Below are positions 1-64,000 of a stretch of 64,000 nt of DNA, piece by piece. The notes under the pieces were generated by a model. That model was not told the origin of the DNA, ran no database searches, and saw only the letters and a list, made by a program, of their open reading frames with translations. The DNA lies in the NCBI GenBank assembly GCA_001887945.1, contig LDOQ01000129.1, forward strand, positions 1-64,000. The letters are read 5' to 3'. Every line of letters begins with the position of its first letter. The stretch's first letter is position 1. This DNA comes from Spraguea lophii. Lineage: Eukaryota; Microsporidia; Spragueidae. A program made the translations under genes and the position numbers.

Positions 1-126
1 TTAATGGTGAATTAGACTGGCAGGCCCGGCTGCCCTCTGAGGTTCGAGTCTCGGCGAAGGAAATCTTTATTGCGCTCTCCCCGGGGGCGCTTTCAATTTT
101 CTGAGGCCACTATGCTGTTATCCACC
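1..126 (+). other. GC-rich tRNA-like fragment at window edge
   Basis: This short GC-rich patch stands out from AT-rich surroundings. It contains GGTTCGAGTC around 41-50, close to a Pol III B box, preceded by a GGCAG/CTGCC stem and followed by a GCGCTCTCCCC/GGGGGCGC hairpin near 73-90. The predicted anticodon and T loops have the wrong sizes (6 and 8 nt) for a working tRNA, and the 5' half is cut off by the window edge. It may be the head of a second tRNA-derived repeat or a decayed tRNA. Confidence 0.35.
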
Positions 127-827
127 CATGAATCTTTTTAAAAATAACAAATAAATAATATTCATTTTTCACATGATTTTATAAATATATATATTACTAT
201 ATATATCACCCGTTTGAAATTTATTTTTAAACGTTCCACATCCTTTTATATTTTGTATATGTTTTATTATAATATGAATTTTAATGAATGATTTATTTTA
301 TAATGTATAAACACATTTACAATGATAAATATAAGATTTCTATTAATTTTATATTATGTCTTCTTTGTTAATACATTTATAATTCTTTGAATAATATTTT
401 TTTTATATTCTTAAATAAAAACAAAATATCTATGTATGTTGCCTCTGTTGTTTTTTTTAATAATATTTTATCTTTATTAAAGTTTCTTTTAGAAACCATA
501 GATTTATCATTGTAATATATTTACATAAACAATAATTTTTTTTGTGAATTAATCATTTCTATTACACGAAACTTTTCATTTAAATATGATAATATTTCTT
601 ATAAATTTCCTAGTAAAATATATTATATATATATTCTTATTACTTATATGATTATGATTAAAGAATAACTGTGAAATATTTCAAAATTGGTATTTTATGA
701 ATATATAACAATCATGTTTCATATTTATCGTTATTTCACCTAACCTATATTTTTTTTTATATTCTGAATATAAATTACATAAAATTTTTATGTTTCTTTC
801 ATATTAAATATGCTCTATTTTTTTAAT
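127..827. other. AT-rich intergenic DNA, nothing recognised
   Basis: Extremely AT-rich sequence with stops in all frames. I see no coding stretch, tRNA or start motif. Confidence 0.5.
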
Positions 828-985
828 AATACTTTTATTTATCGAAATTTCCTAGTTATTGTGGTTTATTATAATTAGTTCCTGAGACACATTTAAACTT
901 GCACTAATTGATATTGGTACAGATATGCATTCTCATATTATTTTATATTCCAGAACGTTAAGATTTTGTGTATGTAAAATACATT
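828..985 (-). repeat. SINE-like repeat, partial decayed copy
   Basis: This matches the 3' tail half of the dispersed SINE-like family on the minus strand. The plus strand reads tttatttatcgaaatttcc, then the conserved blocks 'gttcctgag...tttaaacttg', 'acagatatgcat' and 'ccagaacgttaagattttg'. The tRNA-like head is missing. Confidence 0.6.
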
Positions 986-1282
986 TTATCTATATGTTAA
1001 ATTTCCAACATTTTACTCAAAATATAAAATACATATTCTGTTTATATAAAAATATAAGAAAGTTATTTTTAATAAATACATTTAAAATGAATACAGTGTT
1101 TTATGTTTTGAGTAAAAAACATTGAAATATTCTTAAAAATATCATTTAGAAATAAAAAGAAGTATAAAATAAAGGTAATAATTTACATTTTAAAATATGT
1201 AACAAAGATAAAATTGTCGTTTAAAAAGTTTTAATGACTATTAATTACCTTTTTTTAAAATAAATTAAAATTAAAAATTTAA
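986..1282. other. AT-rich spacer
   Basis: A 66-codon open frame at 925-1125 overlaps the SINE relic and has no homology I recognise. I see no gene here. It probably includes the 3' flank of the minus-strand HAD gene. Confidence 0.4.
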
Positions 1283-2425
1283 TTATTTCTTGTTTTTGCG
1301 TATCATATTGTATATTTTGTCTTCTGTAGGTAATTTCCCATCAATAAATATTGTTGTCCAACCACATAATTTCGCTTCCTCTATGTTAGCTATTTTATCA
1401 TCAAAAAATATAAAATTTTTAGAATCAGAAAGTCTGTATCTTTCCATTATGGTAAAATAACTCAAGTAATGAGGTTTTTTGATCGCAGTTATACTTGTAT
1501 CTCTGTAAAATATGGCTTCAAAAGAGTCTAAGATTTGGAGATTTGTTAAGGTTAAAATGCAATGCCTCAAAGATCCATTAGACATAATAATTTTTCTGTG
1601 TCGTATGACCTTTAAAATTTCTTTTAATCGAAAATTTGCTTTATAAATAGAGTATATTAAAATTTCATAAACTTGACGCAAGGTAACGTGTCGGCCAAAA
1701 ATCGATTTAAAAAGTGATTTTAAATATTCTTCGGCCTTTTGTTCTTTAGTTAATTCGATGCACTTATTAAAAGATCGTAATGAGTCACTTTCTCTTATTT
1801 GTGATGTACATACGTCTAACTGGTCTAAGTTTTCACTGTATGATCTCTGTTTCTTTTTAGATTTAAAACATTTTGTATGTTCGTAATGTTTTTTCAATTT
1901 TTCTAAGCTTTTTTGCTTCTTCAATTTTTCTGTAAAACTTTTATACCATCGATTTATTCCTATCATCTTTTCTCCATCTGCGTATGGATATAAAGTATTA
2001 TCTAAATCAAAAACCAAAATTTTTTCTTTTTCATCACAATCAGTTTTTTGTAAATATTCATTAAAACAAAACATGTCAATTTTATTTTGATAAATCTCTT
2101 TAATCTCTTCGTTGTTTTTTGTTGTTATACTAAAATCATATTTTAATGTTATTTTATTTTGATTAAAATTTTTTATTAAATCTGAAACATGGTTTACTAT
2201 AAGATATCCATTATCAAATAAATCTAAAATTTTCTCAGTTACTTTTACAATTGATATTTTTTTAATATTATACTCTGAATGCATACTTCGTATGTGAGAT
2301 GATATTGATGATGGGGATATCGAATCATCATTCCTAAGAATTATATTTGAAGTTCTACTTATCTGTTCTTCACTTGTAGTACCATATATTATATAAAATA
2401 ATAGATAAATAAAAGAAATTGACAT
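1283..2425 (-). CDS. HAD-superfamily phosphatase, pyrimidine 5'-nucleotidase (SDT1/PHM8) type, with signal peptide
   Basis: A 380-residue protein with the HAD hydrolase motifs in order: VFDLDNTLY with catalytic Asp140 and Asp142; MSNGS near 277 (motif II); IKKPHYL near 318 (motif III Lys); and FFDDKIANIEEAK near 340 (motif IV acidic pair). The DxDNTLY form with this spacing fits the Sdt1/Phm8 branch, which removes phosphate from pyrimidine or other nucleoside monophosphates. There is a long Lys/Ser-rich insert between motifs I and II. Unlike the yeast enzymes it begins with a hydrophobic stretch (residues 3-15) that looks like a signal peptide, plus about 120 extra N-terminal residues, so it may enter the secretory pathway. 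No CCC motif precedes this ATG. The gene stands alone among decayed repeats. Fold confident, substrate inferred. Confidence 0.8.
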   Translation of the reverse strand: MSISFIYLLFYIIYGTTSEEQISRTSNIILRNDDSISPSSISSHIRSMHSEYNIKKISIVKVTEKILDLFDNGYLIVNHVSDLIKNFNQNKITLKYDFSITTKNNEEIKEIYQNKIDMFCFNEYLQKTDCDEKEKILVFDLDNTLYPYADGEKMIGINRWYKSFTEKLKKQKSLEKLKKHYEHTKCFKSKKKQRSYSENLDQLDVCTSQIRESDSLRSFNKCIELTKEQKAEEYLKSLFKSIFGRHVTLRQVYEILIYSIYKANFRLKEILKVIRHRKIIMSNGSLRHCILTLTNLQILDSFEAIFYRDTSITAIKKPHYLSYFTIMERYRLSDSKNFIFFDDKIANIEEAKLCGWTTIFIDGKLPTEDKIYNMIRKNKK

Positions 2426-3139
2426 TACATAGTTTTTATCTAAACATTTATAAACTGGTTATATGACCAAATAGGAATACATGTTCTTAAAAAGTAATAC
2501 AAATTTATAAATATATATATTTGCTTAACGAATACAAAACAGAAATTTTTGTATATTTTAATAATATATTTTATTTTTGACAGGAATAGAAAATATTCTT
2601 AATTAAGATAAATAAGACAACAAAATAAAATATATAATTTTCTGTTTAATAAAGTTTCTTAAAAATTAGAAATATTTTTAAGGAGTTAATATATAATATA
2701 TATAGTTAATTTTTCATTGTTGTAAACATTTTTACGAAATTTAAATAAATATTTTAATGAATAATATTCAAACAAAATATTTTTTATTTATATTTAAACA
2801 ATTAGGCCTTCTTTTTGTGTAAGATTTTTATTTATCAATGTTTATTATACTTGGTATATAACGTTTCCTTATTGAATAAAAAATATTTGAAAATATGATA
2901 TATGTTATTTTATTACAAAATATTTAAAGATAGAGAATTCTATATTTGTATATAATATAAAAATCATACATAAATTAATAAATAATAGGATATTTCCATC
3001 TTTAATACCTCAAACCAATTTCTTTAAACTGTTATTGTTTTATTCTTGAATCATAAATGAATAGCTAAATATTTTAAATATGAAATATCTAATACAAGAT
3101 ATTTCATCAAGTTTGAAAAACTTGTATTTTTTAATGAAC
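2426..3139. other. AT-rich intergenic region upstream of the HAD gene
   Basis: No open frame or start motif is recognisable. The part next to 2425 must hold the promoter of the minus-strand HAD gene, but no CCC-type signal is visible. Confidence 0.4.
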
Positions 3140-3566
3140 CCTTTATTTATAGAAGTTTCCTAATCGGCTGTGGCTTACCATGGTCTATGACCTTGGTTTT
3201 TGGATTTTTAAATTATGCTAACTGATTTCACTACAGATATACTTAATCTCATCGTATCTTATGTTTAAAACGTTAGAATTTTGCGCATGTGCAATCATCA
3301 TCCTTATTTTATTAAATTCCGATATTCTTCTCGCCATAATATCGGCCGAGTCACAAATCAATACAAGGATAGACATTAAAAACTAAACACCACTTTAATT
3401 TAGCAGTAGACCGTTGTATAAGGTATGCCAATATTACACTATCTCCTCACCCAATCAGCAATTTTTCTCTTCTTTTCTCCTACTTTTTCTTGAAAATTCT
3501 TCGGAATGAGGAATTCAAACCCGCAGACTTAAGATTTGGTTATCACTACACAACCACTCAGCTAAG
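3140..3566 (-). repeat. SINE-like repeat, near full length
   Basis: A minus-strand copy of the dispersed family. The tail is at 3140 (tttatttatagaagtttcct). The middle carries 'gagtcacaaatcaatacaaggat' at about 3350, and the decayed tRNA-like head is at about 3500-3566. The B-box site (minus GGTTTGAATTC) is one change from consensus. Confidence 0.75.
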
Positions 3567-4017
3567 TAAGTTTGATGATTATTTGATGAGAACATGATTC
3601 AACTTTGATTAAATCAACATTAAACAATAAAAATTAATTTTTACGTCAAATGATAGTTATTAATAATCAATCAGTTTTGACTTTTTTCATATTTTATTTT
3701 CGAATTTTATTGGTTTTCAAAACATCAATTTTGAAAAATACCTTTACCTATTAATTCAATTAAAAGGAAATAATATTAAAATTACCATTTAAATAAATAG
3801 TTACAATACAAATTATCCTTAGATATAATAATATATAATTATGGGAATAAAAATATTTTATACGAAATTGAAGATTGAAATTAGAATATTTTTTCTAAAA
3901 AAATTAATAAAATTTTCTAAACAAAAAAATAATTATTTATCTATCACATAATGTTTTATTGGTTTTAAAATAAACCAATTATTATCAATCAAAAGAATAA
4001 TTAAACATCATAACATA
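3567..4017. other. AT-rich spacer upstream of the SMP gene
   Basis: No gene is seen. This region carries the promoter of the gene starting at 4026. Confidence 0.4.
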
Positions 4018-4024
4018 CCACCCC
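4018..4024 (+). promoter_or_regulatory. CCACCCC start-proximal motif
   Basis: The C-run ends one base before the ATG at 4026. CCC-like motifs just before start codons are the known microsporidian transcription or start signal, and it supports this ATG. Confidence 0.75.
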
Positions 4025-4025
4025 T

Positions 4026-6764
4026 ATGTTTCTTTTACTAATAGTTGGATTTATTTTAGGAATCTTTTCAACATTAATAATTGTAGAACTAGGATTGCGA
4101 TTACTTATTGCATTTTCTCGGCGTAAACCAGTAAAGCCACAAGATACTAAAACAGTAGTTATAACAGCTACACAAAAGAATTTAATAAACCAAGCATTAC
4201 ATAAATGTACAGATGTAGGATGGTTTAATGTGTTCTTTCAAAGGTTTTGGATCGAGCTTGCAAGATCAGATGCACATATAGATAGGATGAAGAGAATGTT
4301 ATTAGGAAAGTTTAGAATATACTTAAGGAAGAAAATATTGGACGAAGTAAACATTTTAAATATAAAAATTGGTTCTGAAGCTCCGGTGATAAAAAGTATA
4401 CAGTTACTGAATAAAGAAGAATTATCTGAACTTATAAAAAACAGAAAAAAGGAAATAGAACGAGAAATTCAAGAAGATAATGATATTTCAGAAGTAGAGA
4501 AAATGATAAATGAACCTAAAAATAATGATAAAAATGAAATATCTACTAATGGAATAGAATCCTATTCTATAAGAGGAGAAGAAACCTTTTATGATGAAAT
4601 TGAAAATGACGATTTTTATAAAGACATTTTTGATAAAGCAGTGTTTCTGATAGATGTTGAATACAACGGAGAAATAATAACAGAAATAGCTACAAAAGTA
4701 AAAGGATTTAAAATTACTACTGAAGTTAAATTTTCAAATCTTTCTGGACAATTATTATTAAAAATACCTGCAGAACATCATTATACTAGACTAGAAGTAT
4801 CATTTCTTCAATGTAATAAACCCACAATTACACCTTTTGTAAACAAAAATACATATTTTAGTAGTACAATCTCAAAATTATTGAAAAAGTTATTGTATTA
4901 TATTTTTAAGAGACAAATTGTATATCCGAATTGGCATCCGTTACGTCTTCCTCTGGTTGTACCTTCAATACGTGAAATATCCCATGATTTAGAAATATTA
5001 ACAAGCACGAATTGTCATGAAATAAAAAAAAATCTTGTAAATAATTTGAAATTATACGTATCTATGGATTATAAGATACATAAGAATAAGAAAGGTATTA
5101 TGGAAAGAATAAATAATATTCCTGTCAATATTACAGGAGAGTTATTTTGGTATCATTTTCCTCTTCCAGATAAATTTGATAATAATATTCTGTATAATTT
5201 TAAACTTTTAGAACCTTTAAGAGAAATATGGCATATTAAAAAAATAGAAGAAAGTAAAATAGTTGAAGGGGGAGTATATTTGATATCTGTCATTATAGGT
5301 GATACTTCTATAGAATTTTTAAGAATCCATGTTGATGACATGTTAATTTTCCAAAGAAATGATTTAAAAAATAAAGATTTTATAATTTTTAGTGTAAAGA
5401 ACGGAAATTTGAACATTCATACGTATATCACAGATAATTTATACAAACTCAATCTTAACGAAATAGAAATATTGAAGGATGAAGTATTTAAAATTAAAAA
5501 AATAGGTAAAAGAGAATTTGATATTGAAGAGGTTAAAAATATTTTTTTAAATATGAGAAATAATTACATGGAGAAACCAGAGAGTGATAAATTTATTTTT
5601 AAAAAATTAACATTGCCTCTTGAAAAAAACGAACTTATAGGAATTATAAATAAAAGAGAGACTAGGATGAAATTGGTAACAAGTACTGGTAGAGTTATAA
5701 ATGAAAACAAATTAGTAGTAGAAATAGAAGAATTTACTAATAAAGACAGTATAGAACAAAAAGAAATTAACGAGGAAAATGAAAAAATTAATTTAAAACA
5801 AAGAGGGAATAATAGTCCTTACTTAAACGAAACGGATAATACAAATGAAATAATTCTAAAGAAGGGAAATAAAATTGATAAGGAAGAAAACCCTGTTGAA
5901 ACAGTCGAAATAAGAAAAAGACATATAGAATATTTTGATTGGGAGACGAAAGATTCTAATACAGGGAATAGCATAATTGGTGGTAGTGTGGTATACCGTA
6001 TATTTACGTACAAAGAAAATGGTATTATAATAGATGCAGAATTCGATAAAATTAATTTTTTAACTATTTTTAAAATTACAGAAGTAGAGAATGGAACAGA
6101 ATTGGAAATTTATTATACACCTACATTAGCAGCTATTTATGAATTTACATCATATTTAGTATTAAATACAAGAATCCTACAATGTAAACGTATTGAAAAA
6201 AATGGAATCTCATTCAACTGCAAAAATAAGATAGAATTACAAGTAGAATGCCAAGGGGGAATATGCTTAGAAATAAGTACTAACGAGATAGATGATTTTT
6301 ATCTAACCCTCTATAATAAGAAAACAAAAAAATATATTCTTAGTGATTTTAAAATTGTAACCTCGTCTCCCGCATTCTTTGCCTTTGGAATAAAAGAAAG
6401 TGCTATGATAAAAATAATTTTAAAACCTAAATTTTATACAGATAAATCGGTTACAGTAGATATTAGAAAACTAAATAATACATATAGTGATGATTATATA
6501 ATAAATTGTGATAGTAGCTTACCACAAGGTAAAAAGAAATTAGCCAGTTTTAAAGGAAAGAAAGGGTCAAGAGTATTTTGGAATATTGATTATGATGATG
6601 ATATAATATCATTTTTAGAAAACGAAGAAGGTAAAAGAGATAACATAAATGGTTATGGTGTTATTTCATCGTTAGACACTAAATATTATTTTTATTCTAA
6701 AAATAGAGGAATAAAGAAAAGAAGCTTTAAAATTTGTATGGGAATGTTGCCTGTACAATTGTAA
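4026..6764 (+). CDS. SMP-domain (tricalbin/Nvj2/TEX2-like) membrane protein
   Basis: A 912-residue protein with an N-terminal membrane anchor (residues 2-29) followed by an SMP-type lipid-transfer domain. Residues about 62-140 contain 'GWFNVFFQRFW' and 'RMLLGKFRIYLRKK' and resemble the start of SMP domains. The domain resumes after an acidic low-complexity insert (about 145-195) and runs to about 320, ending in 'PNWHPLRLPLVVPS'. SMP proteins move lipids at ER contact sites. The C-terminal 550 residues are not recognised; beta-rich C2- or PH-like modules are possible. The anchor-then-SMP order fits ER proteins such as Nvj2, TEX2 or tricalbins. Which of these, and the partner membrane (plasma membrane, vacuole or mitosome), is inference. 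Start chosen from the adjacent CCCC. Confidence 0.7.
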   Translation: MFLLLIVGFILGIFSTLIIVELGLRLLIAFSRRKPVKPQDTKTVVITATQKNLINQALHKCTDVGWFNVFFQRFWIELARSDAHIDRMKRMLLGKFRIYLRKKILDEVNILNIKIGSEAPVIKSIQLLNKEELSELIKNRKKEIEREIQEDNDISEVEKMINEPKNNDKNEISTNGIESYSIRGEETFYDEIENDDFYKDIFDKAVFLIDVEYNGEIITEIATKVKGFKITTEVKFSNLSGQLLLKIPAEHHYTRLEVSFLQCNKPTITPFVNKNTYFSSTISKLLKKLLYYIFKRQIVYPNWHPLRLPLVVPSIREISHDLEILTSTNCHEIKKNLVNNLKLYVSMDYKIHKNKKGIMERINNIPVNITGELFWYHFPLPDKFDNNILYNFKLLEPLREIWHIKKIEESKIVEGGVYLISVIIGDTSIEFLRIHVDDMLIFQRNDLKNKDFIIFSVKNGNLNIHTYITDNLYKLNLNEIEILKDEVFKIKKIGKREFDIEEVKNIFLNMRNNYMEKPESDKFIFKKLTLPLEKNELIGIINKRETRMKLVTSTGRVINENKLVVEIEEFTNKDSIEQKEINEENEKINLKQRGNNSPYLNETDNTNEIILKKGNKIDKEENPVETVEIRKRHIEYFDWETKDSNTGNSIIGGSVVYRIFTYKENGIIIDAEFDKINFLTIFKITEVENGTELEIYYTPTLAAIYEFTSYLVLNTRILQCKRIEKNGISFNCKNKIELQVECQGGICLEISTNEIDDFYLTLYNKKTKKYILSDFKIVTSSPAFFAFGIKESAMIKIILKPKFYTDKSVTVDIRKLNNTYSDDYIINCDSSLPQGKKKLASFKGKKGSRVFWNIDYDDDIISFLENEEGKRDNINGYGVISSLDTKYYFYSKNRGIKKRSFKICMGMLPVQL

Positions 6765-6954
6765 TAAAAATAATAAATTATACATTATAAATCTAATAAA
6801 ATAATAATATGTTGTTATTTGTAATATAATCATTCTTATGTTTAATATCACTTATATTTTATGTTTATTTTTGTTATCTAAAAATATATTTATTAACCTT
6901 TAAGGAAATTTTAATACATCCCGATATTTAATTAATAAATTTTACGATAACTTC
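6765..6954. other. 3' flank of the SMP gene
   Basis: AT-rich DNA with no feature recognised. Confidence 0.4.
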
Positions 6955-7475
6955 GATTGAACTTAACCCTGGTGAATTGGAGATGCTTGGTATTGATGAT
7001 CATATATATATAACAGAAAGAATATCGAACATTGAGGAAAAAAATGTATAGAAGATAACTTTATAATATATAAATTTAATGAATACAGAAATCCAAAACA
7101 AAAAATTAACAAATATTTAAAACCAGAAGATTATCTTAATATTTTTTCATGTGACAAAATAACTAATTTTATCATTAATTTAATTAATAAAAATTTTGGA
7201 AGAAAGAAAAAACTATTGAACTATTAATTATAGGAGAATTAAGAAAGTATTTGCCATTCATATTAGAATGGAGATGATAAAATCGACAAATTATAAGAAA
7301 TGTTGGTCAATTAAAAACCCCCTTTTTTAAAATAATGAACTTTCACGTCATCGGAAAGATTTATAGAAATAAATTCAAAATAGAATTATATTGGATATAA
7401 TAAAAAAATTACAAACGAACCGAAAATTTTTGAACTTATTAATGATAAATTTAAAGAACGTATAGATTTTTTTTG
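6955..7475 (+). pseudogene. Decayed coding relic of unknown identity
   Basis: The plus strand shows coding-like pieces in shifting frames: 'IELNPGELEMLGIDDH' from about 6958, 'DNFIIYKFNEYRNPKQK' from about 7053, and 'IIGELRKYLPFILEWR' from about 7230. Frameshifts and stops separate them. The charged, non-repetitive composition differs from surrounding junk. I do not recognise the family. Confidence 0.4.
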
Positions 7476-7480
7476 TTAAT

Positions 7481-7862
7481 GAAACTTTTATTTATCGAAA
7501 TTCCCTGACCGAATGCGGTTTACCGTAGTCTATGACTTTTGGTTCCTGAAGCACCTTTAAGCTTGTACTAACCGGCTTCACTACCGATATGCATTAATCT
7601 CGTCTTATTTTATGTTCCAGAGTGTTAGGATTTTGCATATGGTGCACATCGCTGCTGCTCCACAGTTGTTTAGAGATTCCTAACCTCTTCCTTGGCATAA
7701 AAATAGCGAGTCACAAACCAATACAGGGATTGCAATTACACCAGTTAAATACTATTTTAATCTAGTAGTGGAACCGTCATACAAGGCATAACTAATGTTA
7801 CCCTATCGAACCCTCACACACTCAACAACCTTTCTCTTCTGCCTCTTATTATTATTTTTTAA
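7481..7862 (-). repeat. SINE-like repeat, head truncated
   Basis: A well-preserved minus-strand copy from the tail at 7481 through the conserved middle ('gagtcacaaaccaatacagg' at about 7710). It stops in the pyrimidine/TTATTATT tract before the tRNA-like head. The break abuts the integrase relic. Confidence 0.75.
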
Positions 7863-8850
7863 TGATATTTGTGAGTTACAATCATTATCTATCCTTTTAA
7901 TATAGTCCTCCCTCACAAAGGGAAATTCGCTATAAAACAATTATGTGTTTTTATTGTTACATTGGATTGTTATAGTATTTTCTACCTGTTGGTTGCGGAA
8001 TAATCCGAATATATTTTTTAATATTGTAGAATGAATAGTTTTGTTGTAATTAAATGTAATTTTAGTAAGATATTTGTGCCAATTATTCTTATTATCTGTA
8101 AATGTTTCCTTACTTATTATTCTTGTTAATGTTTGATTAAAACGTTCAATCTATTCCTGCGCTTGATGATGTCTGAGTCTGCCAAACATGTGTAAAATTT
8201 TGCAGTGTTTGCATAATCCTTTTATATGATGGATTTTAAATCCAATTCGTTATCACTTCGTATTATATATAATGTTCCATTTAAATAAAATGAGTTCTCT
8301 AAAGATTAAATAACAGATTCAACTTTTTTGTTTTTTAATAGATAACAAAAAGGTAAATTTAGTGCAAATATCAACAATTGTTAAAATATATGCATATTCT
8401 TCTTCATTATTACTATATTTTCTTAAATCTATCAAAGCGATTTATATTTTTTCGAAAGATTTGTTAAATTTAATGTGTTAAGGTTTTTCTTTTGCTTTAA
8501 AAGGTAATGGTTGTTGACGAGTAATATACTCTTCTATAATACTTTATTTTAATTTTAAAGAATTTCCTATTTGCTAAGTGTTATAACCTATTTACACCAA
8601 GGGTGTCTTCATATAATTTTATAATCTTCAATTTTGCTGTTTCTATAAATTTATCAGGTATGACTTTAAGTGATCTTTTATCGTTTATAAGGTATGTATA
8701 TTGTCCATTCATCTGAAATACCGGCTTTTTTTAACTAATATTTGACATCTTTGTTTATCTTGTTGACTTCTTTTGTTTTCAAACATTGTAAAATAATGCT
8801 CAACTCATTTTCGTCTTTTATTCTTCTTTTATACGTATGGATAGGATTGT
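7863..8850 (-). pseudogene. Degenerate Ty3/KRBA2-type integrase relic
   Basis: Conceptual translation of the minus strand, with several frame changes, gives the integrase hallmarks in order: a 'LGVN...LANRKFFKIKIKYY' zinc-domain remnant near 8600-8550; 'YILTIVDICTKFTFLLSI', the first catalytic Asp block, near 8400; 'IIRSDNELDLKS' near 8265; and 'GRLRHHQAQE.IERFNQTL', a corrupted H-P-Q-S-Q-G-Q-x-E-R-F-N block, near 8160. It is a dead mobile-element fragment from an LTR retrotransposon or an integrase-derived transposon. Confidence 0.65.
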
Positions 8851-9600
8851 TATTTTTGCATAATATAAATTAAAAAAATAATTTTTCTAGTATTTTTAAT
8901 TTAGAAAATTTTAAATCACGAAAGTTTGGATTATCCTAACAAAATAACTCAAAATAATAAAATAAGGAGTTAACAGACCGGCACAGATAACGGGTTCTAT
9001 GCGCGACATATAATAATATAATTCATCTTTATATAGAATAATGAATACTTGTTTCATATTAGTTATTATGGACTTTTAAATGTAATTATCCTTTTTTATA
9101 ACTAACTTAATAAAATGTATAAGATTTATTTGACCATTTAATTATATCTCTTATATTATCAATTTTCTTACAATAAATTTTTATTATTAATTAAATCTTT
9201 TATATTCTTATTTTAGTTATTTATTTCTTTTCTTAAAACAAAAAATATTTTAAAATAAAAGTGAGGTCGTGCACAACCAACACCCGAATATCCACACCAA
9301 CCTATTATCATGAACCATAAGTTGATGTTTCCATTCTCAAAATTGGTTTATAGTCAATGAGCATCTACAATCTTTTTTAGAAAATAGAATATCTCACTGA
9401 CTGTAGTTGTTATTGGATAGGGTAATCTAACAAACATTTGATTTATAAGTAAATAAAACAAACAAAAACAATATAAACTAAATAGATATAAACAAAATAT
9501 AAAATGCTATAAATATATGTTATATAACAAATTATAATAAGAATAAAATATTTTATTCAACTGATTATTATATTATTTTTTTATTTATAAGTAGTTTATA
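8851..9600. other. Intergenic, nothing recognised
   Basis: AT-rich with a slightly less biased patch at 9262-9440. No frame, tRNA or repeat match was found. Confidence 0.4.
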
Positions 9601-9692
9601 ATAAATAATACGATATCACAGAAATATTAATAAATAAATATAAAAGATAAATAATATGATATCACAGAAATATTAATAAATAAATATGGAAG
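9601..9692. repeat. 46-bp direct tandem repeat, two units
   Basis: Two 46-bp units (9601-9646 and 9647-9692) differ at about three positions. Both contain 'gatatcacagaaatatta', and a partial third unit follows. They lie in the PRP11 promoter region. Confidence 0.85.
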
Positions 9693-9760
9693 ATAAATAA
9701 ACAATAGTATTTATTGTTTATACACGTTTCTAATGATATATTTTCTCTTATTCTTTTTAT

Positions 9761-9763
9761 CCC
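9761..9763 (+). promoter_or_regulatory. CCC start motif, decides PRP11 start
   Basis: CCC lies one base before the ATG at 9765. It favours this ATG over the in-frame ATG at 9714, which would add an unrelated hydrophobic 17-residue leader. Confidence 0.75.
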
Positions 9764-9764
9764 T

Positions 9765-10304
9765 ATGAATGAAAATTTCTCGAAAGGACGTTCAACATTT
9801 AATAAATTAGAAGAAAAATTAGCACGCAGAAAACATATTAGAGCACTTTTAGATGAAGTCCATACCCTTAGTGAAGATCCATATTTATATCGTAATGGTA
9901 TTGGAAAAATAGAATGTAAGCTTTGCTCTTCCGTACATAATACTGAATATGCATATATAACACATAGACAAGGTAAGAAACATCAGAATAATTGTAGAAA
10001 AAAATATAAAATAAAAACAAAAGAGAAGGATATAAATATTCCAGAGTATCAAGTATATAGAATAGAAAATGGTTGGAATATAAAAATAAAATATCCAGAT
10101 TCTGATAAGGAACCAGTGGTTAAATTTATTTCTGCTTTGGAACAGAATATGGAGATTGTCGATGAGAATTATAAATATATAGTTGTAAATATGAGTGGAT
10201 ATAAGAATGTGGGTTTAAAGATAGAAAATAGAGAAATAGAAGAATTTATAGAATATTACGATGAATATTCTAAGATCTTAACTTTACAAATAATTTTGAA
10301 ATAA
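9765..10304 (+). CDS. PRP11: Splicing factor 3A subunit 2 (Prp11/SF3a66)
   Basis: A 179-residue protein. The N-terminal half matches the SF3a66/Prp11 core: a helix 'KLEEKLARRKHIRALLDEV' followed by a U1-type zinc finger C51-x2-C54...H67-x5-H73 in 'CKLCSSVHNTEYAYITHRQG'. The C-terminal half (residues about 90-179) is the beta-rich part typical of the family; the metazoan proline-rich tail is absent. The protein belongs to the SF3a complex of the U2 snRNP and helps branch-point recognition in the nucleus. The neighbouring downstream gene is SmF, another spliceosome component. Its presence implies spliceosomal introns in this organism. The CCC motif sets the start. Confidence 0.9.
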   Translation: MNENFSKGRSTFNKLEEKLARRKHIRALLDEVHTLSEDPYLYRNGIGKIECKLCSSVHNTEYAYITHRQGKKHQNNCRKKYKIKTKEKDINIPEYQVYRIENGWNIKIKYPDSDKEPVVKFISALEQNMEIVDENYKYIVVNMSGYKNVGLKIENREIEEFIEYYDEYSKILTLQIILK

Positions 10305-10970
10305 TGTTTCTCCTTTTTAAGATAGTTGTATTTATAGTTATAATAATGTTAATTTTCCTAATGATAATTATCCTATACTTATCTTTAAATTATTGATATT
10401 AATTTTCTTTACATGCCATCTAATAATAACCAAATAAAAACGCACTCAGTTACGATAACAATAAAACTATATTTTATTTACGGTCTTTATATTTTAATTA
10501 TCGATATAAAATAATTAATGCCGTAACAATTCTAAAACTATATGATCGGTAATTATAACGATTAAAAAAAGTTTGAAAAAAAAAGAAATAAACCATTGGT
10601 TAATATAATTATATTTAAATTAAATAAAAGTATATTCTATGATTTAAAAATAATTTAACCATAAATATCTATTTAACCAGAATATAACCAATAATCATAT
10701 GGAATAAATTTATATAAAGAACTTTTTGCGACTATAGATAATCTTAAATTATAACCATGCAATATATATTTTTGGTTTGATTTAAGATTTTTATATTTTT
10801 TATTTAAATAAAATATACACTTATCATATTTAAACATTTACATATATTATTTAAATAAATTATATATATATTTATTATTTTCATCCTATTTAGAATTCTT
10901 ATATTCGGATTATAAATAAATTGAATTATTATATTTATTTTACTCATATTTTAATATTTCTATTATTTAT
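10305..10970. other. AT-rich spacer between PRP11 and SmF
   Basis: No open frame or RNA gene is recognised in this 670-base gap. Confidence 0.4.
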
Positions 10971-10971
10971 A

Positions 10972-10974
10972 CCC
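10972..10974 (+). promoter_or_regulatory. CCC start motif, decides SmF start
   Basis: CCC directly abuts the ATG at 10975. The upstream open frame beginning at 10921 has only a TTG and would add a hydrophobic leader absent from Sm proteins. Confidence 0.75.
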
Positions 10975-11217
10975 ATGGATCAGATTTCTGAAAGAGAAAA
11001 TCCAAAACAATTTCTAGCAAACAGAATAGGTAAAGATGTTAAGGTAGTTTTAAAATGGGGAATAGAATATGAGGGCATTCTTGGTCTAGTAGATAAATAT
11101 TTTAATATTTATCTTAAAAATGCTACAGAAATTGTAGGCTCAGAAACTACAGGAATGGTAGGTGATATATTAATTAGATGTAATAATATAAAAACAATAC
11201 AATCAAAATCTAAATAA
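10975..11217 (+). CDS. SMX3: Small nuclear ribonucleoprotein F (SmF)
   Basis: An 80-residue protein covering the whole Sm fold. Sm1 contains 'NPKQFLANRIGKDVKVVLKWGIEYEGILGLVDKYFNIYL' (key residues K-W-G-x-E-Y-x-G, diagnostic of SmF). Sm2 contains 'GDILIRCNNI', matching the SmF 'G-x-x-L-I-R-C-N-N-V' signature. It forms part of the heptameric Sm ring on spliceosomal snRNAs. The length equals the usual 75-90 residues. It is followed after 25 bases by the next gene, so the transcripts must overlap or run together. Confidence 0.93.
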   Translation: MDQISERENPKQFLANRIGKDVKVVLKWGIEYEGILGLVDKYFNIYLKNATEIVGSETTGMVGDILIRCNNIKTIQSKSK

Positions 11218-11242
11218 ATTTTTATCTTTTACACCCTTAGTC

Positions 11243-11995
11243 ATGGTATTTGAAATTAAATTAAAAAATAAACCGTTATCAATTTATTCTAGTGGTGAAG
11301 ACGTGTATATAGGAGATTTTATGGGTAATTTATATTTGCTAAAAAATGGGTTAAAGATTATTTATGTAATAGATCAACCTATATCTTCTATAGTGGTAGA
11401 TAACGGAGATATATATTATAGCACGTGGAAAGGTGAAATATATAAAAATAACGAAAAAATAAAAATTGGTGATGATATTATAAAAAATATAAATTTTTAT
11501 AAAAATGAATTATATGCTTTTATAGGGGATTATATGATAATATTAGAAAATATGAAAATAAAGAAAAAAATAAATTTAGATTCAAAGGTATTATGTTCTA
11601 TGGTAAATAATGATATTTTATATTTAGGATTTTCTATACCAAAAATATGCTCTTATAATAATTTTGAAATAACTGATATTGAAACATCTCATGAGGCTGG
11701 AATATTACATTTGAATTACAATGATGGTTTAATAACATCTTCTGCTGATAAATCTATAAGAAAAAATAATAATATTATTTATAAAAGTGATGTATGGTGT
11801 AGAGGAACATTGAACAATTTGATATGGGAAGATAAACGTATATTAAAGGAAGGAGAAGTTATTATTGAGCATAGTGATATTATACAGGGTGTGGTTAAGG
11901 TAAAAGATAGAATAATATCTATAGGATTAGATTGTATGATTAAAATTTATAAAGAATTAGATGAAGAGCTACCCGATATATTGGCAGAGTTATAA
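11243..11995 (+). CDS. WD-repeat-like beta-propeller protein, unidentified
   Basis: A 250-residue protein with repeated short beta-strand units such as 'SGEDVYIGDFMGNLYLL', 'NGDIYYSTWKGEIY', 'NDGLITSSADKSIRK' and 'DRIISIGLDCMIKIYK'. This is the pattern of WD40 propeller blades with weak GH/WD dipeptides. About six or seven blades would fit. I cannot assign an orthologue; a small ribosome-biogenesis or chromatin WD protein is possible. Start supported by CCC at 11234-11236. The ATG lies only 25 bases after the SmF stop. Confidence 0.75.
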   Translation: MVFEIKLKNKPLSIYSSGEDVYIGDFMGNLYLLKNGLKIIYVIDQPISSIVVDNGDIYYSTWKGEIYKNNEKIKIGDDIIKNINFYKNELYAFIGDYMIILENMKIKKKINLDSKVLCSMVNNDILYLGFSIPKICSYNNFEITDIETSHEAGILHLNYNDGLITSSADKSIRKNNNIIYKSDVWCRGTLNNLIWEDKRILKEGEVIIEHSDIIQGVVKVKDRIISIGLDCMIKIYKELDEELPDILAEL

Positions 11996-12079
11996 AAAGA
12001 AATAAATATTAATATTTTCTTTAAATAATTTTTTATAACTTAACAAACTACGAGAAATAAATATATTAAAGATTAATAT

Positions 12080-12310
12080 ATTCCTAGCTGATTGTAATTA
12101 ATCATGATGTTTGTGAGTGTGGTTCATGAATTCACTAGAGAGTTTACTTACGAGACTCATAATAGGTGCATCAACTCCATCTTATATTATACTTTAGAAT
12201 GTTAAGGTTAACGTATGATGAATATCGATATGTTATCTCGGTTTATATGAGATTATTAATTTATTTTTGTTACACGATATTGGTTGAGCTAATAATAAAT
12301 ATACAATTTT
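12080..12310 (-). repeat. SINE-like repeat, highly decayed copy
   Basis: Weak but ordered matches to the dispersed family: 'ttcctagctgattgtaattaatcatg', 'aggtgcatcaactccatcttatattatactttagaatgttaagg'. A 94-codon open frame across it is accidental. Confidence 0.45.
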
Positions 12311-12543
12311 TACATAATATATCAAATATCCTTCCAATAAACAATAACACCATGTATAAAAGCTTAATATTATGTTATATCATATTATTAATTTTACGTT
12401 TGAATATATTCAAATTTTTGACCTTTAGATATTTTTTTATTTGTGATTAATCTTGTATCACAGCTCATTTATAAACCAAAAAAAATATTTTTTAAAAAAA
12501 GGTTTTAATAAGAAAATGATTTATTCATCAAAACTTCAAAAAA

Positions 12544-13941
12544 TTATATTATTGCATGTATAATCACACAAAAACTTATTCCCAATAAAAATGAAATATT
12601 TGAAATTCCATTTTCCCGATATTCCTTTTCTTCTTTTCGAAAATCATAATCGGGAAGTGTATTTTTTTTCTTTTTTTTCATATCATCAAATGCCTTTTTA
12701 TTCGACAATTTATCTGAACCGTAATTATTTTCTTTTTCTAAAAGTTCTTTTACCTTCTCCTTAAATTCTCCCACGTGATCATAAAATCCTTTACGTATAA
12801 CATCTAAGAAAGTGTTAAAAATACTTATAATTTGTTTTTTTTCTTCGTCGTTTTTATTTTGCATCATATTTTTGATACAAAAAGCAAAATCATTCGTTAA
12901 AGTTCGTGAATACGTCGTGAACAATACATTCTTTATTTCCTCCGATAAAGTATTTATAGGAGTATGTTCAAGTAAATTTTCAATACTTCTGTTTAAATTT
13001 ATAAATGTAGGCTCAGCAGGAAATTCGTAATCTAATGTATATTCTTCTTTTTTATAATTATCGCGGTTTTTTAAGATTGAATGGGGAGTGGATGGATTTG
13101 TTTGAAAAGAAGAATCTAATTTTTTCGTGTCTTTGCATACTTGAGGATTTTGTTGAATACACTGTTGTACATTTGTATGATTTTCAGATATATCATTGTA
13201 ACGCAACAAACGATTAATATATTTCCATTTAATTTCTACGAATGGATAATCTTTTAATCTATGAGTATAATTCCTTAAATCACTTATACAGATATCGATA
13301 TTCGAAGAATCTCGTAATATAAGATATGAAGTGGGCATGTATACATCATCTCTTATATTGTGTATTAACTGATTATATCGATATGTATAATAACCTTCTG
13401 TAATTATGTTTTCATTTTTATCTTGTAAAAAGAATTTGTTATCTTTCAAATTTATTGTAACACCTTCTAAAATATTATTTTTCATATCATAAAATGTAAT
13501 TTTATATGTATCATAACTAACAAACAATTGTTTACCGTTATTAGGAAAAGAAAGTTCTGATATTGAGCCGTCGTCACCCTCGTATTCTACTTCTTTCTCT
13601 TCTACATAAGGTCTCTTAAAATCATACAAATAACAATCGTCATTATTTCGAGTATATATCGCTAGTATAAGTCCTCGGTTAGATAATCTGAGTGTTTCAT
13701 TTTCGTAGTTTTTTGGGGTTGTAAACGATACATTCCCGTTATTAAAAAATACCTTACAATCCTGTATTACGTCATTTTTACTATTTAATACTCTTGGTAA
13801 TAATGTATTTAATATTGCAAATCCACAGCAGTTAGTATTATCTTGAAGAAATTCAACAGGATCCATTTCTGTTGTTAAGTCATCACTAGACCTAATCAAA
13901 CCTAGAAAACAATATAAGAATAACTTAAAATCCATAGGCAT
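12544..13941 (-). CDS. Secreted or surface protein with C-terminal membrane or GPI-type tail, unknown
   Basis: A 465-residue protein not recognised as any family. It has a short N-terminal signal peptide ('FKLFLYCFLGLI') and a final hydrophobic segment ('ISFLLGISFCVIIHAII') ending exactly at the C-terminus, as in GPI-anchored or tail-anchored proteins. In between is a beta-rich, cysteine-containing region (residues 35-250), then a helical stretch and a Lys-rich region before the tail. GGGG at 13948-13951 (CCCC on the coding strand) supports the start; ATG at 13935 is an equally possible start. A spore-wall or cell-surface role is inference from topology only. Confidence 0.7.
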   Translation of the reverse strand: MPMDFKLFLYCFLGLIRSSDDLTTEMDPVEFLQDNTNCCGFAILNTLLPRVLNSKNDVIQDCKVFFNNGNVSFTTPKNYENETLRLSNRGLILAIYTRNNDDCYLYDFKRPYVEEKEVEYEGDDGSISELSFPNNGKQLFVSYDTYKITFYDMKNNILEGVTINLKDNKFFLQDKNENIITEGYYTYRYNQLIHNIRDDVYMPTSYLILRDSSNIDICISDLRNYTHRLKDYPFVEIKWKYINRLLRYNDISENHTNVQQCIQQNPQVCKDTKKLDSSFQTNPSTPHSILKNRDNYKKEEYTLDYEFPAEPTFINLNRSIENLLEHTPINTLSEEIKNVLFTTYSRTLTNDFAFCIKNMMQNKNDEEKKQIISIFNTFLDVIRKGFYDHVGEFKEKVKELLEKENNYGSDKLSNKKAFDDMKKKKKNTLPDYDFRKEEKEYRENGISNISFLLGISFCVIIHAII

Positions 13942-13951
13942 AAGATTGGGG

Positions 13952-14814
13952 ATAATTTATAAATTTATAAATTTAAAATGTCAAAAAAATAAATGATTTT
14001 TTTTATAAATATTTTATATTCTAGAATATTTATTTTTAAAAAAATAATAAAATATTATTAAATTCATTATATAATATTTTATAAATACTATAAAGTTAAT
14101 ATAGAATATTAAAATATGATTTTTTTAATATATTTTAATATATTTAATAAAATAAAAAACCCTGAATAATATTTTTATAATTTCATTTGTATTTTATTAA
14201 ATATTTTTTATGAATCTTTTTTATCAAAGAAGATTATTAATTTAGTTAATGTAAATAAAACCTTGAGTCTTAAAGAATTTAATAAAAATAAATATCGTAA
14301 TTATACATTATTTATTACCAAAAAATTCGTTATTAGACATAATTAATTCATTGGTTTGTACATATCTCTTTTCATGTTATATATAAAGGTATTCAAGCAA
14401 AGTTATCATCATGATTAATGAAAAATAATATTGTCACACATGTAATATAAATCCCATAATAAATATATGTTGTTTATTATAAGATTATAAAATATTTTAA
14501 ATATTAAGATATGAAATATTATTAATATATTTTCTTTAATGTGAACAAGAAACTAATTTTTTAAGTAAATTATATTTTTCACATAAAAAAAATATTTGGT
14601 TAAACACCATATTAGCAGATTATAATATACTATAAGATACATTACGGTTATAGAATTACTAATTCTAATGTAACAATATGAAATATTAAGTTTTTCATTT
14701 TGAATTTGCAAGTAAAACAATTTTTAAAAATTATTCTTGTCGATATAATACATTTATTGTGGTACTATATAACATAATATACTTTATATCATATTCCAAA
14801 TAATGTAAATGGGT
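13952..14814. other. AT-rich intergenic region
   Basis: No gene, repeat-family match or start motif was recognised in this 860-base stretch upstream of the tRNA. Confidence 0.4.
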
Positions 14815-14896
14815 GTCAGTATGGCCGAGTGGTTAAGGCGCTGGATTCGAAATCTAGTGGGTATATCCCTCGCGGGTTCAAATCCTGCTGCTGACG
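14815..14896 (+). tRNA. tRNA-Ser (anticodon CGA)
   Basis: A complete type II cloverleaf. The acceptor strands gtcagta/tgctgac pair (one G-T), followed by a G discriminator. The D arm contains 'ggccgagtggttaaggc', the anticodon stem tgga/tcta carries loop anticodon CGA, there is a long variable arm, and the T arm is gcggg-ttcaaat-cctgc. No intron and no encoded CCA. TTTTTT directly follows as a Pol III terminator. CGA reads UCG serine codons. Confidence 0.95.
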
Positions 14897-14902
14897 TTTT
14901 TT
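14897..14902 (+). terminator. Pol III oligo-T terminator of tRNA-Ser
   Basis: Six T residues lie immediately after the discriminator base. The MPS1-like CDS begins only 60 bases further on. Confidence 0.85.
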
Positions 14903-14962
14903 CTTTTGGATTTTTATTTATATCTATAACCTCAATATTTATATTATTTTACCCATAAACCT

Positions 14963-17188
14963 ATGTTTACCCTCGACAACATCTTTTCTTCTTTTGATCT
15001 TTACTTGCATTTACACACAGAAAAATTCACATCTTTAGACATAGGTCAACAACTTAAAATATATTCACAAATAGTTGCAAGAGATTTTCAGCCTGACGAA
15101 TATATGTGTGAAATATGGATGGAATATATTATTTTAATTGGAATAAATGAATGTGAACATAGAGATAAAACATATTTTCTTAATAAAGAAAATCAAACAA
15201 CACAGAGTTTAAGTAGTATAAGCTTTTTAGATAATTTTATAATCACTGAATACGGAGTTATGGAAGTAAGAGACACATTTTTTATTTTGAAAATGAATTT
15301 TTATAAATTCATAAATTATTGTATACGTTTCTTAACGTTTGAATATAAATGTTTATGTAAAGAAGGTCAAATATATTTAGATAAAGAACAAAATATGGTT
15401 TTTAATGATAAAATAAAAGAATATGTAGATTATGTTAGTCATAAAGATTTTGAAAATAAACATATAATATTGGAGATAATAAAAAAATTTAGAAATAATG
15501 AAATCGATAAAATAGAAGAGAAATATTATGTAAGAATAGAAACAATTATAAAAAATTTAACTAAAAAATCTAAAGATGAAAAAAGAAATACAGGTAGCAT
15601 TTTAAAAGAAAATGAAATGGAAATTAATAATAAAAGAGAAAAAGAAAACAATGATAATCATATTAAAAGAAAAGAAATACAGGTAATAGAAAATAACATA
15701 AATTTTAACGAGAACATTAGTCTGGAACGTAAAAAATTTAAAATAGAAGATGATAAACATCAAGAAAATGAAAAGAAGATAAATAATTCAGATGAGGATA
15801 GTTTCTTAAAAAATTCTTTAAACAAAATTTCTTTAGAAGATGATCAAATAAAAGAAAACTTAGCAACCAATAAAATTAAAAGTAAAGATTATGTAAAAGA
15901 AAATCAATCTATTTCTGTAAATAACCAAAAAACTAATCAAGAGATTAAGAAAATAGAAGTAGGATGTATAAAATTAAACAGTGAGGTTGAAGACATTACA
16001 GATATAAATAAATTTAAAAAATATAGTAAGTTAAAAGAAATCAATAATTTCAATGTAAATGATAATGATGGTTTAAATATAAAGAAAGATGAAAATTCTG
16101 ATGAAGAACTAAAATATCGGAAAATTGGTAAAAAAACCTATAAAAAAGATTCTTATAAAAATAAAGGTGGATTTAAACTTGAAAGTATATATATCAACGA
16201 TAGAGAATATTTTATTGTAAAAAGAATAGGCAAGGGTGGTAGCGGTTCAGTATTTCTAGTAATTCAACAAAGTAATAAAGGTATGCCACATAATTATTAC
16301 AATGATGTGACCATGTATGCAATGAAAGAAGTAAAAATTGTTGGAGATGATAGTTTAAAAAATATAAAAAAAGAGATTGATATTTTAGAATGTTTTAAAG
16401 AGACTGACGGAATAATACAGATTATAGATTGGGAACAGAAGAAGGATTATATGTATATTCTCTTAGAATATGGAGAATATGATCTTAATAGTGTTATGAG
16501 AGTTCTTCCTGGAGTAAAAAATAATTTAAAGGAAGGAGTTATAAGTAATTTTCCATATAATAAAATTTTGGCAATTTGGGAAGAATTATTATTGATTATA
16601 CAAAAAGTTCATTCAGCAAGAATTATTCATAAGGATTTAAAACCTGGAAATTTTGTGTTTGTTAATGGACGTATAAAATTAATAGATTTTGGGATTAGTA
16701 ATAGAATTCCTAGTGATACAACAAATGTTAGGGATCAATCGCAAGCAGGAACAATCAATTATTTAGCTCCGGAAGGTGCACATTGTGAAGATAATAAAAT
16801 AGGGAGGAGTTCAGATGTATGGTCATTGGGTGTTATACTTTATGAGATGGTGTATAAAAAAGTTCCTATGCATAAATATAAAACTTTTTTACAAAAATAT
16901 GATTGGTTGAAAAGTAAAAAAGAGATAGAATATTTTTATGGTAATGAGGATTCTGTATCAAAAGATAAACAAGCTACTAACAGTTATAATTTAATATTTT
17001 TAATAAGTATTATTAAAAAATGTTTAGTGTATGAACCAAAGGAAAGAGCTACAGTTGAAGAACTTTTAAATATGATGGATGCACATAAAAGAAGAACTAG
17101 TTTCAGTAAAGAAGAATTTGTAAATTTGTTAAAAGAATTAGGATATACTTCTCAAAATCAAGAGATATTGAAAAAATATTTTCCTTAA
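14963..17188 (+). CDS. MPS1: MPS1/TTK-type dual-specificity protein kinase
   Basis: A 741-residue protein with a C-terminal kinase domain (about 412-705): glycine loop 'GKGGSGSVF' near 422, catalytic Lys in 'YAMKEVK' near 455, 'HKDLKPGNFVFV' near 556, DFG near 574 in 'IKLIDFGISNRIPSDTTN', activation segment 'QAGTINYLAPE', and 'SSDVWSLGVILYEM'. 'KLIDFGI...SDTTN' followed by 'GT-NY--PE' is characteristic of Mps1/TTK, the spindle-checkpoint kinase that acts at kinetochores and, in yeast, in spindle pole duplication. The N-terminal ~130 residues are helical, perhaps the TPR-like part. Residues 190-395 are a Lys/Asn/Glu-rich linker. Start supported by CCC at 14952-14954. CCT4 follows after 87 bases. 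Confidence 0.88.
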   Translation: MFTLDNIFSSFDLYLHLHTEKFTSLDIGQQLKIYSQIVARDFQPDEYMCEIWMEYIILIGINECEHRDKTYFLNKENQTTQSLSSISFLDNFIITEYGVMEVRDTFFILKMNFYKFINYCIRFLTFEYKCLCKEGQIYLDKEQNMVFNDKIKEYVDYVSHKDFENKHIILEIIKKFRNNEIDKIEEKYYVRIETIIKNLTKKSKDEKRNTGSILKENEMEINNKREKENNDNHIKRKEIQVIENNINFNENISLERKKFKIEDDKHQENEKKINNSDEDSFLKNSLNKISLEDDQIKENLATNKIKSKDYVKENQSISVNNQKTNQEIKKIEVGCIKLNSEVEDITDINKFKKYSKLKEINNFNVNDNDGLNIKKDENSDEELKYRKIGKKTYKKDSYKNKGGFKLESIYINDREYFIVKRIGKGGSGSVFLVIQQSNKGMPHNYYNDVTMYAMKEVKIVGDDSLKNIKKEIDILECFKETDGIIQIIDWEQKKDYMYILLEYGEYDLNSVMRVLPGVKNNLKEGVISNFPYNKILAIWEELLLIIQKVHSARIIHKDLKPGNFVFVNGRIKLIDFGISNRIPSDTTNVRDQSQAGTINYLAPEGAHCEDNKIGRSSDVWSLGVILYEMVYKKVPMHKYKTFLQKYDWLKSKKEIEYFYGNEDSVSKDKQATNSYNLIFLISIIKKCLVYEPKERATVEELLNMMDAHKRRTSFSKEEFVNLLKELGYTSQNQEILKKYFP

Positions 17189-17275
17189 TTATAAATAAAT
17201 TTCTATTTAAATTTTATTTATTATTGTTCATTTACATAAATTAGATATTATAAAAATATTTATTTTTTATGCCCT

Positions 17276-18769
17276 ATGAATCAACGTTCTGCTATAATAA
17301 GAAATTCAAATATAGATGCATGTGTGTCAATTACAGATAGTTTATCTTCATCATTAGGTCCTAGAGGATTAGATAAGATGATAGTTTGTGGTAAGGATGT
17401 AACTGTAACTAATGATGGTGCGACAATTTTAACAAAATTAAAAGGTGTTCATCCTGTAAGTAAGATATTAACAAACCTGTCACAGGCACAGGATGAAGCA
17501 TGTGGAGATGGTACAACTTCTGTGGTTGTTCTTACAGGAGCATTATTAAAAGCATGTAAATCTTTATTAAAATTAGTACATCCATCCGCTATAATTGAAG
17601 CATTAGAAAGAATAAAAATTGCAGCAAATGTAATTTTGGAAGATGCAGGTATTCCAATAGGTGATAGCGAAGGAGAGTTAATTAGAAATGTTATAACTTC
17701 ATTGAGTTCTAAGGTTGTAAGCTCATGTGCTGAAGAAATGGCACTCATATCAGTAAAAGCAATGAAAAAGGCAGGTTCTTTGAAAAATATCAAAATTGTT
17801 AAAAAGGTAGGTGGTAGCATAGAAGAAACCAAGTTAGTAGACGGTGTTGTCCTTAATAAGAACATCAAAGATAATATACAAGGTATTAATAGAAAAATGA
17901 AGGTTTTAATGGCACAATTCTGTTTAAGTGCACCAAAAACAAATATTGATTCTAAAATTTTAATAGAAGACGCAGATGCAATGGATAGAATTATCAAGGA
18001 AGAAAGAGATTATATAGTAAACATATGTAAAAAAATAAAAGAATCTGGATGTGAGTTATTGATAGTTCAGAAATCTATTATGAGAGATTCCTTATCAAGC
18101 CTTGCTTATCATTTCTTAAAGAAGCTTAATATTATGGTTATTGAGGATGTGGAAAGAGAAGAAATAGATTTTATTTCCAAAACATTTGGTATCAAACCAA
18201 TATCCGATGTAGATCTTATACCAAGTGAATTAAGAGAGTTAGGAATAAAGGAGGAAGAAGAAAGTGGTGAAAGAATTACAACATTGATAGATAAAGGTAA
18301 TATATATGTATCTATATTGGTAAGAGGATCGGATAATATGATTGTTGATGAGACAGAAAGAAGTTTAGTAGATGCTCTATCTGTAGTAAAATCTCTTATA
18401 GATAACCCTAAAAAAGTACCAGGTGGTGGGCATATAGAAATGCTTATCAGTATGATAGAGACAGAAGATATGATAGAAAGAGAATTATACAAAGCTTTTG
18501 AATGCATACCTTATTATCTTTGTAGGAATGGCGGTGTTAATTTAAACGTGAATAAAAAGGAAAACTTATTAGAAGAATTAAGAAGTAAAATAAATAATAA
18601 AAGTTATAGATACCAAGGCATTAATATAAGAAAAGGTAAAGTCGATAATATGATAGATCATGAAATTGTACAACCTTTGAGTGTTAGTGTCAATGTGGTA
18701 AATATGGCAATAGAAACTACTGCGATGATATTAAAAATAGATGACGTATTGCCAACAAATAGGATATAA
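17276..18769 (+). CDS. CCT4: TCP-1/CCT chaperonin subunit delta
   Basis: A 497-residue group II chaperonin subunit. The ATP-site motifs are all present: 'SLGPRGLDKM' (about 26-35), 'NDGATIL' (about 46), 'GDGTTSVV' (about 77) and 'PGGGHIE' (about 382). The apical domain carries 'MAQFCLSAPKTNID' and 'LIVQKSIMRDSLSSLAYHFLKKLNIMVIEDVEREEIDFI', which fit CCT4 rather than other subunits. It builds the eight-membered cytosolic ring that folds actin and tubulin. It is slightly shorter than the yeast or human subunit (about 530), typical of microsporidian shortening. CCC at 17272-17274 sits one base before the ATG. It is free of the Asn-rich inserts seen in the block beginning 1 kb downstream. Confidence 0.95.
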   Translation: MNQRSAIIRNSNIDACVSITDSLSSSLGPRGLDKMIVCGKDVTVTNDGATILTKLKGVHPVSKILTNLSQAQDEACGDGTTSVVVLTGALLKACKSLLKLVHPSAIIEALERIKIAANVILEDAGIPIGDSEGELIRNVITSLSSKVVSSCAEEMALISVKAMKKAGSLKNIKIVKKVGGSIEETKLVDGVVLNKNIKDNIQGINRKMKVLMAQFCLSAPKTNIDSKILIEDADAMDRIIKEERDYIVNICKKIKESGCELLIVQKSIMRDSLSSLAYHFLKKLNIMVIEDVEREEIDFISKTFGIKPISDVDLIPSELRELGIKEEEESGERITTLIDKGNIYVSILVRGSDNMIVDETERSLVDALSVVKSLIDNPKKVPGGGHIEMLISMIETEDMIERELYKAFECIPYYLCRNGGVNLNVNKKENLLEELRSKINNKSYRYQGINIRKGKVDNMIDHEIVQPLSVSVNVVNMAIETTAMILKIDDVLPTNRI

Positions 18770-19080
18770 GTGAAAAAGTTAAAACTAATCAATAAAATTA
18801 TTATTATTTTAAAAAATGACGATGAGATTTAATCGTTAAATTCAAAGTTTTGTATTTTTAAATTACTTATTAATTAATAGGCTTATAATCATGTTTTTAA
18901 AATAAAATTTCTATTATATTAAATTTTTTATAGTTAAATCTTTGTAAGACGAATCCGTATTATATTAAGAATAAGCAATAAAATTTACACATGTTTTTTA
19001 TTTTAATTATTAAAAATATATTAGCAGCATCAGGAATACACCAAGAAACTAAAAAACCAACATAAAAAATATAGCACTAG
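18770..19080. other. AT-rich spacer after CCT4
   Basis: No feature recognised. Confidence 0.4.
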
Positions 19081-19084
19081 AAAA

Positions 19085-19690
19085 AGTTATAAACAATGTT
19101 GAAAATTTTTCAATCGGACCATTAATCAACATGAATGGAATATGGTTTTGTTAATACTGCTTGCCAAATGTTATTTTATGGGCATATCTATCGTTCTTTT
19201 CTTAAAGAGAAATTCGAAACGAGAAATATAGGATATAATCTCAAAAAATATATTTATTAAGATGTTATATACAAAGGAACCAATTAATTTAGATAATGGT
19301 TTATTAGAAATTTTAGAAAACGCAAAAATAAAGTATATACGGACGAAGGAATGTCTGTGTATTCTTTCATGGTTAAGTTATCTAATATAATATATCTGGA
19401 AATCGAAAAAAAATATTATTTATCGATAAAATTTAATAATTATTTCAAAGTTATTTTTCGCAGTCAAATCGATCTTAAAACCTCGGAAAAAAAATCATAC
19501 CTTTAATTTTATAGAAATTGAATATTTGTGGAAAAAAGAATATCGAGTAAATAGACGTATATATGCATTAAGATTAATATATGCTTCACAAAATCTTATA
19601 AGAGAACATTGGTCTAAACGCCATTTTTAAAATAATAAAAAGAAAATTCTGGATGATATATAGCAAATGATATACATATAACAAGAATAT
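19085..19690 (+). pseudogene. Ubiquitin-specific protease (USP/C19)-like relic
   Basis: Broken plus-strand frames read 'SIGPLINMNG' then, after a frameshift, 'YGFVNTACQMLFYGHIYRSF' and onward to an ordinary charged protein sequence. This mirrors the USP Cys box (G-L-x-N-x-G-N-T-C-Y-x-N-S-x-L-Q-x-L-F), but the catalytic Cys position reads Tyr or Gly. Further pieces include 'MSVYSFMVKLSNIIYLEIEK' near 19350 and 'YALRLIYASQNLIREHWSKR' near 19560. Several stops and frameshifts show it is dead. Family call is moderate. Confidence 0.4.
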
Positions 19691-19791
19691 AAGAATCAAA
19701 ATATTAATTATTTTAATATTATTTAGATCTCGAGAAATAAAATATCCTAGAATATTTTTATTTATAATTAAAATATAAAATAATATTTTAA

Positions 19792-22700
19792 TTATTTGAT
19801 ATTATCCATAATCTCATCTGCATATTGACTATCTAAAATATCTAATATCATATTATAAGTAACATCTTTTCTATTTATTATTTTTATATAATCATTCTTA
19901 TTTTTTTCATAACCCTTTTCCAAATATTCTATATTATCATCTTCTCTACTAACCTCTAACTTTTTAGAAGAGAAATATTTATTTTTAAATATATTTTTTC
20001 TTCTATATAAAAATTCATATGTTTTTATTCCCCTGGTAAGAATAAGTATAATCTCTATTTTATTATTAATATCTAAATTCTTCAAAATATTTTTATCATC
20101 AGTATTTATTATAGAAATACCATCATTAATATTTTTATTATCCCCTGTTTTTATATTTTCATTAAAAGTATTTAAATACACATATTCTTCTACAATCTTA
20201 AATATTTCATTATCATATTTTTTTATAATTCTTTTTCTTTTATTTTTACTTAATTGATTAATATACTCTCTTATATTGTATAACAATAATAAATCAATAT
20301 TATTATTCATAATATACATATATACTGTATTTATATTACTTACTATAAACATATTCTTTATATTTTTTATATTATTTTTATTCTTAGTTAATATAATGGT
20401 ATTTTTAAGAATATTATCTAAGCTATTATTCTGTTCATATATTTCTTCTTTTATTTTATTTTTATTACTGGTAAGATTTGGATTTACTCGTAGAAGAATA
20501 CTTCTTAATAATTTATCTTTATTTTCAGAAATATAATCTATACATTCTAAGTAATTGCTGAATAATAATTTTAGCATATAATCTTTTAATTCAATAAGAT
20601 TATATTTATTGAATATATCACAGTAATATTTTATATTTGATTCTATATAAGAGAATAAATAATTATTTTTATAGATATTATATGTTAGAGGCTTTTTAGT
20701 ATGTTTATCTGTTAATTTATTAATAATATGTGTTGGTGTATCTTTTTCAATAGTATTATTATTTTCTATATTTAGATATTTCGTATCTGAATCTCTGAAA
20801 TAAATAATATTTTTATCAAGGAGATATTCTTCTATTTCATTGTATACCTGATATACTTTATCAATATTTCTTTTATCTATTTTGTTTACATTAAATATTA
20901 TACCGTAATCATCTTCTAATTGTTCATTATGAGATATTTGATTGTTATCTGAAAAATTGAATTTATATTTGCATTCATATTCTAATGGGCGTAATTTTTT
21001 ATTTGTTCTTTCTAATATCGATGTTTTATATATTTCTATATATTCTAGGTTATTAAGAAATTGTTCAAAAGGATAAAAATACTCAAAGTAACACATAAAT
21101 TCTTTTCCTGATAGTTTATTATTATTACTATTGAAATAAAATTCTAATAATTCATCATCTTTATTGGTGTGATTGTTTTCAGGCTTAATATTGTGTTTAT
21201 CAATATTATTTGATATTTGTGAGTTATTATTATTATTGTGGTTATCAGGAGAGGTTCTATTTTTATAGATGGATAATCTATTATTGTATGACAATACTAT
21301 GCTCAGCATTCTATCTGTAAGCTTTGGATCTTTAAAATTATATTTAAGATTCATTTTTTCATTGAATCTATTATATAATTCTTTAAAGTTGTTAAAACTG
21401 GAATAAAGTTCTTTTCTCAAATTGTCTCTTTTCATAATATCTTCATTATTAATACAACTAACGAGGCTTTTACACGGAACTATTTTAGAAGTAAAAAAGT
21501 TAAGTTCTGGTGGAAATAGAAGATTGTCATTCGTTGAAAAAGAAACACCCATTTGATCATTTGAATTAAATCCTTCAATATTATTGTTCTTATCTTGGAA
21601 GAAATCGTTTAATACCATATCATTTTTTATGATGTGCTTTTTAAATTTATTTTTAACCATTTTAATAAATATAAGCATATTATTACGCATAAGAACATTA
21701 TTATTGGGTGACGGAGTTCTCATAGGATTGGTTTGTCTGGTCTGAGGTGGAATAATAGTATTTTTCAGTGTTGATTGATTATTTATATCAATTTCTCTGT
21801 TATACGTACCAAAATTCATCGGATTATTGTACGTGTCTGGAGTACTGGGCTTAGGTCTTATATTAATATTTTTAAAAGTAGCGTAATGTGGAGAGGTTGT
21901 ATATTTAGAAGTATATAGATCTGCGTTTGCTTTGGTCGGATGTGGTGTAATATTGTTAATGTATGATTTTTTATGACCTACTGATGTATATTCTGTTTTC
22001 GTAGTTGATCTAATGCTTTTTTTGTTTTCATATCTTTTAAACAAACTATTTTGAGTAGTAAAAACTCTATTGAAATTAGTAGGTGTATTATTTATAGTTG
22101 GATATTGTCCAATATTATGATTTAGAGGACCATTATAATCTTGATATACTCTTTGCGAAGTGTTTTGACGAAAATTTAAATGTGAATTTTTATTAGTGTA
22201 TAAACTATTGTTATTGGGATGTAGATAAAGGTTGTTATCAGTTTCGGGAAATTTTGTTTTGCCATCACCAGTAGGATTATGACTACCAGGCTCTTCTTGA
22301 ATATTTCCGTGACTTGTAAAATTCATTCTATCATCATTATAACCATTATTATAAAATTGGTTATTAGCCATAATTTTCTGTCTTCTTTGAGTTATTCTTT
22401 GAAGATCTGGATTATTTATCATAGATGGATTACCAAGGACATTATTCATTCTTGTATCACTATGTTTTAAATATCCATTCTGTGGGTTATACATACTATC
22501 AAAATTAGAATGTCTATCATCAATAAAATTACTTCCATGGTGAGTTTCTTTGATGTACATATTAGGATCATGAATAAATCTTTGAAGATTCTGTTTGTAA
22601 TGTGGTGCTTTAATGAACTGTTTATTAAAAGCGGTATCCGGATAACGATATTTGTCAATATGCTCACTTTCCTGTTGTTGCTGATTTCTTTCATCCCTAA

Positions 22701-23082
22701 TATATATATTATTTTTTGAAACTTCACTTGGAAAAATCATTGCCTTCGGAGTACTATGGTTAAACAAATTCATATTATTCCCTTCTTCTCTAGGCATTCT
22801 ATTATGAAATTGATATAAACTATTTGTATTTGAATTTATATTGGGATAAGAATTAGTATTATTAATATTAGATTTTATATTATAAAAATTACTTTGATCA
22901 TTATGAACACGATAATCAAACATATTATCTTGTTGTTGAAAATGATAATTTGATTTTAATCCATCATTATTATCATGTTGCTTTTTATCTTTTCTTACAT
23001 GTGTATTTGCATTTTTACTTTCTTCATATTGCTTTTCTTCATTTTGTTTAGATGTATCATTATTTTGAATATCATCATGCAT
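19792..23082 (-). CDS. Large Asn/Gln-rich protein, unidentified
   Basis: A 1096-residue protein. The first ~480 residues are low-complexity Asn/His/Gln/Ser/Thr-rich. Residues about 480-1096 are a more ordered, helical, Lys/Asn/Ile-rich part ('RDNLRKELYSSFNNFKELYNRFNEKMN', 'YYCDIFNKYNLIELKDYMLKLL'). I considered a SAC3-type helical domain but cannot support it. There is no signal peptide or membrane segment. GGGG at 23084-23087 (coding-strand CCCC) abuts the start codon. It is divergently arranged with the cullin gene, sharing a 149-bp promoter region. Confidence 0.75.
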   Translation of the reverse strand: MHDDIQNNDTSKQNEEKQYEESKNANTHVRKDKKQHDNNDGLKSNYHFQQQDNMFDYRVHNDQSNFYNIKSNINNTNSYPNINSNTNSLYQFHNRMPREEGNNMNLFNHSTPKAMIFPSEVSKNNIYIRDERNQQQQESEHIDKYRYPDTAFNKQFIKAPHYKQNLQRFIHDPNMYIKETHHGSNFIDDRHSNFDSMYNPQNGYLKHSDTRMNNVLGNPSMINNPDLQRITQRRQKIMANNQFYNNGYNDDRMNFTSHGNIQEEPGSHNPTGDGKTKFPETDNNLYLHPNNNSLYTNKNSHLNFRQNTSQRVYQDYNGPLNHNIGQYPTINNTPTNFNRVFTTQNSLFKRYENKKSIRSTTKTEYTSVGHKKSYINNITPHPTKANADLYTSKYTTSPHYATFKNINIRPKPSTPDTYNNPMNFGTYNREIDINNQSTLKNTIIPPQTRQTNPMRTPSPNNNVLMRNNMLIFIKMVKNKFKKHIIKNDMVLNDFFQDKNNNIEGFNSNDQMGVSFSTNDNLLFPPELNFFTSKIVPCKSLVSCINNEDIMKRDNLRKELYSSFNNFKELYNRFNEKMNLKYNFKDPKLTDRMLSIVLSYNNRLSIYKNRTSPDNHNNNNNSQISNNIDKHNIKPENNHTNKDDELLEFYFNSNNNKLSGKEFMCYFEYFYPFEQFLNNLEYIEIYKTSILERTNKKLRPLEYECKYKFNFSDNNQISHNEQLEDDYGIIFNVNKIDKRNIDKVYQVYNEIEEYLLDKNIIYFRDSDTKYLNIENNNTIEKDTPTHIINKLTDKHTKKPLTYNIYKNNYLFSYIESNIKYYCDIFNKYNLIELKDYMLKLLFSNYLECIDYISENKDKLLRSILLRVNPNLTSNKNKIKEEIYEQNNSLDNILKNTIILTKNKNNIKNIKNMFIVSNINTVYMYIMNNNIDLLLLYNIREYINQLSKNKRKRIIKKYDNEIFKIVEEYVYLNTFNENIKTGDNKNINDGISIINTDDKNILKNLDINNKIEIILILTRGIKTYEFLYRRKNIFKNKYFSSKKLEVSREDDNIEYLEKGYEKNKNDYIKIINRKDVTYNMILDILDSQYADEIMDNIK

Positions 23083-23231
23083 TGGGGTTCTTTTTTGTTT
23101 AATTGAAAATTAATTAAATTTGTTTGTATTTTTTTGCATAGAATATTTTATGTTTATTTAAGCAAACAAAATATAAATTTAATTCTATTTTTGGCATAAA
23201 ACAAATGAAAAATTAAAAAATTACCCTCTTC
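23083..23231. promoter_or_regulatory. Shared divergent promoter with two C-run start motifs
   Basis: This 149-bp AT-rich gap separates two divergent genes. A minus-strand CCCC (23084-23087) lies next to one start, and CCC (23224-23226) lies six bases before the other. Confidence 0.7.
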
Positions 23232-26200
23232 ATGGATAATGAGAATAAAGACATTTCAGACAAGAATAAACGTACAAGAAAGTCTATAAATACGAATGAA
23301 GAAGTAATCATACATCAAAATACAGGAGTACAACCGGATACCAAATTAATCTCTTCTTCGCAAGAATTAATACCATATATCAAAATGATTTTAATACACA
23401 CATTAAATTCGCCTAATACTCTAAGATCATCAACATTTCAATCTATTTACACCTCCATATATTTATATTGTACTAAAAAAACAAAGATTTATGAAATACG
23501 TGGAAGAAGAATATATAATACATTTAAATCTGTTTTAAACGAGTATACAACAAGATTGGAATATAAATCTCTTATAGATTTAAAAACAACACTTTATAAT
23601 TATTACGCTGCCAAAGAGAAAATACTGGGTATGTTTAGCTATCTAAGCAAATATTATATCAGAGCTAATTCTGAGATGGATTTAGCAACAATGATGGATA
23701 TTCTAATTTATAGAAATTTCATAGAGAAAATAGAAGATAAATTGGTTGATCTGATTATATATAACAGTGAGGGTATGCATACAAACGAAAGTCATAGTAA
23801 TAATACAAGTAATGGTAGTATTGAATCATCCAATAACAATGAATCTACAGAAAATAACTTTTCTTCTAGTAGTAAAGAGAGTATAACATTGATTCAGATT
23901 TATAAAGAAATTGTCGTGAGTAATAATGAACAAAGTAAATATAAAAATCTCGTAGATAAATACATATTAAATATAAAATCCAAAATAAATTTTAACCTAA
24001 ATATAAAATTATTGTTACAGACAATTAAAAATATATTCTACGAAATAGATAATACTTTTAATTATTCTCCAGTATATATTAACGGTTCCTATAAAAGTAG
24101 TAGTAGCAGTAGTCAAGAAAATCAGATTAGTAGAATTTATAGGTATGAATACGGTAGTGCACCATTTATTAACGAAAGAAGTAGTAGCAGTAGTAGCAAA
24201 TCCAGTGGTATTTTTAGAATAGATACTTTAGCTTATAATACCAAAGATTGTAAAATTATAAAGAAAGAGGTATTAAAACAATTACTCAACAGAAAAAAAG
24301 AAATAATACATTTTATTTTAGACGATAAGCACAATGGAGATAATATAATCCATAGAAATATTTTTCATCAAAATAGCAGTATCAAACTAAAGATGTTTAC
24401 GTATACTATTATATTAATTATACCATTATTCTTTAATACATTTTTAGATAGCTATGGAGTAGACTTAAGTAACAGAATAAAAGATAAATGTATATACCAT
24501 ATCATACATATAATAGCATATAAATTAAATGAATATTATGTAATGTATAATGATGTTACAGTTAAAAAAATAATATTAGAAGAGGTCAGGAAGGTCATTG
24601 AAAATAAAAATATTAAGAAATTATGTAAATTAAATATTGATAATAATGACAATGAAAATATTACAGAAACAAACGAAGATATTTGCTGTAACAATAATTC
24701 CTCAGAAAGGATAACGGATAAGAATATGAATGAAGACGTGATACGTATTATAAATTATATTCTTACTAGTTCTAATGATTATAACAAATATATTTTAGAA
24801 GCTATAGCTATAATAATAAAAGTATTACCATATTCGTATACTATAAAAAATAAGATATTATTAGACCATCAACAAAGACTTATATTTAAAAAGAGTAATA
24901 TAGAAATGGAAAGAATGCTCGTATATTTTATAAATGATTATAACAATAATGATTTTATAACATCTATGGTTCTGAAGGATATCAACGATAAAAAATTTTA
25001 TGATGTATTTTATTATTATAACAGCGCTATTAATTTAAATGGTTGTTATAATAAAAATTATACATGCATGTGTATAACAGAATCCAATCTTACTTCAAAT
25101 GGTAATAATGGTAATAATATAATAGTCAATAATAATGGAATAGATTTAAAAGATAAGAATGTTAATAAATTTAATACAGAGATTACTTTCCTAACGAAAT
25201 CACTGTATCCTATAAAATCTACTGGATATTACTTTCCTGTTAATATTTTAGGAAATTATAATTTTGATATATTGCAAAATAAAAAAATAGATACATTAAA
25301 TAAGAATAATGATAATAAAAAAATAGACAATCCATTTTTTATACATCCATTATTAAACAAAGCCTTAACAATATTATCCAATAATATAATTTTTAAAAAA
25401 TATAAAAGAAGTTCAATAGCTTATCATCCGTTATTATCAAAATTAGAATTGGAAATTGATATTCAGAATAATACATTAGACAATAGTAATAATGATTTAA
25501 TAAATAATAGCGTATTAGATAATAACTCTAATAATACAACTAATGAAATAACAGATATTCAGAATAATAATACAACTAATGAAACATCAAATATTCAGAA
25601 TAATATATTAAATAATAATATATCAGATAATAATAAAATAAATATAATTGTTGATAGTGTTGTAGGATCCTATATTTTAGATATAAATGAAAAAGAATTA
25701 AAAATCAGTGATATTGAAATACCAGTATTAATTTATATGGTTAAGAAATATTTAATAGATTGTAAATGTGATAATAAACCACATAATCCTAATTGCATTG
25801 TCAATGAAATAAAAAAAGATAATTTTATTTTTAAAATTTCAGAAAAAAACAACTGTATTTTAAAAATAAATGATAATATTCAAAGTGGTAATTATTTTAT
25901 TGAAGAATTATATAAAAATGAACATATTGAAACCAAGACCATTATACCAATGATTAATAAACATATAATATCATCGTATATTATAAGAATGTTAAAAAGA
26001 AATAAAATCAAAAAAGAAGATGTATATGATATTATTATAAATGAATATAAAGATCTTATCGTTGAATATAATAATAATATTATAGATGGTGGTAATGATA
26101 TTGATAGTGGTAAATGTAATAACAATACTATTGATAATGGTAAAGAGTATATTAAATGTAATACTAATAATACTACTAGTAATATCACTAATACCATTGA

Positions 26201-26324
26201 TATTACTACTACAATTATTAATACAAATAATAAAATAAATAAAATGATAGATGAAGTAATAGATGATTTAATCGATAAAGAATTTGTAGATATAAAAGAT
26301 GAATATATTACATATATACCATAG
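23232..26324 (+). CDS. Cullin with low-complexity insertions
   Basis: A 1030-residue protein, longer than usual cullins (about 750-800). The N-terminal cullin repeat is clear at about 60-180 ('FQSIYTSIYLYC', 'YEIRGRRIYNTFKSVL', then 'ILGMFSYLSKYYI', 'DLATMMDILIYRNFI'). The C-terminal winged-helix neddylation domain starts near 905: 'SYIIRMLKRNKIKKEDVYDII', whose Lys922 aligns with the NEDD8 acceptor of I-V-R-I-M-K. It ends in 'IDDLIDKEFVDIKDEYITYIP', the standard cullin terminus. Ser-rich blocks (about 188-218 and 283-330) and Asn/Thr-rich blocks (about 740-800 and 945-1000) interrupt it, one inside the winged helix. Cullins scaffold RING ubiquitin ligases. Whether this is CUL1-, CUL3- or CUL4-type is open; I favour CUL1 or CUL3. 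Confidence 0.85.
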   Translation: MDNENKDISDKNKRTRKSINTNEEVIIHQNTGVQPDTKLISSSQELIPYIKMILIHTLNSPNTLRSSTFQSIYTSIYLYCTKKTKIYEIRGRRIYNTFKSVLNEYTTRLEYKSLIDLKTTLYNYYAAKEKILGMFSYLSKYYIRANSEMDLATMMDILIYRNFIEKIEDKLVDLIIYNSEGMHTNESHSNNTSNGSIESSNNNESTENNFSSSSKESITLIQIYKEIVVSNNEQSKYKNLVDKYILNIKSKINFNLNIKLLLQTIKNIFYEIDNTFNYSPVYINGSYKSSSSSSQENQISRIYRYEYGSAPFINERSSSSSSKSSGIFRIDTLAYNTKDCKIIKKEVLKQLLNRKKEIIHFILDDKHNGDNIIHRNIFHQNSSIKLKMFTYTIILIIPLFFNTFLDSYGVDLSNRIKDKCIYHIIHIIAYKLNEYYVMYNDVTVKKIILEEVRKVIENKNIKKLCKLNIDNNDNENITETNEDICCNNNSSERITDKNMNEDVIRIINYILTSSNDYNKYILEAIAIIIKVLPYSYTIKNKILLDHQQRLIFKKSNIEMERMLVYFINDYNNNDFITSMVLKDINDKKFYDVFYYYNSAINLNGCYNKNYTCMCITESNLTSNGNNGNNIIVNNNGIDLKDKNVNKFNTEITFLTKSLYPIKSTGYYFPVNILGNYNFDILQNKKIDTLNKNNDNKKIDNPFFIHPLLNKALTILSNNIIFKKYKRSSIAYHPLLSKLELEIDIQNNTLDNSNNDLINNSVLDNNSNNTTNEITDIQNNNTTNETSNIQNNILNNNISDNNKINIIVDSVVGSYILDINEKELKISDIEIPVLIYMVKKYLIDCKCDNKPHNPNCIVNEIKKDNFIFKISEKNNCILKINDNIQSGNYFIEELYKNEHIETKTIIPMINKHIISSYIIRMLKRNKIKKEDVYDIIINEYKDLIVEYNNNIIDGGNDIDSGKCNNNTIDNGKEYIKCNTNNTTSNITNTIDITTTIINTNNKINKMIDEVIDDLIDKEFVDIKDEYITYIP

Positions 26325-26360
26325 ATTTATTTATATTTATAATAAATATTTATTATTACA

Positions 26361-26651
26361 TCATTCATCTAATATCTCCACTGAAGAATATTCTTCATCT
26401 ATTTTATCTAATTCATTTAATATTTCTTTTTTAATATCTTCATTATCTGATATAGTATCAGTAGTGATATCAGTAGTAGTAATGTCATCTCTATTATCAT
26501 TATCATCTTTATTAATATTAGTAGTATCATTATCATCTTTATTAATATCATCTTTATCATTATTATTATTTATTTTACCTATAAATGTACCATAACCATA
26601 TTTATCTATATCTATATTTTTTAATTGATATAATATTTTATATTCAACCAT
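26361..26651 (-). CDS. Small acidic protein with Asp/Asn-rich centre, unknown
   Basis: A 96-residue protein. A 26-residue ordered N-terminus ('YKILYQLKNIDIDKYGYGTF') precedes a run of about 45 Asn/Asp/Lys/Thr residues and a short acidic helix ('IKKEILNELDKIDEEYSS'). GGGG at 26653-26656, i.e. CCCC just before the ATG on the coding strand, is the main reason to accept it over the antisense open frame at 26299-26595. It converges with the cullin gene, with 36 bases between the stops. Function unknown. Confidence 0.65.
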   Translation of the reverse strand: MVEYKILYQLKNIDIDKYGYGTFIGKINNNNDKDDINKDDNDTTNINKDDNDNRDDITTTDITTDTISDNEDIKKEILNELDKIDEEYSSVEILDE

Positions 26652-26791
26652 AGGGGTAATATTCTATTAATAATAGATATGATATATGTATTATAAGGAT
26701 ATGATATATACATATAACAGAATATGTTATAATAATATTAATATATCATATGCATTATACCATACATCTATCATACTCTTATACATATATA

Positions 26792-29284
26792 TTATATAAT
26801 ATTATTAATATATTCTAATACTCTTATAATATTCAATATAATATTTTTTATCTTTTTAATATTCCATCCATACTCTCTGTATATTACTTTATCTCTACTC
26901 ATACTACTCTTAATATTATTTATATTATTCTTATTATCATACATACTACTCTTAGTATTATTCTTATCATATACATTATAATTATAATAATATATAGATA
27001 TACCATTATTACCTATCTCTATTCTTAATCCATCATTATATAAAAATATATATCTATTATCTCTTATCATACACCAACAATCATATACATAGAAATATAA
27101 ATATCTATCTATATTAAATATACTATGAGATAATAGAGAAGAAGTATTAATATTACTATACGTATTATTACTGGTATAGTAGTTAGTGAGGTTAGAATGG
27201 TTATTATTATATTTGTTAGTAGTAATAGGGTTATATTCTATATACTTATTATATATTATATTTAATATACTATTTGTTATATTATTATTATCTCTTATAC
27301 CATATTTTATGTTACTATTATTGTTATTATCTTTTATATTATTATTATAATAATCTTCTATATATTCTTTAGAAGATAATAATATTTTATCATTATCATT
27401 ATAATTATATTTATCTATTATCTTTATATTATTATTATTCTTTATATTATTCTTTGTATGATTATTATGTGTATTATCATTATTACAACCATATACACTA
27501 CTATTATATACACTATTATTATATACACTACTACTATATCTATTATTACTATGATTATAATCTGAATGTATTAAGGTAAAACCTTTATATTTTATTATTA
27601 AAATATATTTATTATATTCTAATATTCTTTTTATATTCTTTTCTTTTAATATTTTTATATATTCAAATATAAAATTAATTCTTTTTATTATTTTATCTTC
27701 CATAAGATATATTTTATTATTATCTTTATATTTTATATTAAAATTGTTAGTGGTAGTATTGTTATTGGTATGGTTGTTAGTATTGGCGGTAGTATGATTG
27801 TTATTATAATTATCATTCATACTCTTACCGTTATCACACTTACCATTATCAGACCTACTACCATCACATCTATCACTATAACTCATATTATCATATTCTA
27901 TAATCTCTATAATATCTTTACATCTACATTTACTATCCATAGTAAATATTATTCTATTATCTATTTTCTCTATTCTACCTAATTTAGTATCCTTAATAAA
28001 ATTATTAAGCATAAAATAAGATTCATAATTTATTTTAATATTAAATAATTTTAATGCATCAATAATAGATATTCTAGAATGTAGAGGTTGTATTAATCTT
28101 TTAATAAGCATTTTAATATTATCATATGTAGTAATATGATTGTTAGTGGTGGTAGTGGTAGTGTTAGTATGGTTGTTAGTATTAATATAATCTTTATCGT
28201 ATATATTTCTATTATCTCTATCGCATCTATTATCACTCTCAGTATAAGTATAATCTTTATTATATTTCTTTCTATGTAAAATATAATATATTACCAATCC
28301 TATACTGTATAGATCTACTTCTTTATTATATTTATTATTTATGTTAATATGATTATTATTATCTTTATCATCTCTTCTATCACGCTTATCATTACTATCA
28401 TCTCCTCTTCTTCTATCACTACCATCATTATCATCATATCTATTATTATTGTATAATATCTCTGGTGCTATATAATCCTTAGTACCACATATACTCTTAG
28501 GTTCTTTCTCTTTAGTACATAATCCAAAATCACTTATCTTTATCTCTTTCTCTGTTATAAGAATATTGGATGGTTTTATATCTCTGTGTATATATCCTTT
28601 AGAATGAATATAATATACAGATAATAATAACATTCTAGATATTTTAGATACCATATGTATATCTGTTGTAATAATGATATTGATATGATTGTTAGTAGTA
28701 TGGTTAGTAGTATTGTTAGTAATAGTGTTATTGGTATGGTTGTTATTACCATCATCTCTATATCTATTATCATTATCATTATTATTATATCTATTACTTA
28801 TATTATAATGCATAAGATTATCATAACATCTTTCTAATACTATATAACAATTATGTTTATCTGTTGCATATTCATACATCTTTATTATATAGTTACTATG
28901 ATTAGTATTAGTATTGTTGTTAGTAATATTATTATAGTTAGTATTATCACTCATACCATTATCACTCACACCATTATCACTGTTATAACATATATTACAT
29001 TCTCTATTTAATTTTGATAATGCTTCTACTTCCTTCTTATATATTTTATAATATTTAATAGGTATTATTTTTATAGCATAATATTTATAATTGTAATATG
29101 ATAAATATACTGTAGATGATGCTCCTTCTCCTATTATTTTTAATATTTTATATTTATTTAATATATGCTTATTAGTAGTAGTATTGTTAGTATGATTGTT
29201 AGTAGTATGGTTATTGGTATGTTTATTAATATCTTTATTATTACCATTATTATTATTGTTATTTTCTTTATTTATATCATGCAT
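26792..29284 (-). CDS. Polo-like Ser/Thr kinase with long Asn/Thr inserts
   Basis: An 830-residue protein. After a 40-residue Asn/His/Thr leader, a kinase domain carries the glycine loop 'GEGASSTVY' (52-60), Lys72 in 'YYAIKII', 'YIHRDIKPSNILI' near 231, 'SDFGLCTKEKE' near 249 and activation segment 'SICGTKDYIAPEIL'. 'DFGL-T...CGT--YIAPE' is the Polo pattern. Near the C-terminus 'RYIFLYNDGLRIEIGNNGIS' followed by 'ILNIIRVLEYINNII' resembles one polo-box repeat with its closing helix. A second polo box is not obvious. Between lobes and in the linker there are many Asn, Thr and Asp runs, so the domain is spread out. Polo kinases drive mitosis and spindle-pole function. GGG at 29294-29296 marks the start. 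Kinase certain, Polo identity probable. Confidence 0.75.
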   Translation of the reverse strand: MHDINKENNNNNNGNNKDINKHTNNHTTNNHTNNTTTNKHILNKYKILKIIGEGASSTVYLSYYNYKYYAIKIIPIKYYKIYKKEVEALSKLNRECNICYNSDNGVSDNGMSDNTNYNNITNNNTNTNHSNYIIKMYEYATDKHNCYIVLERCYDNLMHYNISNRYNNNDNDNRYRDDGNNNHTNNTITNNTTNHTTNNHINIIITTDIHMVSKISRMLLLSVYYIHSKGYIHRDIKPSNILITEKEIKISDFGLCTKEKEPKSICGTKDYIAPEILYNNNRYDDNDGSDRRRGDDSNDKRDRRDDKDNNNHININNKYNKEVDLYSIGLVIYYILHRKKYNKDYTYTESDNRCDRDNRNIYDKDYINTNNHTNTTTTTTNNHITTYDNIKMLIKRLIQPLHSRISIIDALKLFNIKINYESYFMLNNFIKDTKLGRIEKIDNRIIFTMDSKCRCKDIIEIIEYDNMSYSDRCDGSRSDNGKCDNGKSMNDNYNNNHTTANTNNHTNNNTTTNNFNIKYKDNNKIYLMEDKIIKRINFIFEYIKILKEKNIKRILEYNKYILIIKYKGFTLIHSDYNHSNNRYSSSVYNNSVYNSSVYGCNNDNTHNNHTKNNIKNNNNIKIIDKYNYNDNDKILLSSKEYIEDYYNNNIKDNNNNSNIKYGIRDNNNITNSILNIIYNKYIEYNPITTNKYNNNHSNLTNYYTSNNTYSNINTSSLLSHSIFNIDRYLYFYVYDCWCMIRDNRYIFLYNDGLRIEIGNNGISIYYYNYNVYDKNNTKSSMYDNKNNINNIKSSMSRDKVIYREYGWNIKKIKNIILNIIRVLEYINNII

Positions 29285-29564
29285 AGGTATTAAGGGTTAT
29301 AGACAATATTATTATTTATTTATAATTTATAATCTATTTGATAATTTGTAAATGAGTAATAAAAAATATATTTTATTTATAATCTATTATATTGTTATAT
29401 AAATTATTTGCTTCTAATATTACTTCTGTATTGTTATATACCTTTGTATTCATCTAATCTTATTATCTACTCTCACATCTACACCTATATACCTACACAC
29501 ACTAACATAACACACCTACATACCTACACATAGCTACATACCTACATACTCATATCACACTATG
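29285..29564. repeat. Spacer with short CCTACATAC-type repeats
   Basis: At about 29477-29560 the plus strand repeats variants of 'cctacatac', 'cctacacac' and 'cacacctac'. This lies in the 3' flank of the EFR3-like gene and the upstream region of the kinase gene. Confidence 0.7.
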
Positions 29565-32500
29565 TTAATTCTTTTTAAATATATTTAATAATCTTATTAA
29601 TGTCTTTCTCTTATTCTTATCATTATCTATATATATTGTAGATGTTATACTTTCTTCATGCATTCTAAATTTCTTTAAATATAATTCTTCATAATATTTT
29701 TTATCTTTTTCTATATCATATGTTATATTTGTATTGTATATACTATCTATATCTATATTACTATCTTTTAATCTAGTAGCACTACTTCTATTACAATCTA
29801 TAAGATATCTGTCATAATCACTAACGTGTATAATATCTTTATCATAATCTTTTAAAAATAAATGTCTTATACATAATATATTTATATCTTTTTTATGTTC
29901 TATAGCATTTTTGTTATCTGTTGTATTTGATTTGTTATTTGGTATGTTAGATGGTGTGTTAGTATGTTTGTTATCAGTTATATTGGGTTTATTACCATTA
30001 TTATTACTCTTATTCTTATCATTACCTATCATCTCTTTATCACCATCACTCTTACTCTTATCACTCACTACCTCTTTATCACCATCATCACTTATAACCT
30101 TCTTATTACATTCATTTATTAATATTTTTATTATTCTCATATCTTTCTCTTCTACTGCCATATATCTTATCTTAGCCATAAAATGTGTATTTCTATATTC
30201 AAATATTATATTCTTATTCATAAAAATATAATATAAAATATTATAAGATATTTCTTTATGTATGTTTATTAATGATAATCTAAATAATAATATTATAAAT
30301 TTATAATCTACTTCATTATCTGAGTATTCTATCTTATTCTTTGTTTTAATAGTAGTTTGTGTGGTAGTAGTTGGTTTGATAGGATTGGTTGTTGTATTAG
30401 TATTAGTAGTTGGTTTGGTAGGATTAGTTTTAGTATTAACATTGATTGTTGTATTAGTAGTGGTAATATTCTTAGTATCAATATTAACATCCTTAGTAGT
30501 ATCCTTATTATCAATATTCTTAGTATTATTTTTATTCTTAGTAATAATATTATTATTATCTTTATTATCATTTATATCTTCATAAGCATCATAAAATATT
30601 TCATTATTTTTATTATCTTTATTAACAGATGTATTAACATTAGTATTAGTTATATCTTTATTATCCGTATTAATAGTAATATTATCTATATCATTTACAA
30701 CCTTATCACTTATACTACTTATAACTCTATCACCATTATTATCACTCATACTACATACACTTACAACACTATCACCATTATTAACACTATCATCTTTACT
30801 ATCTCTATTATTATCATAATAATATTTATTTTTATAATATAATAATATTTCTAATAATAATATTTTTTCTATTTCTGTATTATAAGCATTAGCTTTATCA
30901 TTATCTAAATATTTAAATATATTTTTAAATATAAAATAAAATATATCATTGGTACTACCTAAGTATTTAAATGTATATCTAAATATTAATATACCTATGT
31001 TTATATTATTATTCATAGTAATATCATTATTTCTATTTATATTATTTATATTTATATATTTCTTATTATCATTAAAATATCTTATATCTGTATTACTATT
31101 AATAATAGTAGTAGTTATATTATTATTTGTATTATTGTTATTAGTTATATTGTTGATAGTGGTATTAGTTGTATTAGTATTGTTAGTTGTATTGTTATTA
31201 GTAGTATTGTTATTGGTAGTGGTATTATCATTTATCTCTCCACTCATCTCACCATCTATCTTACTATCACCACTTATACCATTACAACCTACATTACCAC
31301 TTAACATCACATTACTAATATACTCTTTATCTACATTAGTATTTATATTCTTCTTACTACACTCCAATATATATATTATATCCTTTATTATTATATCTCT
31401 ATCCATTATTATATCATTGTCATAATACTGTTTTATATTATTAGCTCTATAATAATTATTTAAATTATCTATTGTAGTATCTCTATTATTCTTATTGTCT
31501 ATAATATCTCTATAATGCTTATTTAATTTCTTAAGATAATAACTATTTATAGTCTTATCTTCTTTATATTCTTTTATTTTCTCTTTATTTAAATTTTTAT
31601 ATTTTCTATTATATTCTTCATTGTATTTTACACCATCTTTATTTAATGTATTATATATTTTTATAAATGAACATATACTCTTACTAATATCTATATCATT
31701 TATATTAGATGATACTCTATTGTTTATTATTGATATTCCTATAGATATAAAATATATAATATCATTATACATATTTATATTATAGCTGGATTGACATCGT
31801 ATATCTATTTTACTTGTATTCTGTGTATTATCAGTATTATTTTCATTTAGTATAATATCATTAGTAAATTTATCTATATCTATATCATTATTTATATCAT
31901 TATCATCTTCTGTTTGATATTTATATTCTAATGCATTTAATATATATCCTATACCTCTTCTAATATTCTCTATATCAATATTAGTATTAATTTTATTTGT
32001 TTTGTTTTTATTGTTAGTAGTAGTTTTATTTGTTTTGTTGGTAGTTTTATTGTTAGTATTACCATTCTTACTATTATCTTTATTATTACCATTCTTACCA
32101 CTATTCTTATCTTTATTACAATATTTATTACAGTATTTGTTTATAGTATCTATAGATATATCATTTATATACTCATTAAGATATTTTATATCATATACTC
32201 TCTCTTTCATTATCTTTAAATATTCTATAAGCATAAATTGATGTAAGAATTTATATTCTATAAGATATTTTATATTGATATTATATTTTATATAAAAATA
32301 AACAAATGATGGTGCATTGATGATATTGGTAGTTTTTAATAATCTTTTTATAATATATTCTATATCTGTATTTGTTGTAATATTCGTATATAGATTATTA
32401 TTACTTTGATTGTTATTGTTGTTAGTGGTAGTATTGTTAATATGGTTGTTAGTATGATTGTTAGTGGTAGTAGTATTGTTGTTAGTATTAATATTATCTT

Positions 32501-33605
32501 TACCATCTACACTATTACCATTTCTATCCACATCCACACCTATACTATCATCCACACCATCCACATCATCATCTAAACCATTTATATTTATACTTAGATT
32601 ATCATTTAGATCTACATCATTAATAAAATTATATCTATTTATTTTATGATGATAATTCTTACAACTACTTAATAATAATTTATATTTTATATTATAATTA
32701 CTATTAAACAATCCTTTAACATGATCTAATAGTGTTATTGTTAATGGTGTTGTATTATACGGTATAGTTATATCATATTCTATAGAAGATTCATCATCTG
32801 ATGAAAATAATATATTTTCTATATCTATACTATCATCACTACTGGTATATAGATTACTAGTACTATTAATATTATTTATATCATTCTCGTTATTAGTATG
32901 TGTGTTAGTATATGGATTAGTATTGTTTTTAAATGATTTATCATTATTAATAAGTGCTAATAGTTTTATTATCAATCTATCCGATTTAAATGTCTTTAAT
33001 TCTATTATTCTAAAGAAATTATCAAATGTCTTAAGAAATTGTTTGTCTAAGGATAATTTTGGATGGAATGCTAATGCATTAATAAATATTTTTATTATTG
33101 GAGATTCAAATGCAATCGAGTAAGATAATAAATCAAAAATAAATTTATCTATTATATCCAATGTAACAGACATCACTGATGTATCAGTTATATTAGTATT
33201 AGATGTTGTATTAGGTGGTGTATTAGTAGTAATATTATTATTGATGTTGGTATTAGTATTGTTAGTATTACTATCATTCTTATTATTATTCTTATTTTTA
33301 TCTTTATTCTTACTATCATTCTTATCACTCGCATTCTTATTCTTATCCTTACTATCACTCACATTCTTACTTTTATCCTTACTATCACTCTTACTCTTAC
33401 TATCATTTTTAAGTTTAAGTTTATACTTTATTTCTTTTATTGCCATCTTATTTAAATATTTTGTTACTTTATCTATTCTTTCTGCTTTAGCTTGTATATA
33501 ATGTACAAAATATGATAACTTCTGTTTATTAGTAGTACCATCTTTATTGTATATTTGTCTTATAATTCTTTGATGTTTAGGTGTAAAGATACTTATATTG
33601 AACAT
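29565..33605 (-). CDS. EFR3: EFR3-like protein (PI4-kinase membrane scaffold) with massive Asn/Thr inserts
   Basis: A 1346-residue protein. The N-terminus 'FTPKHQRIIRQIYNKDG', then 'KLSYFVHYIQAKAERIDKVTKYLNKMAIKEIKY', resembles the start of fungal Efr3 (basic helix, K-H-Q-x-L-I, then L-S-Y-L-x-Y-Y). The continuing helical repeats ('VTLDIIDKFIFDLL', 'IKIFINALAFHPKLS', 'FLKTFDNFFRIIEL') fit the Efr3 armadillo-like rod. Efr3 anchors the Stt4 PI4-kinase complex at the plasma membrane to make PI4P. More than a third of the protein is Asn/Thr/Asp/Lys low-complexity sequence (about 100-145, 370-410, 540-575, 800-850, 970-1090, 1215-1260). GGGG at 33611-33614 (coding-strand CCCC) precedes the start. 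Open antisense frames across it are shadows of the Thr/Asn repeats. Identification rests on the N-terminal ~230 residues. Confidence 0.65.
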   Translation of the reverse strand: MFNISIFTPKHQRIIRQIYNKDGTTNKQKLSYFVHYIQAKAERIDKVTKYLNKMAIKEIKYKLKLKNDSKSKSDSKDKSKNVSDSKDKNKNASDKNDSKNKDKNKNNNKNDSNTNNTNTNINNNITTNTPPNTTSNTNITDTSVMSVTLDIIDKFIFDLLSYSIAFESPIIKIFINALAFHPKLSLDKQFLKTFDNFFRIIELKTFKSDRLIIKLLALINNDKSFKNNTNPYTNTHTNNENDINNINSTSNLYTSSDDSIDIENILFSSDDESSIEYDITIPYNTTPLTITLLDHVKGLFNSNYNIKYKLLLSSCKNYHHKINRYNFINDVDLNDNLSININGLDDDVDGVDDSIGVDVDRNGNSVDGKDNINTNNNTTTTNNHTNNHINNTTTNNNNNQSNNNLYTNITTNTDIEYIIKRLLKTTNIINAPSFVYFYIKYNINIKYLIEYKFLHQFMLIEYLKIMKERVYDIKYLNEYINDISIDTINKYCNKYCNKDKNSGKNGNNKDNSKNGNTNNKTTNKTNKTTTNNKNKTNKINTNIDIENIRRGIGYILNALEYKYQTEDDNDINNDIDIDKFTNDIILNENNTDNTQNTSKIDIRCQSSYNINMYNDIIYFISIGISIINNRVSSNINDIDISKSICSFIKIYNTLNKDGVKYNEEYNRKYKNLNKEKIKEYKEDKTINSYYLKKLNKHYRDIIDNKNNRDTTIDNLNNYYRANNIKQYYDNDIIMDRDIIIKDIIYILECSKKNINTNVDKEYISNVMLSGNVGCNGISGDSKIDGEMSGEINDNTTTNNNTTNNNTTNNTNTTNTTINNITNNNNTNNNITTTIINSNTDIRYFNDNKKYININNINRNNDITMNNNINIGILIFRYTFKYLGSTNDIFYFIFKNIFKYLDNDKANAYNTEIEKILLLEILLYYKNKYYYDNNRDSKDDSVNNGDSVVSVCSMSDNNGDRVISSISDKVVNDIDNITINTDNKDITNTNVNTSVNKDNKNNEIFYDAYEDINDNKDNNNIITKNKNNTKNIDNKDTTKDVNIDTKNITTTNTTINVNTKTNPTKPTTNTNTTTNPIKPTTTTQTTIKTKNKIEYSDNEVDYKFIILLFRLSLINIHKEISYNILYYIFMNKNIIFEYRNTHFMAKIRYMAVEEKDMRIIKILINECNKKVISDDGDKEVVSDKSKSDGDKEMIGNDKNKSNNNGNKPNITDNKHTNTPSNIPNNKSNTTDNKNAIEHKKDINILCIRHLFLKDYDKDIIHVSDYDRYLIDCNRSSATRLKDSNIDIDSIYNTNITYDIEKDKKYYEELYLKKFRMHEESITSTIYIDNDKNKRKTLIRLLNIFKKN

Positions 33606-34129
33606 TTGTTGGGGTAAGTGTTATGAATATATAATTATAATAATACACGTAACATAATAGGTTTCAGAATATTGATACAAAATATAATATATATTATAAA
33701 TGTAAAACAATGTAGTATTATATATAAAATTGTTATTGTATAATATTATAATAATAATTTTATATATAATTTTATATGTAATATCATTTTAATTATCTTT
33801 ATCATTTGATTTATTACATAATGTCATTATGTTTTAGATTATACTTTTAACTGTGATATTTTATATCATTGATTATTTATAATATTATAATATTATTATT
33901 TATAATATTATTCTTATTTGTTCTTTACTTATCATACTCATATTATTATTGTATCATACAATTGTTTTATCACACTTTATTTTATATCACACTTTATTTT
34001 GTATCATATTTTATATCATACTCATACTCATACTTTTATATCACACTTTATTTTGTGTCATATAATTGTTTTATCACTGATCACAGTATCACATATCCTA
34101 TATTTATATATTTTATATTTCTATATTTT
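33606..34129. repeat. Intergenic region with imperfect TTTATATCACAC tandem repeats
   Basis: At about 33955-34080 near-copies of 'ttttatatcacactttattt' and 'tgtatcatattttatatcat' recur four or five times. The repeats create a spurious open frame that would extend the next gene by 87 codons. Confidence 0.7.
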
Positions 34130-34981
34130 ATGTTTATTTTTATATTCATTATTGAATTATTATGTAAAGAGTTCTATTTGATGACTGGCGATGGTAATTA
34201 TATGTTTCGTAAGGATGGTATTAGGAATGTTACTATTACTGAAAAGATATCTGAGGCTGATAAATTTGATATTATACAAACAACGTTGAGTTATATGTAT
34301 ACTAAGATTGTTGTTAAGACTCAAGATAATTTATATTGGGATATTTCTGCTAATAAAACAAATTTACACTATTGGCATAAGGATTTGAAAAAGGAGCAGC
34401 AGTTCTTTTTTATTGTATATTTGGAAAATGGTGAGGTAGGTGTTTTAAATGCAAATATGCAGTGTTTGGCGTATAAACCGGCTTTGAAGATTTTTCAAAG
34501 GGAAAATTGTATGTTGAGATTGGATGTGAATCATAGATTTAAAATGGTTTATGTGGATGAGGTAGATATGAAAGATAAAATGGAAATGTTGGAAAGTGGA
34601 AATAACCGTTTATTAGATAAGAATAAAATGTTAGGTGATGAAAATATTTTATTAAAAAAAGAAAATAATGTGGAAAGAAATGAAGATATTGACAGAAGAT
34701 TATATAATATGTTGAAAGATATGTTAGATAGGGAGATTTCAGGAGATAAAGATGTAAAAGATGCTGTTAGGAAAGTCGATGAGTATATTCATTCTGATGA
34801 ACGTGATACACCAGAAAGTATTATTAATAAAATAGTTGCAGTGAAGAAGTTTAAAGATGAAAGGAAAACCAATCATGTTTGTAGGTTGGATGATCGTGAA
34901 GTAGTAGATGATGGTATAATGAAGTTATCAACTCATAATAACCATCATAAAAAACATGCTCATAATAACCATGATGGTTAA
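34130..34981 (+). CDS. Secreted ricin-B-lectin-like (beta-trefoil) protein 1, with coiled coil and His-rich tail
   Basis: A 283-residue protein. I start it at 34130, which gives a clean signal peptide ('FIFIFIIELLC') followed immediately by the 'KEFYLM' seen in its paralogues; upstream in-frame codons are repeat-derived. Residues about 12-150 form one beta-trefoil-like module with 'YWDISANKTNLHYWHKD', a diagnostic shared motif, and 'MQCLAYK'. A charged coiled coil follows (about 155-200), then a helical region, and the protein ends in a His/Asn/Lys-rich stretch. Ricin-B-type domains bind sugars and in microsporidia such proteins are associated with spores or adhesion. No toxic catalytic domain is present. 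No CCC motif precedes the start. First of four tandem paralogues. Confidence 0.75.
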   Translation: MFIFIFIIELLCKEFYLMTGDGNYMFRKDGIRNVTITEKISEADKFDIIQTTLSYMYTKIVVKTQDNLYWDISANKTNLHYWHKDLKKEQQFFFIVYLENGEVGVLNANMQCLAYKPALKIFQRENCMLRLDVNHRFKMVYVDEVDMKDKMEMLESGNNRLLDKNKMLGDENILLKKENNVERNEDIDRRLYNMLKDMLDREISGDKDVKDAVRKVDEYIHSDERDTPESIINKIVAVKKFKDERKTNHVCRLDDREVVDDGIMKLSTHNNHHKKHAHNNHDG

Positions 34982-35344
34982 AGCAATAAAAATAATTATT
35001 GACTACTTTTTTTAAATATTTTAAAATAAATGGTTTTCTAAAAATTATTATATAAACATTAAATAGAAATATAATAAATGTTATTGATATAAAATAATTA
35101 TAATATCTTATATTGTGTATATATTAATTTATAATACAATTTATTTATTATCTGTTTTATTTAATAAGATAATAACCAATATAAACCATTGATGAAATAT
35201 TAAAAAGTTTTAGAATATAAAATATATTTTATAAATAAAATAAATTTATTATAAATTGAAAATTAACATCTTTGATATAGATAAGAAATACATTTAAATA
35301 AATATTATGGATTTTTAACATAAGCCTTCAATTTTTAAAACAAA
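34982..35344. other. AT-rich spacer in the lectin-like array
   Basis: No feature recognised. Confidence 0.4.
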
Positions 35345-35710
35345 TTGTTCAAAGGCGAATAATGACTTGACTAATAAGTGAACAAAATTTCGATAATGTA
35401 ACATTAGTTGTATTGGTATTATAATCTCATTATTAGATTAAAGTAGTATTTAGTTAGTGAAGTTACAACACCTGTATTGATATGTGATTTAGACATATTA
35501 TATAAATAAGAAAGAGATCAAACCTTGTTAAGGATGATAGAATGATGATTACATTATACACAAAGTTCCAATGTTCTAGTGTATAAGGTATAATGTGATT
35601 AGTGCATATCTGTAACAAATCGGTTTACAAGTTTAAATAAATTTTAAGAACCAAAGGTCTTAAATTAAAATAGACTGTATCCAGCCAGAAAACTGCTATA
35701 AATAAATTTT
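35345..35710 (+). repeat. SINE-like repeat, decayed copy inside the lectin-like array
   Basis: Plus-strand orientation, opposite to most copies. Ordered matches include 'aacaccatgtattgat'-like sequence at about 35470, 'caaagttccaatgttctagtg', 'gcatatctgtaacaaatcggtttacaagtt', 'gaaccaaaggtc' and the tail 'ccagccagaaaactgctataaataa'. The head is unrecognisable. Confidence 0.65.
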
Positions 35711-36308
35711 TATAAAAAAATAACAATTAAATATTATTAAAAAATACCTTAGAAAACATCATTATTCTCAAATTAAAAGTAAAATAAATAATATTTATTT
35801 ATTGCTTATTGGATTAATGATTACAATTCTGTTTATAATTGGAATTATAATCGTTGATTTTTTAAAAAATATATATAAGAAATTATTATTAATTGGTTGC
35901 ATATTTTAACAAATCTAAATAAAATTTTATACCAATTGAAATTATATTAACTAAGATTTTATTATTTGGTAATTTTCTACAAATCATTTTGTTTTTTAAA
36001 AATGATATAACATAATTAAAAATTCTAGATTTATATTATAAAAATAAATATAATTATTATAATTAAATATACAATAAATCATTTTATTTTAATTTTTTTA
36101 TATAAAATAAAATATCATATCATAAATTATTATTTGTTTTTATAAAAAAAAGTAGTGATAAAATAGGTAATTTTTTATTTGTGTTTTTAATATCATGATA
36201 TAAATAATCCTATTATTGAATATTTTTATAAAAATAAAATGATCTATATGTCAATTTATATTCGTGTTTGATATATATATTTATAAGTAATAAAAAAATA
36301 TTATTATT
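35711..36308. other. AT-rich promoter region of lectin-like gene 2
   Basis: No C-run start motif is present before 36309. Nothing else recognised. Confidence 0.4.
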
Positions 36309-37007
36309 ATGTTTCTTCTATTCTCTGTTATTCTTTGTAGTAAATTCTATTTTTTAATGTATGATGGTGTTTCTTATATGGAAGGAGTAAATGGAAGTAA
36401 TGTAAGAACAACGAAAAATAAAAATAATGCAGATATTTTTAGAATAGAATATAGAAACGATTCTTTAACACATCAAATAATACGTGTTGTAACAAAACAG
36501 AATATTATGTGGGATATAGCAGCTAATAAAACAAATTTACATTATTGGAGAAATGATAGTTATTCAGGACAGCAATATTTTCAGATAATAAATCTTCCAT
36601 TGAATCAGGTGGGTGTAATAACAGGCAATGGATATTGTTTGGAATATAAATCACAGCAAAATATTTTTCAGAGAGAACCATGTAATCTAAGTAATAATAA
36701 ATTTCAAAGATTTATGATGTTATTTATTGAAGATGAACTAATGCTTAAATTTGGATCTAATTACATCGAGAAACTTAAATTAGAAAACAAAAAACTTAAA
36801 TTAGAGAATGATAACTTGTTACACGATTTATCTTCTATGGAAGAACATCTGGGTTATGATTTTGATAATAATAGTGATTGTAGTACAACATGTAATGAAC
36901 ATAAAATTATAAATAGTTTTAAAGGAGGAAACAATATGTATGGTAGTTTATTTACACCTAATACAATTTCACCGGGATATTTTCAGGCCTTTAATTATAG
37001 AAGATAA
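36309..37007 (+). CDS. Secreted ricin-B-lectin-like (beta-trefoil) protein 2
   Basis: A 232-residue protein. The signal peptide 'FLLFSVILC' leads straight into 'SKFYFLMYDGVSYMEG'. The beta-trefoil-like module covers about 11-145 and includes 'IMWDIAANKTNLHYWRND', 'QQYFQIINLPLNQVGVITG' and 'GYCLEYKSQQNIFQREPC'. A short helical repeat 'LKLENKKLKLEND' and a tail follow. It is closest to paralogue 3, with which it shares 'NADIF-IEYR' and 'INLP'. No CCC motif before the ATG. A secreted role at the host interface or spore surface is inferred from the family and signal peptide. Confidence 0.85.
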   Translation: MFLLFSVILCSKFYFLMYDGVSYMEGVNGSNVRTTKNKNNADIFRIEYRNDSLTHQIIRVVTKQNIMWDIAANKTNLHYWRNDSYSGQQYFQIINLPLNQVGVITGNGYCLEYKSQQNIFQREPCNLSNNKFQRFMMLFIEDELMLKFGSNYIEKLKLENKKLKLENDNLLHDLSSMEEHLGYDFDNNSDCSTTCNEHKIINSFKGGNNMYGSLFTPNTISPGYFQAFNYRR

Positions 37008-37536
37008 AAATTTTTAATAATAAATATTTTGTAATGTTTTAATCTTTGTAATTCATAAAATTATTTGATTTTAATTTTGTTTTAAAAAAAGAATAAGCGT
37101 ATTTTCAAATGTAATTATTGACATAAAAATTTTAATATCCAGATACATTATTATATCCCAATTTATTAAAGAAATCCTAACAATTTTTATATTCAAAAAT
37201 AATAATATTTTTTATTTGCATATCTGAAGAATAAATACAGGTTACAAAATAATCAATAATTTTATAAATATTTTATGTTTATTTGTCGTATTTAAAATAT
37301 TATATAATTTTATGATATCAGATGATTTTAGCTGTTATTCTTAAAGATTAAAATTTGTTACTTCAAATTTAAAAAAATTATACGCTATTTTATTGATGAA
37401 ACCTATCCCTTTTTATTATTCAAAAATATCAATTGGTTTTACATTTATACCTTCACTGATTTTTGTAAAAAATAACATTTGTATTATCTGTCAAATATCC
37501 ATTTCTAAGTATTTAAGCTCTTCACAATTATGTTTT
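37008..37536. other. AT-rich spacer and promoter of lectin-like gene 3
   Basis: An in-frame ATG at 37393 precedes the chosen start, but it would bury the signal peptide behind 48 residues not shared with paralogues. Confidence 0.5.
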
Positions 37537-38178
37537 ATGTTATTTTTTCTTTCTTTTGTGTTTTGTAGAAAATTTTATTTACAGGTAAATGAAGGTATGG
37601 GTTATTTATTAGGACATAATGGTACGCGTGTTAGGACCACTATCGATATAAATAATGCAGATATATTTGAAATAGAATATAGAAAAGATTCAGAAAGTTT
37701 CCAGGTTGTACGCGTAAGAACACAAAACAACATTGCATTGGATATAGCTGGTAATAAAACAGATTTACACTATTGGAATACTGATGTTCCTGACCAGCAG
37801 TTCTTCCACGTTATAAATCTTCCAGATGAAAAAATTGGTGTAGTAAGTGGTGATGGAAGATGTTTGGAATATAACAAAGATGCAGATTATTTCTATAGAA
37901 CTAAATGTGATTTTACTAAAAATGTACAAATATTTAATATGGTTTACGTTGATGAAGCCAATGGGTTGAAAAAAATGGGTTTGAATGATGATTTATTAGG
38001 TGAAAAATTAAGACAATTAAAATATAATAACCTCGCACGTAGTCTAAGTCTTCCAAATGCACTAAGTAATCAAGCCCAAGATAGTAAAAGTAGTATGTCT
38101 TATAGCAGAAGAGTTACTACGAGTAGTGCGAATCCTTCAAGTTATTCATCCCGTAGAACTTATTCTACCACATTTTAA
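37537..38178 (+). CDS. Secreted ricin-B-lectin-like (beta-trefoil) protein 3
   Basis: A 213-residue protein from the chosen start, whose signal peptide 'LFFLSFVFC' aligns with that of paralogue 2 and runs into 'RKFYLQVNEGMGYLLG'. The trefoil-like region carries 'ALDIAGNKTDLHYWNTD', 'QQFFHVINLPDEKIGVVSG' and 'GRCLEYNKDADYFYRTKC'. The C-terminal ~45 residues are Ser/Thr/Arg-rich and could be glycosylated or disordered. Likely arose by tandem duplication with paralogue 2. No CCC start motif. Confidence 0.82.
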   Translation: MLFFLSFVFCRKFYLQVNEGMGYLLGHNGTRVRTTIDINNADIFEIEYRKDSESFQVVRVRTQNNIALDIAGNKTDLHYWNTDVPDQQFFHVINLPDEKIGVVSGDGRCLEYNKDADYFYRTKCDFTKNVQIFNMVYVDEANGLKKMGLNDDLLGEKLRQLKYNNLARSLSLPNALSNQAQDSKSSMSYSRRVTTSSANPSSYSSRRTYSTTF

Positions 38179-38940
38179 TAATATTCTAAAAGAAATATTT
38201 AAATATTGAAGTAAAAGTAATAAAAATAGTCTATAAAAATTCATTTTAATTTTTATTATATTCATATACACATTTTCAACTGTTTTTAACAATTTTTAAT
38301 TTCAATAAAATATATTTTTTATAAAGAAATAAAATATTGAATATTTAAACATATTACTTGGAATCGATAATAAAAAATCTTTAGTTAATCATTTTTTCCT
38401 AGGATTATATGTTTAGTGGAATATAACTAATCGTCGCAATATGTTTTAAAAACAAATAAAATTACCATGAATCAACCATGTAATTTTACAAGAAGATTCA
38501 AATATATTTCATTCATCAATTCTTAATTGAAATTAACATTCTATTTTACAATATATCTAATAAAATATTATAATAAACTTTACAGACTGTAAACAAAAAG
38601 TATAATCATTTTCAAACATATAAGGTTTCATCAATTATAAGAAAATATGACATGTGATATTTATCATGTCATATATTTCCATAAGTGAGATATATGAAGT
38701 TGTTTTATATGTCAACATGAGAATATTTTTAACTAAATATAAATTTATTTATTAATATTATGATTTTTTATATTTCAATCAGATAATTTTGCTTGTTGTT
38801 TTAAAATACACCAATTTTTTAAAGAAATTAATTTTTATTTAGAAAATTTGAAAATTCAATCTTAGAATTTCATCATTATTAAAACAATGATAACGTTTTT
38901 TTAATATTTAAACTATAACAAAAAGGTTTTAATTTTATAT
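38179..38940. other. AT-rich spacer and promoter of lectin-like gene 4
   Basis: An inverted repeat lies near 38640-38690 ('gacatgtgatatttatcatgtcatat'). No gene or CCC motif seen. Confidence 0.4.
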
Positions 38941-39744
38941 ATGATCATATTTTTTACAGCAATAATGTGCAGAGATTTTCTTATTCGTTTAAAAGATAGA
39001 GGTTTATATGTTACAAGTAATGCATATGGTGAGCCAGCAAAATTCACAAGAGAGTCTTATTTAGCAGACGTATTCCAAATGGAGTTATCATTAAAGACGA
39101 ATGAATTTTTGATACATTCTAAAACTCAACATTCTTATTTAGAAATAGGAACCATATATAAGCAATTAATATATTACAACGGAGAAAACAATACTCCAAA
39201 CCAGAAATTTTCTTTACATTTGTTAGATGACGGCTCAGTTTCTATTAAGAATGGAAATTTATGTTGGATGTATTATAGATATACTGATACTATAACTCTT
39301 GAAAATTGTGATTTTAATAATATGGAAACTAAATTTGAAATATTATTTACAGACGACGTTGATAAGGATGAAGAAATTCAAATTTTAAAAGACAAAATAG
39401 CACAATTAGAAAAAATAAATACTGAAATTTATAAAGACGATCCTGTACAAATAGCAGAAATCATGGGTTTGAAAGATATGTTAGATAAAAATTTACAAGA
39501 AGATATTCTTAAAATTTCTTCAGATATAAGAAAGGAAAAGAATGAAAAAGAAAAAAAAGCTATTCTTGAAGCTTTAAATAAAAGAAATATTGGAACCAAT
39601 AATTTATTATCAAAGAATAGAATTCTATCAAATGATTATATTCGAAATAGATTACGTAATGGGATGAAGCTGAATCATAGACACCGCCATAAACACAGAC
39701 ATAGACGTGGACACAAACATCGCCATCTACATTCTATATTTTAA
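38941..39744 (+). CDS. Secreted beta-trefoil-like protein 4, divergent, with His/Arg-rich tail
   Basis: A 267-residue protein. The signal peptide 'IIFFTAIMC' precedes 'RDFLIRLKDRGLYVTSN', aligning with the other three. The motif seen as D-I-x-x-N-K-T-x-L-H-Y-W elsewhere is degenerate here ('YLEIGTIYKQLIYYNGE'), so this is the most diverged copy and sugar binding may have changed. A coiled coil ('EEIQILKDKIAQLEKIN') and a second helical region follow. The last 25 residues alternate His with Arg or Lys, a striking polycationic, possibly metal-binding tail. No CCC start motif. Confidence 0.75.
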   Translation: MIIFFTAIMCRDFLIRLKDRGLYVTSNAYGEPAKFTRESYLADVFQMELSLKTNEFLIHSKTQHSYLEIGTIYKQLIYYNGENNTPNQKFSLHLLDDGSVSIKNGNLCWMYYRYTDTITLENCDFNNMETKFEILFTDDVDKDEEIQILKDKIAQLEKINTEIYKDDPVQIAEIMGLKDMLDKNLQEDILKISSDIRKEKNEKEKKAILEALNKRNIGTNNLLSKNRILSNDYIRNRLRNGMKLNHRHRHKHRHRRGHKHRHLHSIF

Positions 39745-40424
39745 TACATTTTTAATAACATGTTTAATTTTTTAGAAAAGATTCTTGAAATAAATAATTT
39801 TAAATAATTCATATTTTTTATTATAAAACCATTTTTATTTTATAGCAAGAAAATATTTATAATCTTTTTATCTGTAAAATATTCTAATATATCTGAGTAT
39901 ATCATAAGATATATGAATGATAATTATTATTAACCATAAATAAGACCATATTATGATTAATTCATCAATAACATTTCATTAATCATTTAATTTATATAAA
40001 TAAGATTATTAAATAATATATTTATATATAAGCTATTTCATTATTTAAAAAATCAACATAATAAATATATCATTGTGACTATAAATTTTTTATTTAACAT
40101 AATTTATATTTCTTATTGATTATTTAAAATATTTTAAAAGAGGAGTGAATACATATTAATTGAGTAATTAAAAACTGAATATTTATTTTACTTATGAAAT
40201 TGAATTGTAACCATAAATGTTATAAAATTTTTAACGTCTTAATAAAAATTACTCAATATTTTTTAAAACAAGACTTATAAATACTTTTGTACATTGTTTT
40301 TATAGTAATATCTATTTAAACATACAAGACCATGTATCCATCTATACAATTAAAACCTTAAAGATACCTTTTTTATAATAATGTTTTAACACAATCAAAT
40401 TTTTCAGATTAGACAAATAAGATT
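39745..40424. other. AT-rich spacer after the lectin-like array
   Basis: Nothing recognised. Confidence 0.4.
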
Positions 40425-40905
40425 GTATTCAAAAATACCTTTGGTTCTTTAAAAGATGTAATATACTCATACAAACTACTTTGGTACATATACGTATTAA
40501 CATAACCTCATCCTGTTCTTTTATATTGCTAGAAATGCATGCCTTGTTTAATCGTTATTCTTTTAATTCGAATCTTTTAATATTCTTCTTAAAATTGTAT
40601 TATTTGGAACACAAACCAATATTGAGATTGTAATTCATCTGATAATTATTGTTTAACGAAAAAACGTGGTAATAATATAAGACATACATACGATATTTTA
40701 TCAAGTTTTCATTCATCCAATACATATTTTTTTTAACTTAAGAAAATTCATTTATGATACTTATTTGTTACACTTCACTACTCAATTATTTTCTTCCAAA
40801 CGTACATATTTCTTATTATCTACTTTCTTATTTTTTTTAGAAAAAAAAGTTCTTTTAAAGGATTCGAACATACGAGTTTGTAATTTGATATAATTTGACA
40901 TCCAC
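40425..40905 (-). repeat. SINE-like repeat, decayed but near full length
   Basis: Minus-strand copy. 'ctttggttctttaaaag', 'gaacacaaaccaatattgagattgtaattcat' (conserved middle), then a pyrimidine-rich stretch and 'aggattcgaacatacg' at 40858-40873, the reverse complement of a B box in the tRNA-like head. Confidence 0.65.
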
Positions 40906-41516
40906 TTAATTAAGATGTTTTTATTGAAATATATTTCTCAAAAAAAACTTATAATAATTATAAATAGTATTTGAACAATGATCTCGTTATATTTATATTA
41001 TATTTGTCTGATATATAAAATTTTAATTAATATAATATTTTTAATTAAAAATCACAAAAAAAACATTGATAAAATTTTTGTTTTTTAAAAAATTAAGATA
41101 TTTTTATGTGAAATACTTTATTTTTGAATGTTTATTATAATAAAATTTTGAATAAATAAATTATTAAAAATTAAAAATATATCATTATAAAATGATTTTA
41201 TAAATTTCTAATAAATTTGACTTAAAACATATATATGCAATGATCTCTACGAATTTTAAAAAGTTCTAATAATATACCATATTTTATAAATGTATAAAAT
41301 CAAATATTAAGGTTATTAAGATGTGGATAAATAAGTTTTTGATAAAAAATAGATAATTTTATATTTTAAAAAGATTTTTATCATTTTTACAATAAAAAAC
41401 ATTTATTTCTTTAAAAATCCTGAAAATTTCATATTGATCCTTTTTTTATAAAATTTATGAAGTCTATAATACAAAAATCATAATTAAAATATAAATACAA
41501 ATAAAAATTTGAAAAT
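40906..41516. other. AT-rich promoter region of the ATP/ADP translocase
   Basis: No C-run start signal occurs before 41517. No other feature seen. Confidence 0.4.
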
Positions 41517-43211
41517 ATGGATGATGATGATCATGAACAATATGAAAACTTAAATTTACCAACAGAAACTGAAGTTGAAGAACAGGCAATTGCGAGGTCA
41601 AGATATTTCTTTGGAATATACAGAATTGCAAAACTAGAGGATGCTAAACTTTTTACAATGGGAGGTATATTCTTTCTTATTTGCTATGTCTACTCAGTAA
41701 CGAAAGAGTTAAAAGATACTTTTGTGATTCAAAGGCAGACAGCCATCTCTATTCAATATTTGAAATTAGTGTTTGTTCCACCTATTGCACTTCTAGGAAC
41801 TATGATAGTAGCTAAAATGTTAGTGGATCATGATAATAGATACATTCTTCAGAGGGTTTTAATGGGATTTGCCATATTCTTTTGTCTTTTTTCTGTGTTA
41901 TCTTTCCCATTTGGCTTTTCACTTGATTTTAGTACCAAATCACTGGAAGATTCATTTGCTGACGGAAAGATGAAATATAAAGGTACTGAGTTTTATATTG
42001 CGTTAATAACAACCGTTCTTTCGTGGACATCTACTGTTTTATTTGTAGCAGCTGAAGTATATGGTACTATCGTATTATCTTTGCTTTTCTTATCTTATGC
42101 CAATGATATATGCCCACTAAAGCAATATTTAAGATTTCTACCATTATTATATATCATGTCCAATATTGCTTTAATTATGTCTTCTTTCACACTTTTTGGA
42201 ATAGGAAAAGCGGTAGGGAAACTTTCATATAGGACAGGAAAAATAACATTTAGTGTATTATTTTTCTCTCTTGGGATTGCATGCTTTGCTACAATTTTTT
42301 TAATCAATTTTCTTGAGAGTAAAATCTTATCAAGACCTATGTTTATTGTAGAAGGAGAAAGAAAAAAGAAAAAGAAGGAAAAGATGTCATTCTCAGAAGG
42401 ATTGAAGGTAGTAGCAACCTCAAGAGTTGCAATGGCTATTTGTACAATAGTAATATTTTATAATCTATCTCAAAATATGGTTGATAATTCCTATAAAAGT
42501 TTGTTGCAAAAACAGAAAAATATCAAAGGAGGAGGTGAATCGTATCTTATGGGAAATCAATGGGTATCACAGCTTATAACAGGTAGTTGTGTGATCATTG
42601 TACTTCTTACCCCTGTTTCTAGAGTGGTACAATTGGCTGGCTGGACAATTGCTGGATTGATGACACCTATTTATGTAATATTAATTGGGTCGATAGTATT
42701 CTTCTTAGCAATGTATAACACTGGTGTAGTAGGACAAAATGGAATTTCATTTGTTAATAACTTCTTTTCGACCCATAGGTTTTTACATTCATTTTCAAAA
42801 AATAAAGAAGATAAGTATGCAATATTTGATTGGGAAGAAACCATAGGAAAGATATTCGTTGCTGGAGGATTTAAAGTTTTAAAATATGCATCATTTGATA
42901 TATGTAAAGAAGCCATAAGTATGAAGATTGATCCAAGATATAGATCACGTTTTAAAGGTGTATATGATGGAATATGTGGGAAACTTGGAAAATCATGTGG
43001 TGCTATCTTATCAATTGTTTTTTCTGCAATATTCAATATTACAGATATCCGTGAAGCATCTTTAGTTTATTTTGTAACACTTATTGGGATTTTTGTTGCA
43101 TGGGTTTTATTCGTTATCTATCTTGGAAGCAAATATAATGAAGCCGTGGAAAAGAATACATTTATTGATGTTGGTGCTACAAGCATGGACAAAGAGGCAA
43201 AATTAGCATAA
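41517..43211 (+). CDS. NTT: TLC-family ATP/ADP nucleotide transporter (NTT)
   Basis: A 564-residue polytopic membrane protein with about 12 predicted hydrophobic helices. Hallmarks of the bacterial/microsporidian TLC carrier include 'CYVYSVTKELKDTFVIQRQ' in the first helices and 'SFDICKEAISMKIDPRYRSRFKGVYDGICGKLGKSCGA' near 470-505, equivalent to the conserved F-D-x-x-K-E and K-G-K-x-x-x-D-x-x-x-x-x-x-G-K elements. These carriers exchange host ATP for parasite ADP and were acquired from intracellular bacteria. Microsporidia have several copies at the plasma membrane and sometimes the mitosome. The acidic N-terminus ('DDDDHEQYE') is cytosolic. Its codons are not swollen by Asn repeats. No CCC motif. 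Confidence 0.96.
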   Translation: MDDDDHEQYENLNLPTETEVEEQAIARSRYFFGIYRIAKLEDAKLFTMGGIFFLICYVYSVTKELKDTFVIQRQTAISIQYLKLVFVPPIALLGTMIVAKMLVDHDNRYILQRVLMGFAIFFCLFSVLSFPFGFSLDFSTKSLEDSFADGKMKYKGTEFYIALITTVLSWTSTVLFVAAEVYGTIVLSLLFLSYANDICPLKQYLRFLPLLYIMSNIALIMSSFTLFGIGKAVGKLSYRTGKITFSVLFFSLGIACFATIFLINFLESKILSRPMFIVEGERKKKKKEKMSFSEGLKVVATSRVAMAICTIVIFYNLSQNMVDNSYKSLLQKQKNIKGGGESYLMGNQWVSQLITGSCVIIVLLTPVSRVVQLAGWTIAGLMTPIYVILIGSIVFFLAMYNTGVVGQNGISFVNNFFSTHRFLHSFSKNKEDKYAIFDWEETIGKIFVAGGFKVLKYASFDICKEAISMKIDPRYRSRFKGVYDGICGKLGKSCGAILSIVFSAIFNITDIREASLVYFVTLIGIFVAWVLFVIYLGSKYNEAVEKNTFIDVGATSMDKEAKLA

Positions 43212-44579
43212 AATAAAAAATTTCGGGAAAATCTAAAATTTTATTATAATAAGTTTTAATCGTCCTTATAGTTAAACTCCTGTTTTTTATTTAGTTTTGA
43301 ATTTGCCTTTTTTATCCTTTACAAAGAAAAAAAGTAGTCATAAACATATATATTGTATTAAATGCAAATGTGATTACGAATATATAAAACATTAATTCTT
43401 TTAATTAAAGGATGGATTTTAAATTATAATTATTTAAATTATAAATTTTTTATCCGGGAGGTTTTTAATAAATTACATCCAAGGATTTTTATTTTTTACC
43501 AATTAAAATTTTTAAAAATAAAAAATTTTTTCATATAGCATATTTTCAAAATTTTTTAAGATAAATATAGGGAAATTCTAACATTTACAAAAAAAAGAAA
43601 TTTAATTGTTAAAAACTATATTTTTTAAATATCTAGGAAACTGAGAATTTGATTGAATATAATCAAACATATTAATTTATCATGAATAATGAAAACTCGT
43701 TATAACCTTTGAGTTAATGCTCACTGTATCCTGTTTACTTAATTCATCCTTTAAATAATTTAAATAAAAATGCGTTGATTATTATATCTTATCATTTCAA
43801 ACTATATTTCAATGTCATTTCCCATTATATTGTATCCAAACATCCATTTTTTAAAATAAAATTTTAGTTCTTTTTATGTTTTCCTTTCTTTTTTTGGTTC
43901 GTAACTTTTGTTATTTCAACAAGATTCTATTGCTGAGTATTTATTTTTATTTTAGGCCAAACATAATTTCTGCTATGGTCGATTGTATAATACTTCAAAA
44001 TGATTATTTCCGATATATTTCTATATCTATACTATTGATCACAATATATAATTGTTCCTTATTAACAAATTTCATCCATTATAGGAAATAATATTCCTCG
44101 CAATATATCATCGATAATACACACATAATAATCTTTACATGGTATTATATTTATTTCTAAGATTCCAAATATCCAAATTTCTTCATTGTTCACACAATCT
44201 CTATAATAAAGACATATAATGAAATATACTTTTATTTGTTTGCATTATGACACCCGTTTTACTCTATCGAATAACGGTGTTATATGTTTACCGAAACATC
44301 CGCAACCAATTTTTTTTTATTAAAATTTATAATAACAATGACATTGATTATCCAGAAGCAATATTTATTTCAAATTAAAAAACTATTTTAATTGTTTTTA
44401 AGACATTTTAAATTGTGCACGATTTCCACAAAATCAAAATTATGATCTTTTTAAAAAAATAATCTGAAATTACGTTCAAAACACCTCATTTAAATTTTGG
44501 ATTTTTTACTTTTATATAATCTTTTAGTTATCGCCAGTTTGCTTCTATTGTTTATGTGTTTATTTTTTGGGTCTAAAAA
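43212..44579. other. AT-rich intergenic DNA
   Basis: About 1.4 kb with stops in every frame. A short open frame at 43876-44091 has no support. This is the start of the repeat-rich third of the window. Confidence 0.4.
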
Positions 44580-45330
44580 GTTTCTTGAATGATTTATTTT
44601 ATAATGTCTACAATTTAAGTTTTACAGATCTTTATATCGTCTCTAATAATTTGTTATTGTTGTTGAATTTTTTTCAACGTGTGTTATAATAGTGTGTATC
44701 GGAAAATTTGCAATTACAAGATAATTGCCACATTAAAAAAACATTTTTGGTTATCTTATCGATATCTTTAATAACCCACATTTGTTTATTAAGTTTTCCA
44801 ACATTATACTTTCTTTTTGAAATAGCCGACTCATCTATTTCAACCTGTTTATTTTCATTACCTATCCTTCTATTTCTAATTATATATGTCTCGAAAATCG
44901 ATGTTATTGGTTTCAGATTATTAAATTATATTTCTACCTTTTCATTATATCTTTAAACTCTCTCTTTTGAATCCATTCATATATTATTCAATACATTACT
45001 AATTCTGACAAAATTAGTTTTTTATTAAATACATAGCCATGACATTTTAAAACAAACCCATTGTTACATTTACTTCTTACTATTTTCATATGATTTATAT
45101 ATGAAGAACATTTATGATTTCGTTTAAAGGTTCATAAATTCTATAAAAAAGAAATAGTTTTGCTCAGGCAATTTATTTTCTTTTCTAAATTTATTATGTT
45201 TCTTATTGTTATATTCATATTTAAAGGTTGTCTTAGAGGTAGTTAATATCCATTATTACCAAAGTTATTATTATATTTTTCTTACAACCGCTTAATTTTT
45301 TATATTTTCAATACCGAAATCTTGAACCAT
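44580..45330 (-). pseudogene. Degenerate IS1595/ISXO2 (Merlin) transposase
   Basis: The minus strand encodes 'QVEIDESAISKRKYNVGKL' (first catalytic Asp block) near 44870-44810, preceded by zinc-ribbon-like and helix-turn-helix pieces, and followed by 'NVFLMWQLSCNCKFSDTHY', matching 'FFDVTISRNAKFLRHT' of the copy at 54.1 kb. Frameshifts and stops are frequent and the last catalytic residues are not found. Confidence 0.7.
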
Positions 45331-45847
45331 ATGTATAATAATATAATCTTGAACAATACAATTCTTATTACTTCAATGTGGACTCATATTTTATAGATTT
45401 TATATTTATTTGATCAATCTGAAAAATAATACTTCCGCGTTGTTTATTATTTTTTCAATTCAATATTTTCTTCTCGTTTTTACATTTATTACAAATTACT
45501 TTTTGTTTCAGTATTTTTTTATTTCTCAAAATAAAAATATTTGCTCATCAATAAAAGAGTTTTATTACAGGTAATATTGTTGCTGATAAAATATTCATTG
45601 AAATAAAATCCTTTTTTTTCTACGCAGCTTATTAATTCTCAAAAGTAATTAATAATCTTTATCATCTTTTTAATAGTTCCAAATAAAAAATATTTGTATA
45701 AAATCTTTGTGGAATATTGACCGAAATATTTACATAGCGATATCTATATTGTTAACCATGGCCGTAAATATTGTCAGTATCCAATTAAATTTATATAGTT
45801 AAACCATTGAAATTTTTTGTTTCTAAAATTTCCCATTTTTAAAAAAT
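45331..45847. other. AT-rich DNA, nothing recognised
   Basis: No coding or repeat-family match. Confidence 0.4.
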
Positions 45848-46285
45848 TTTTATTTATAAGAGTTTTCTGGCCGGCTACAATTTGTTGCGGTTTATGATTT
45901 TTAACTTTACATTTAAATTTGTATTGATTGGTTTCGTTACAAATATCCATTGATTTCATTTTGTTTTATATTTTGAAGCGTTAAGATTTTTAGTATAGTA
46001 AAATCATCATTCCTTCTGTGTTTTAAAGACGCCCAACCTCTTTCCTGACATAGCACTAACTGAGTCACAAATTAATATAGGAATTACAATTACACCAGCT
46101 AAACACCTCTTTAATCTAATAGTTGGCTTGTTATGCAAGTCATAATTAATGCCACGTTATCGAATCTCACTCACCCCATTACCTTTTCCTTCGATTCTTT
46201 TGGAAATTCTTCGATGTGAAGAATTCGAACCTACTAAGCTTGGAAATTGGTTACCACCCCATGACCATCAACCAGCAATCTAATA
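45848..46285 (-). repeat. SINE-like repeat, near full length
   Basis: Minus-strand copy running from the tail (tttatttataagagttttctgg at 45849) to the tRNA-like head ending near 46283. 'gaattcgaacc' at 46221-46231 is the reverse complement of a B box with one change. 'gagtcacaaattaatatagg' marks the conserved middle. Confidence 0.8.
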
Positions 46286-46689
46286 AATTTGTATATTATT
46301 TTTTTTAGTATATGGCAATTATTTTTTTTTCATTTTTATACAACTTTTAATTATACAAAATTGCTAAAAATACATATCGTTATGAATAATTAACAAAACA
46401 ATATCATATATCGCGAAGATATTATTTTTATACAATAATTATTTAAATTTTTATGGCTTTTAATATATAAAAAGTTTAAGAAAATATTTTAATGAATAAA
46501 ATTAAAAAATAAAAAAGCATGAAGAAAACAAACATGTGATTTATAATGAATCTGAACATTCGGACATTGTGAAATATCAGTATTGCTAAACGAGGCCACG
46601 TAAATATAGTGTATATATTAATAACGAGGATTATATTATAGGTACAAAACCTCATACGAGATTACGTGATACAATTTTTTTTACTAATA
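46286..46689. other. AT-rich DNA between two SINE-like copies
   Basis: Nothing recognised apart from a poly-T tract. Confidence 0.4.
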
Positions 46690-47163
46690 AAACTTTTATT
46701 TATCAAAGTTTCCTGGCTGGTTGCGGCCTACCATGGTCTGTGACCTTCGGTTCCTCGAGCGAATTTAAGCTTGTACTAACTGGGTTCGCTACAGATATGC
46801 ATTAATCTCATTTTACCTTATGCTCCAGAGTGTTAGGATTTTGCGTATGGTGCGCGTCGCCGCCCCACTTCCAGCTCTTAAGGAATTCCCAGCCTCTTTC
46901 GTTGTATAATATTGGCCGAGTCACAAATCAATACAGGGATTGCAACTACATCAGCTGAACACTACTTTAATCTAGTAGCGGGGCCGTCACACAAGGCACA
47001 GCTATGCTGCGCTATCGAAACCTCACCCACTCAACAACCTTTTTCTTCTCTTCTCCGTTTATTATTATTATTATTTTTTTTGAAAATTTTTCTGGATGAG
47101 GGATTCGAACCCGCCAGGCTTGGGGTTTGGTTACCACCCCACGACCACTGGGCCAGGCGGGAT
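46690..47163 (-). repeat. SINE-like element, best-preserved copy with tRNA-derived head
   Basis: About 475 bp, minus strand. The 5' head (47163 down to about 47088) has an A-box match TGGCCCAGTGG (complement of 47145-47155) and a perfect B box GGTTCGAATCC (complement of 47101-47111), with about 33 bases between. The body is more GC-rich than the surroundings and matches all other copies. The 3' end (46690) reads AAATAAAAG. A 9-bp ATAAAACTT occurs at both edges (46687-46695 and 47162-47170), but the left one overlaps family consensus, so the target duplication is uncertain. Open frames crossing it are accidental. Confidence 0.85.
47088..47162 (-). promoter_or_regulatory. Internal Pol III promoter (A and B boxes) in tRNA-like head
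   Basis: The A box at 47145-47155 and B box at 47101-47111 (minus strand), with a GGGG/CCCC stem between them, give the layout of a type 2 Pol III promoter. The acceptor stem of a true tRNA is not conserved. Confidence 0.7.
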
Positions 47164-47169
47164 AAAACT

Positions 47170-48240
47170 TAATTTCCCTAGTAAAAACCCATCTTCAAAA
47201 AATTGCAAAATGGGAAGAACATCTCATTCTTATGACTTATCGTATAATATATTAAAGGAACAAATAACATTGCCGTCACTTTCTTACCTAAATGTTTTAT
47301 CACAGAGGAAACACTCCAACACTATTGGAATATTAAAACGGCACCAAGCTTATGCTCATCAGGAATGACATGAACTTCATAATTATTGAATTCCAAAAGA
47401 AAAATATAACTTATGAACAACTTCAGAAAATGATTAGTAAAGGTGAACCACGCCAAAAAAACTATGGAAAGAATGAAGGAATTATATCTGTAACTAGACC
47501 TTTAAAATTCTCAATTCAGATTTAATAGGATTTTTCAAAGTTTGTGTTTCAATTGTCCTTAACCTCAAATAATTTTAGTATTTTATTAATAACAAATATC
47601 TTTCATAAGTTCACTGATGTTTACAGTTTCCAAAAGATGTCGTCGAAAACAGGGCTTTAAATTATTTTTTAAAAAATACGAAATGCCCAATAACTGATAA
47701 CAGATAATGGACGTTAATATATAAGGTCAGGATTTAAAAAATATTTATCTGGTTTAAAGATAAACCATGATTAATTTTTACGTATAACCTGACCATAAAT
47801 TGAATGTCAAAAAGATTTAACCAAATAGCCGTTAAGATTATGAAAATTTTATCTTATAAACTATTATCTTTTATTTTAAAGAATTACAAACAATATCAAT
47901 GATTATTATAATATTTCCATACATCATATTTCATTAAAAATATTAGAATCATCAACAAAAAATAATAATAAAGTATTAGAATACATTAAGAACCGAAATG
48001 AATATATTAAAAGTATAATTTGGAAAATCCAATGAAAAGATAAAAGATATAACATTACAAATAAATGATAAAGTATATATGAAAAAATACAATATATTAT
48101 AAGACCAAACCTTGTTATACAAGTCCACATAAAATAACGAAAGTTTACATTAGCCCTGATATTGTGAATGTGGAAGAAAAAACAGACTTTCCAGAATGGA
48201 CATTAAAATATTAAATTAGTAAAGTGTTTTTTTTAGAGGG
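47170..48240 (+). pseudogene. Degenerate Ty3-like RNase H/integrase relic
   Basis: Plus-strand frames give 'YIKGTNNIAVTFLPKCFI', recalling the I-x-G-x-x-N-x-x-A-D-x-L-S-R end of RNase H, at about 47250-47310. Then come 'KNTKCPITDN' near 47690 (T-D-N of integrase) and 'MSKRFNQIAVKIMKILSYK', like x-x-E-R-F-N-x-T, near 47810. 'VYISPDIVNVEEKTDFPEW' near 48150 may be the C-terminal part. There are many stops. Confidence 0.45.
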
Positions 48241-48600
48241 GACGGAATGTTATATACACAATAAAATGAGGTGATTGTTAGTAAGTAAATGATTGATATA
48301 TTAAGCAATATCTGTCAAAGAATGATTTTTTTATTGTAGATATTTAAAAAATTGAATATTAAATAAAACGGGTTTCCATCATAAATTTTCTAAGTATAAT
48401 TTATTAATTAAATCTGGTCCTTAACAAAACTTTGTGACCATATAATTTCACGATTAATGTATCATTATTATTTAAGAAATTATCCTATAAATCATGAATA
48501 CGGTAATAACGATTTTTATTTCTTTATAATAAACATATTTATGTAATTATTTTTATTTAATATTTGATTTTTACTATTGGAGAAGACTTGATTTTACATT
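48241..48600. other. AT-rich DNA
   Basis: Nothing recognised. Confidence 0.35.
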
Positions 48601-48685
48601 AGGGATTATTCAAAAAAAACAGTGATTTTTTTAAAATATTAATATATAGAAACAATCGGAAATCAAGAAAAAATAATATGTTATA
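48601..48685 (+). repeat. Long inverted repeat, left arm
   Basis: Begins AGGGATTATTC and matches, with scattered changes and small indels over about 80 bp, the reverse complement of 52955-53040. Shared landmarks are ATTCAAAAAA, AGTG.TTTTTTT and ATATATAGA. Confidence 0.7.
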
Positions 48686-48794
48686 TAATATTTTAATATG
48701 AATAAATTACATTTTTTATTTATACATGTTTGTTTTTTGGATGTCCTTAATTTTATTCAACGATGTAATACTCTAGTAATAATATACAAATAGA

Positions 48795-49080
48795 AAGTTT
48801 TATTCCCCTCTGGTGAAAATAAAAAAAAGTTGGATTTTACGCACCATAGATTGATAGATTAATATAATAAATCTTCGATTTTTCATATACTTCACGTATA
48901 AAAATCTACGTCGCTTTTCCTCTGCTAGTCTTAATCAAATTCATAGTTTTTTATAACATAATACCGACTGGATCGATAATCAATACAAAGTTAATCAAAC
49001 ATTGTTTTAATTTAATAACGAGAATATGTATAAGCAAGTAAATATTACATCATTGTTATCCAACTAATTTTGTATTTGGA
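48795..49080 (-). repeat. SINE-like repeat, decayed copy
   Basis: Weak ordered matches: 'aaagttttattcccctctgg' tail, 'ccgactggatcgataatcaatacaaag', 'attgttttaatttaataacg', 'aagcaagtaaatattacatcattg'. The head is lost. Confidence 0.5.
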
Positions 49081-49826
49081 TAAAGACAACTCCTTAAATT
49101 TTAAATAGTATTTTATATTTGTCGATTATTATATCACAACTTTTTTATAATATTAAACTCCCAGCATATTTACCTTTTTTAAATCTAATATAAAATATTG
49201 GGATATCTGGATGAATTGAGTAAATTAAATAATAAATACAGAATATTATTTAGATATACGCTTTAATAGAAAATTTAAATAAGAATATAACTTTGTCATA
49301 TTGAGATTCTTTTTACGAAAAAATGTTATAATATATGTGTTGTACAAAAAGAAATAGAATAAAAAATAAAAATTTCCTTAGAGTTTATCATCAATACCCC
49401 TTAAAAATGTAATCTGCCTTAAAAAGTAAGTATTTTTATTTATTACTAATTTATATTTTTGATTGTATATTAAATCGTGTAATAATCAAGATATTAATAT
49501 TAGTCATCATTTATAATATATTAAAACAGTTTTATCCTACCAAATGCTAGAAATCGTTTTAAATATACGAAATTTTAATTTAAAATAAAGTAGATGATGT
49601 TGTATATAAACACATCCATTGGTGATCCGAGTATTATTTAAATATAGAAATCACAATTTTAATCCTGTGAATCCAAAATAGATAAAAATCCTTTCTTTAA
49701 ATAATAAATGTTTTATATAAAAAATAATTTAATTTATCATAAAGTCGCATTTCCTTTTTGTTTTTTTTATATTTGGTTAATTAATTGTAAATATTGTGTA
49801 TAAAAGGAATTGGTATTGTTAAGATC
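49081..49826. other. AT-rich DNA upstream of a small secreted-protein candidate
   Basis: No CCC motif or repeat-family match. Confidence 0.35.
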
Positions 49827-50231
49827 ATGAGGATTTGTCTAACATTGAAAATATTTATTTTTATTGTTAATAGGATTTATTCGTCTCAGACACTAAAAGA
49901 GAAAACAGGACTTGATGACCATTCTGAGAATCTTGTTTTAGATAAATCTCCAGATCTTAAACAAGATATTTATCCGAAAAGTTGTTTGGAAGAAGAAAAT
50001 AATGAGGTTCATAACAAGATTGAAAAAAAGGAAATAATAGAAAACCCCCCAAAAAAAGACAGCATAAAAAAACGTAAATATAATGCTGCAATAGATTCAT
50101 TATATGTTTCTCAGGAAGACTATGAAAGTAGTACGTTTGATTTTGATCTGTATAAATATTTAGTATTAGATCATATTGATAAACATCGGTATTTGCCTTT
50201 TAATAAAAGACGGCCACCTCTAGAGTTTTGA
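49827..50231 (+). CDS. Candidate small secreted protein, unknown
   Basis: A 134-residue frame. I prefer the ATG at 49827 over 49794 because it puts a hydrophobic leader ('ICLTLKIFIFIV') at the N-terminus, with plausible cleavage before 'YSSQTL'. The mature part is charged (Glu/Lys/Asp), with one 'KKDSIKKRKY' basic patch and a more ordered C-terminus ('FDFDLYKYLVLDHIDKHRYLPF'). No relative recognised. It lies between SINE relics inside the inverted-repeat pair, has no CCC motif, and could be a lineage-specific effector or a chance frame. Its normal composition, unlike the decay around it, favours a real gene. Confidence 0.5.
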   Translation: MRICLTLKIFIFIVNRIYSSQTLKEKTGLDDHSENLVLDKSPDLKQDIYPKSCLEEENNEVHNKIEKKEIIENPPKKDSIKKRKYNAAIDSLYVSQEDYESSTFDFDLYKYLVLDHIDKHRYLPFNKRRPPLEF

Positions 50232-50349
50232 TTTGATTAGATATTTAAAAATAAGTTAAACGTCAATGCCGAAAATAAAAACGATCTGAATAAAAGTTAA
50301 AAACAAAATTTTATTTATTTAATTTCTTCTTATATAATTTTATGTGTAA

Positions 50350-50755
50350 TTGCCTATTTAACTATGTGGTCATGAGATGGTAATCAAATCTCAGACTTAA
50401 GGAGTTAGAATCACTCACCCGGAAGATTTTCAAAAAATAAAATAAAAAGCAGAAGAGAAAAGAAAAGACATTGAATGGATTGAGTTCGATAACATAACAT
50501 TAATTATGCCTTGTGCGGTGGACCCGCATCAGATTAAAATAGTGTTTAGCTGGTGTATTTTTCAATCCCTGTATTAATTTGTGACTTGGCCAGTATTATA
50601 CTAAGAAATAAATTATAATTCCATTAAAACAGATCGAATAATAATCGATCCATATACAAAGTCCAAATACGTGGGCATAAAATAAAATGAAACCAATCAA
50701 TACAAATTTAAATATGCCTTAATAACCAAAGATCGTAGACCGTTATGGCTGTGAG
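50350..50755 (+). repeat. SINE-like repeat, plus-strand copy
   Basis: Head at the left: 'ctatgtggtcatgagatggtaatcaaatctcagac' parallels the tRNA-like head of the 46.7-kb copy. Then come 'gccttgtgcggtggacccg', 'tcaatccctgtattaatttgtgacttggcc' and 'ataaccaaagatcgtagaccgttatggct'. The B box is degraded (gagttagaatcac). Confidence 0.75.
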
Positions 50756-50949
50756 ATATCTATATTGTATCCTTTTGAAACAAATTAAATTTTCTCCTCT
50801 TCTGATGGAAAACAAAAAAATATAAGAAAAATAATACACTTCTTTATCTTCATTTCTTAAAAAAACAACCAACGATAAGATAATATTTTAATAATGATGA
50901 ATCTTACACTCTTTTTTATATATTATTTAATTTTACATTATGTTTCTTC

Positions 50950-51520
50950 TATATTATTTGTGCGTATTCCTGGAATTGTATCAATGAAAGATATAGAATG
51001 ATTTATAATTGAATGAAAATAGTTTTTATGAATATCATTATAACCTTTCCAACAATCTGTATAAATAATGCTATTTTTTATAATATATTTTTCATAAAAC
51101 TTGTTTAATACATCTTTATTTCATTTAATAACAGATTGTAATACCATTTTTCTTTTACTTGTTTTCTCTACAGCTTCCAAAATCCAAGTCCCCTCTATTA
51201 TATGGCTTTTATTATATTATCTCTTGCCAAATTTGTATTCTTTAGTTTCTACATTGACTTCTTTTGTACTTAATTTATTATTTTTATTGTATTTTAATAC
51301 AATCTTCCTTATTGTTTTTATTCTTACGTTATATAATAATATAATACACTTATTACTTACTAAAATGTTACGTATTATTGAAATAACTTCATCCCAATTT
51401 AGTTTTGAATTAAAGAAAAGTTTTGGTTTTTTTATACATTTTATTAAAATTTTAACATTTTTTATAGTGCCTCTCGCTGAAACAGTGCATACACACTATT
51501 ATAATCGTTTTTTTCGGTAA
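50950..51520 (-). pseudogene. Degenerate IS1595/ISXO2 transposase
   Basis: Minus-strand translation reads 'KEYKFGKR' and 'GTWILEAVEKTSKRKMVLQS' near 51220-51150, 'NSIIYTDCWKGYNDIHKNYFHS' (second catalytic Asp in T-D-C-W-K-G-Y) near 51075-51010, then 'INHSISFIDTIPGIRTNNIEE' near 51000-50950 (the Asn-His-Ser and final N-x-I-E). The upstream half is present in pieces. Frameshifts and at least two stops. The catalytic order is intact enough for firm family assignment. Confidence 0.75.
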
Positions 51521-51639
51521 CGTGTGCAAATAAAGACTCTACAAAGAAACAATTTCAAATGTTTACAACAAACAAAATAAAAATATATTAACCATCAAAA
51601 AAATTGTACGAGCTTTTTTGTCGGTTTCAGAATCATGGA

Positions 51640-52300
51640 CTAATTTCATCCAAAAGGTTATGCCCCAAATGTAAAAAGATTATAGCAATTGAACGTGGTG
51701 GCGGACAAAACTATTTAGATGGAGATGTGCTATTCTGAATGCAAGAGAAAAACCATATTAATAAGAAAAAAACACTTTTTTGATGGTTTTAAATTCATTT
51801 ACGAAATACTTCAAGTGTTATTAGAAATATGGAAAAAATTCACACATAAATGTATTATAAAAGAAATGAAATTAAGTTATAGAGTAATAAATTCCATAAT
51901 AAATAAATTAAAACGTGTGGCCATCAAAAATAAAATAAAATAGATGAATATGATGACATAGTATAAATCGATAAGATAGCAGTCTCAAAAATTAAATATA
52001 ATACTGGAATATCTCTAAAATAATTTTAGATATTGGTGGCATTTCTAGGAACACGAAAGAAGTGTTTTACCATGTTGAAAATAAAAGAACCCCAGAAGTC
52101 ATTGAAAAAATAATCAAAAACAACGTTAATGTAAGAACAAAAATAATAATAAATGATTATAAAGCCTATTCAAGATTATCTAACTTGGGTTATGCACATG
52201 AAACGATTAAACACCAGAGAACTTTGTACACCCACAAAACAAAGAAATACACAACCAAACCATGGAAATTACGTGGTGTATTTAAAAAAATATCTTAAAA
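51640..52300 (+). pseudogene. Degenerate IS1595/ISXO2 transposase
   Basis: Plus-strand pieces: 'LISSKRLCPKCKKIIAIERGG' (zinc-ribbon C-x2-C) near 51650; 'DGFKFIYEILQVLLEIW', 'KEMKLSYRVINSIINKL' (helix-turn-helix) near 51780-51915; then, from about 52062, 'FYHVENKRTPEVIEKIIKNN', 'TKIIINDYKAYSRLSNLGY' (degenerate T-D-x-x-K-G-Y) and 'HETIKH'. The first catalytic region is scrambled. Confidence 0.7.
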
Positions 52301-52954
52301 AATAACATATACATAATATAAATGGATTAATAACTCAAATTTTAATCATTTTTAATGAAGATCAAAAAATTTTCTTTTTCGTGAGTTCTTAAACGATTTA
52401 AGATGTATTAAATGATTATTTTATTTGTTTTATCCTTTTCATTTCTCTTTAACCTCTTCTTTATAGGATCCTTATTTGCACATCTTATCCTTTTTTTGAT
52501 ATATAAGTTTTTAAAAGAACTTTAAAATGTCTTTTTATTTTAAATATTACCTTTTTTTGATTCAATGATTACACAAATGAAGGATATACTGATAATGGAG
52601 GTGATATTTATCAAGCAAAGTATATAGGGATGAATGAATCTCCGTATCGTTTATAAGGATAACCAACCTTGGTTAAAATTACATTTATAAACTTTTAAAA
52701 TTTATTGATAAAACCTTTCCATGACTTTCGACGATTACAATTGTAAAAAGATAAGAAATCAAAGAATAAAAAGGTCGTGATTGTTATTATTCGAGACATC
52801 TTTTCTGAGGATAGCGTTTCAACTTAAAGCAGTATCCGGGAAGAATAAATAGTGATGATGGGGTATGCATCACAGTCTATTATAGATAGAACAGATGAAT
52901 AAATTAAGGTCCCTTAAAAATTAATGTATATAAAAAAGTAAAAAGGAGAATTTA
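52301..52954. other. AT-rich DNA, probable transposon debris
   Basis: No reliable coding or repeat match. A short 'GYTDNGGDIYQAKYIGMNE' stretch near 52585 is unassigned. Confidence 0.35.
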
Positions 52955-53040
52955 TTTATATTAAATATTATTTTTTTCAATTTCAATAATCTCTATATAT
53001 CAATATTTTTAAAAAAACCACTATTTTTTGAATGGTCCCT
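52955..53040 (-). repeat. Long inverted repeat, right arm
   Basis: Reverse complement of the arm at 48601-48685. The outer end (53040) reads AGGGACCATTC on the minus strand. No target-site duplication is visible outside the pair. Confidence 0.7.
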
Positions 53041-53529
53041 GGTGTAAAAATCAATTATTAAAAAAATATCATTCTATAAAATATAAATTTCTTTAAACAA
53101 ACCATCATGACAAATTTAGTAAAAATAAAAACAGAAGAAAAATAATATAATGATTCCGTTATATATTTAAGAACAGAAACATATCCGATTAATTTAATAA
53201 AAAAACGAAATTTAAATTAAAAGCAGATAAAATTTTATTATTGAATTAAAAATTTTTTATAAAAACAAATAATCATCCTCTGGAATATATCCAGAATATA
53301 CTGTTGGATTAAAGAAGAGTACATTGAAAAAACACATAAAAGTTGCCATAAAAGTATAAATTCAACTTTTAATGAAATAAAAAATAATTTTTATAATATA
53401 TAAATAGCTGATGTAAAGGCTGTCTTGGATAATTGTTCATTTGTGATGCACGTGATACACATATTGATCAAGTATCCATACAAGCCATCATTGTTATACA
53501 AAAACTTGATAGAATTCAGTTAGATATAA

Positions 53530-54532
53530 CATATATGGGGAATAATAAATATTAACTCCCCCAAAAAACAATCTTAAATTATGAATATAACAATAAAAAA
53601 CGGAATAGATCTAGAAAATAAGATAAATTGCTCAAGCAAATTTCTTTCTTTTTTTTGCGGAATATGGGTGTTCTTAAAGAAAATCACAAATATTCGTTGT
53701 GTAAAAGGTATATGAAAACAATAAAAAATAAGTGTAGCGATGGTTTTATTTGAAGTTGTCATGGTAAAAATGTAATAAAATGACAATTTCCGTAAGAATT
53801 GGAAGTTTATTGAGTAGGATTAAATTACCGTTAATTTCCATAATTCGTGTAATATATGAATAGTCTCAAAAGAGAAGTTTAAAAGACATAATGAAAAAGT
53901 AGGAATATCCTTTAATAGTTTGAAATCGGTATTATCAGTTTTTGAACGTTATATAAAAACCAAAGTAAAAAATAGGAGGTCAAGATAATAGGTTGAAATA
54001 GATGAATCACTATTTCAAAAAGAAATTATAATGTTAGAAGACTTAATAAACAAATCTAGGTTATTAGAAATATTGATAGAATAATTAAAAAAATGTTTTT
54101 TGATGTAACAATTTCAAGAAATGCAAAATTCTTGAGACATACAATTAAGAAACATGTTAAAGAAGGTTCAATAATAGTAACAGATTGTTGGAAAGGATAC
54201 AAAGACCTTCAAAATTTAAATTATAGGCATCATAAAATAAACCATTCTAAAAACTTTTTAGAGTTAATGAACAGGGAAATAAACACCCAAATAATCGAAT
54301 CAAATTGGAGATGGTTAAAAGAATATATAAAAATAAGAAACCCAAAGTCTAAACGAGGCGTTTTGGAAGTGATTTCAGAATATTTTTTTTAAAAGGATCA
54401 TAATTTCGATTTTGTGCAAATTTTGCTCGAGCTAAAATGCTTAAAAGGTCTTAAAAATAATTAAAATCCTCTTTTTATTTGAATTTAAGGCTGTTTTTTG
54501 GGGTCGTTAATATTCATTAATGCCCATATATG
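53530..54532 (+). mobile_element. Merlin/IS1595-type DNA transposon A with 8-bp target duplication
   Basis: Element 53538-54524 (987 bp). The left end GGGAATAATAAATATTAAC and the right end (complement) GGCATTAATGAATATTAAC, each continuing to CCCCAAAAAACA, give about 28 of 33 matching bases. It is flanked by an exact 8-bp duplication CATATATG (53530-53537 and 54525-54532). The duplication length is that expected for Merlin/IS1595-type elements. The single internal gene is a broken transposase. Confidence 0.85.
53590..54392 (+). pseudogene. Transposase of element A, frameshifted
   Basis: The last 99 codons (54093-54392) are open: 'MFFDVTISRNAKFLRHTIKKH', 'IIVTDCWKGYKDL' (second catalytic Asp), 'HHKINHSKNF', 'INTQIIESNWRWLKEYI' (final Glu in I-E-S-x-W) and 'ISEYFF' at the end. 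Upstream, 'VEIDES' (first Asp) at about 53994-54011 and the zinc/HTH half lie in other frames with stops. The intact family length is about 270-290 residues. Confidence 0.8.
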
Positions 54533-55424
54533 TTAGATTATAAATCTGATAATAATAACTTTGACATTTTTAACTTTGGGTATCCCGAAAAAACAATATT
54601 AAAAAAAGAACCCGTGACTATGTATAGACGTCAATTGAACTCAGTAATTTACTCACCGTGCAAAATTGTTGAATATCTACAGAACCTTGGTGTATTAAAA
54701 AAATCATTTAATTATAAAAAATGCAAAAAAAGAATGAATTTAGTGGCCGTCAAGAAGAATGACGGATATATTTGGAAGTGTATGATGAATAAATGCAAAA
54801 AACCAACCATTTCAATAAGAAAAGGTTCTGTTTTTTATAAAGTTAAAATAGAATTATCAAAAATTTTAGAAGTAATATACGAATGGATACAGAAAAGAAG
54901 CTTAAAAGAAATTAAAAAAGAAATAAATATAAGTTATAAAGGAATCAATACAATAATAAATTGTTTCAATTCAAAAAAACACGAATATTAATAACAACAA
55001 AATTGGAGGATATAATAAGTGGGTTGAAATAGACGAGAGCGCAGTATCTAGAAGAAAATATAATATCGGTAGACTAGTTAAGACGATATGGGTTGTTGGA
55101 GGAATAGAAAGAGGTTCTAATAATATGTTTTTTAGAGTTACCAAATCAAGAAATTCAGATTTCTTAAGAAGTACAATTAAAAAACATATCAAGTCCAAAT
55201 CAATCGTTGTCACTGATTGTTGGAAAGAATACGGAAATCTTGAATCACTCGACTTACAGCATTTTAAAATTAATCATTCGAAAAAATTTGTAGACCCTAC
55301 AAATAAACAAATACATACACAAACAATAGAATCTGTATGGAGATATCTAAAAGAATACATTAAAATTCGCAAACCAAAAAGCAAAAAATCTTTGATAAAA
55401 ATTATTGATCATTATTTTTTTTAA
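54530..55424 (+). pseudogene. Transposase of element B, one frameshift
   Basis: Two long open pieces. The first (in-element part about 54610-54991) has a zinc-ribbon/HTH half: 'KKCKKRMNLVAVKKNDGYIWKC', 'CKKPTISIRKGSVFY', 'EVIYEWIQKRSLKEIKKEINISYKG'. The second, from about 55015 to 55424, has 'KWVEIDESAVSRRKYNIGRL' (first Asp), 'IVVTDCWKEYGNLESL' (second Asp), 'KINHSKKFVDPTNK' and 'IHTQTIESVWRYLKEYI' (final Glu). Only a frameshift and stop near 54990-55015 separate them. The 5' ~15 codons of the first open frame lie outside the inverted repeat, so the true start is inside. Confidence 0.85.
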
Positions 55425-55562
55425 AAAAAATAATTTTAACTTTGAACAAGTCTTGCACGGTGTAGCCATAAAACAACATTAAATTAACTTATTTGGTACA
55501 TTTATTTTCGTTTTTTAACATTGTTTTTTCGGGATACCCAAAGTCAATAATCCCATAACTTT
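54555..55562 (+). mobile_element. Merlin/IS1595-type DNA transposon B with 8-bp target duplication
   Basis: Element 54563-55554 (992 bp) with 35-bp terminal inverted repeats. The inner 25 bp (54573-54597 versus 55520-55544) are identical and contain TTTGGGTATCCCGAAAAAAC. The outer 10 differ at four positions. An exact 8-bp duplication ATAACTTT flanks it (54555-54562 and 55555-55562). It lies 22 bases from element A's duplication. It is the youngest-looking element in the window. Confidence 0.9.
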
Positions 55563-56165
55563 AAATATATTTTAATTATGATTGATTGTACAACATAATT
55601 TGCATTGTGTCTCCATGCATTAATAAAACTGCAGAAGAAGTGTATATCCATTTAGAAAATCTTTTTTTAAAGTGTATTATCCATAGAGAAATACACACTG
55701 ATAATGACAGAGAATTTAATAATAGATTAATAAATTCGATATGTAATAAATATAATATAAGACATATATTTGGACGCCCATATCACCCATAGTCACAGGG
55801 TCAATCAAATTGAAAGATTTAATTTTACAATTAAAGAAATTTAATATCTGTAATGTTATACAGAAATACAAGACAATGGGGGAATATTATTGACGAGGTA
55901 ACATATCAATATAATATAAAAAAACATAGAGCTGTGAATGGAACACCAGCAAGTTATTTCTAAATACAGCTGGTTTTAATAATAGTAGTAATGTTTATGA
56001 TAGAAATGACCATAATTCCCAAATATTATGAATGAGAAGGAAATACTTGCATAAGAAAATATAGAATGAGATATTTTAATGAAATAGTAACATAAATAGA
56101 ATAACAATTAGAAGGGTGGGTAATAATATTCCTAATAATGTTAACAATAATGATTAAAGAATATT
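55563..56165 (+). pseudogene. Degenerate Ty3/KRBA2-type integrase relic
   Basis: Frame 55586-55792 reads 'HTDNDREFNNRLINSICNKY' (catalytic Asp in T-D-N) and 'IRHIFGRPYHP'. A stop replaces Gln in H-P-Q-S-Q-G-Q and the sequence continues 'SQGQSN'. After frameshifts come 'NTRQWGNIIDEVTYQYNIKKH' and 'NGTPASYF'. It is the same lineage as the relics at 7.9-8.8 and 60.4-61.1 kb. Its left side was interrupted by element B. Confidence 0.7.
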
Positions 56166-56229
56166 TAATAAAAGTTGTTTGAAGACATCTTTTTTTTAAA
56201 TTTATTTAAAACATAAGCCGTATTTACAA

Positions 56230-57030
56230 ATCAAAACTGGACGAATACCTAATTTATCGTATAAAAATTTTAATTTCTGCTCCAATTTAGGAGTAATTTA
56301 TAAAATAGAAAATGTAAAAATACAAAAAAAGGATGTATTTAAAGAATAAAAAGGTATCAGCTGGATTAATCTGGGTTTGTAAAACCAAAAGATGTAATAA
56401 AGCATCTATTTCAATACGAGATAATTCTATATTTTCAGGTATACGGACATCACTAAAAAATATAATTTTAATAATATATGAATGGTTTCGTGAAACACGA
56501 ATAAAAGACATTAAACATAAAATAGGAGTCGACTACAAACTAATTAACAAAGTTATGGGTCTTATAAAACTTGTTATTAATAAAACTGAATATGAAAAAT
56601 AGGTGGGTATAAAGACATAGTGGAAGTTGATGAAAGTTGCTTCAGTAAAAGAAAATATAACGCCGGACTATGTTTTAAACAATTATGTGCATTACTGGAA
56701 TATCGCGAACTTCCAAACGATGTTTTTTTGAAATAGTACATACAAGAAACCATGAAACCATCGAAAATATGGTTTTAAAAAATATAAATAAAGACTCTAC
56801 GATAATGACAGATGATTAGAGAGGCTACTTTAATCTCAAAAATATATGATTTAAACATTTTGGATAAAGCATAAAATAAATTTAGCGTTCCCATAAAATA
56901 AAGAGATACACATTCAGAACACTGAAAATATGTGGTGTAAGCTGAAAAATATATTAAAACACGAGGAACTAATATTAAAAAAACCTTTCCAGGCATATTC
57001 GGATTTTAAACGAATTATAAAATAAATAAA
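56230..57030 (+). pseudogene. Degenerate IS1595/ISXO2 transposase
   Basis: The open piece 56333-56602 contains 'SAGLIWVCKTKRCNKASISI' (zinc-ribbon C-x5-C), 'IFSGIRTSLKNIILIIYEWF' and 'IKHKIGVDYKLINKVMGLIK' (HTH). A stop follows and the catalytic half continues in broken frames ('WKLMKVASVKENITPD', 'HIQNTENMWCKLKNIL') to about 57000. Confidence 0.7.
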
Positions 57031-57109
57031 GGCGTTTTCGGGATTTTAAAGCATGTGAAAAAATAACCCTTATGAATGAAATGATTGTTACAACATGAGC
57101 CTAATTACT

Positions 57110-57890
57110 TAGTAAATGTGCTGATAGTTTTACATTTGTTAATTGGCTGATGAACATAGGTATATTAAAAAATCAGGTTAGATGTTCAAAAGCAAAAAAC
57201 TTATGGTTTTGATAACTAAAAACTGTTCAGATGGATATATTTGGAGATATTATAGATAACTGCAGAAATAAATCGAGTTCGACTAGAAAAAATTCGTTAT
57301 TTGAAAAAAATAAAATACTTCTTACAATAATCATAAAAATAATATACGAAATTTGTACCTTTTCATCGTATAAGAATATAATAAACGAATATAATATTGA
57401 TTATTCATCAATTATAAAACAGTTATTAAAATTTTAGTCAATACTTTTGATAATAAATATAATAAGAAAATATGAGGTGATGGGATTTGGGTAGAAATAG
57501 ATGAATCATGTATTTCTAAAAGAAAGTACAGCAAAGATGTGTTCTTAAAAACCTTATGGCTTATAAGGGGTATAGATAGAGAAAGTTCAGAAACGTTTTT
57601 CGAGGTTGGTCGAATAAGAAATTCAACAACACTTAATAAAATTATAGAAAAACATGTAAACGAAGGCAGCAAAGTAGTAACAGATAATTGGAAAGGCTAC
57701 GATAATATTAATAAAAACAAATATGTGCATTTTATGGCAAATCCGAAAAAAATATTCCGTGGATCGGGAAAATAGTGATATTAACACACAAAAGATTGAA
57801 TCACATGGTCTTGGTTCAAAAAATACTTAAAAAAACAACATTGAAAATCAGAAAGCCGATAACAGAGCATATTAAAAGATAAAATAATAA
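57110..57890 (+). pseudogene. Degenerate IS1595/ISXO2 transposase
   Basis: The first half is at 57231-57437 ('FGDIIDNCRNKSSSTRKNSLF', 'IIIKIIYEICTFSSYKNIINE'). The second, about 57480-57775, reads 'GIWVEIDESCISKRKYSKD' (first Asp), 'LWLIRGIDRESSETFFEVGR' and 'SKVVTDNWKGYDNINKNKYV' (second Asp). The reading frame then breaks just before the 'QKIES' final Glu block near 57795. Confidence 0.75.
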
Positions 57891-57999
57891 ATTTTCAATA
57901 GACTTTTATACATCCCTTCTAATTTGTCATACTTTCTTCATATGCCTTAAAACTCAACACTGCGAAACAAATAACGAGGGCGTGGAAATGTCGATAAAA

Positions 58000-58870
58000 G
58001 GGGTACCGGGATGGGAACAAAAAAAATATATTATTAAAAACAGAATGTTTTAAAACATCTGGTCCAGAATACATTATCTTTTAGTACTTTTTTACGAGAA
58101 GAAGGTATAATTGTAAAAAATAAAAATGTTATAAATGTAGAAATATATTAAATACTTATGTTGGCGAAACGTTTGAATCGTCATATTTTTATTATAGAAA
58201 AGTTTATATATTAAAAAACGATATCCATTTAAAATAAATTCTTTTTTATGATTTACGTATACCTATGAGCAAAATCCTAAAAATAATTTATGAACTTCCT
58301 GAAAAAATAAAATTAAAAAACAATTAAAGAAACAGGTTTAAATAAGAAGATGTTAAAAAAATAAGAAGTATATATTGGTAGGGATTATATAATCTCCTCA
58401 AAATACGAATTGGTGATAGGCAACATAGAATTGAAATAGATGAATCTTTCGTTGCTAAGAAAAATACAATAGGGGTAGAATAACAAAACCGATTTGAGTT
58501 ATAGTAGCGTATGTAGAAAAAATAATGATGTATTCTTTGCAATAACAACAAAAAGGAGTTCAGATAGATTCTAAAAAATTATATATGAATGTAAGATCAA
58601 AGACGACCATAATTACAGATTGTTGGAAAGGATATGTTTTTAAAAGATTCAACACATAAACACTTAATTATTAATCACAAAAGATTCTTTGTTGATCCAA
58701 AAATCCTGAAATAAATACTCAAAAAATTGAAAACAAATGGAAACACTTAAAAGATTATTTAAAATCAAAAGGGACTAACAAATATAAAAATATGCGGAAT
58801 TTTATTAATAATTTTTATACTTCAGAAAACAAACAGAGGGGTTTTCGGAATTATTAATCTTATTTAAACT
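58000..58870 (+). pseudogene. Degenerate IS1595/ISXO2 transposase
   Basis: Pieces in order: helical first half near 58260-58370; 'RIEIDESFVAKKNTIGVE' near 58428; 'NNDVFFAITTKRSSDRF' near 58520; 'DCWKGYVFKRFNT' near 58615; and 'NTQKIENKWKHLKRLFKIK' near 58710. Frames shift at each. A GGGGTACCGGGA stretch near 58000 may be its left terminal repeat. Confidence 0.65.
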
Positions 58871-59114
58871 AAATTCAAGTTTTTTTACTTACCAATCTCT
58901 TCTTTTAATAATACACTTTTGTGCCCATCTTAATAGTTCTTTTACTGAAATATCAGTAATAAATGAAAATTATAGACAAAACTACAATATGAGTATAATA
59001 AGAAATTTAGAGTCCAATTATAAAACAACGCGAACTATTAGAGAGAAAGAAGCTGTTAGTCTGCAGCAATCAAAATAATTATAACTACGGCCACTTATCT
59101 TAAGTTTACGATAT

Positions 59115-59300
59115 TTATAAGACATTATATATTAAACGACAGGATATTACGCTCCAGTAATCCTGATATTCAAAGTGACCATGGAACAAATTAAAAAACC
59201 GTAGTAAAATTTATATATCTCCAAGAACTAAAGGTCACAAACCATGGTAGGACGCAACTAGCCCGATCAAGATTTATTAATAGATTCCTTAGAAAAGCAG
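59115..59300 (+). repeat. SINE-like repeat, 3' fragment
   Basis: The tail region matches: 'gaactaaaggtcacaaaccatggtagg', 'gcaactagcccgatcaagatttattaatag', equal to the complement of the tail of the 46.7-kb copy. Confidence 0.6.
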
Positions 59301-60399
59301 ATTTATCAGATTGGAAGTTGAATTAAAGAATAAGAAAATATAATTAATAATGTTATAATAACAAAAACGTATCTTAAATAAATTTTCTTATGTTTTAAAA
59401 AAATAAACAACGAGTTTAATGTTGTTAAAAAAGATTTCGACATAAACATAAAAACACAGAAAAAATTTTTAGGAACCGTACACGAAAAAAACCCTTATTC
59501 CATAAAAGAAATAATTAATATAGGTTGATATTAAAAAACGATAAATATAAAATAACCATCTTAAATCTATCATAATATTTTGAACATATAATATGTAGTA
59601 AACATGTAATATCAATAACTTTAAAAAACATATTTCTTACTATAATTCCATGGATCAATTAGTCTAATTAACCAATCATAAGAAATTGAGGGTAAAATAA
59701 AAAAAAATTAAAAAATTAAAAAATAAAAAATATTATTTTTTTCGAAATATCTAAATAAAGCGGATAAAATGGATATATAAATAATATGTAAAACCAATCA
59801 ATAAACAGTATTCTGTTGTGTGTTTTTAAACATTTTATTAGTAACTATTATATATAATATCGATTCTTCATTGTAAAACAGGTTGTGGTATTCACTCTTT
59901 TTTATACCCATTCTCAAATAGCTGGTCTTTATGTTACTTTTCGTAGCTTATAATGTTATATTCAAGACCGACCAGTATATTATACGTAAAGAAGTCTTAT
60001 TTATTATAATTTACTAATTTTTATAAAAAAAGAAAAAGATTGAACAATATCATAAGAAAGAAATATTACCTTTTATAAAAAAGACAATAAAAGTTGTATT
60101 TTATGTAAATATTAAAATCGCCCTTCTTTCCCCTCCATCTTAGTACAAATATTGAATAGATTCTTAATCCCATGTGTTTTGAATGCATTATCATCGAATT
60201 AATTATTTTAGAAAAACTTACAAAACTTAAGAATCTTTTGAATAAAAAAGATGTAATTGCCCGTGACAATTATTATTATCTCGATTAAATTTATTTAATT
60301 TAAGTACTAAAATATTCGATCTATTTATTGTATTTCTACTAATATCAGTTGTTTTTTATAATATTGTCTTCTATGTCCCATCTATTTTTCAGAAATTCA
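59301..60399. other. AT-rich DNA, nothing reliable
   Basis: No gene is supported. Short open frames here look random. Fragments resembling transposase near 59480-59530 ('VHEKNPYSIKEIINIG') are too short to call. Confidence 0.35.
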
Positions 60400-61130
60400 A
60401 TATTTTGAGATCAAGTAAAAGATCAATGTTATCACGGAACATGTTTTCATTTGAATTAGATCTAGATGTACTTAAGAATAATTCTGCTGGGATTTATCAG
60501 TTCTTTTGTGTTTTTTTAATATTATACCTATACGTCGTTCTATTAAGCATATCTAACCATTTCATTGTTCTATTTGTATATATTGCGAAAAAACATATTT
60601 TCAAGGTTTTATTAAATTTTCCAATTTGACCCTGTGTTTGCGGATGCTTATGAGTACAAAACATTTATCTAATATTAAATTTTTGACATACGAACACAAC
60701 CTTTTGCTTTTAAATTCAGGAACTTTATCATTAAGCTCTTTAGGTATAATGATTGTAAAAATCGCGTTTTTAAATGTGAACATATTTCGTTTACATTTTT
60801 ATTTAAATAAGAAAATGATTCTGTCAACTTTTGTGATATAATCCATTACACTTAAAATATATTTAAAATTATTATTATTAGCAATGCAATCTAACATATA
60901 AATTATAATAATCTGTGACCTAACCTGCTTTTTTTCTATTAAACATCACTCGTATTGAATAAGCACACAATCTTTAATAACATCTTCATTCTTCCTCTAT
61001 TTTATATTATAATATTTATTACTAATTTATTGTATATTGAATTTACATCTATATGCAAATATCTATAAAGATATTCATTATATTGCTTTTTAAATTTAGG
61101 AAATAAGGAACATATTCGAACCTTTTTTTC
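60400..61130 (-). pseudogene. Degenerate Ty3/KRBA2-type integrase relic
   Basis: The minus strand reads 'NNFKYILSVMDYITKV' (first catalytic Asp block) near 60880-60830; a broken middle ('KVPEFKSKRLCSYVKNLI'); 'HKHPQTQGQIGKFNKTLK' (the H-P-Q-T-Q-G-Q-x-x-x-F-N block) near 60650-60600; and 'MKWLDMLNRTTYRYNIKK' near 60570-60510. Frameshifts throughout. Confidence 0.7.
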
Positions 61131-61469
61131 TTGGTTCTCTTACCAAAAATCTTATTGTTTAATATTTCAATTCTATTTAATTTCTTTAAATGTTAATTTC
61201 TTAAGCTGTTGGTTAAAATATCAAATGAAATTTTATTGATTTTTAAACCCCTAGAAATTGATATTATTCTTCTCATTCTGCATTTATATTATTTTTCAAT
61301 GATAAATAATTCCCATAAAAAATCATTCATAAATACCAAACCATTATTATCAATGCTTATTTTCTTACCTCTTTTTTCATTTTTTAATATAATTATTTAA
61401 TACTATAAAAAAGTTGATTCCATACCGCGTCACTCAAAAAACGACAAGAATAGTTATTTTCTGATAAAA
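61131..61469. other. AT-rich DNA
   Basis: Nothing recognised. Confidence 0.35.
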
Positions 61470-61862
61470 TTTAATTTATAGAAACGAGTTCCCTAGAATA
61501 TGAAATAACAAACAAATACTATAATAGTTAATAACGATTATACACTATTTATTTTTTTCTATACATTGTAAAATGTAATGCAACTTGATTTTATGAAAAC
61601 TTAATTCTATAGAACATCATTGGCCAAATAACAAATCAATACAAAAATTATAACTACACCAATCAAACGCCATTTTAATCTACCAGTGTAACGTAATACA
61701 GATTATAACCAATGTTATGTTATCGCATCCTCATCAACGCAAACACATTTTTTCTTCTCTCTTCCGCTTTTTTTAAAAAATCCTTCGGTGTATAGGTTTT
61801 GAACCCACCCACCGGGCATTTAATTAACATTCTACAATTACTCAGCAAATGGGATTAAAATA
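61470..61862 (-). repeat. SINE-like repeat, internally decayed
   Basis: The tail at about 61470 ('atttatagaaacgagttccctag'), conserved middle at 61618-61720 ('ttggccaaataacaaatcaatac', 'gccattttaatctaccagtg') and head at about 61785-61860 ('gttttgaacccacccaccggg', 'aattactcagcaaatggg') are present. The segment between tail and middle is hard to align. Confidence 0.65.
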
Positions 61863-62079
61863 AACATTTTTTCAGTAAAAAGCACATATAGATATCATTA
61901 CAAAGTTTTCAAAAAAATTAACCTTAATGGGTTTTTTAATAATATATTTCTACCTATTTTCAATGATTTTGTAGATTTATAGATTCAGATTTTAAGGAAT
62001 AAAGGACTTTAAAATCATATACGGTTTGTAATTTATGCAACCAAAATATATTTAATGTTAAAAAAATAAAATTTATATA

Positions 62080-62850
62080 AAAATGCATGGAAATGCAAAA
62101 ATTCATCCTGTGTGAAAAAGACCATAAAATCAATAAGGTCTAGAAGTATTTTACAAAATTTTCATAGTTTGTTGAAATCTGTAATAATATTTATTTACTG
62201 TTTTTATAATGATTATACCGTAGAAAATCCCATGGATATGGCAAATATTAGTCAGGGACTGTAATATCTTTTTTTTGCAAAATTAAGAATAAGAATAAAA
62301 ACCTTCATAGATTCTGAAAGAACTCTTTAAGTGCATTGGATAACACTTCAAACAGATGAAAGTATGTTTTACCCCAAATCTAAATATCATAGGGGTAGAG
62401 CGACAGAAACAGGAAAAGGATATTTGATATTGTGGACATTAGCTATACGCCCGTGCGAAAGTTTTATGTATATAATTGAAGATAGGTCACAAGAAACTCT
62501 ATTGCTAATAATAAATGAGATATGTTTAGCGGGTCGTATTATTTGGCGTGATCAATGGTTTGGATATAAAAATATACAAGAAAAGATATTTATACAACAC
62601 AAAACTGTTAACCATAAAGAAATCTTGTTGTCCAAAAACTGGTGTCAGTACATAATCTATTGAACCGTATTGGAATAAACAAAAAAAAGGAATAAATATA
62701 AAAGTGGAATAAAAAAGAGTTATTGGAAGTATATATTAAAGAATGGATGTTTAGGGATAATATTATGAGGAAGGTTATTAATAAATTATTTGAAATATTT
62801 AGATATGAAAATAATGATAATTAAATTTTATTATTAACAATTTATCTGAT
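62080..62850 (+). pseudogene. Degenerate IS1595/ISXO2 transposase, second subtype
   Basis: The open piece 62331-62663 has 'LQTDESMFYPKSKYHRGR' (first Asp), 'YLILWTLAIRPCESFMYIIE', 'LAGRIIWRDQWFGYKNIQEK' (second Asp) and 'HKTVNHKEI'. The 'TDESMF-PKSKYHRGR' form differs from the V-E-I-D-E-S-x-x-S-K-R-K-Y type of the other copies, so it is a separate subfamily. The N-terminal half is in pieces before 62330. Confidence 0.72.
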
Positions 62851-62949
62851 CCTTTTTCTGGAGCAATATTTATACAAGATCCCAAAAATTAAATAAAATA
62901 ACAGGAACTCGGATACCTACAATTTATCTTTTTGAAAGAAATTAAATTT

Positions 62950-63986
62950 TTTTTACTTTTGTGACGACAAAAAAAAAGAAATAACATTAGAGTGTTTTAA
63001 GACGATATTCCTAGAAGAAAAAGAAAAAAAAACAATTAAGATGATGTGTAAACATTGCCTCGGTAAGATGAACATCGTAAAACATGTTAAAATTTTAATA
63101 AAATGCACAAAAAAAGGAGTAGAAAAACTGAAAGTTTAGAAAAGCAAAATAATTTTTTTTATCCTAACATGGTTTTTTTAATAACCGATAAGGTATTCAA
63201 ATTCATAGAAGACTTTAAAACATCCTTAATAGATGAAGAGATATTATTAGAATTTTATGTTTGTTCAACCTATGGATTTAATTCCAAGTTAATGATATAT
63301 ACCCAAGGAGAAAAGTTATATTTAATACAAATATTAGTATTTTAAATTATTTTTTAGCGGTATATTTTATAATGTCTAGTACCAATTATTGCCAATTAAA
63401 GTGTTGTTGGATATTTCAGATGTTACAATCTCATCAATCAAACACAAATTAAGAGGTGTATAATATATATTTGGAGAGAAATCCAATAGTCTTAGATGGA
63501 ATAGGTGTGATTTTAGAAGTGGATGAAACAGTTATCTCTAGGAGAGGAATAATTGTTAATCCAACAACATTATCTGATGAAGTTGCTGATATGGTATGGA
63601 TATTAGGAGTTGTAGATCAAACAAATATCAGATTTTTTTTTATAAAAAGAGTGGAAAATAGACAATCTAATGCATTGGCACGAGTTTTAGACGGCATTAT
63701 TAGAGTTGGAAGTGTTTTATGTGGCGATGGGTATCCATCGTACCCCGCGGTTGCTGTAAACTTAAACTTATCTCATATTATTGTAAACCATAGTCATGGT
63801 TTTGTTAATGAAGAAAGTGACAACACAAATACCATTGAAAGCTTTTGATCACATCTTAAGTCTTCGATGAGAAAAGAAAACGGGGTTATGAGGCAAAACA
63901 TCGATTTATGGTTAGGTGAATATATATTTAAAAGAAGGTATTTGACAGGAACAAGCAATGAAGAGTTCATAAGAATATTTATTTAG
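62950..63986 (+). pseudogene. IS1595/ISXO2 (Merlin) transposase with a nonsense change, third subtype
   Basis: The N-terminal part, about 62990-63345, has 'ITLECFKTIF', zinc-binding 'MCKHCLGKMNIVKHVKILIKC' and a region to a stop at 63343. The catalytic part, about 63456-63986, has 'VILEVDETVISRRGIIVNP' (first Asp), 'MVWILGVVDQTNIRFFFIKR', 'GSVLCGDGYPSYPAVAV' (second Asp), 'HIIVNHSHGFVNEESDNTNT' and 'IESF', then TGA at 63846-63848, where the family has Trp of I-E-S-F-W, then 'SHLKSSMRKENG', 'DLWLGEYIFKRRYL'. The catalytic half is otherwise open, so decay is recent. The element's right end lies beyond or at the window edge. Confidence 0.8.
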
Positions 63987-64000
63987 ACAATAAAAATACT

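Follow-up and report, generated by a model that had tools for sequence, protein, structure and literature searches.

The repeat at positions 46,690 to 47,163 belongs, with high probability, to a tRNA-type SINE family that has been mobilised in trans by a LINE of the APE type residing in this genome. The features that lead to this assignment are a 5′ end located at a tRNA-type promoter, an A-tail, target duplications assessed against a control, the lack of terminal inverted repeats, LTRs and open reading frames, and a 3′ end shared with the LINE. The SINE architecture that had been proposed in an earlier sequence-only reading of this DNA is supported by these same features.

The window, by which we mean the whole 64-kb stretch of DNA analysed, corresponds to positions 1 to 64000 of contig C5 in a genome of 5,273,041 bases (5.27 Mb) that is assembled in 73 contigs. 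The GC content of its 2-kb blocks ranges from 18 to 31%, and that of the SINE consensus is 47%. The earlier attribution of the DNA to a microsporidian is consistent with a comparison of the CCT-delta chaperonin encoded in the window, in which the 7,997 candidates with the most words in common were scored. The best named relative was Astathelohania contejeani (48%), and the best 120 matches also included Encephalitozoon, Ordospora, Gurleya, Binucleata, Conglomerata and Nosema, together with many animals and some fungi. A microsporidian that has no close named relative in the database is thus likely. When a microsporidian SSU rRNA model was compared with this assembly, no match was found among the 5 of 45 candidates that were scored. 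The following features were recognised in the window.

46675..47163, minus strand: flagged SINE copy, including an 8-nt A-tail at 46675-46682 (genome search and profile)
47145..47155, minus strand: A box at consensus position 9, TGGCCCAGTGG, in the Pol III-type head
47101..47111, minus strand: B box at consensus position 53, GGTTCGAATCC, 44 nt from the start of the A box
46711..46765, minus strand: putative LINE-derived block in the 3′ part of the SINE, consensus ~401-455 (limits approximate)
46682..46702, minus strand: terminal motif ATAAATAAAA.TTT.ATT..TA before the A-tail, common to the LINE 3′ end (limits approximate)
7472..7874, minus strand: older SINE copy, 22% off the consensus, 5′-truncated, with A-tail (profile)
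3128..3567, minus strand: older SINE copy, 29% off the consensus (profile)
45840..46273, minus strand: older SINE copy, 35% off the consensus (profile)
50354..50772, plus strand: older SINE copy, 36% off the consensus (profile)
35377..35711, plus strand: older SINE copy, 38% off the consensus, 5′-truncated (profile)
61606..61853, minus strand: older SINE copy, 40% off the consensus, without the 3′ part (profile)
823..974, minus strand: SINE 3′ fragment (profile)
48877..49022, minus strand: possible decayed SINE fragment (iterated profile, weak, E 6e-4)
12081..12225, minus strand: possible decayed SINE fragment (iterated profile, weak, E 6e-3)
59041..59406, plus strand: 3′ end of the probable partner LINE, 5′-truncated (71% to a LINE copy, E 6e-41)

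With the flagged stretch as a DNA query against the whole genome, 45 matches were obtained (40 of 429 first-look candidates were scored), and at least 39 further near-full copies of the repeat were found elsewhere in the genome. The 40 near-full copies considered below are the best matches, picked as being near full length and fetched with ~300 nt of flanking sequence. Aligned over their whole length, they deviate from the majority consensus by 0.41-3.32%; the SINE consensus is 484 nt long. Their common start adjoins the A box and reads GTC in 35 of the 40 copies and ATC, TTC, TAC or AAC in the other five, which deviate in the first two bases only. All 40 share the 3′ terminus ...ATTCGTA followed by A's; after ATT, 31 of them read CGTAAAAA and the rest are slightly different. 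The A-tails vary in length, and some are interrupted by a T.

Comparison of the 5′ flank with the stretch after the tail revealed an exact target duplication of 10-17 nt in 36 of the 40 copies, whereas mismatched flank pairings, which served as the control, gave 10 nt or more in only 15 of 1560 cases, with a maximum of 12. The copies without an exact duplication of 10 nt or more were the flagged copy (0), L037 (0), L047 (0) and L038 (7); by eye, L037 and L038 seem to have duplications containing a mismatch. The flagged copy had been presented as the best one, a description that has to be given up: among the 40 copies it has diverged furthest (3.3%), and it is one of the three without any exact target duplication of at least 7 nt. 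An apparent 9-nt duplication at this copy, AAGTTTTAT, was rejected, because it belongs to the element's own 3′ end. No terminal inverted repeat was found in the SINE, and no LTR, in that the first and last 200 nt share no exact direct repeat longer than 7 nt. The longest ATG frame in any of the six frames of the consensus has only 26 codons, in agreement with the earlier statement that the repeat has no coding capacity.

Could the repeat belong to another class of mobile element? A MITE, that is, a non-autonomous DNA transposon, might carry box-like sequences by chance, and the window does contain repeated frames at 54.1-55.4 kb that look transposase-like by motif. DNA transposons are also described as abundant in some microsporidia (PMC4202319). 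However, the ends of the SINE contradict such an origin, as they form no terminal inverted repeat; its A-tails and duplications are variable in length, and 5′-truncated copies exist. We therefore consider a MITE extremely improbable. The repeat might also represent a fragment of an LTR element, a non-autonomous LTR element or a solo LTR, for example one like Helenus or Ajax, which are reportedly small-RNA-derived LTR groups. Ty3-type elements are present in the genome (C73, with related frames on C44, C48 and C56), but the ends of the repeat, which show neither an exact direct repeat of more than 7 nt nor a terminal inverted repeat, and its duplications of 10-17 nt plus an A-tail leave this explanation with almost no credibility.

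In the head of the SINE, the A box lies at consensus position 9 and the B box at position 53, and both boxes, as claimed earlier, are also found in the flagged copy. The distance from the T of the A box to the G of GTTC (in GTTCGA) is 45 nt, the value met most often (18 of 47) among those predicted tRNAs of the organism in which both boxes were recognised. The head was then compared with 43 distinct predicted tRNA sequences, representing 51 of 57 loci and including one tRNA-Lys(ttt) artefact. It scored 43 against tRNA-Arg(tcg) and 40 against tRNA-Leu(tag), while the best scores of 200 shuffled heads against the tRNAs had a 95th percentile of 30 and a maximum of 39. A 60-point match to 'tRNA-Lys(ttt)' was discarded, because this ARAGORN prediction has a 2,902-nt 'intron' at locus L062 that engulfs an old SINE. 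ARAGORN itself predicted no tRNA in the head. In an Rfam search at E ≤ 10 the tRNA model was not listed, although the match to tmRNA, a model of the same clan, could mask a weak one; the head had only sub-threshold Rfam matches, the strongest relevant one being a 13-nt tmRNA match of 9.7 bits at the B box. On folding, the head formed a long hairpin rather than a cloverleaf and was no more stable than shuffles (z -0.83). The box geometry and the scores above those of shuffled heads, taken together with the lack of an ARAGORN or Rfam call, support a putative tRNA-type promoter with tRNA geometry. That the head is tRNA-derived, as claimed earlier, is compatible with the box spacing and with the two similarity scores, both above the shuffle maximum; the comparison singled out no one parent tRNA.

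The sequences at which Pol III transcription might end were also compared. Within 30 nt 3′ of the tRNA genes, a run of at least four T's is present in all 51 genes read and a run of at least five in 47 of them. The longest run in the SINE consensus is one T4, at positions 78-81; among the 40 copies, the longest run is 4 in 35, 3 in four and 5 in one. The difference between the T5 or longer run behind most tRNA genes and the single T4 of the SINE suggests that Pol III read-through of the element is possible, and the T4 could act as a weak Pol III stop.

How widespread is the family? A 21-mer across the B box had at least 171 matches in the genome and a 25-mer at the 3′ end at least 175, each with up to 3 mismatches. 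Both counts are lower bounds for the family, with places listed for 100 of each, and the reversed-pattern controls for the head and tail words gave 0 matches each. The SINE 3′ motif is found at position 96 or 97 (96-121) of contigs C15, C25, C54, C56, C58 and C60, and minus-strand SINE heads lie near position 300 in C3, C19, C35, C36, C46 and C48. Because several contigs begin inside SINE copies, it is probable that these copies have broken the assembly and that the family is larger than counted. Exact SINE patterns had 0 matches in viral contigs and 0 in bacterial and archaeal genome contigs, so no relative was seen there.

The family is old and has recently been amplified. The young copies stand within 3.3% of the consensus, and the six long older copies of the window lie 22-40% away from it, which bears out the very different ages noted in the sequence-only reading. 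Copy L038 is nested in a SINE copy of greater age: when its two flanks are joined, the SINE consensus can be aligned to them across the junction. The count of 12 copies in the window, in contrast, was overstated. A profile built from the 40 copies recovered eight firm ones in its first round at E ≤ 3e-11 (at 46.7, 7.5, 3.1, 45.8, 50.4, 35.4, 61.6 and 0.8 kb). The ninth match, at 59.2 kb (E 9.5e-7), covers consensus positions 389-481 only, and the copy listed at 59.1 kb was rejected, as it is part of the LINE 3′ fragment. Two others, at 12.1 and 48.8 kb, are weak: the first-round profile gave E 0.07 at 12.2 kb, and both were retained through an iterated profile to which seven older copies had been added, so that the scores of those seven rise by construction. 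The copy listed at 40.4 kb was lost, since the matches of the iterated profile at 40.6-40.9 kb (E 0.9 and 1.3) are at the level of the best match in the reversed window (E 1.4).

We also considered that the repeat might be a multicopy non-coding RNA gene with a tRNA-like promoter, or the retropseudogenes of such a gene, rather than a selfish SINE. No Rfam family fits the repeat, which leaves room for an undescribed RNA gene, and the body is recognisable in both old and young copies. Set against this are the at least 170 near-identical matches spread over the contigs, the target duplications and the 3′ end shared with a LINE, and we judge an RNA gene to be very unlikely.

The RVT_1 profile had nine matches in the genome. 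Contig C73 is Ty3-like by its aspartyl protease, RT and RNase H matches, and the RT matches on C44, C48:16630 and C56 are LTR-type, being similar to the C73 and C44 frames. Both matches on C2 belong to a single telomerase frame, identified by its RNA-binding domain, and the match at C5:73895 is similar to none of the other RT types. The LINE type is represented by C72 and the decayed C48:24138. The C72 frame (C72:3-1439) comprises 479 aa and is open to the contig end. Its Pfam matches are below the cut-off (PF14529 endonuclease-reverse transcriptase, E 0.002; RVT_1, E 0.002), and its comparison with the RT of human L1 ORF2p gave E 1e-9. It is similar to 20 proteins, mostly unnamed, the named ones being from Acanthocheilonema, Smittium and Strigamia, and it has relatives at C48, C21 and C1. 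No intact LINE was found in the assembly, from which the element is known as fragments.

A LINE 3′ query from C21 matched 15 other LINE 3′ pieces, most of them 81-92% identical; at ~339-394 of the same query, 24 SINE copies were among the matches listed (84-86%). The block common to LINE and SINE is 55 nt long (84%, E 2.7e-9); this identity of the SINE 3′ block to the LINE 3′ UTR was measured on SINE copies other than the flagged one. Past the block, the LINE continues for ~130 nt to CATAAATAAAATTTTCTTATG-(TTT)A(n), and 13 of the 15 aligned LINE 3′ pieces reach the tail. The SINE end is GATAAATAAAAGTTTCATTCG-TA(n); 16 of 21 positions are identical between the two ends, and among the 127,958 21-mers on the two strands of the window, 11 do as well against the LINE end. 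Approximately 100 nt of the LINE 3′ UTR, between the block and the terminus, are absent from the SINE.

Folding yielded one and the same pair of hairpins for the LINE and SINE 3′ pieces. Compared with 200 shuffles each, the 80-nt SINE tail surpassed every one of them in its fold and the LINE block surpassed 193. In the common hairpins, 86% of cells pair, as against 43% or less when the alignment is slid. Letter shuffles, however, reached the observed covariation in 99 of 500 cases and the percentage paired in 192 of 500, so that neither exceeds this control; covariation was therefore dropped as proof of the common hairpins. Eight 5′-truncated LINE 3′ pieces were inspected for duplications. In six of them a word of 8-22 nt from the flank recurs behind the tail; some of these words contain A's of the tail, and the mismatched-pairing control covers the SINE copies only. 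The shortest of these words belongs to the LINE piece of the window, and two of the eight pieces have no word of 8 nt or more. The search for a LINE with the same 3′ end thus yielded, through the 55-nt block and the terminal motif, an APE-type LINE that is the probable partner of the SINE.

It might be argued that the LINE and the SINE each captured the 3′ block independently and that another reverse transcriptase moves the SINE. Most of the LINE 3′ pieces are fragments with 81-92% identity to the query copy, while the young SINEs are about 3.3% or less off their consensus; no LINE was recovered intact, and the longest LINE frame breaks off where its contig ends. On the other hand, the two elements have the same terminal motif, A-tail and style of duplication, and the nine RVT_1 matches comprise four LTR-type, two telomerase, two of this LINE type and one, C5:73895, unclassified. 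We regard independent capture as unlikely, although it carries more weight than the other alternatives discussed above.

If the SINE is mobilised by this LINE, its cycle can be outlined. Pol III would transcribe the SINE from the internal A and B boxes, and the predicted transcript would begin at GTCCCGCC. The 3′ end of this RNA, made up of the 55-nt hairpin-rich block, the terminal ATAAATAAAA.TTTC motif and the A-tail, matches the LINE 3′ UTR and, judging from the sequence in common, may be recognised by the LINE reverse transcriptase. Insertion by target-primed reverse transcription would then produce the A-tail and the target duplications of 10-17 nt, marks that are seen in the copies.

Some SINE copies lie directly behind tRNA genes. 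The tRNA model identified 57 genes, of which 51 were read: 30 together with flanks of 1.5 kb, another 20 with ~35-60 nt and one, located in the window, with ~100 nt. The flanks amount to 45,837 nt downstream and 45,196 nt upstream; the SINE profile had 13 matches in them, and in the reversed flanks 0. Behind five of the 51 genes (Lys-TTT, Asn-GTT, Ala-TGC, Leu-TAA and Ile-AAT; profile matches at loci L059, L064, L072, L087 and L100), a SINE in the same orientation begins 7-16 nt downstream; the Ile-AAT case is a short, weak match of 42 profile positions (E 0.0016) that is truncated where the sequence read ends. Of the other eight matches, five lie at distances of 159-853 nt, one is a further part of the Asn copy, and two are SINEs that lie 70 and 79 nt upstream and point the opposite way. 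Given how dense SINEs are in these flanks, ~0.06 tRNA genes with such a SINE would be expected. The Poisson P is 7e-9 for the five cases and 6e-7 if four are counted, and with the density tripled it is 4e-5 for four, for a class (within 20 nt, same orientation) that was chosen post hoc, after the data had been seen.

At tRNA-Ala(TGC), the flanks joined after removal of the SINE and one ATATTTTT copy align over ~30 nt with the downstream flank of a SINE-free paralogue, and the SINE there therefore entered an existing terminator. The tRNA-linked copies that were measured (the Asn pieces, Ala, Leu and Lys) are 9-38% from the young consensus. We tentatively suggest, with less than even confidence, that the SINE or an older subfamily had a preference for integrating just past tRNA-gene terminators, always pointing the same way; an older subfamily may have had this habit, or the SINEs may be found there because selection tolerates them at such sites. 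A general clustering of young SINEs near tRNA genes was considered and dropped, as young heads lie within 100 nt of 2 of the 57 genes (expected 0.73, P 0.17), in a test that used 100 of the at least 171 heads, one of which is the Asn copy; the signal is limited to same-orientation starts at 7-16 nt downstream. A tie between LINE insertions and tRNA genes was likewise dropped, because ARAGORN predicted no tRNA at 23 LINE loci, several of them overlapping. Both results speak against a targeting of tRNA genes. At L062, a decayed tRNA-Lys-like sequence directly before a SINE looks, by eye, like a sixth case. The Asn-linked SINE is interrupted after ~99 nt by an insertion of ~1.3 kb (L064:1683-2968) that by eye resembles the mariner/Tc1 type.

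Retrotransposons that settle beside tRNA genes are known from Dictyostelium, also in a compact genome, where TRE3 is found at ~100 bp downstream and TRE5 at ~50 bp upstream of tRNA genes (PMC5006619). Preferred distances may be common to both cases, but here the element is a SINE, it lies 7-16 nt downstream, and a minority of copies is involved. If our suggestion is true, Pol III genes provide a SINE of the Pol III type with safe places to land in the compact genome of a parasite, and the tRNA-terminator insertions make this idea testable.

As a kind of element, the SINE is ordinary. tRNA-related SINEs consist of a tRNA-type head, an unrelated body and a LINE-shared 3′ end, and have target duplications and an A-rich tail, all of which are found here. 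The present family differs from them in its host phylum, in its length, 484 nt being long for a SINE, and in the missing ~100 nt between the LINE block and the terminus. AfuSINE2 of Aspergillus fumigatus is said to exemplify fungal tRNA-related SINEs with target duplications of 4-14 bp; the two are alike as tRNA-related SINEs with target duplications, a likeness by description alone and between distant hosts. Microsporidia are a standard example of eukaryotic genome reduction. In this reduced genome, the SINE and its likely LINE partner have persisted and left relics of many ages, and SINE copies have been added recently. Young SINE copies, if they differ between isolates, could serve as strain markers.

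Within the phylum, LINE families have been reported in Anncaliia algerae and others (Parisot et al. 2014, PMC4202319) and non-LTR elements in Spraguea (PMC3749934); the available parts of these articles describe non-LTR retrotransposons and no SINE partner, and their main text, as far as available, contains no word beginning with 'SINE'. The whole word 'SINE' is likewise absent from the accessible text of a further Spraguea paper (PMC4948709), and the accessible part of PMC6416283 names SINEs in general terms only. For Nosema bombycis, an unnamed 'SINE' class of 28,669 bp, or 0.18% of the genome, is given in the available part of PMC3614468. It shares label and phylum with the present family, whereas its structure, promoter, partner LINE and name are not given there. 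In the portions of the open-access literature covered, we came across no account of a microsporidian SINE that covers promoter, tail, duplications and partner, the N. bombycis class being the sole mention of one, in line with the sequence-only reading, which knew of no well-described tRNA-SINE family in microsporidia. As far as these searches show, and within the open-access literature, the family is new as a member of its kind and for its host.

Several other repeats and genes came to light. At the start of contig C21, locus L110 (C21:482-3586) holds a nest of LINE pieces, one of which apparently lies, by eye, inside the RT region of another; a short TTAGG run near the end of this stretch was also noticed by eye, and the locus could be subtelomeric. 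Another repeat family occurs in the window in both orientations, at 44369-45260 and 53538-55459 (67-72%), and contains two similar 99-aa frames, which, by motif, we take to resemble IS/Merlin-type transposases. Four adjacent frames of 232-370 aa at 33869-39744, alike by eye and with DNA repeats between them, are probably a local gene family. A series of long, repetitive, asparagine-rich frames of 830-1346 aa extends over 19792-33605 of the window, and the telomerase reverse transcriptase frame on C2 (locus L016; Telomerase_RBD, E 1e-15) is long and asparagine-rich as well.
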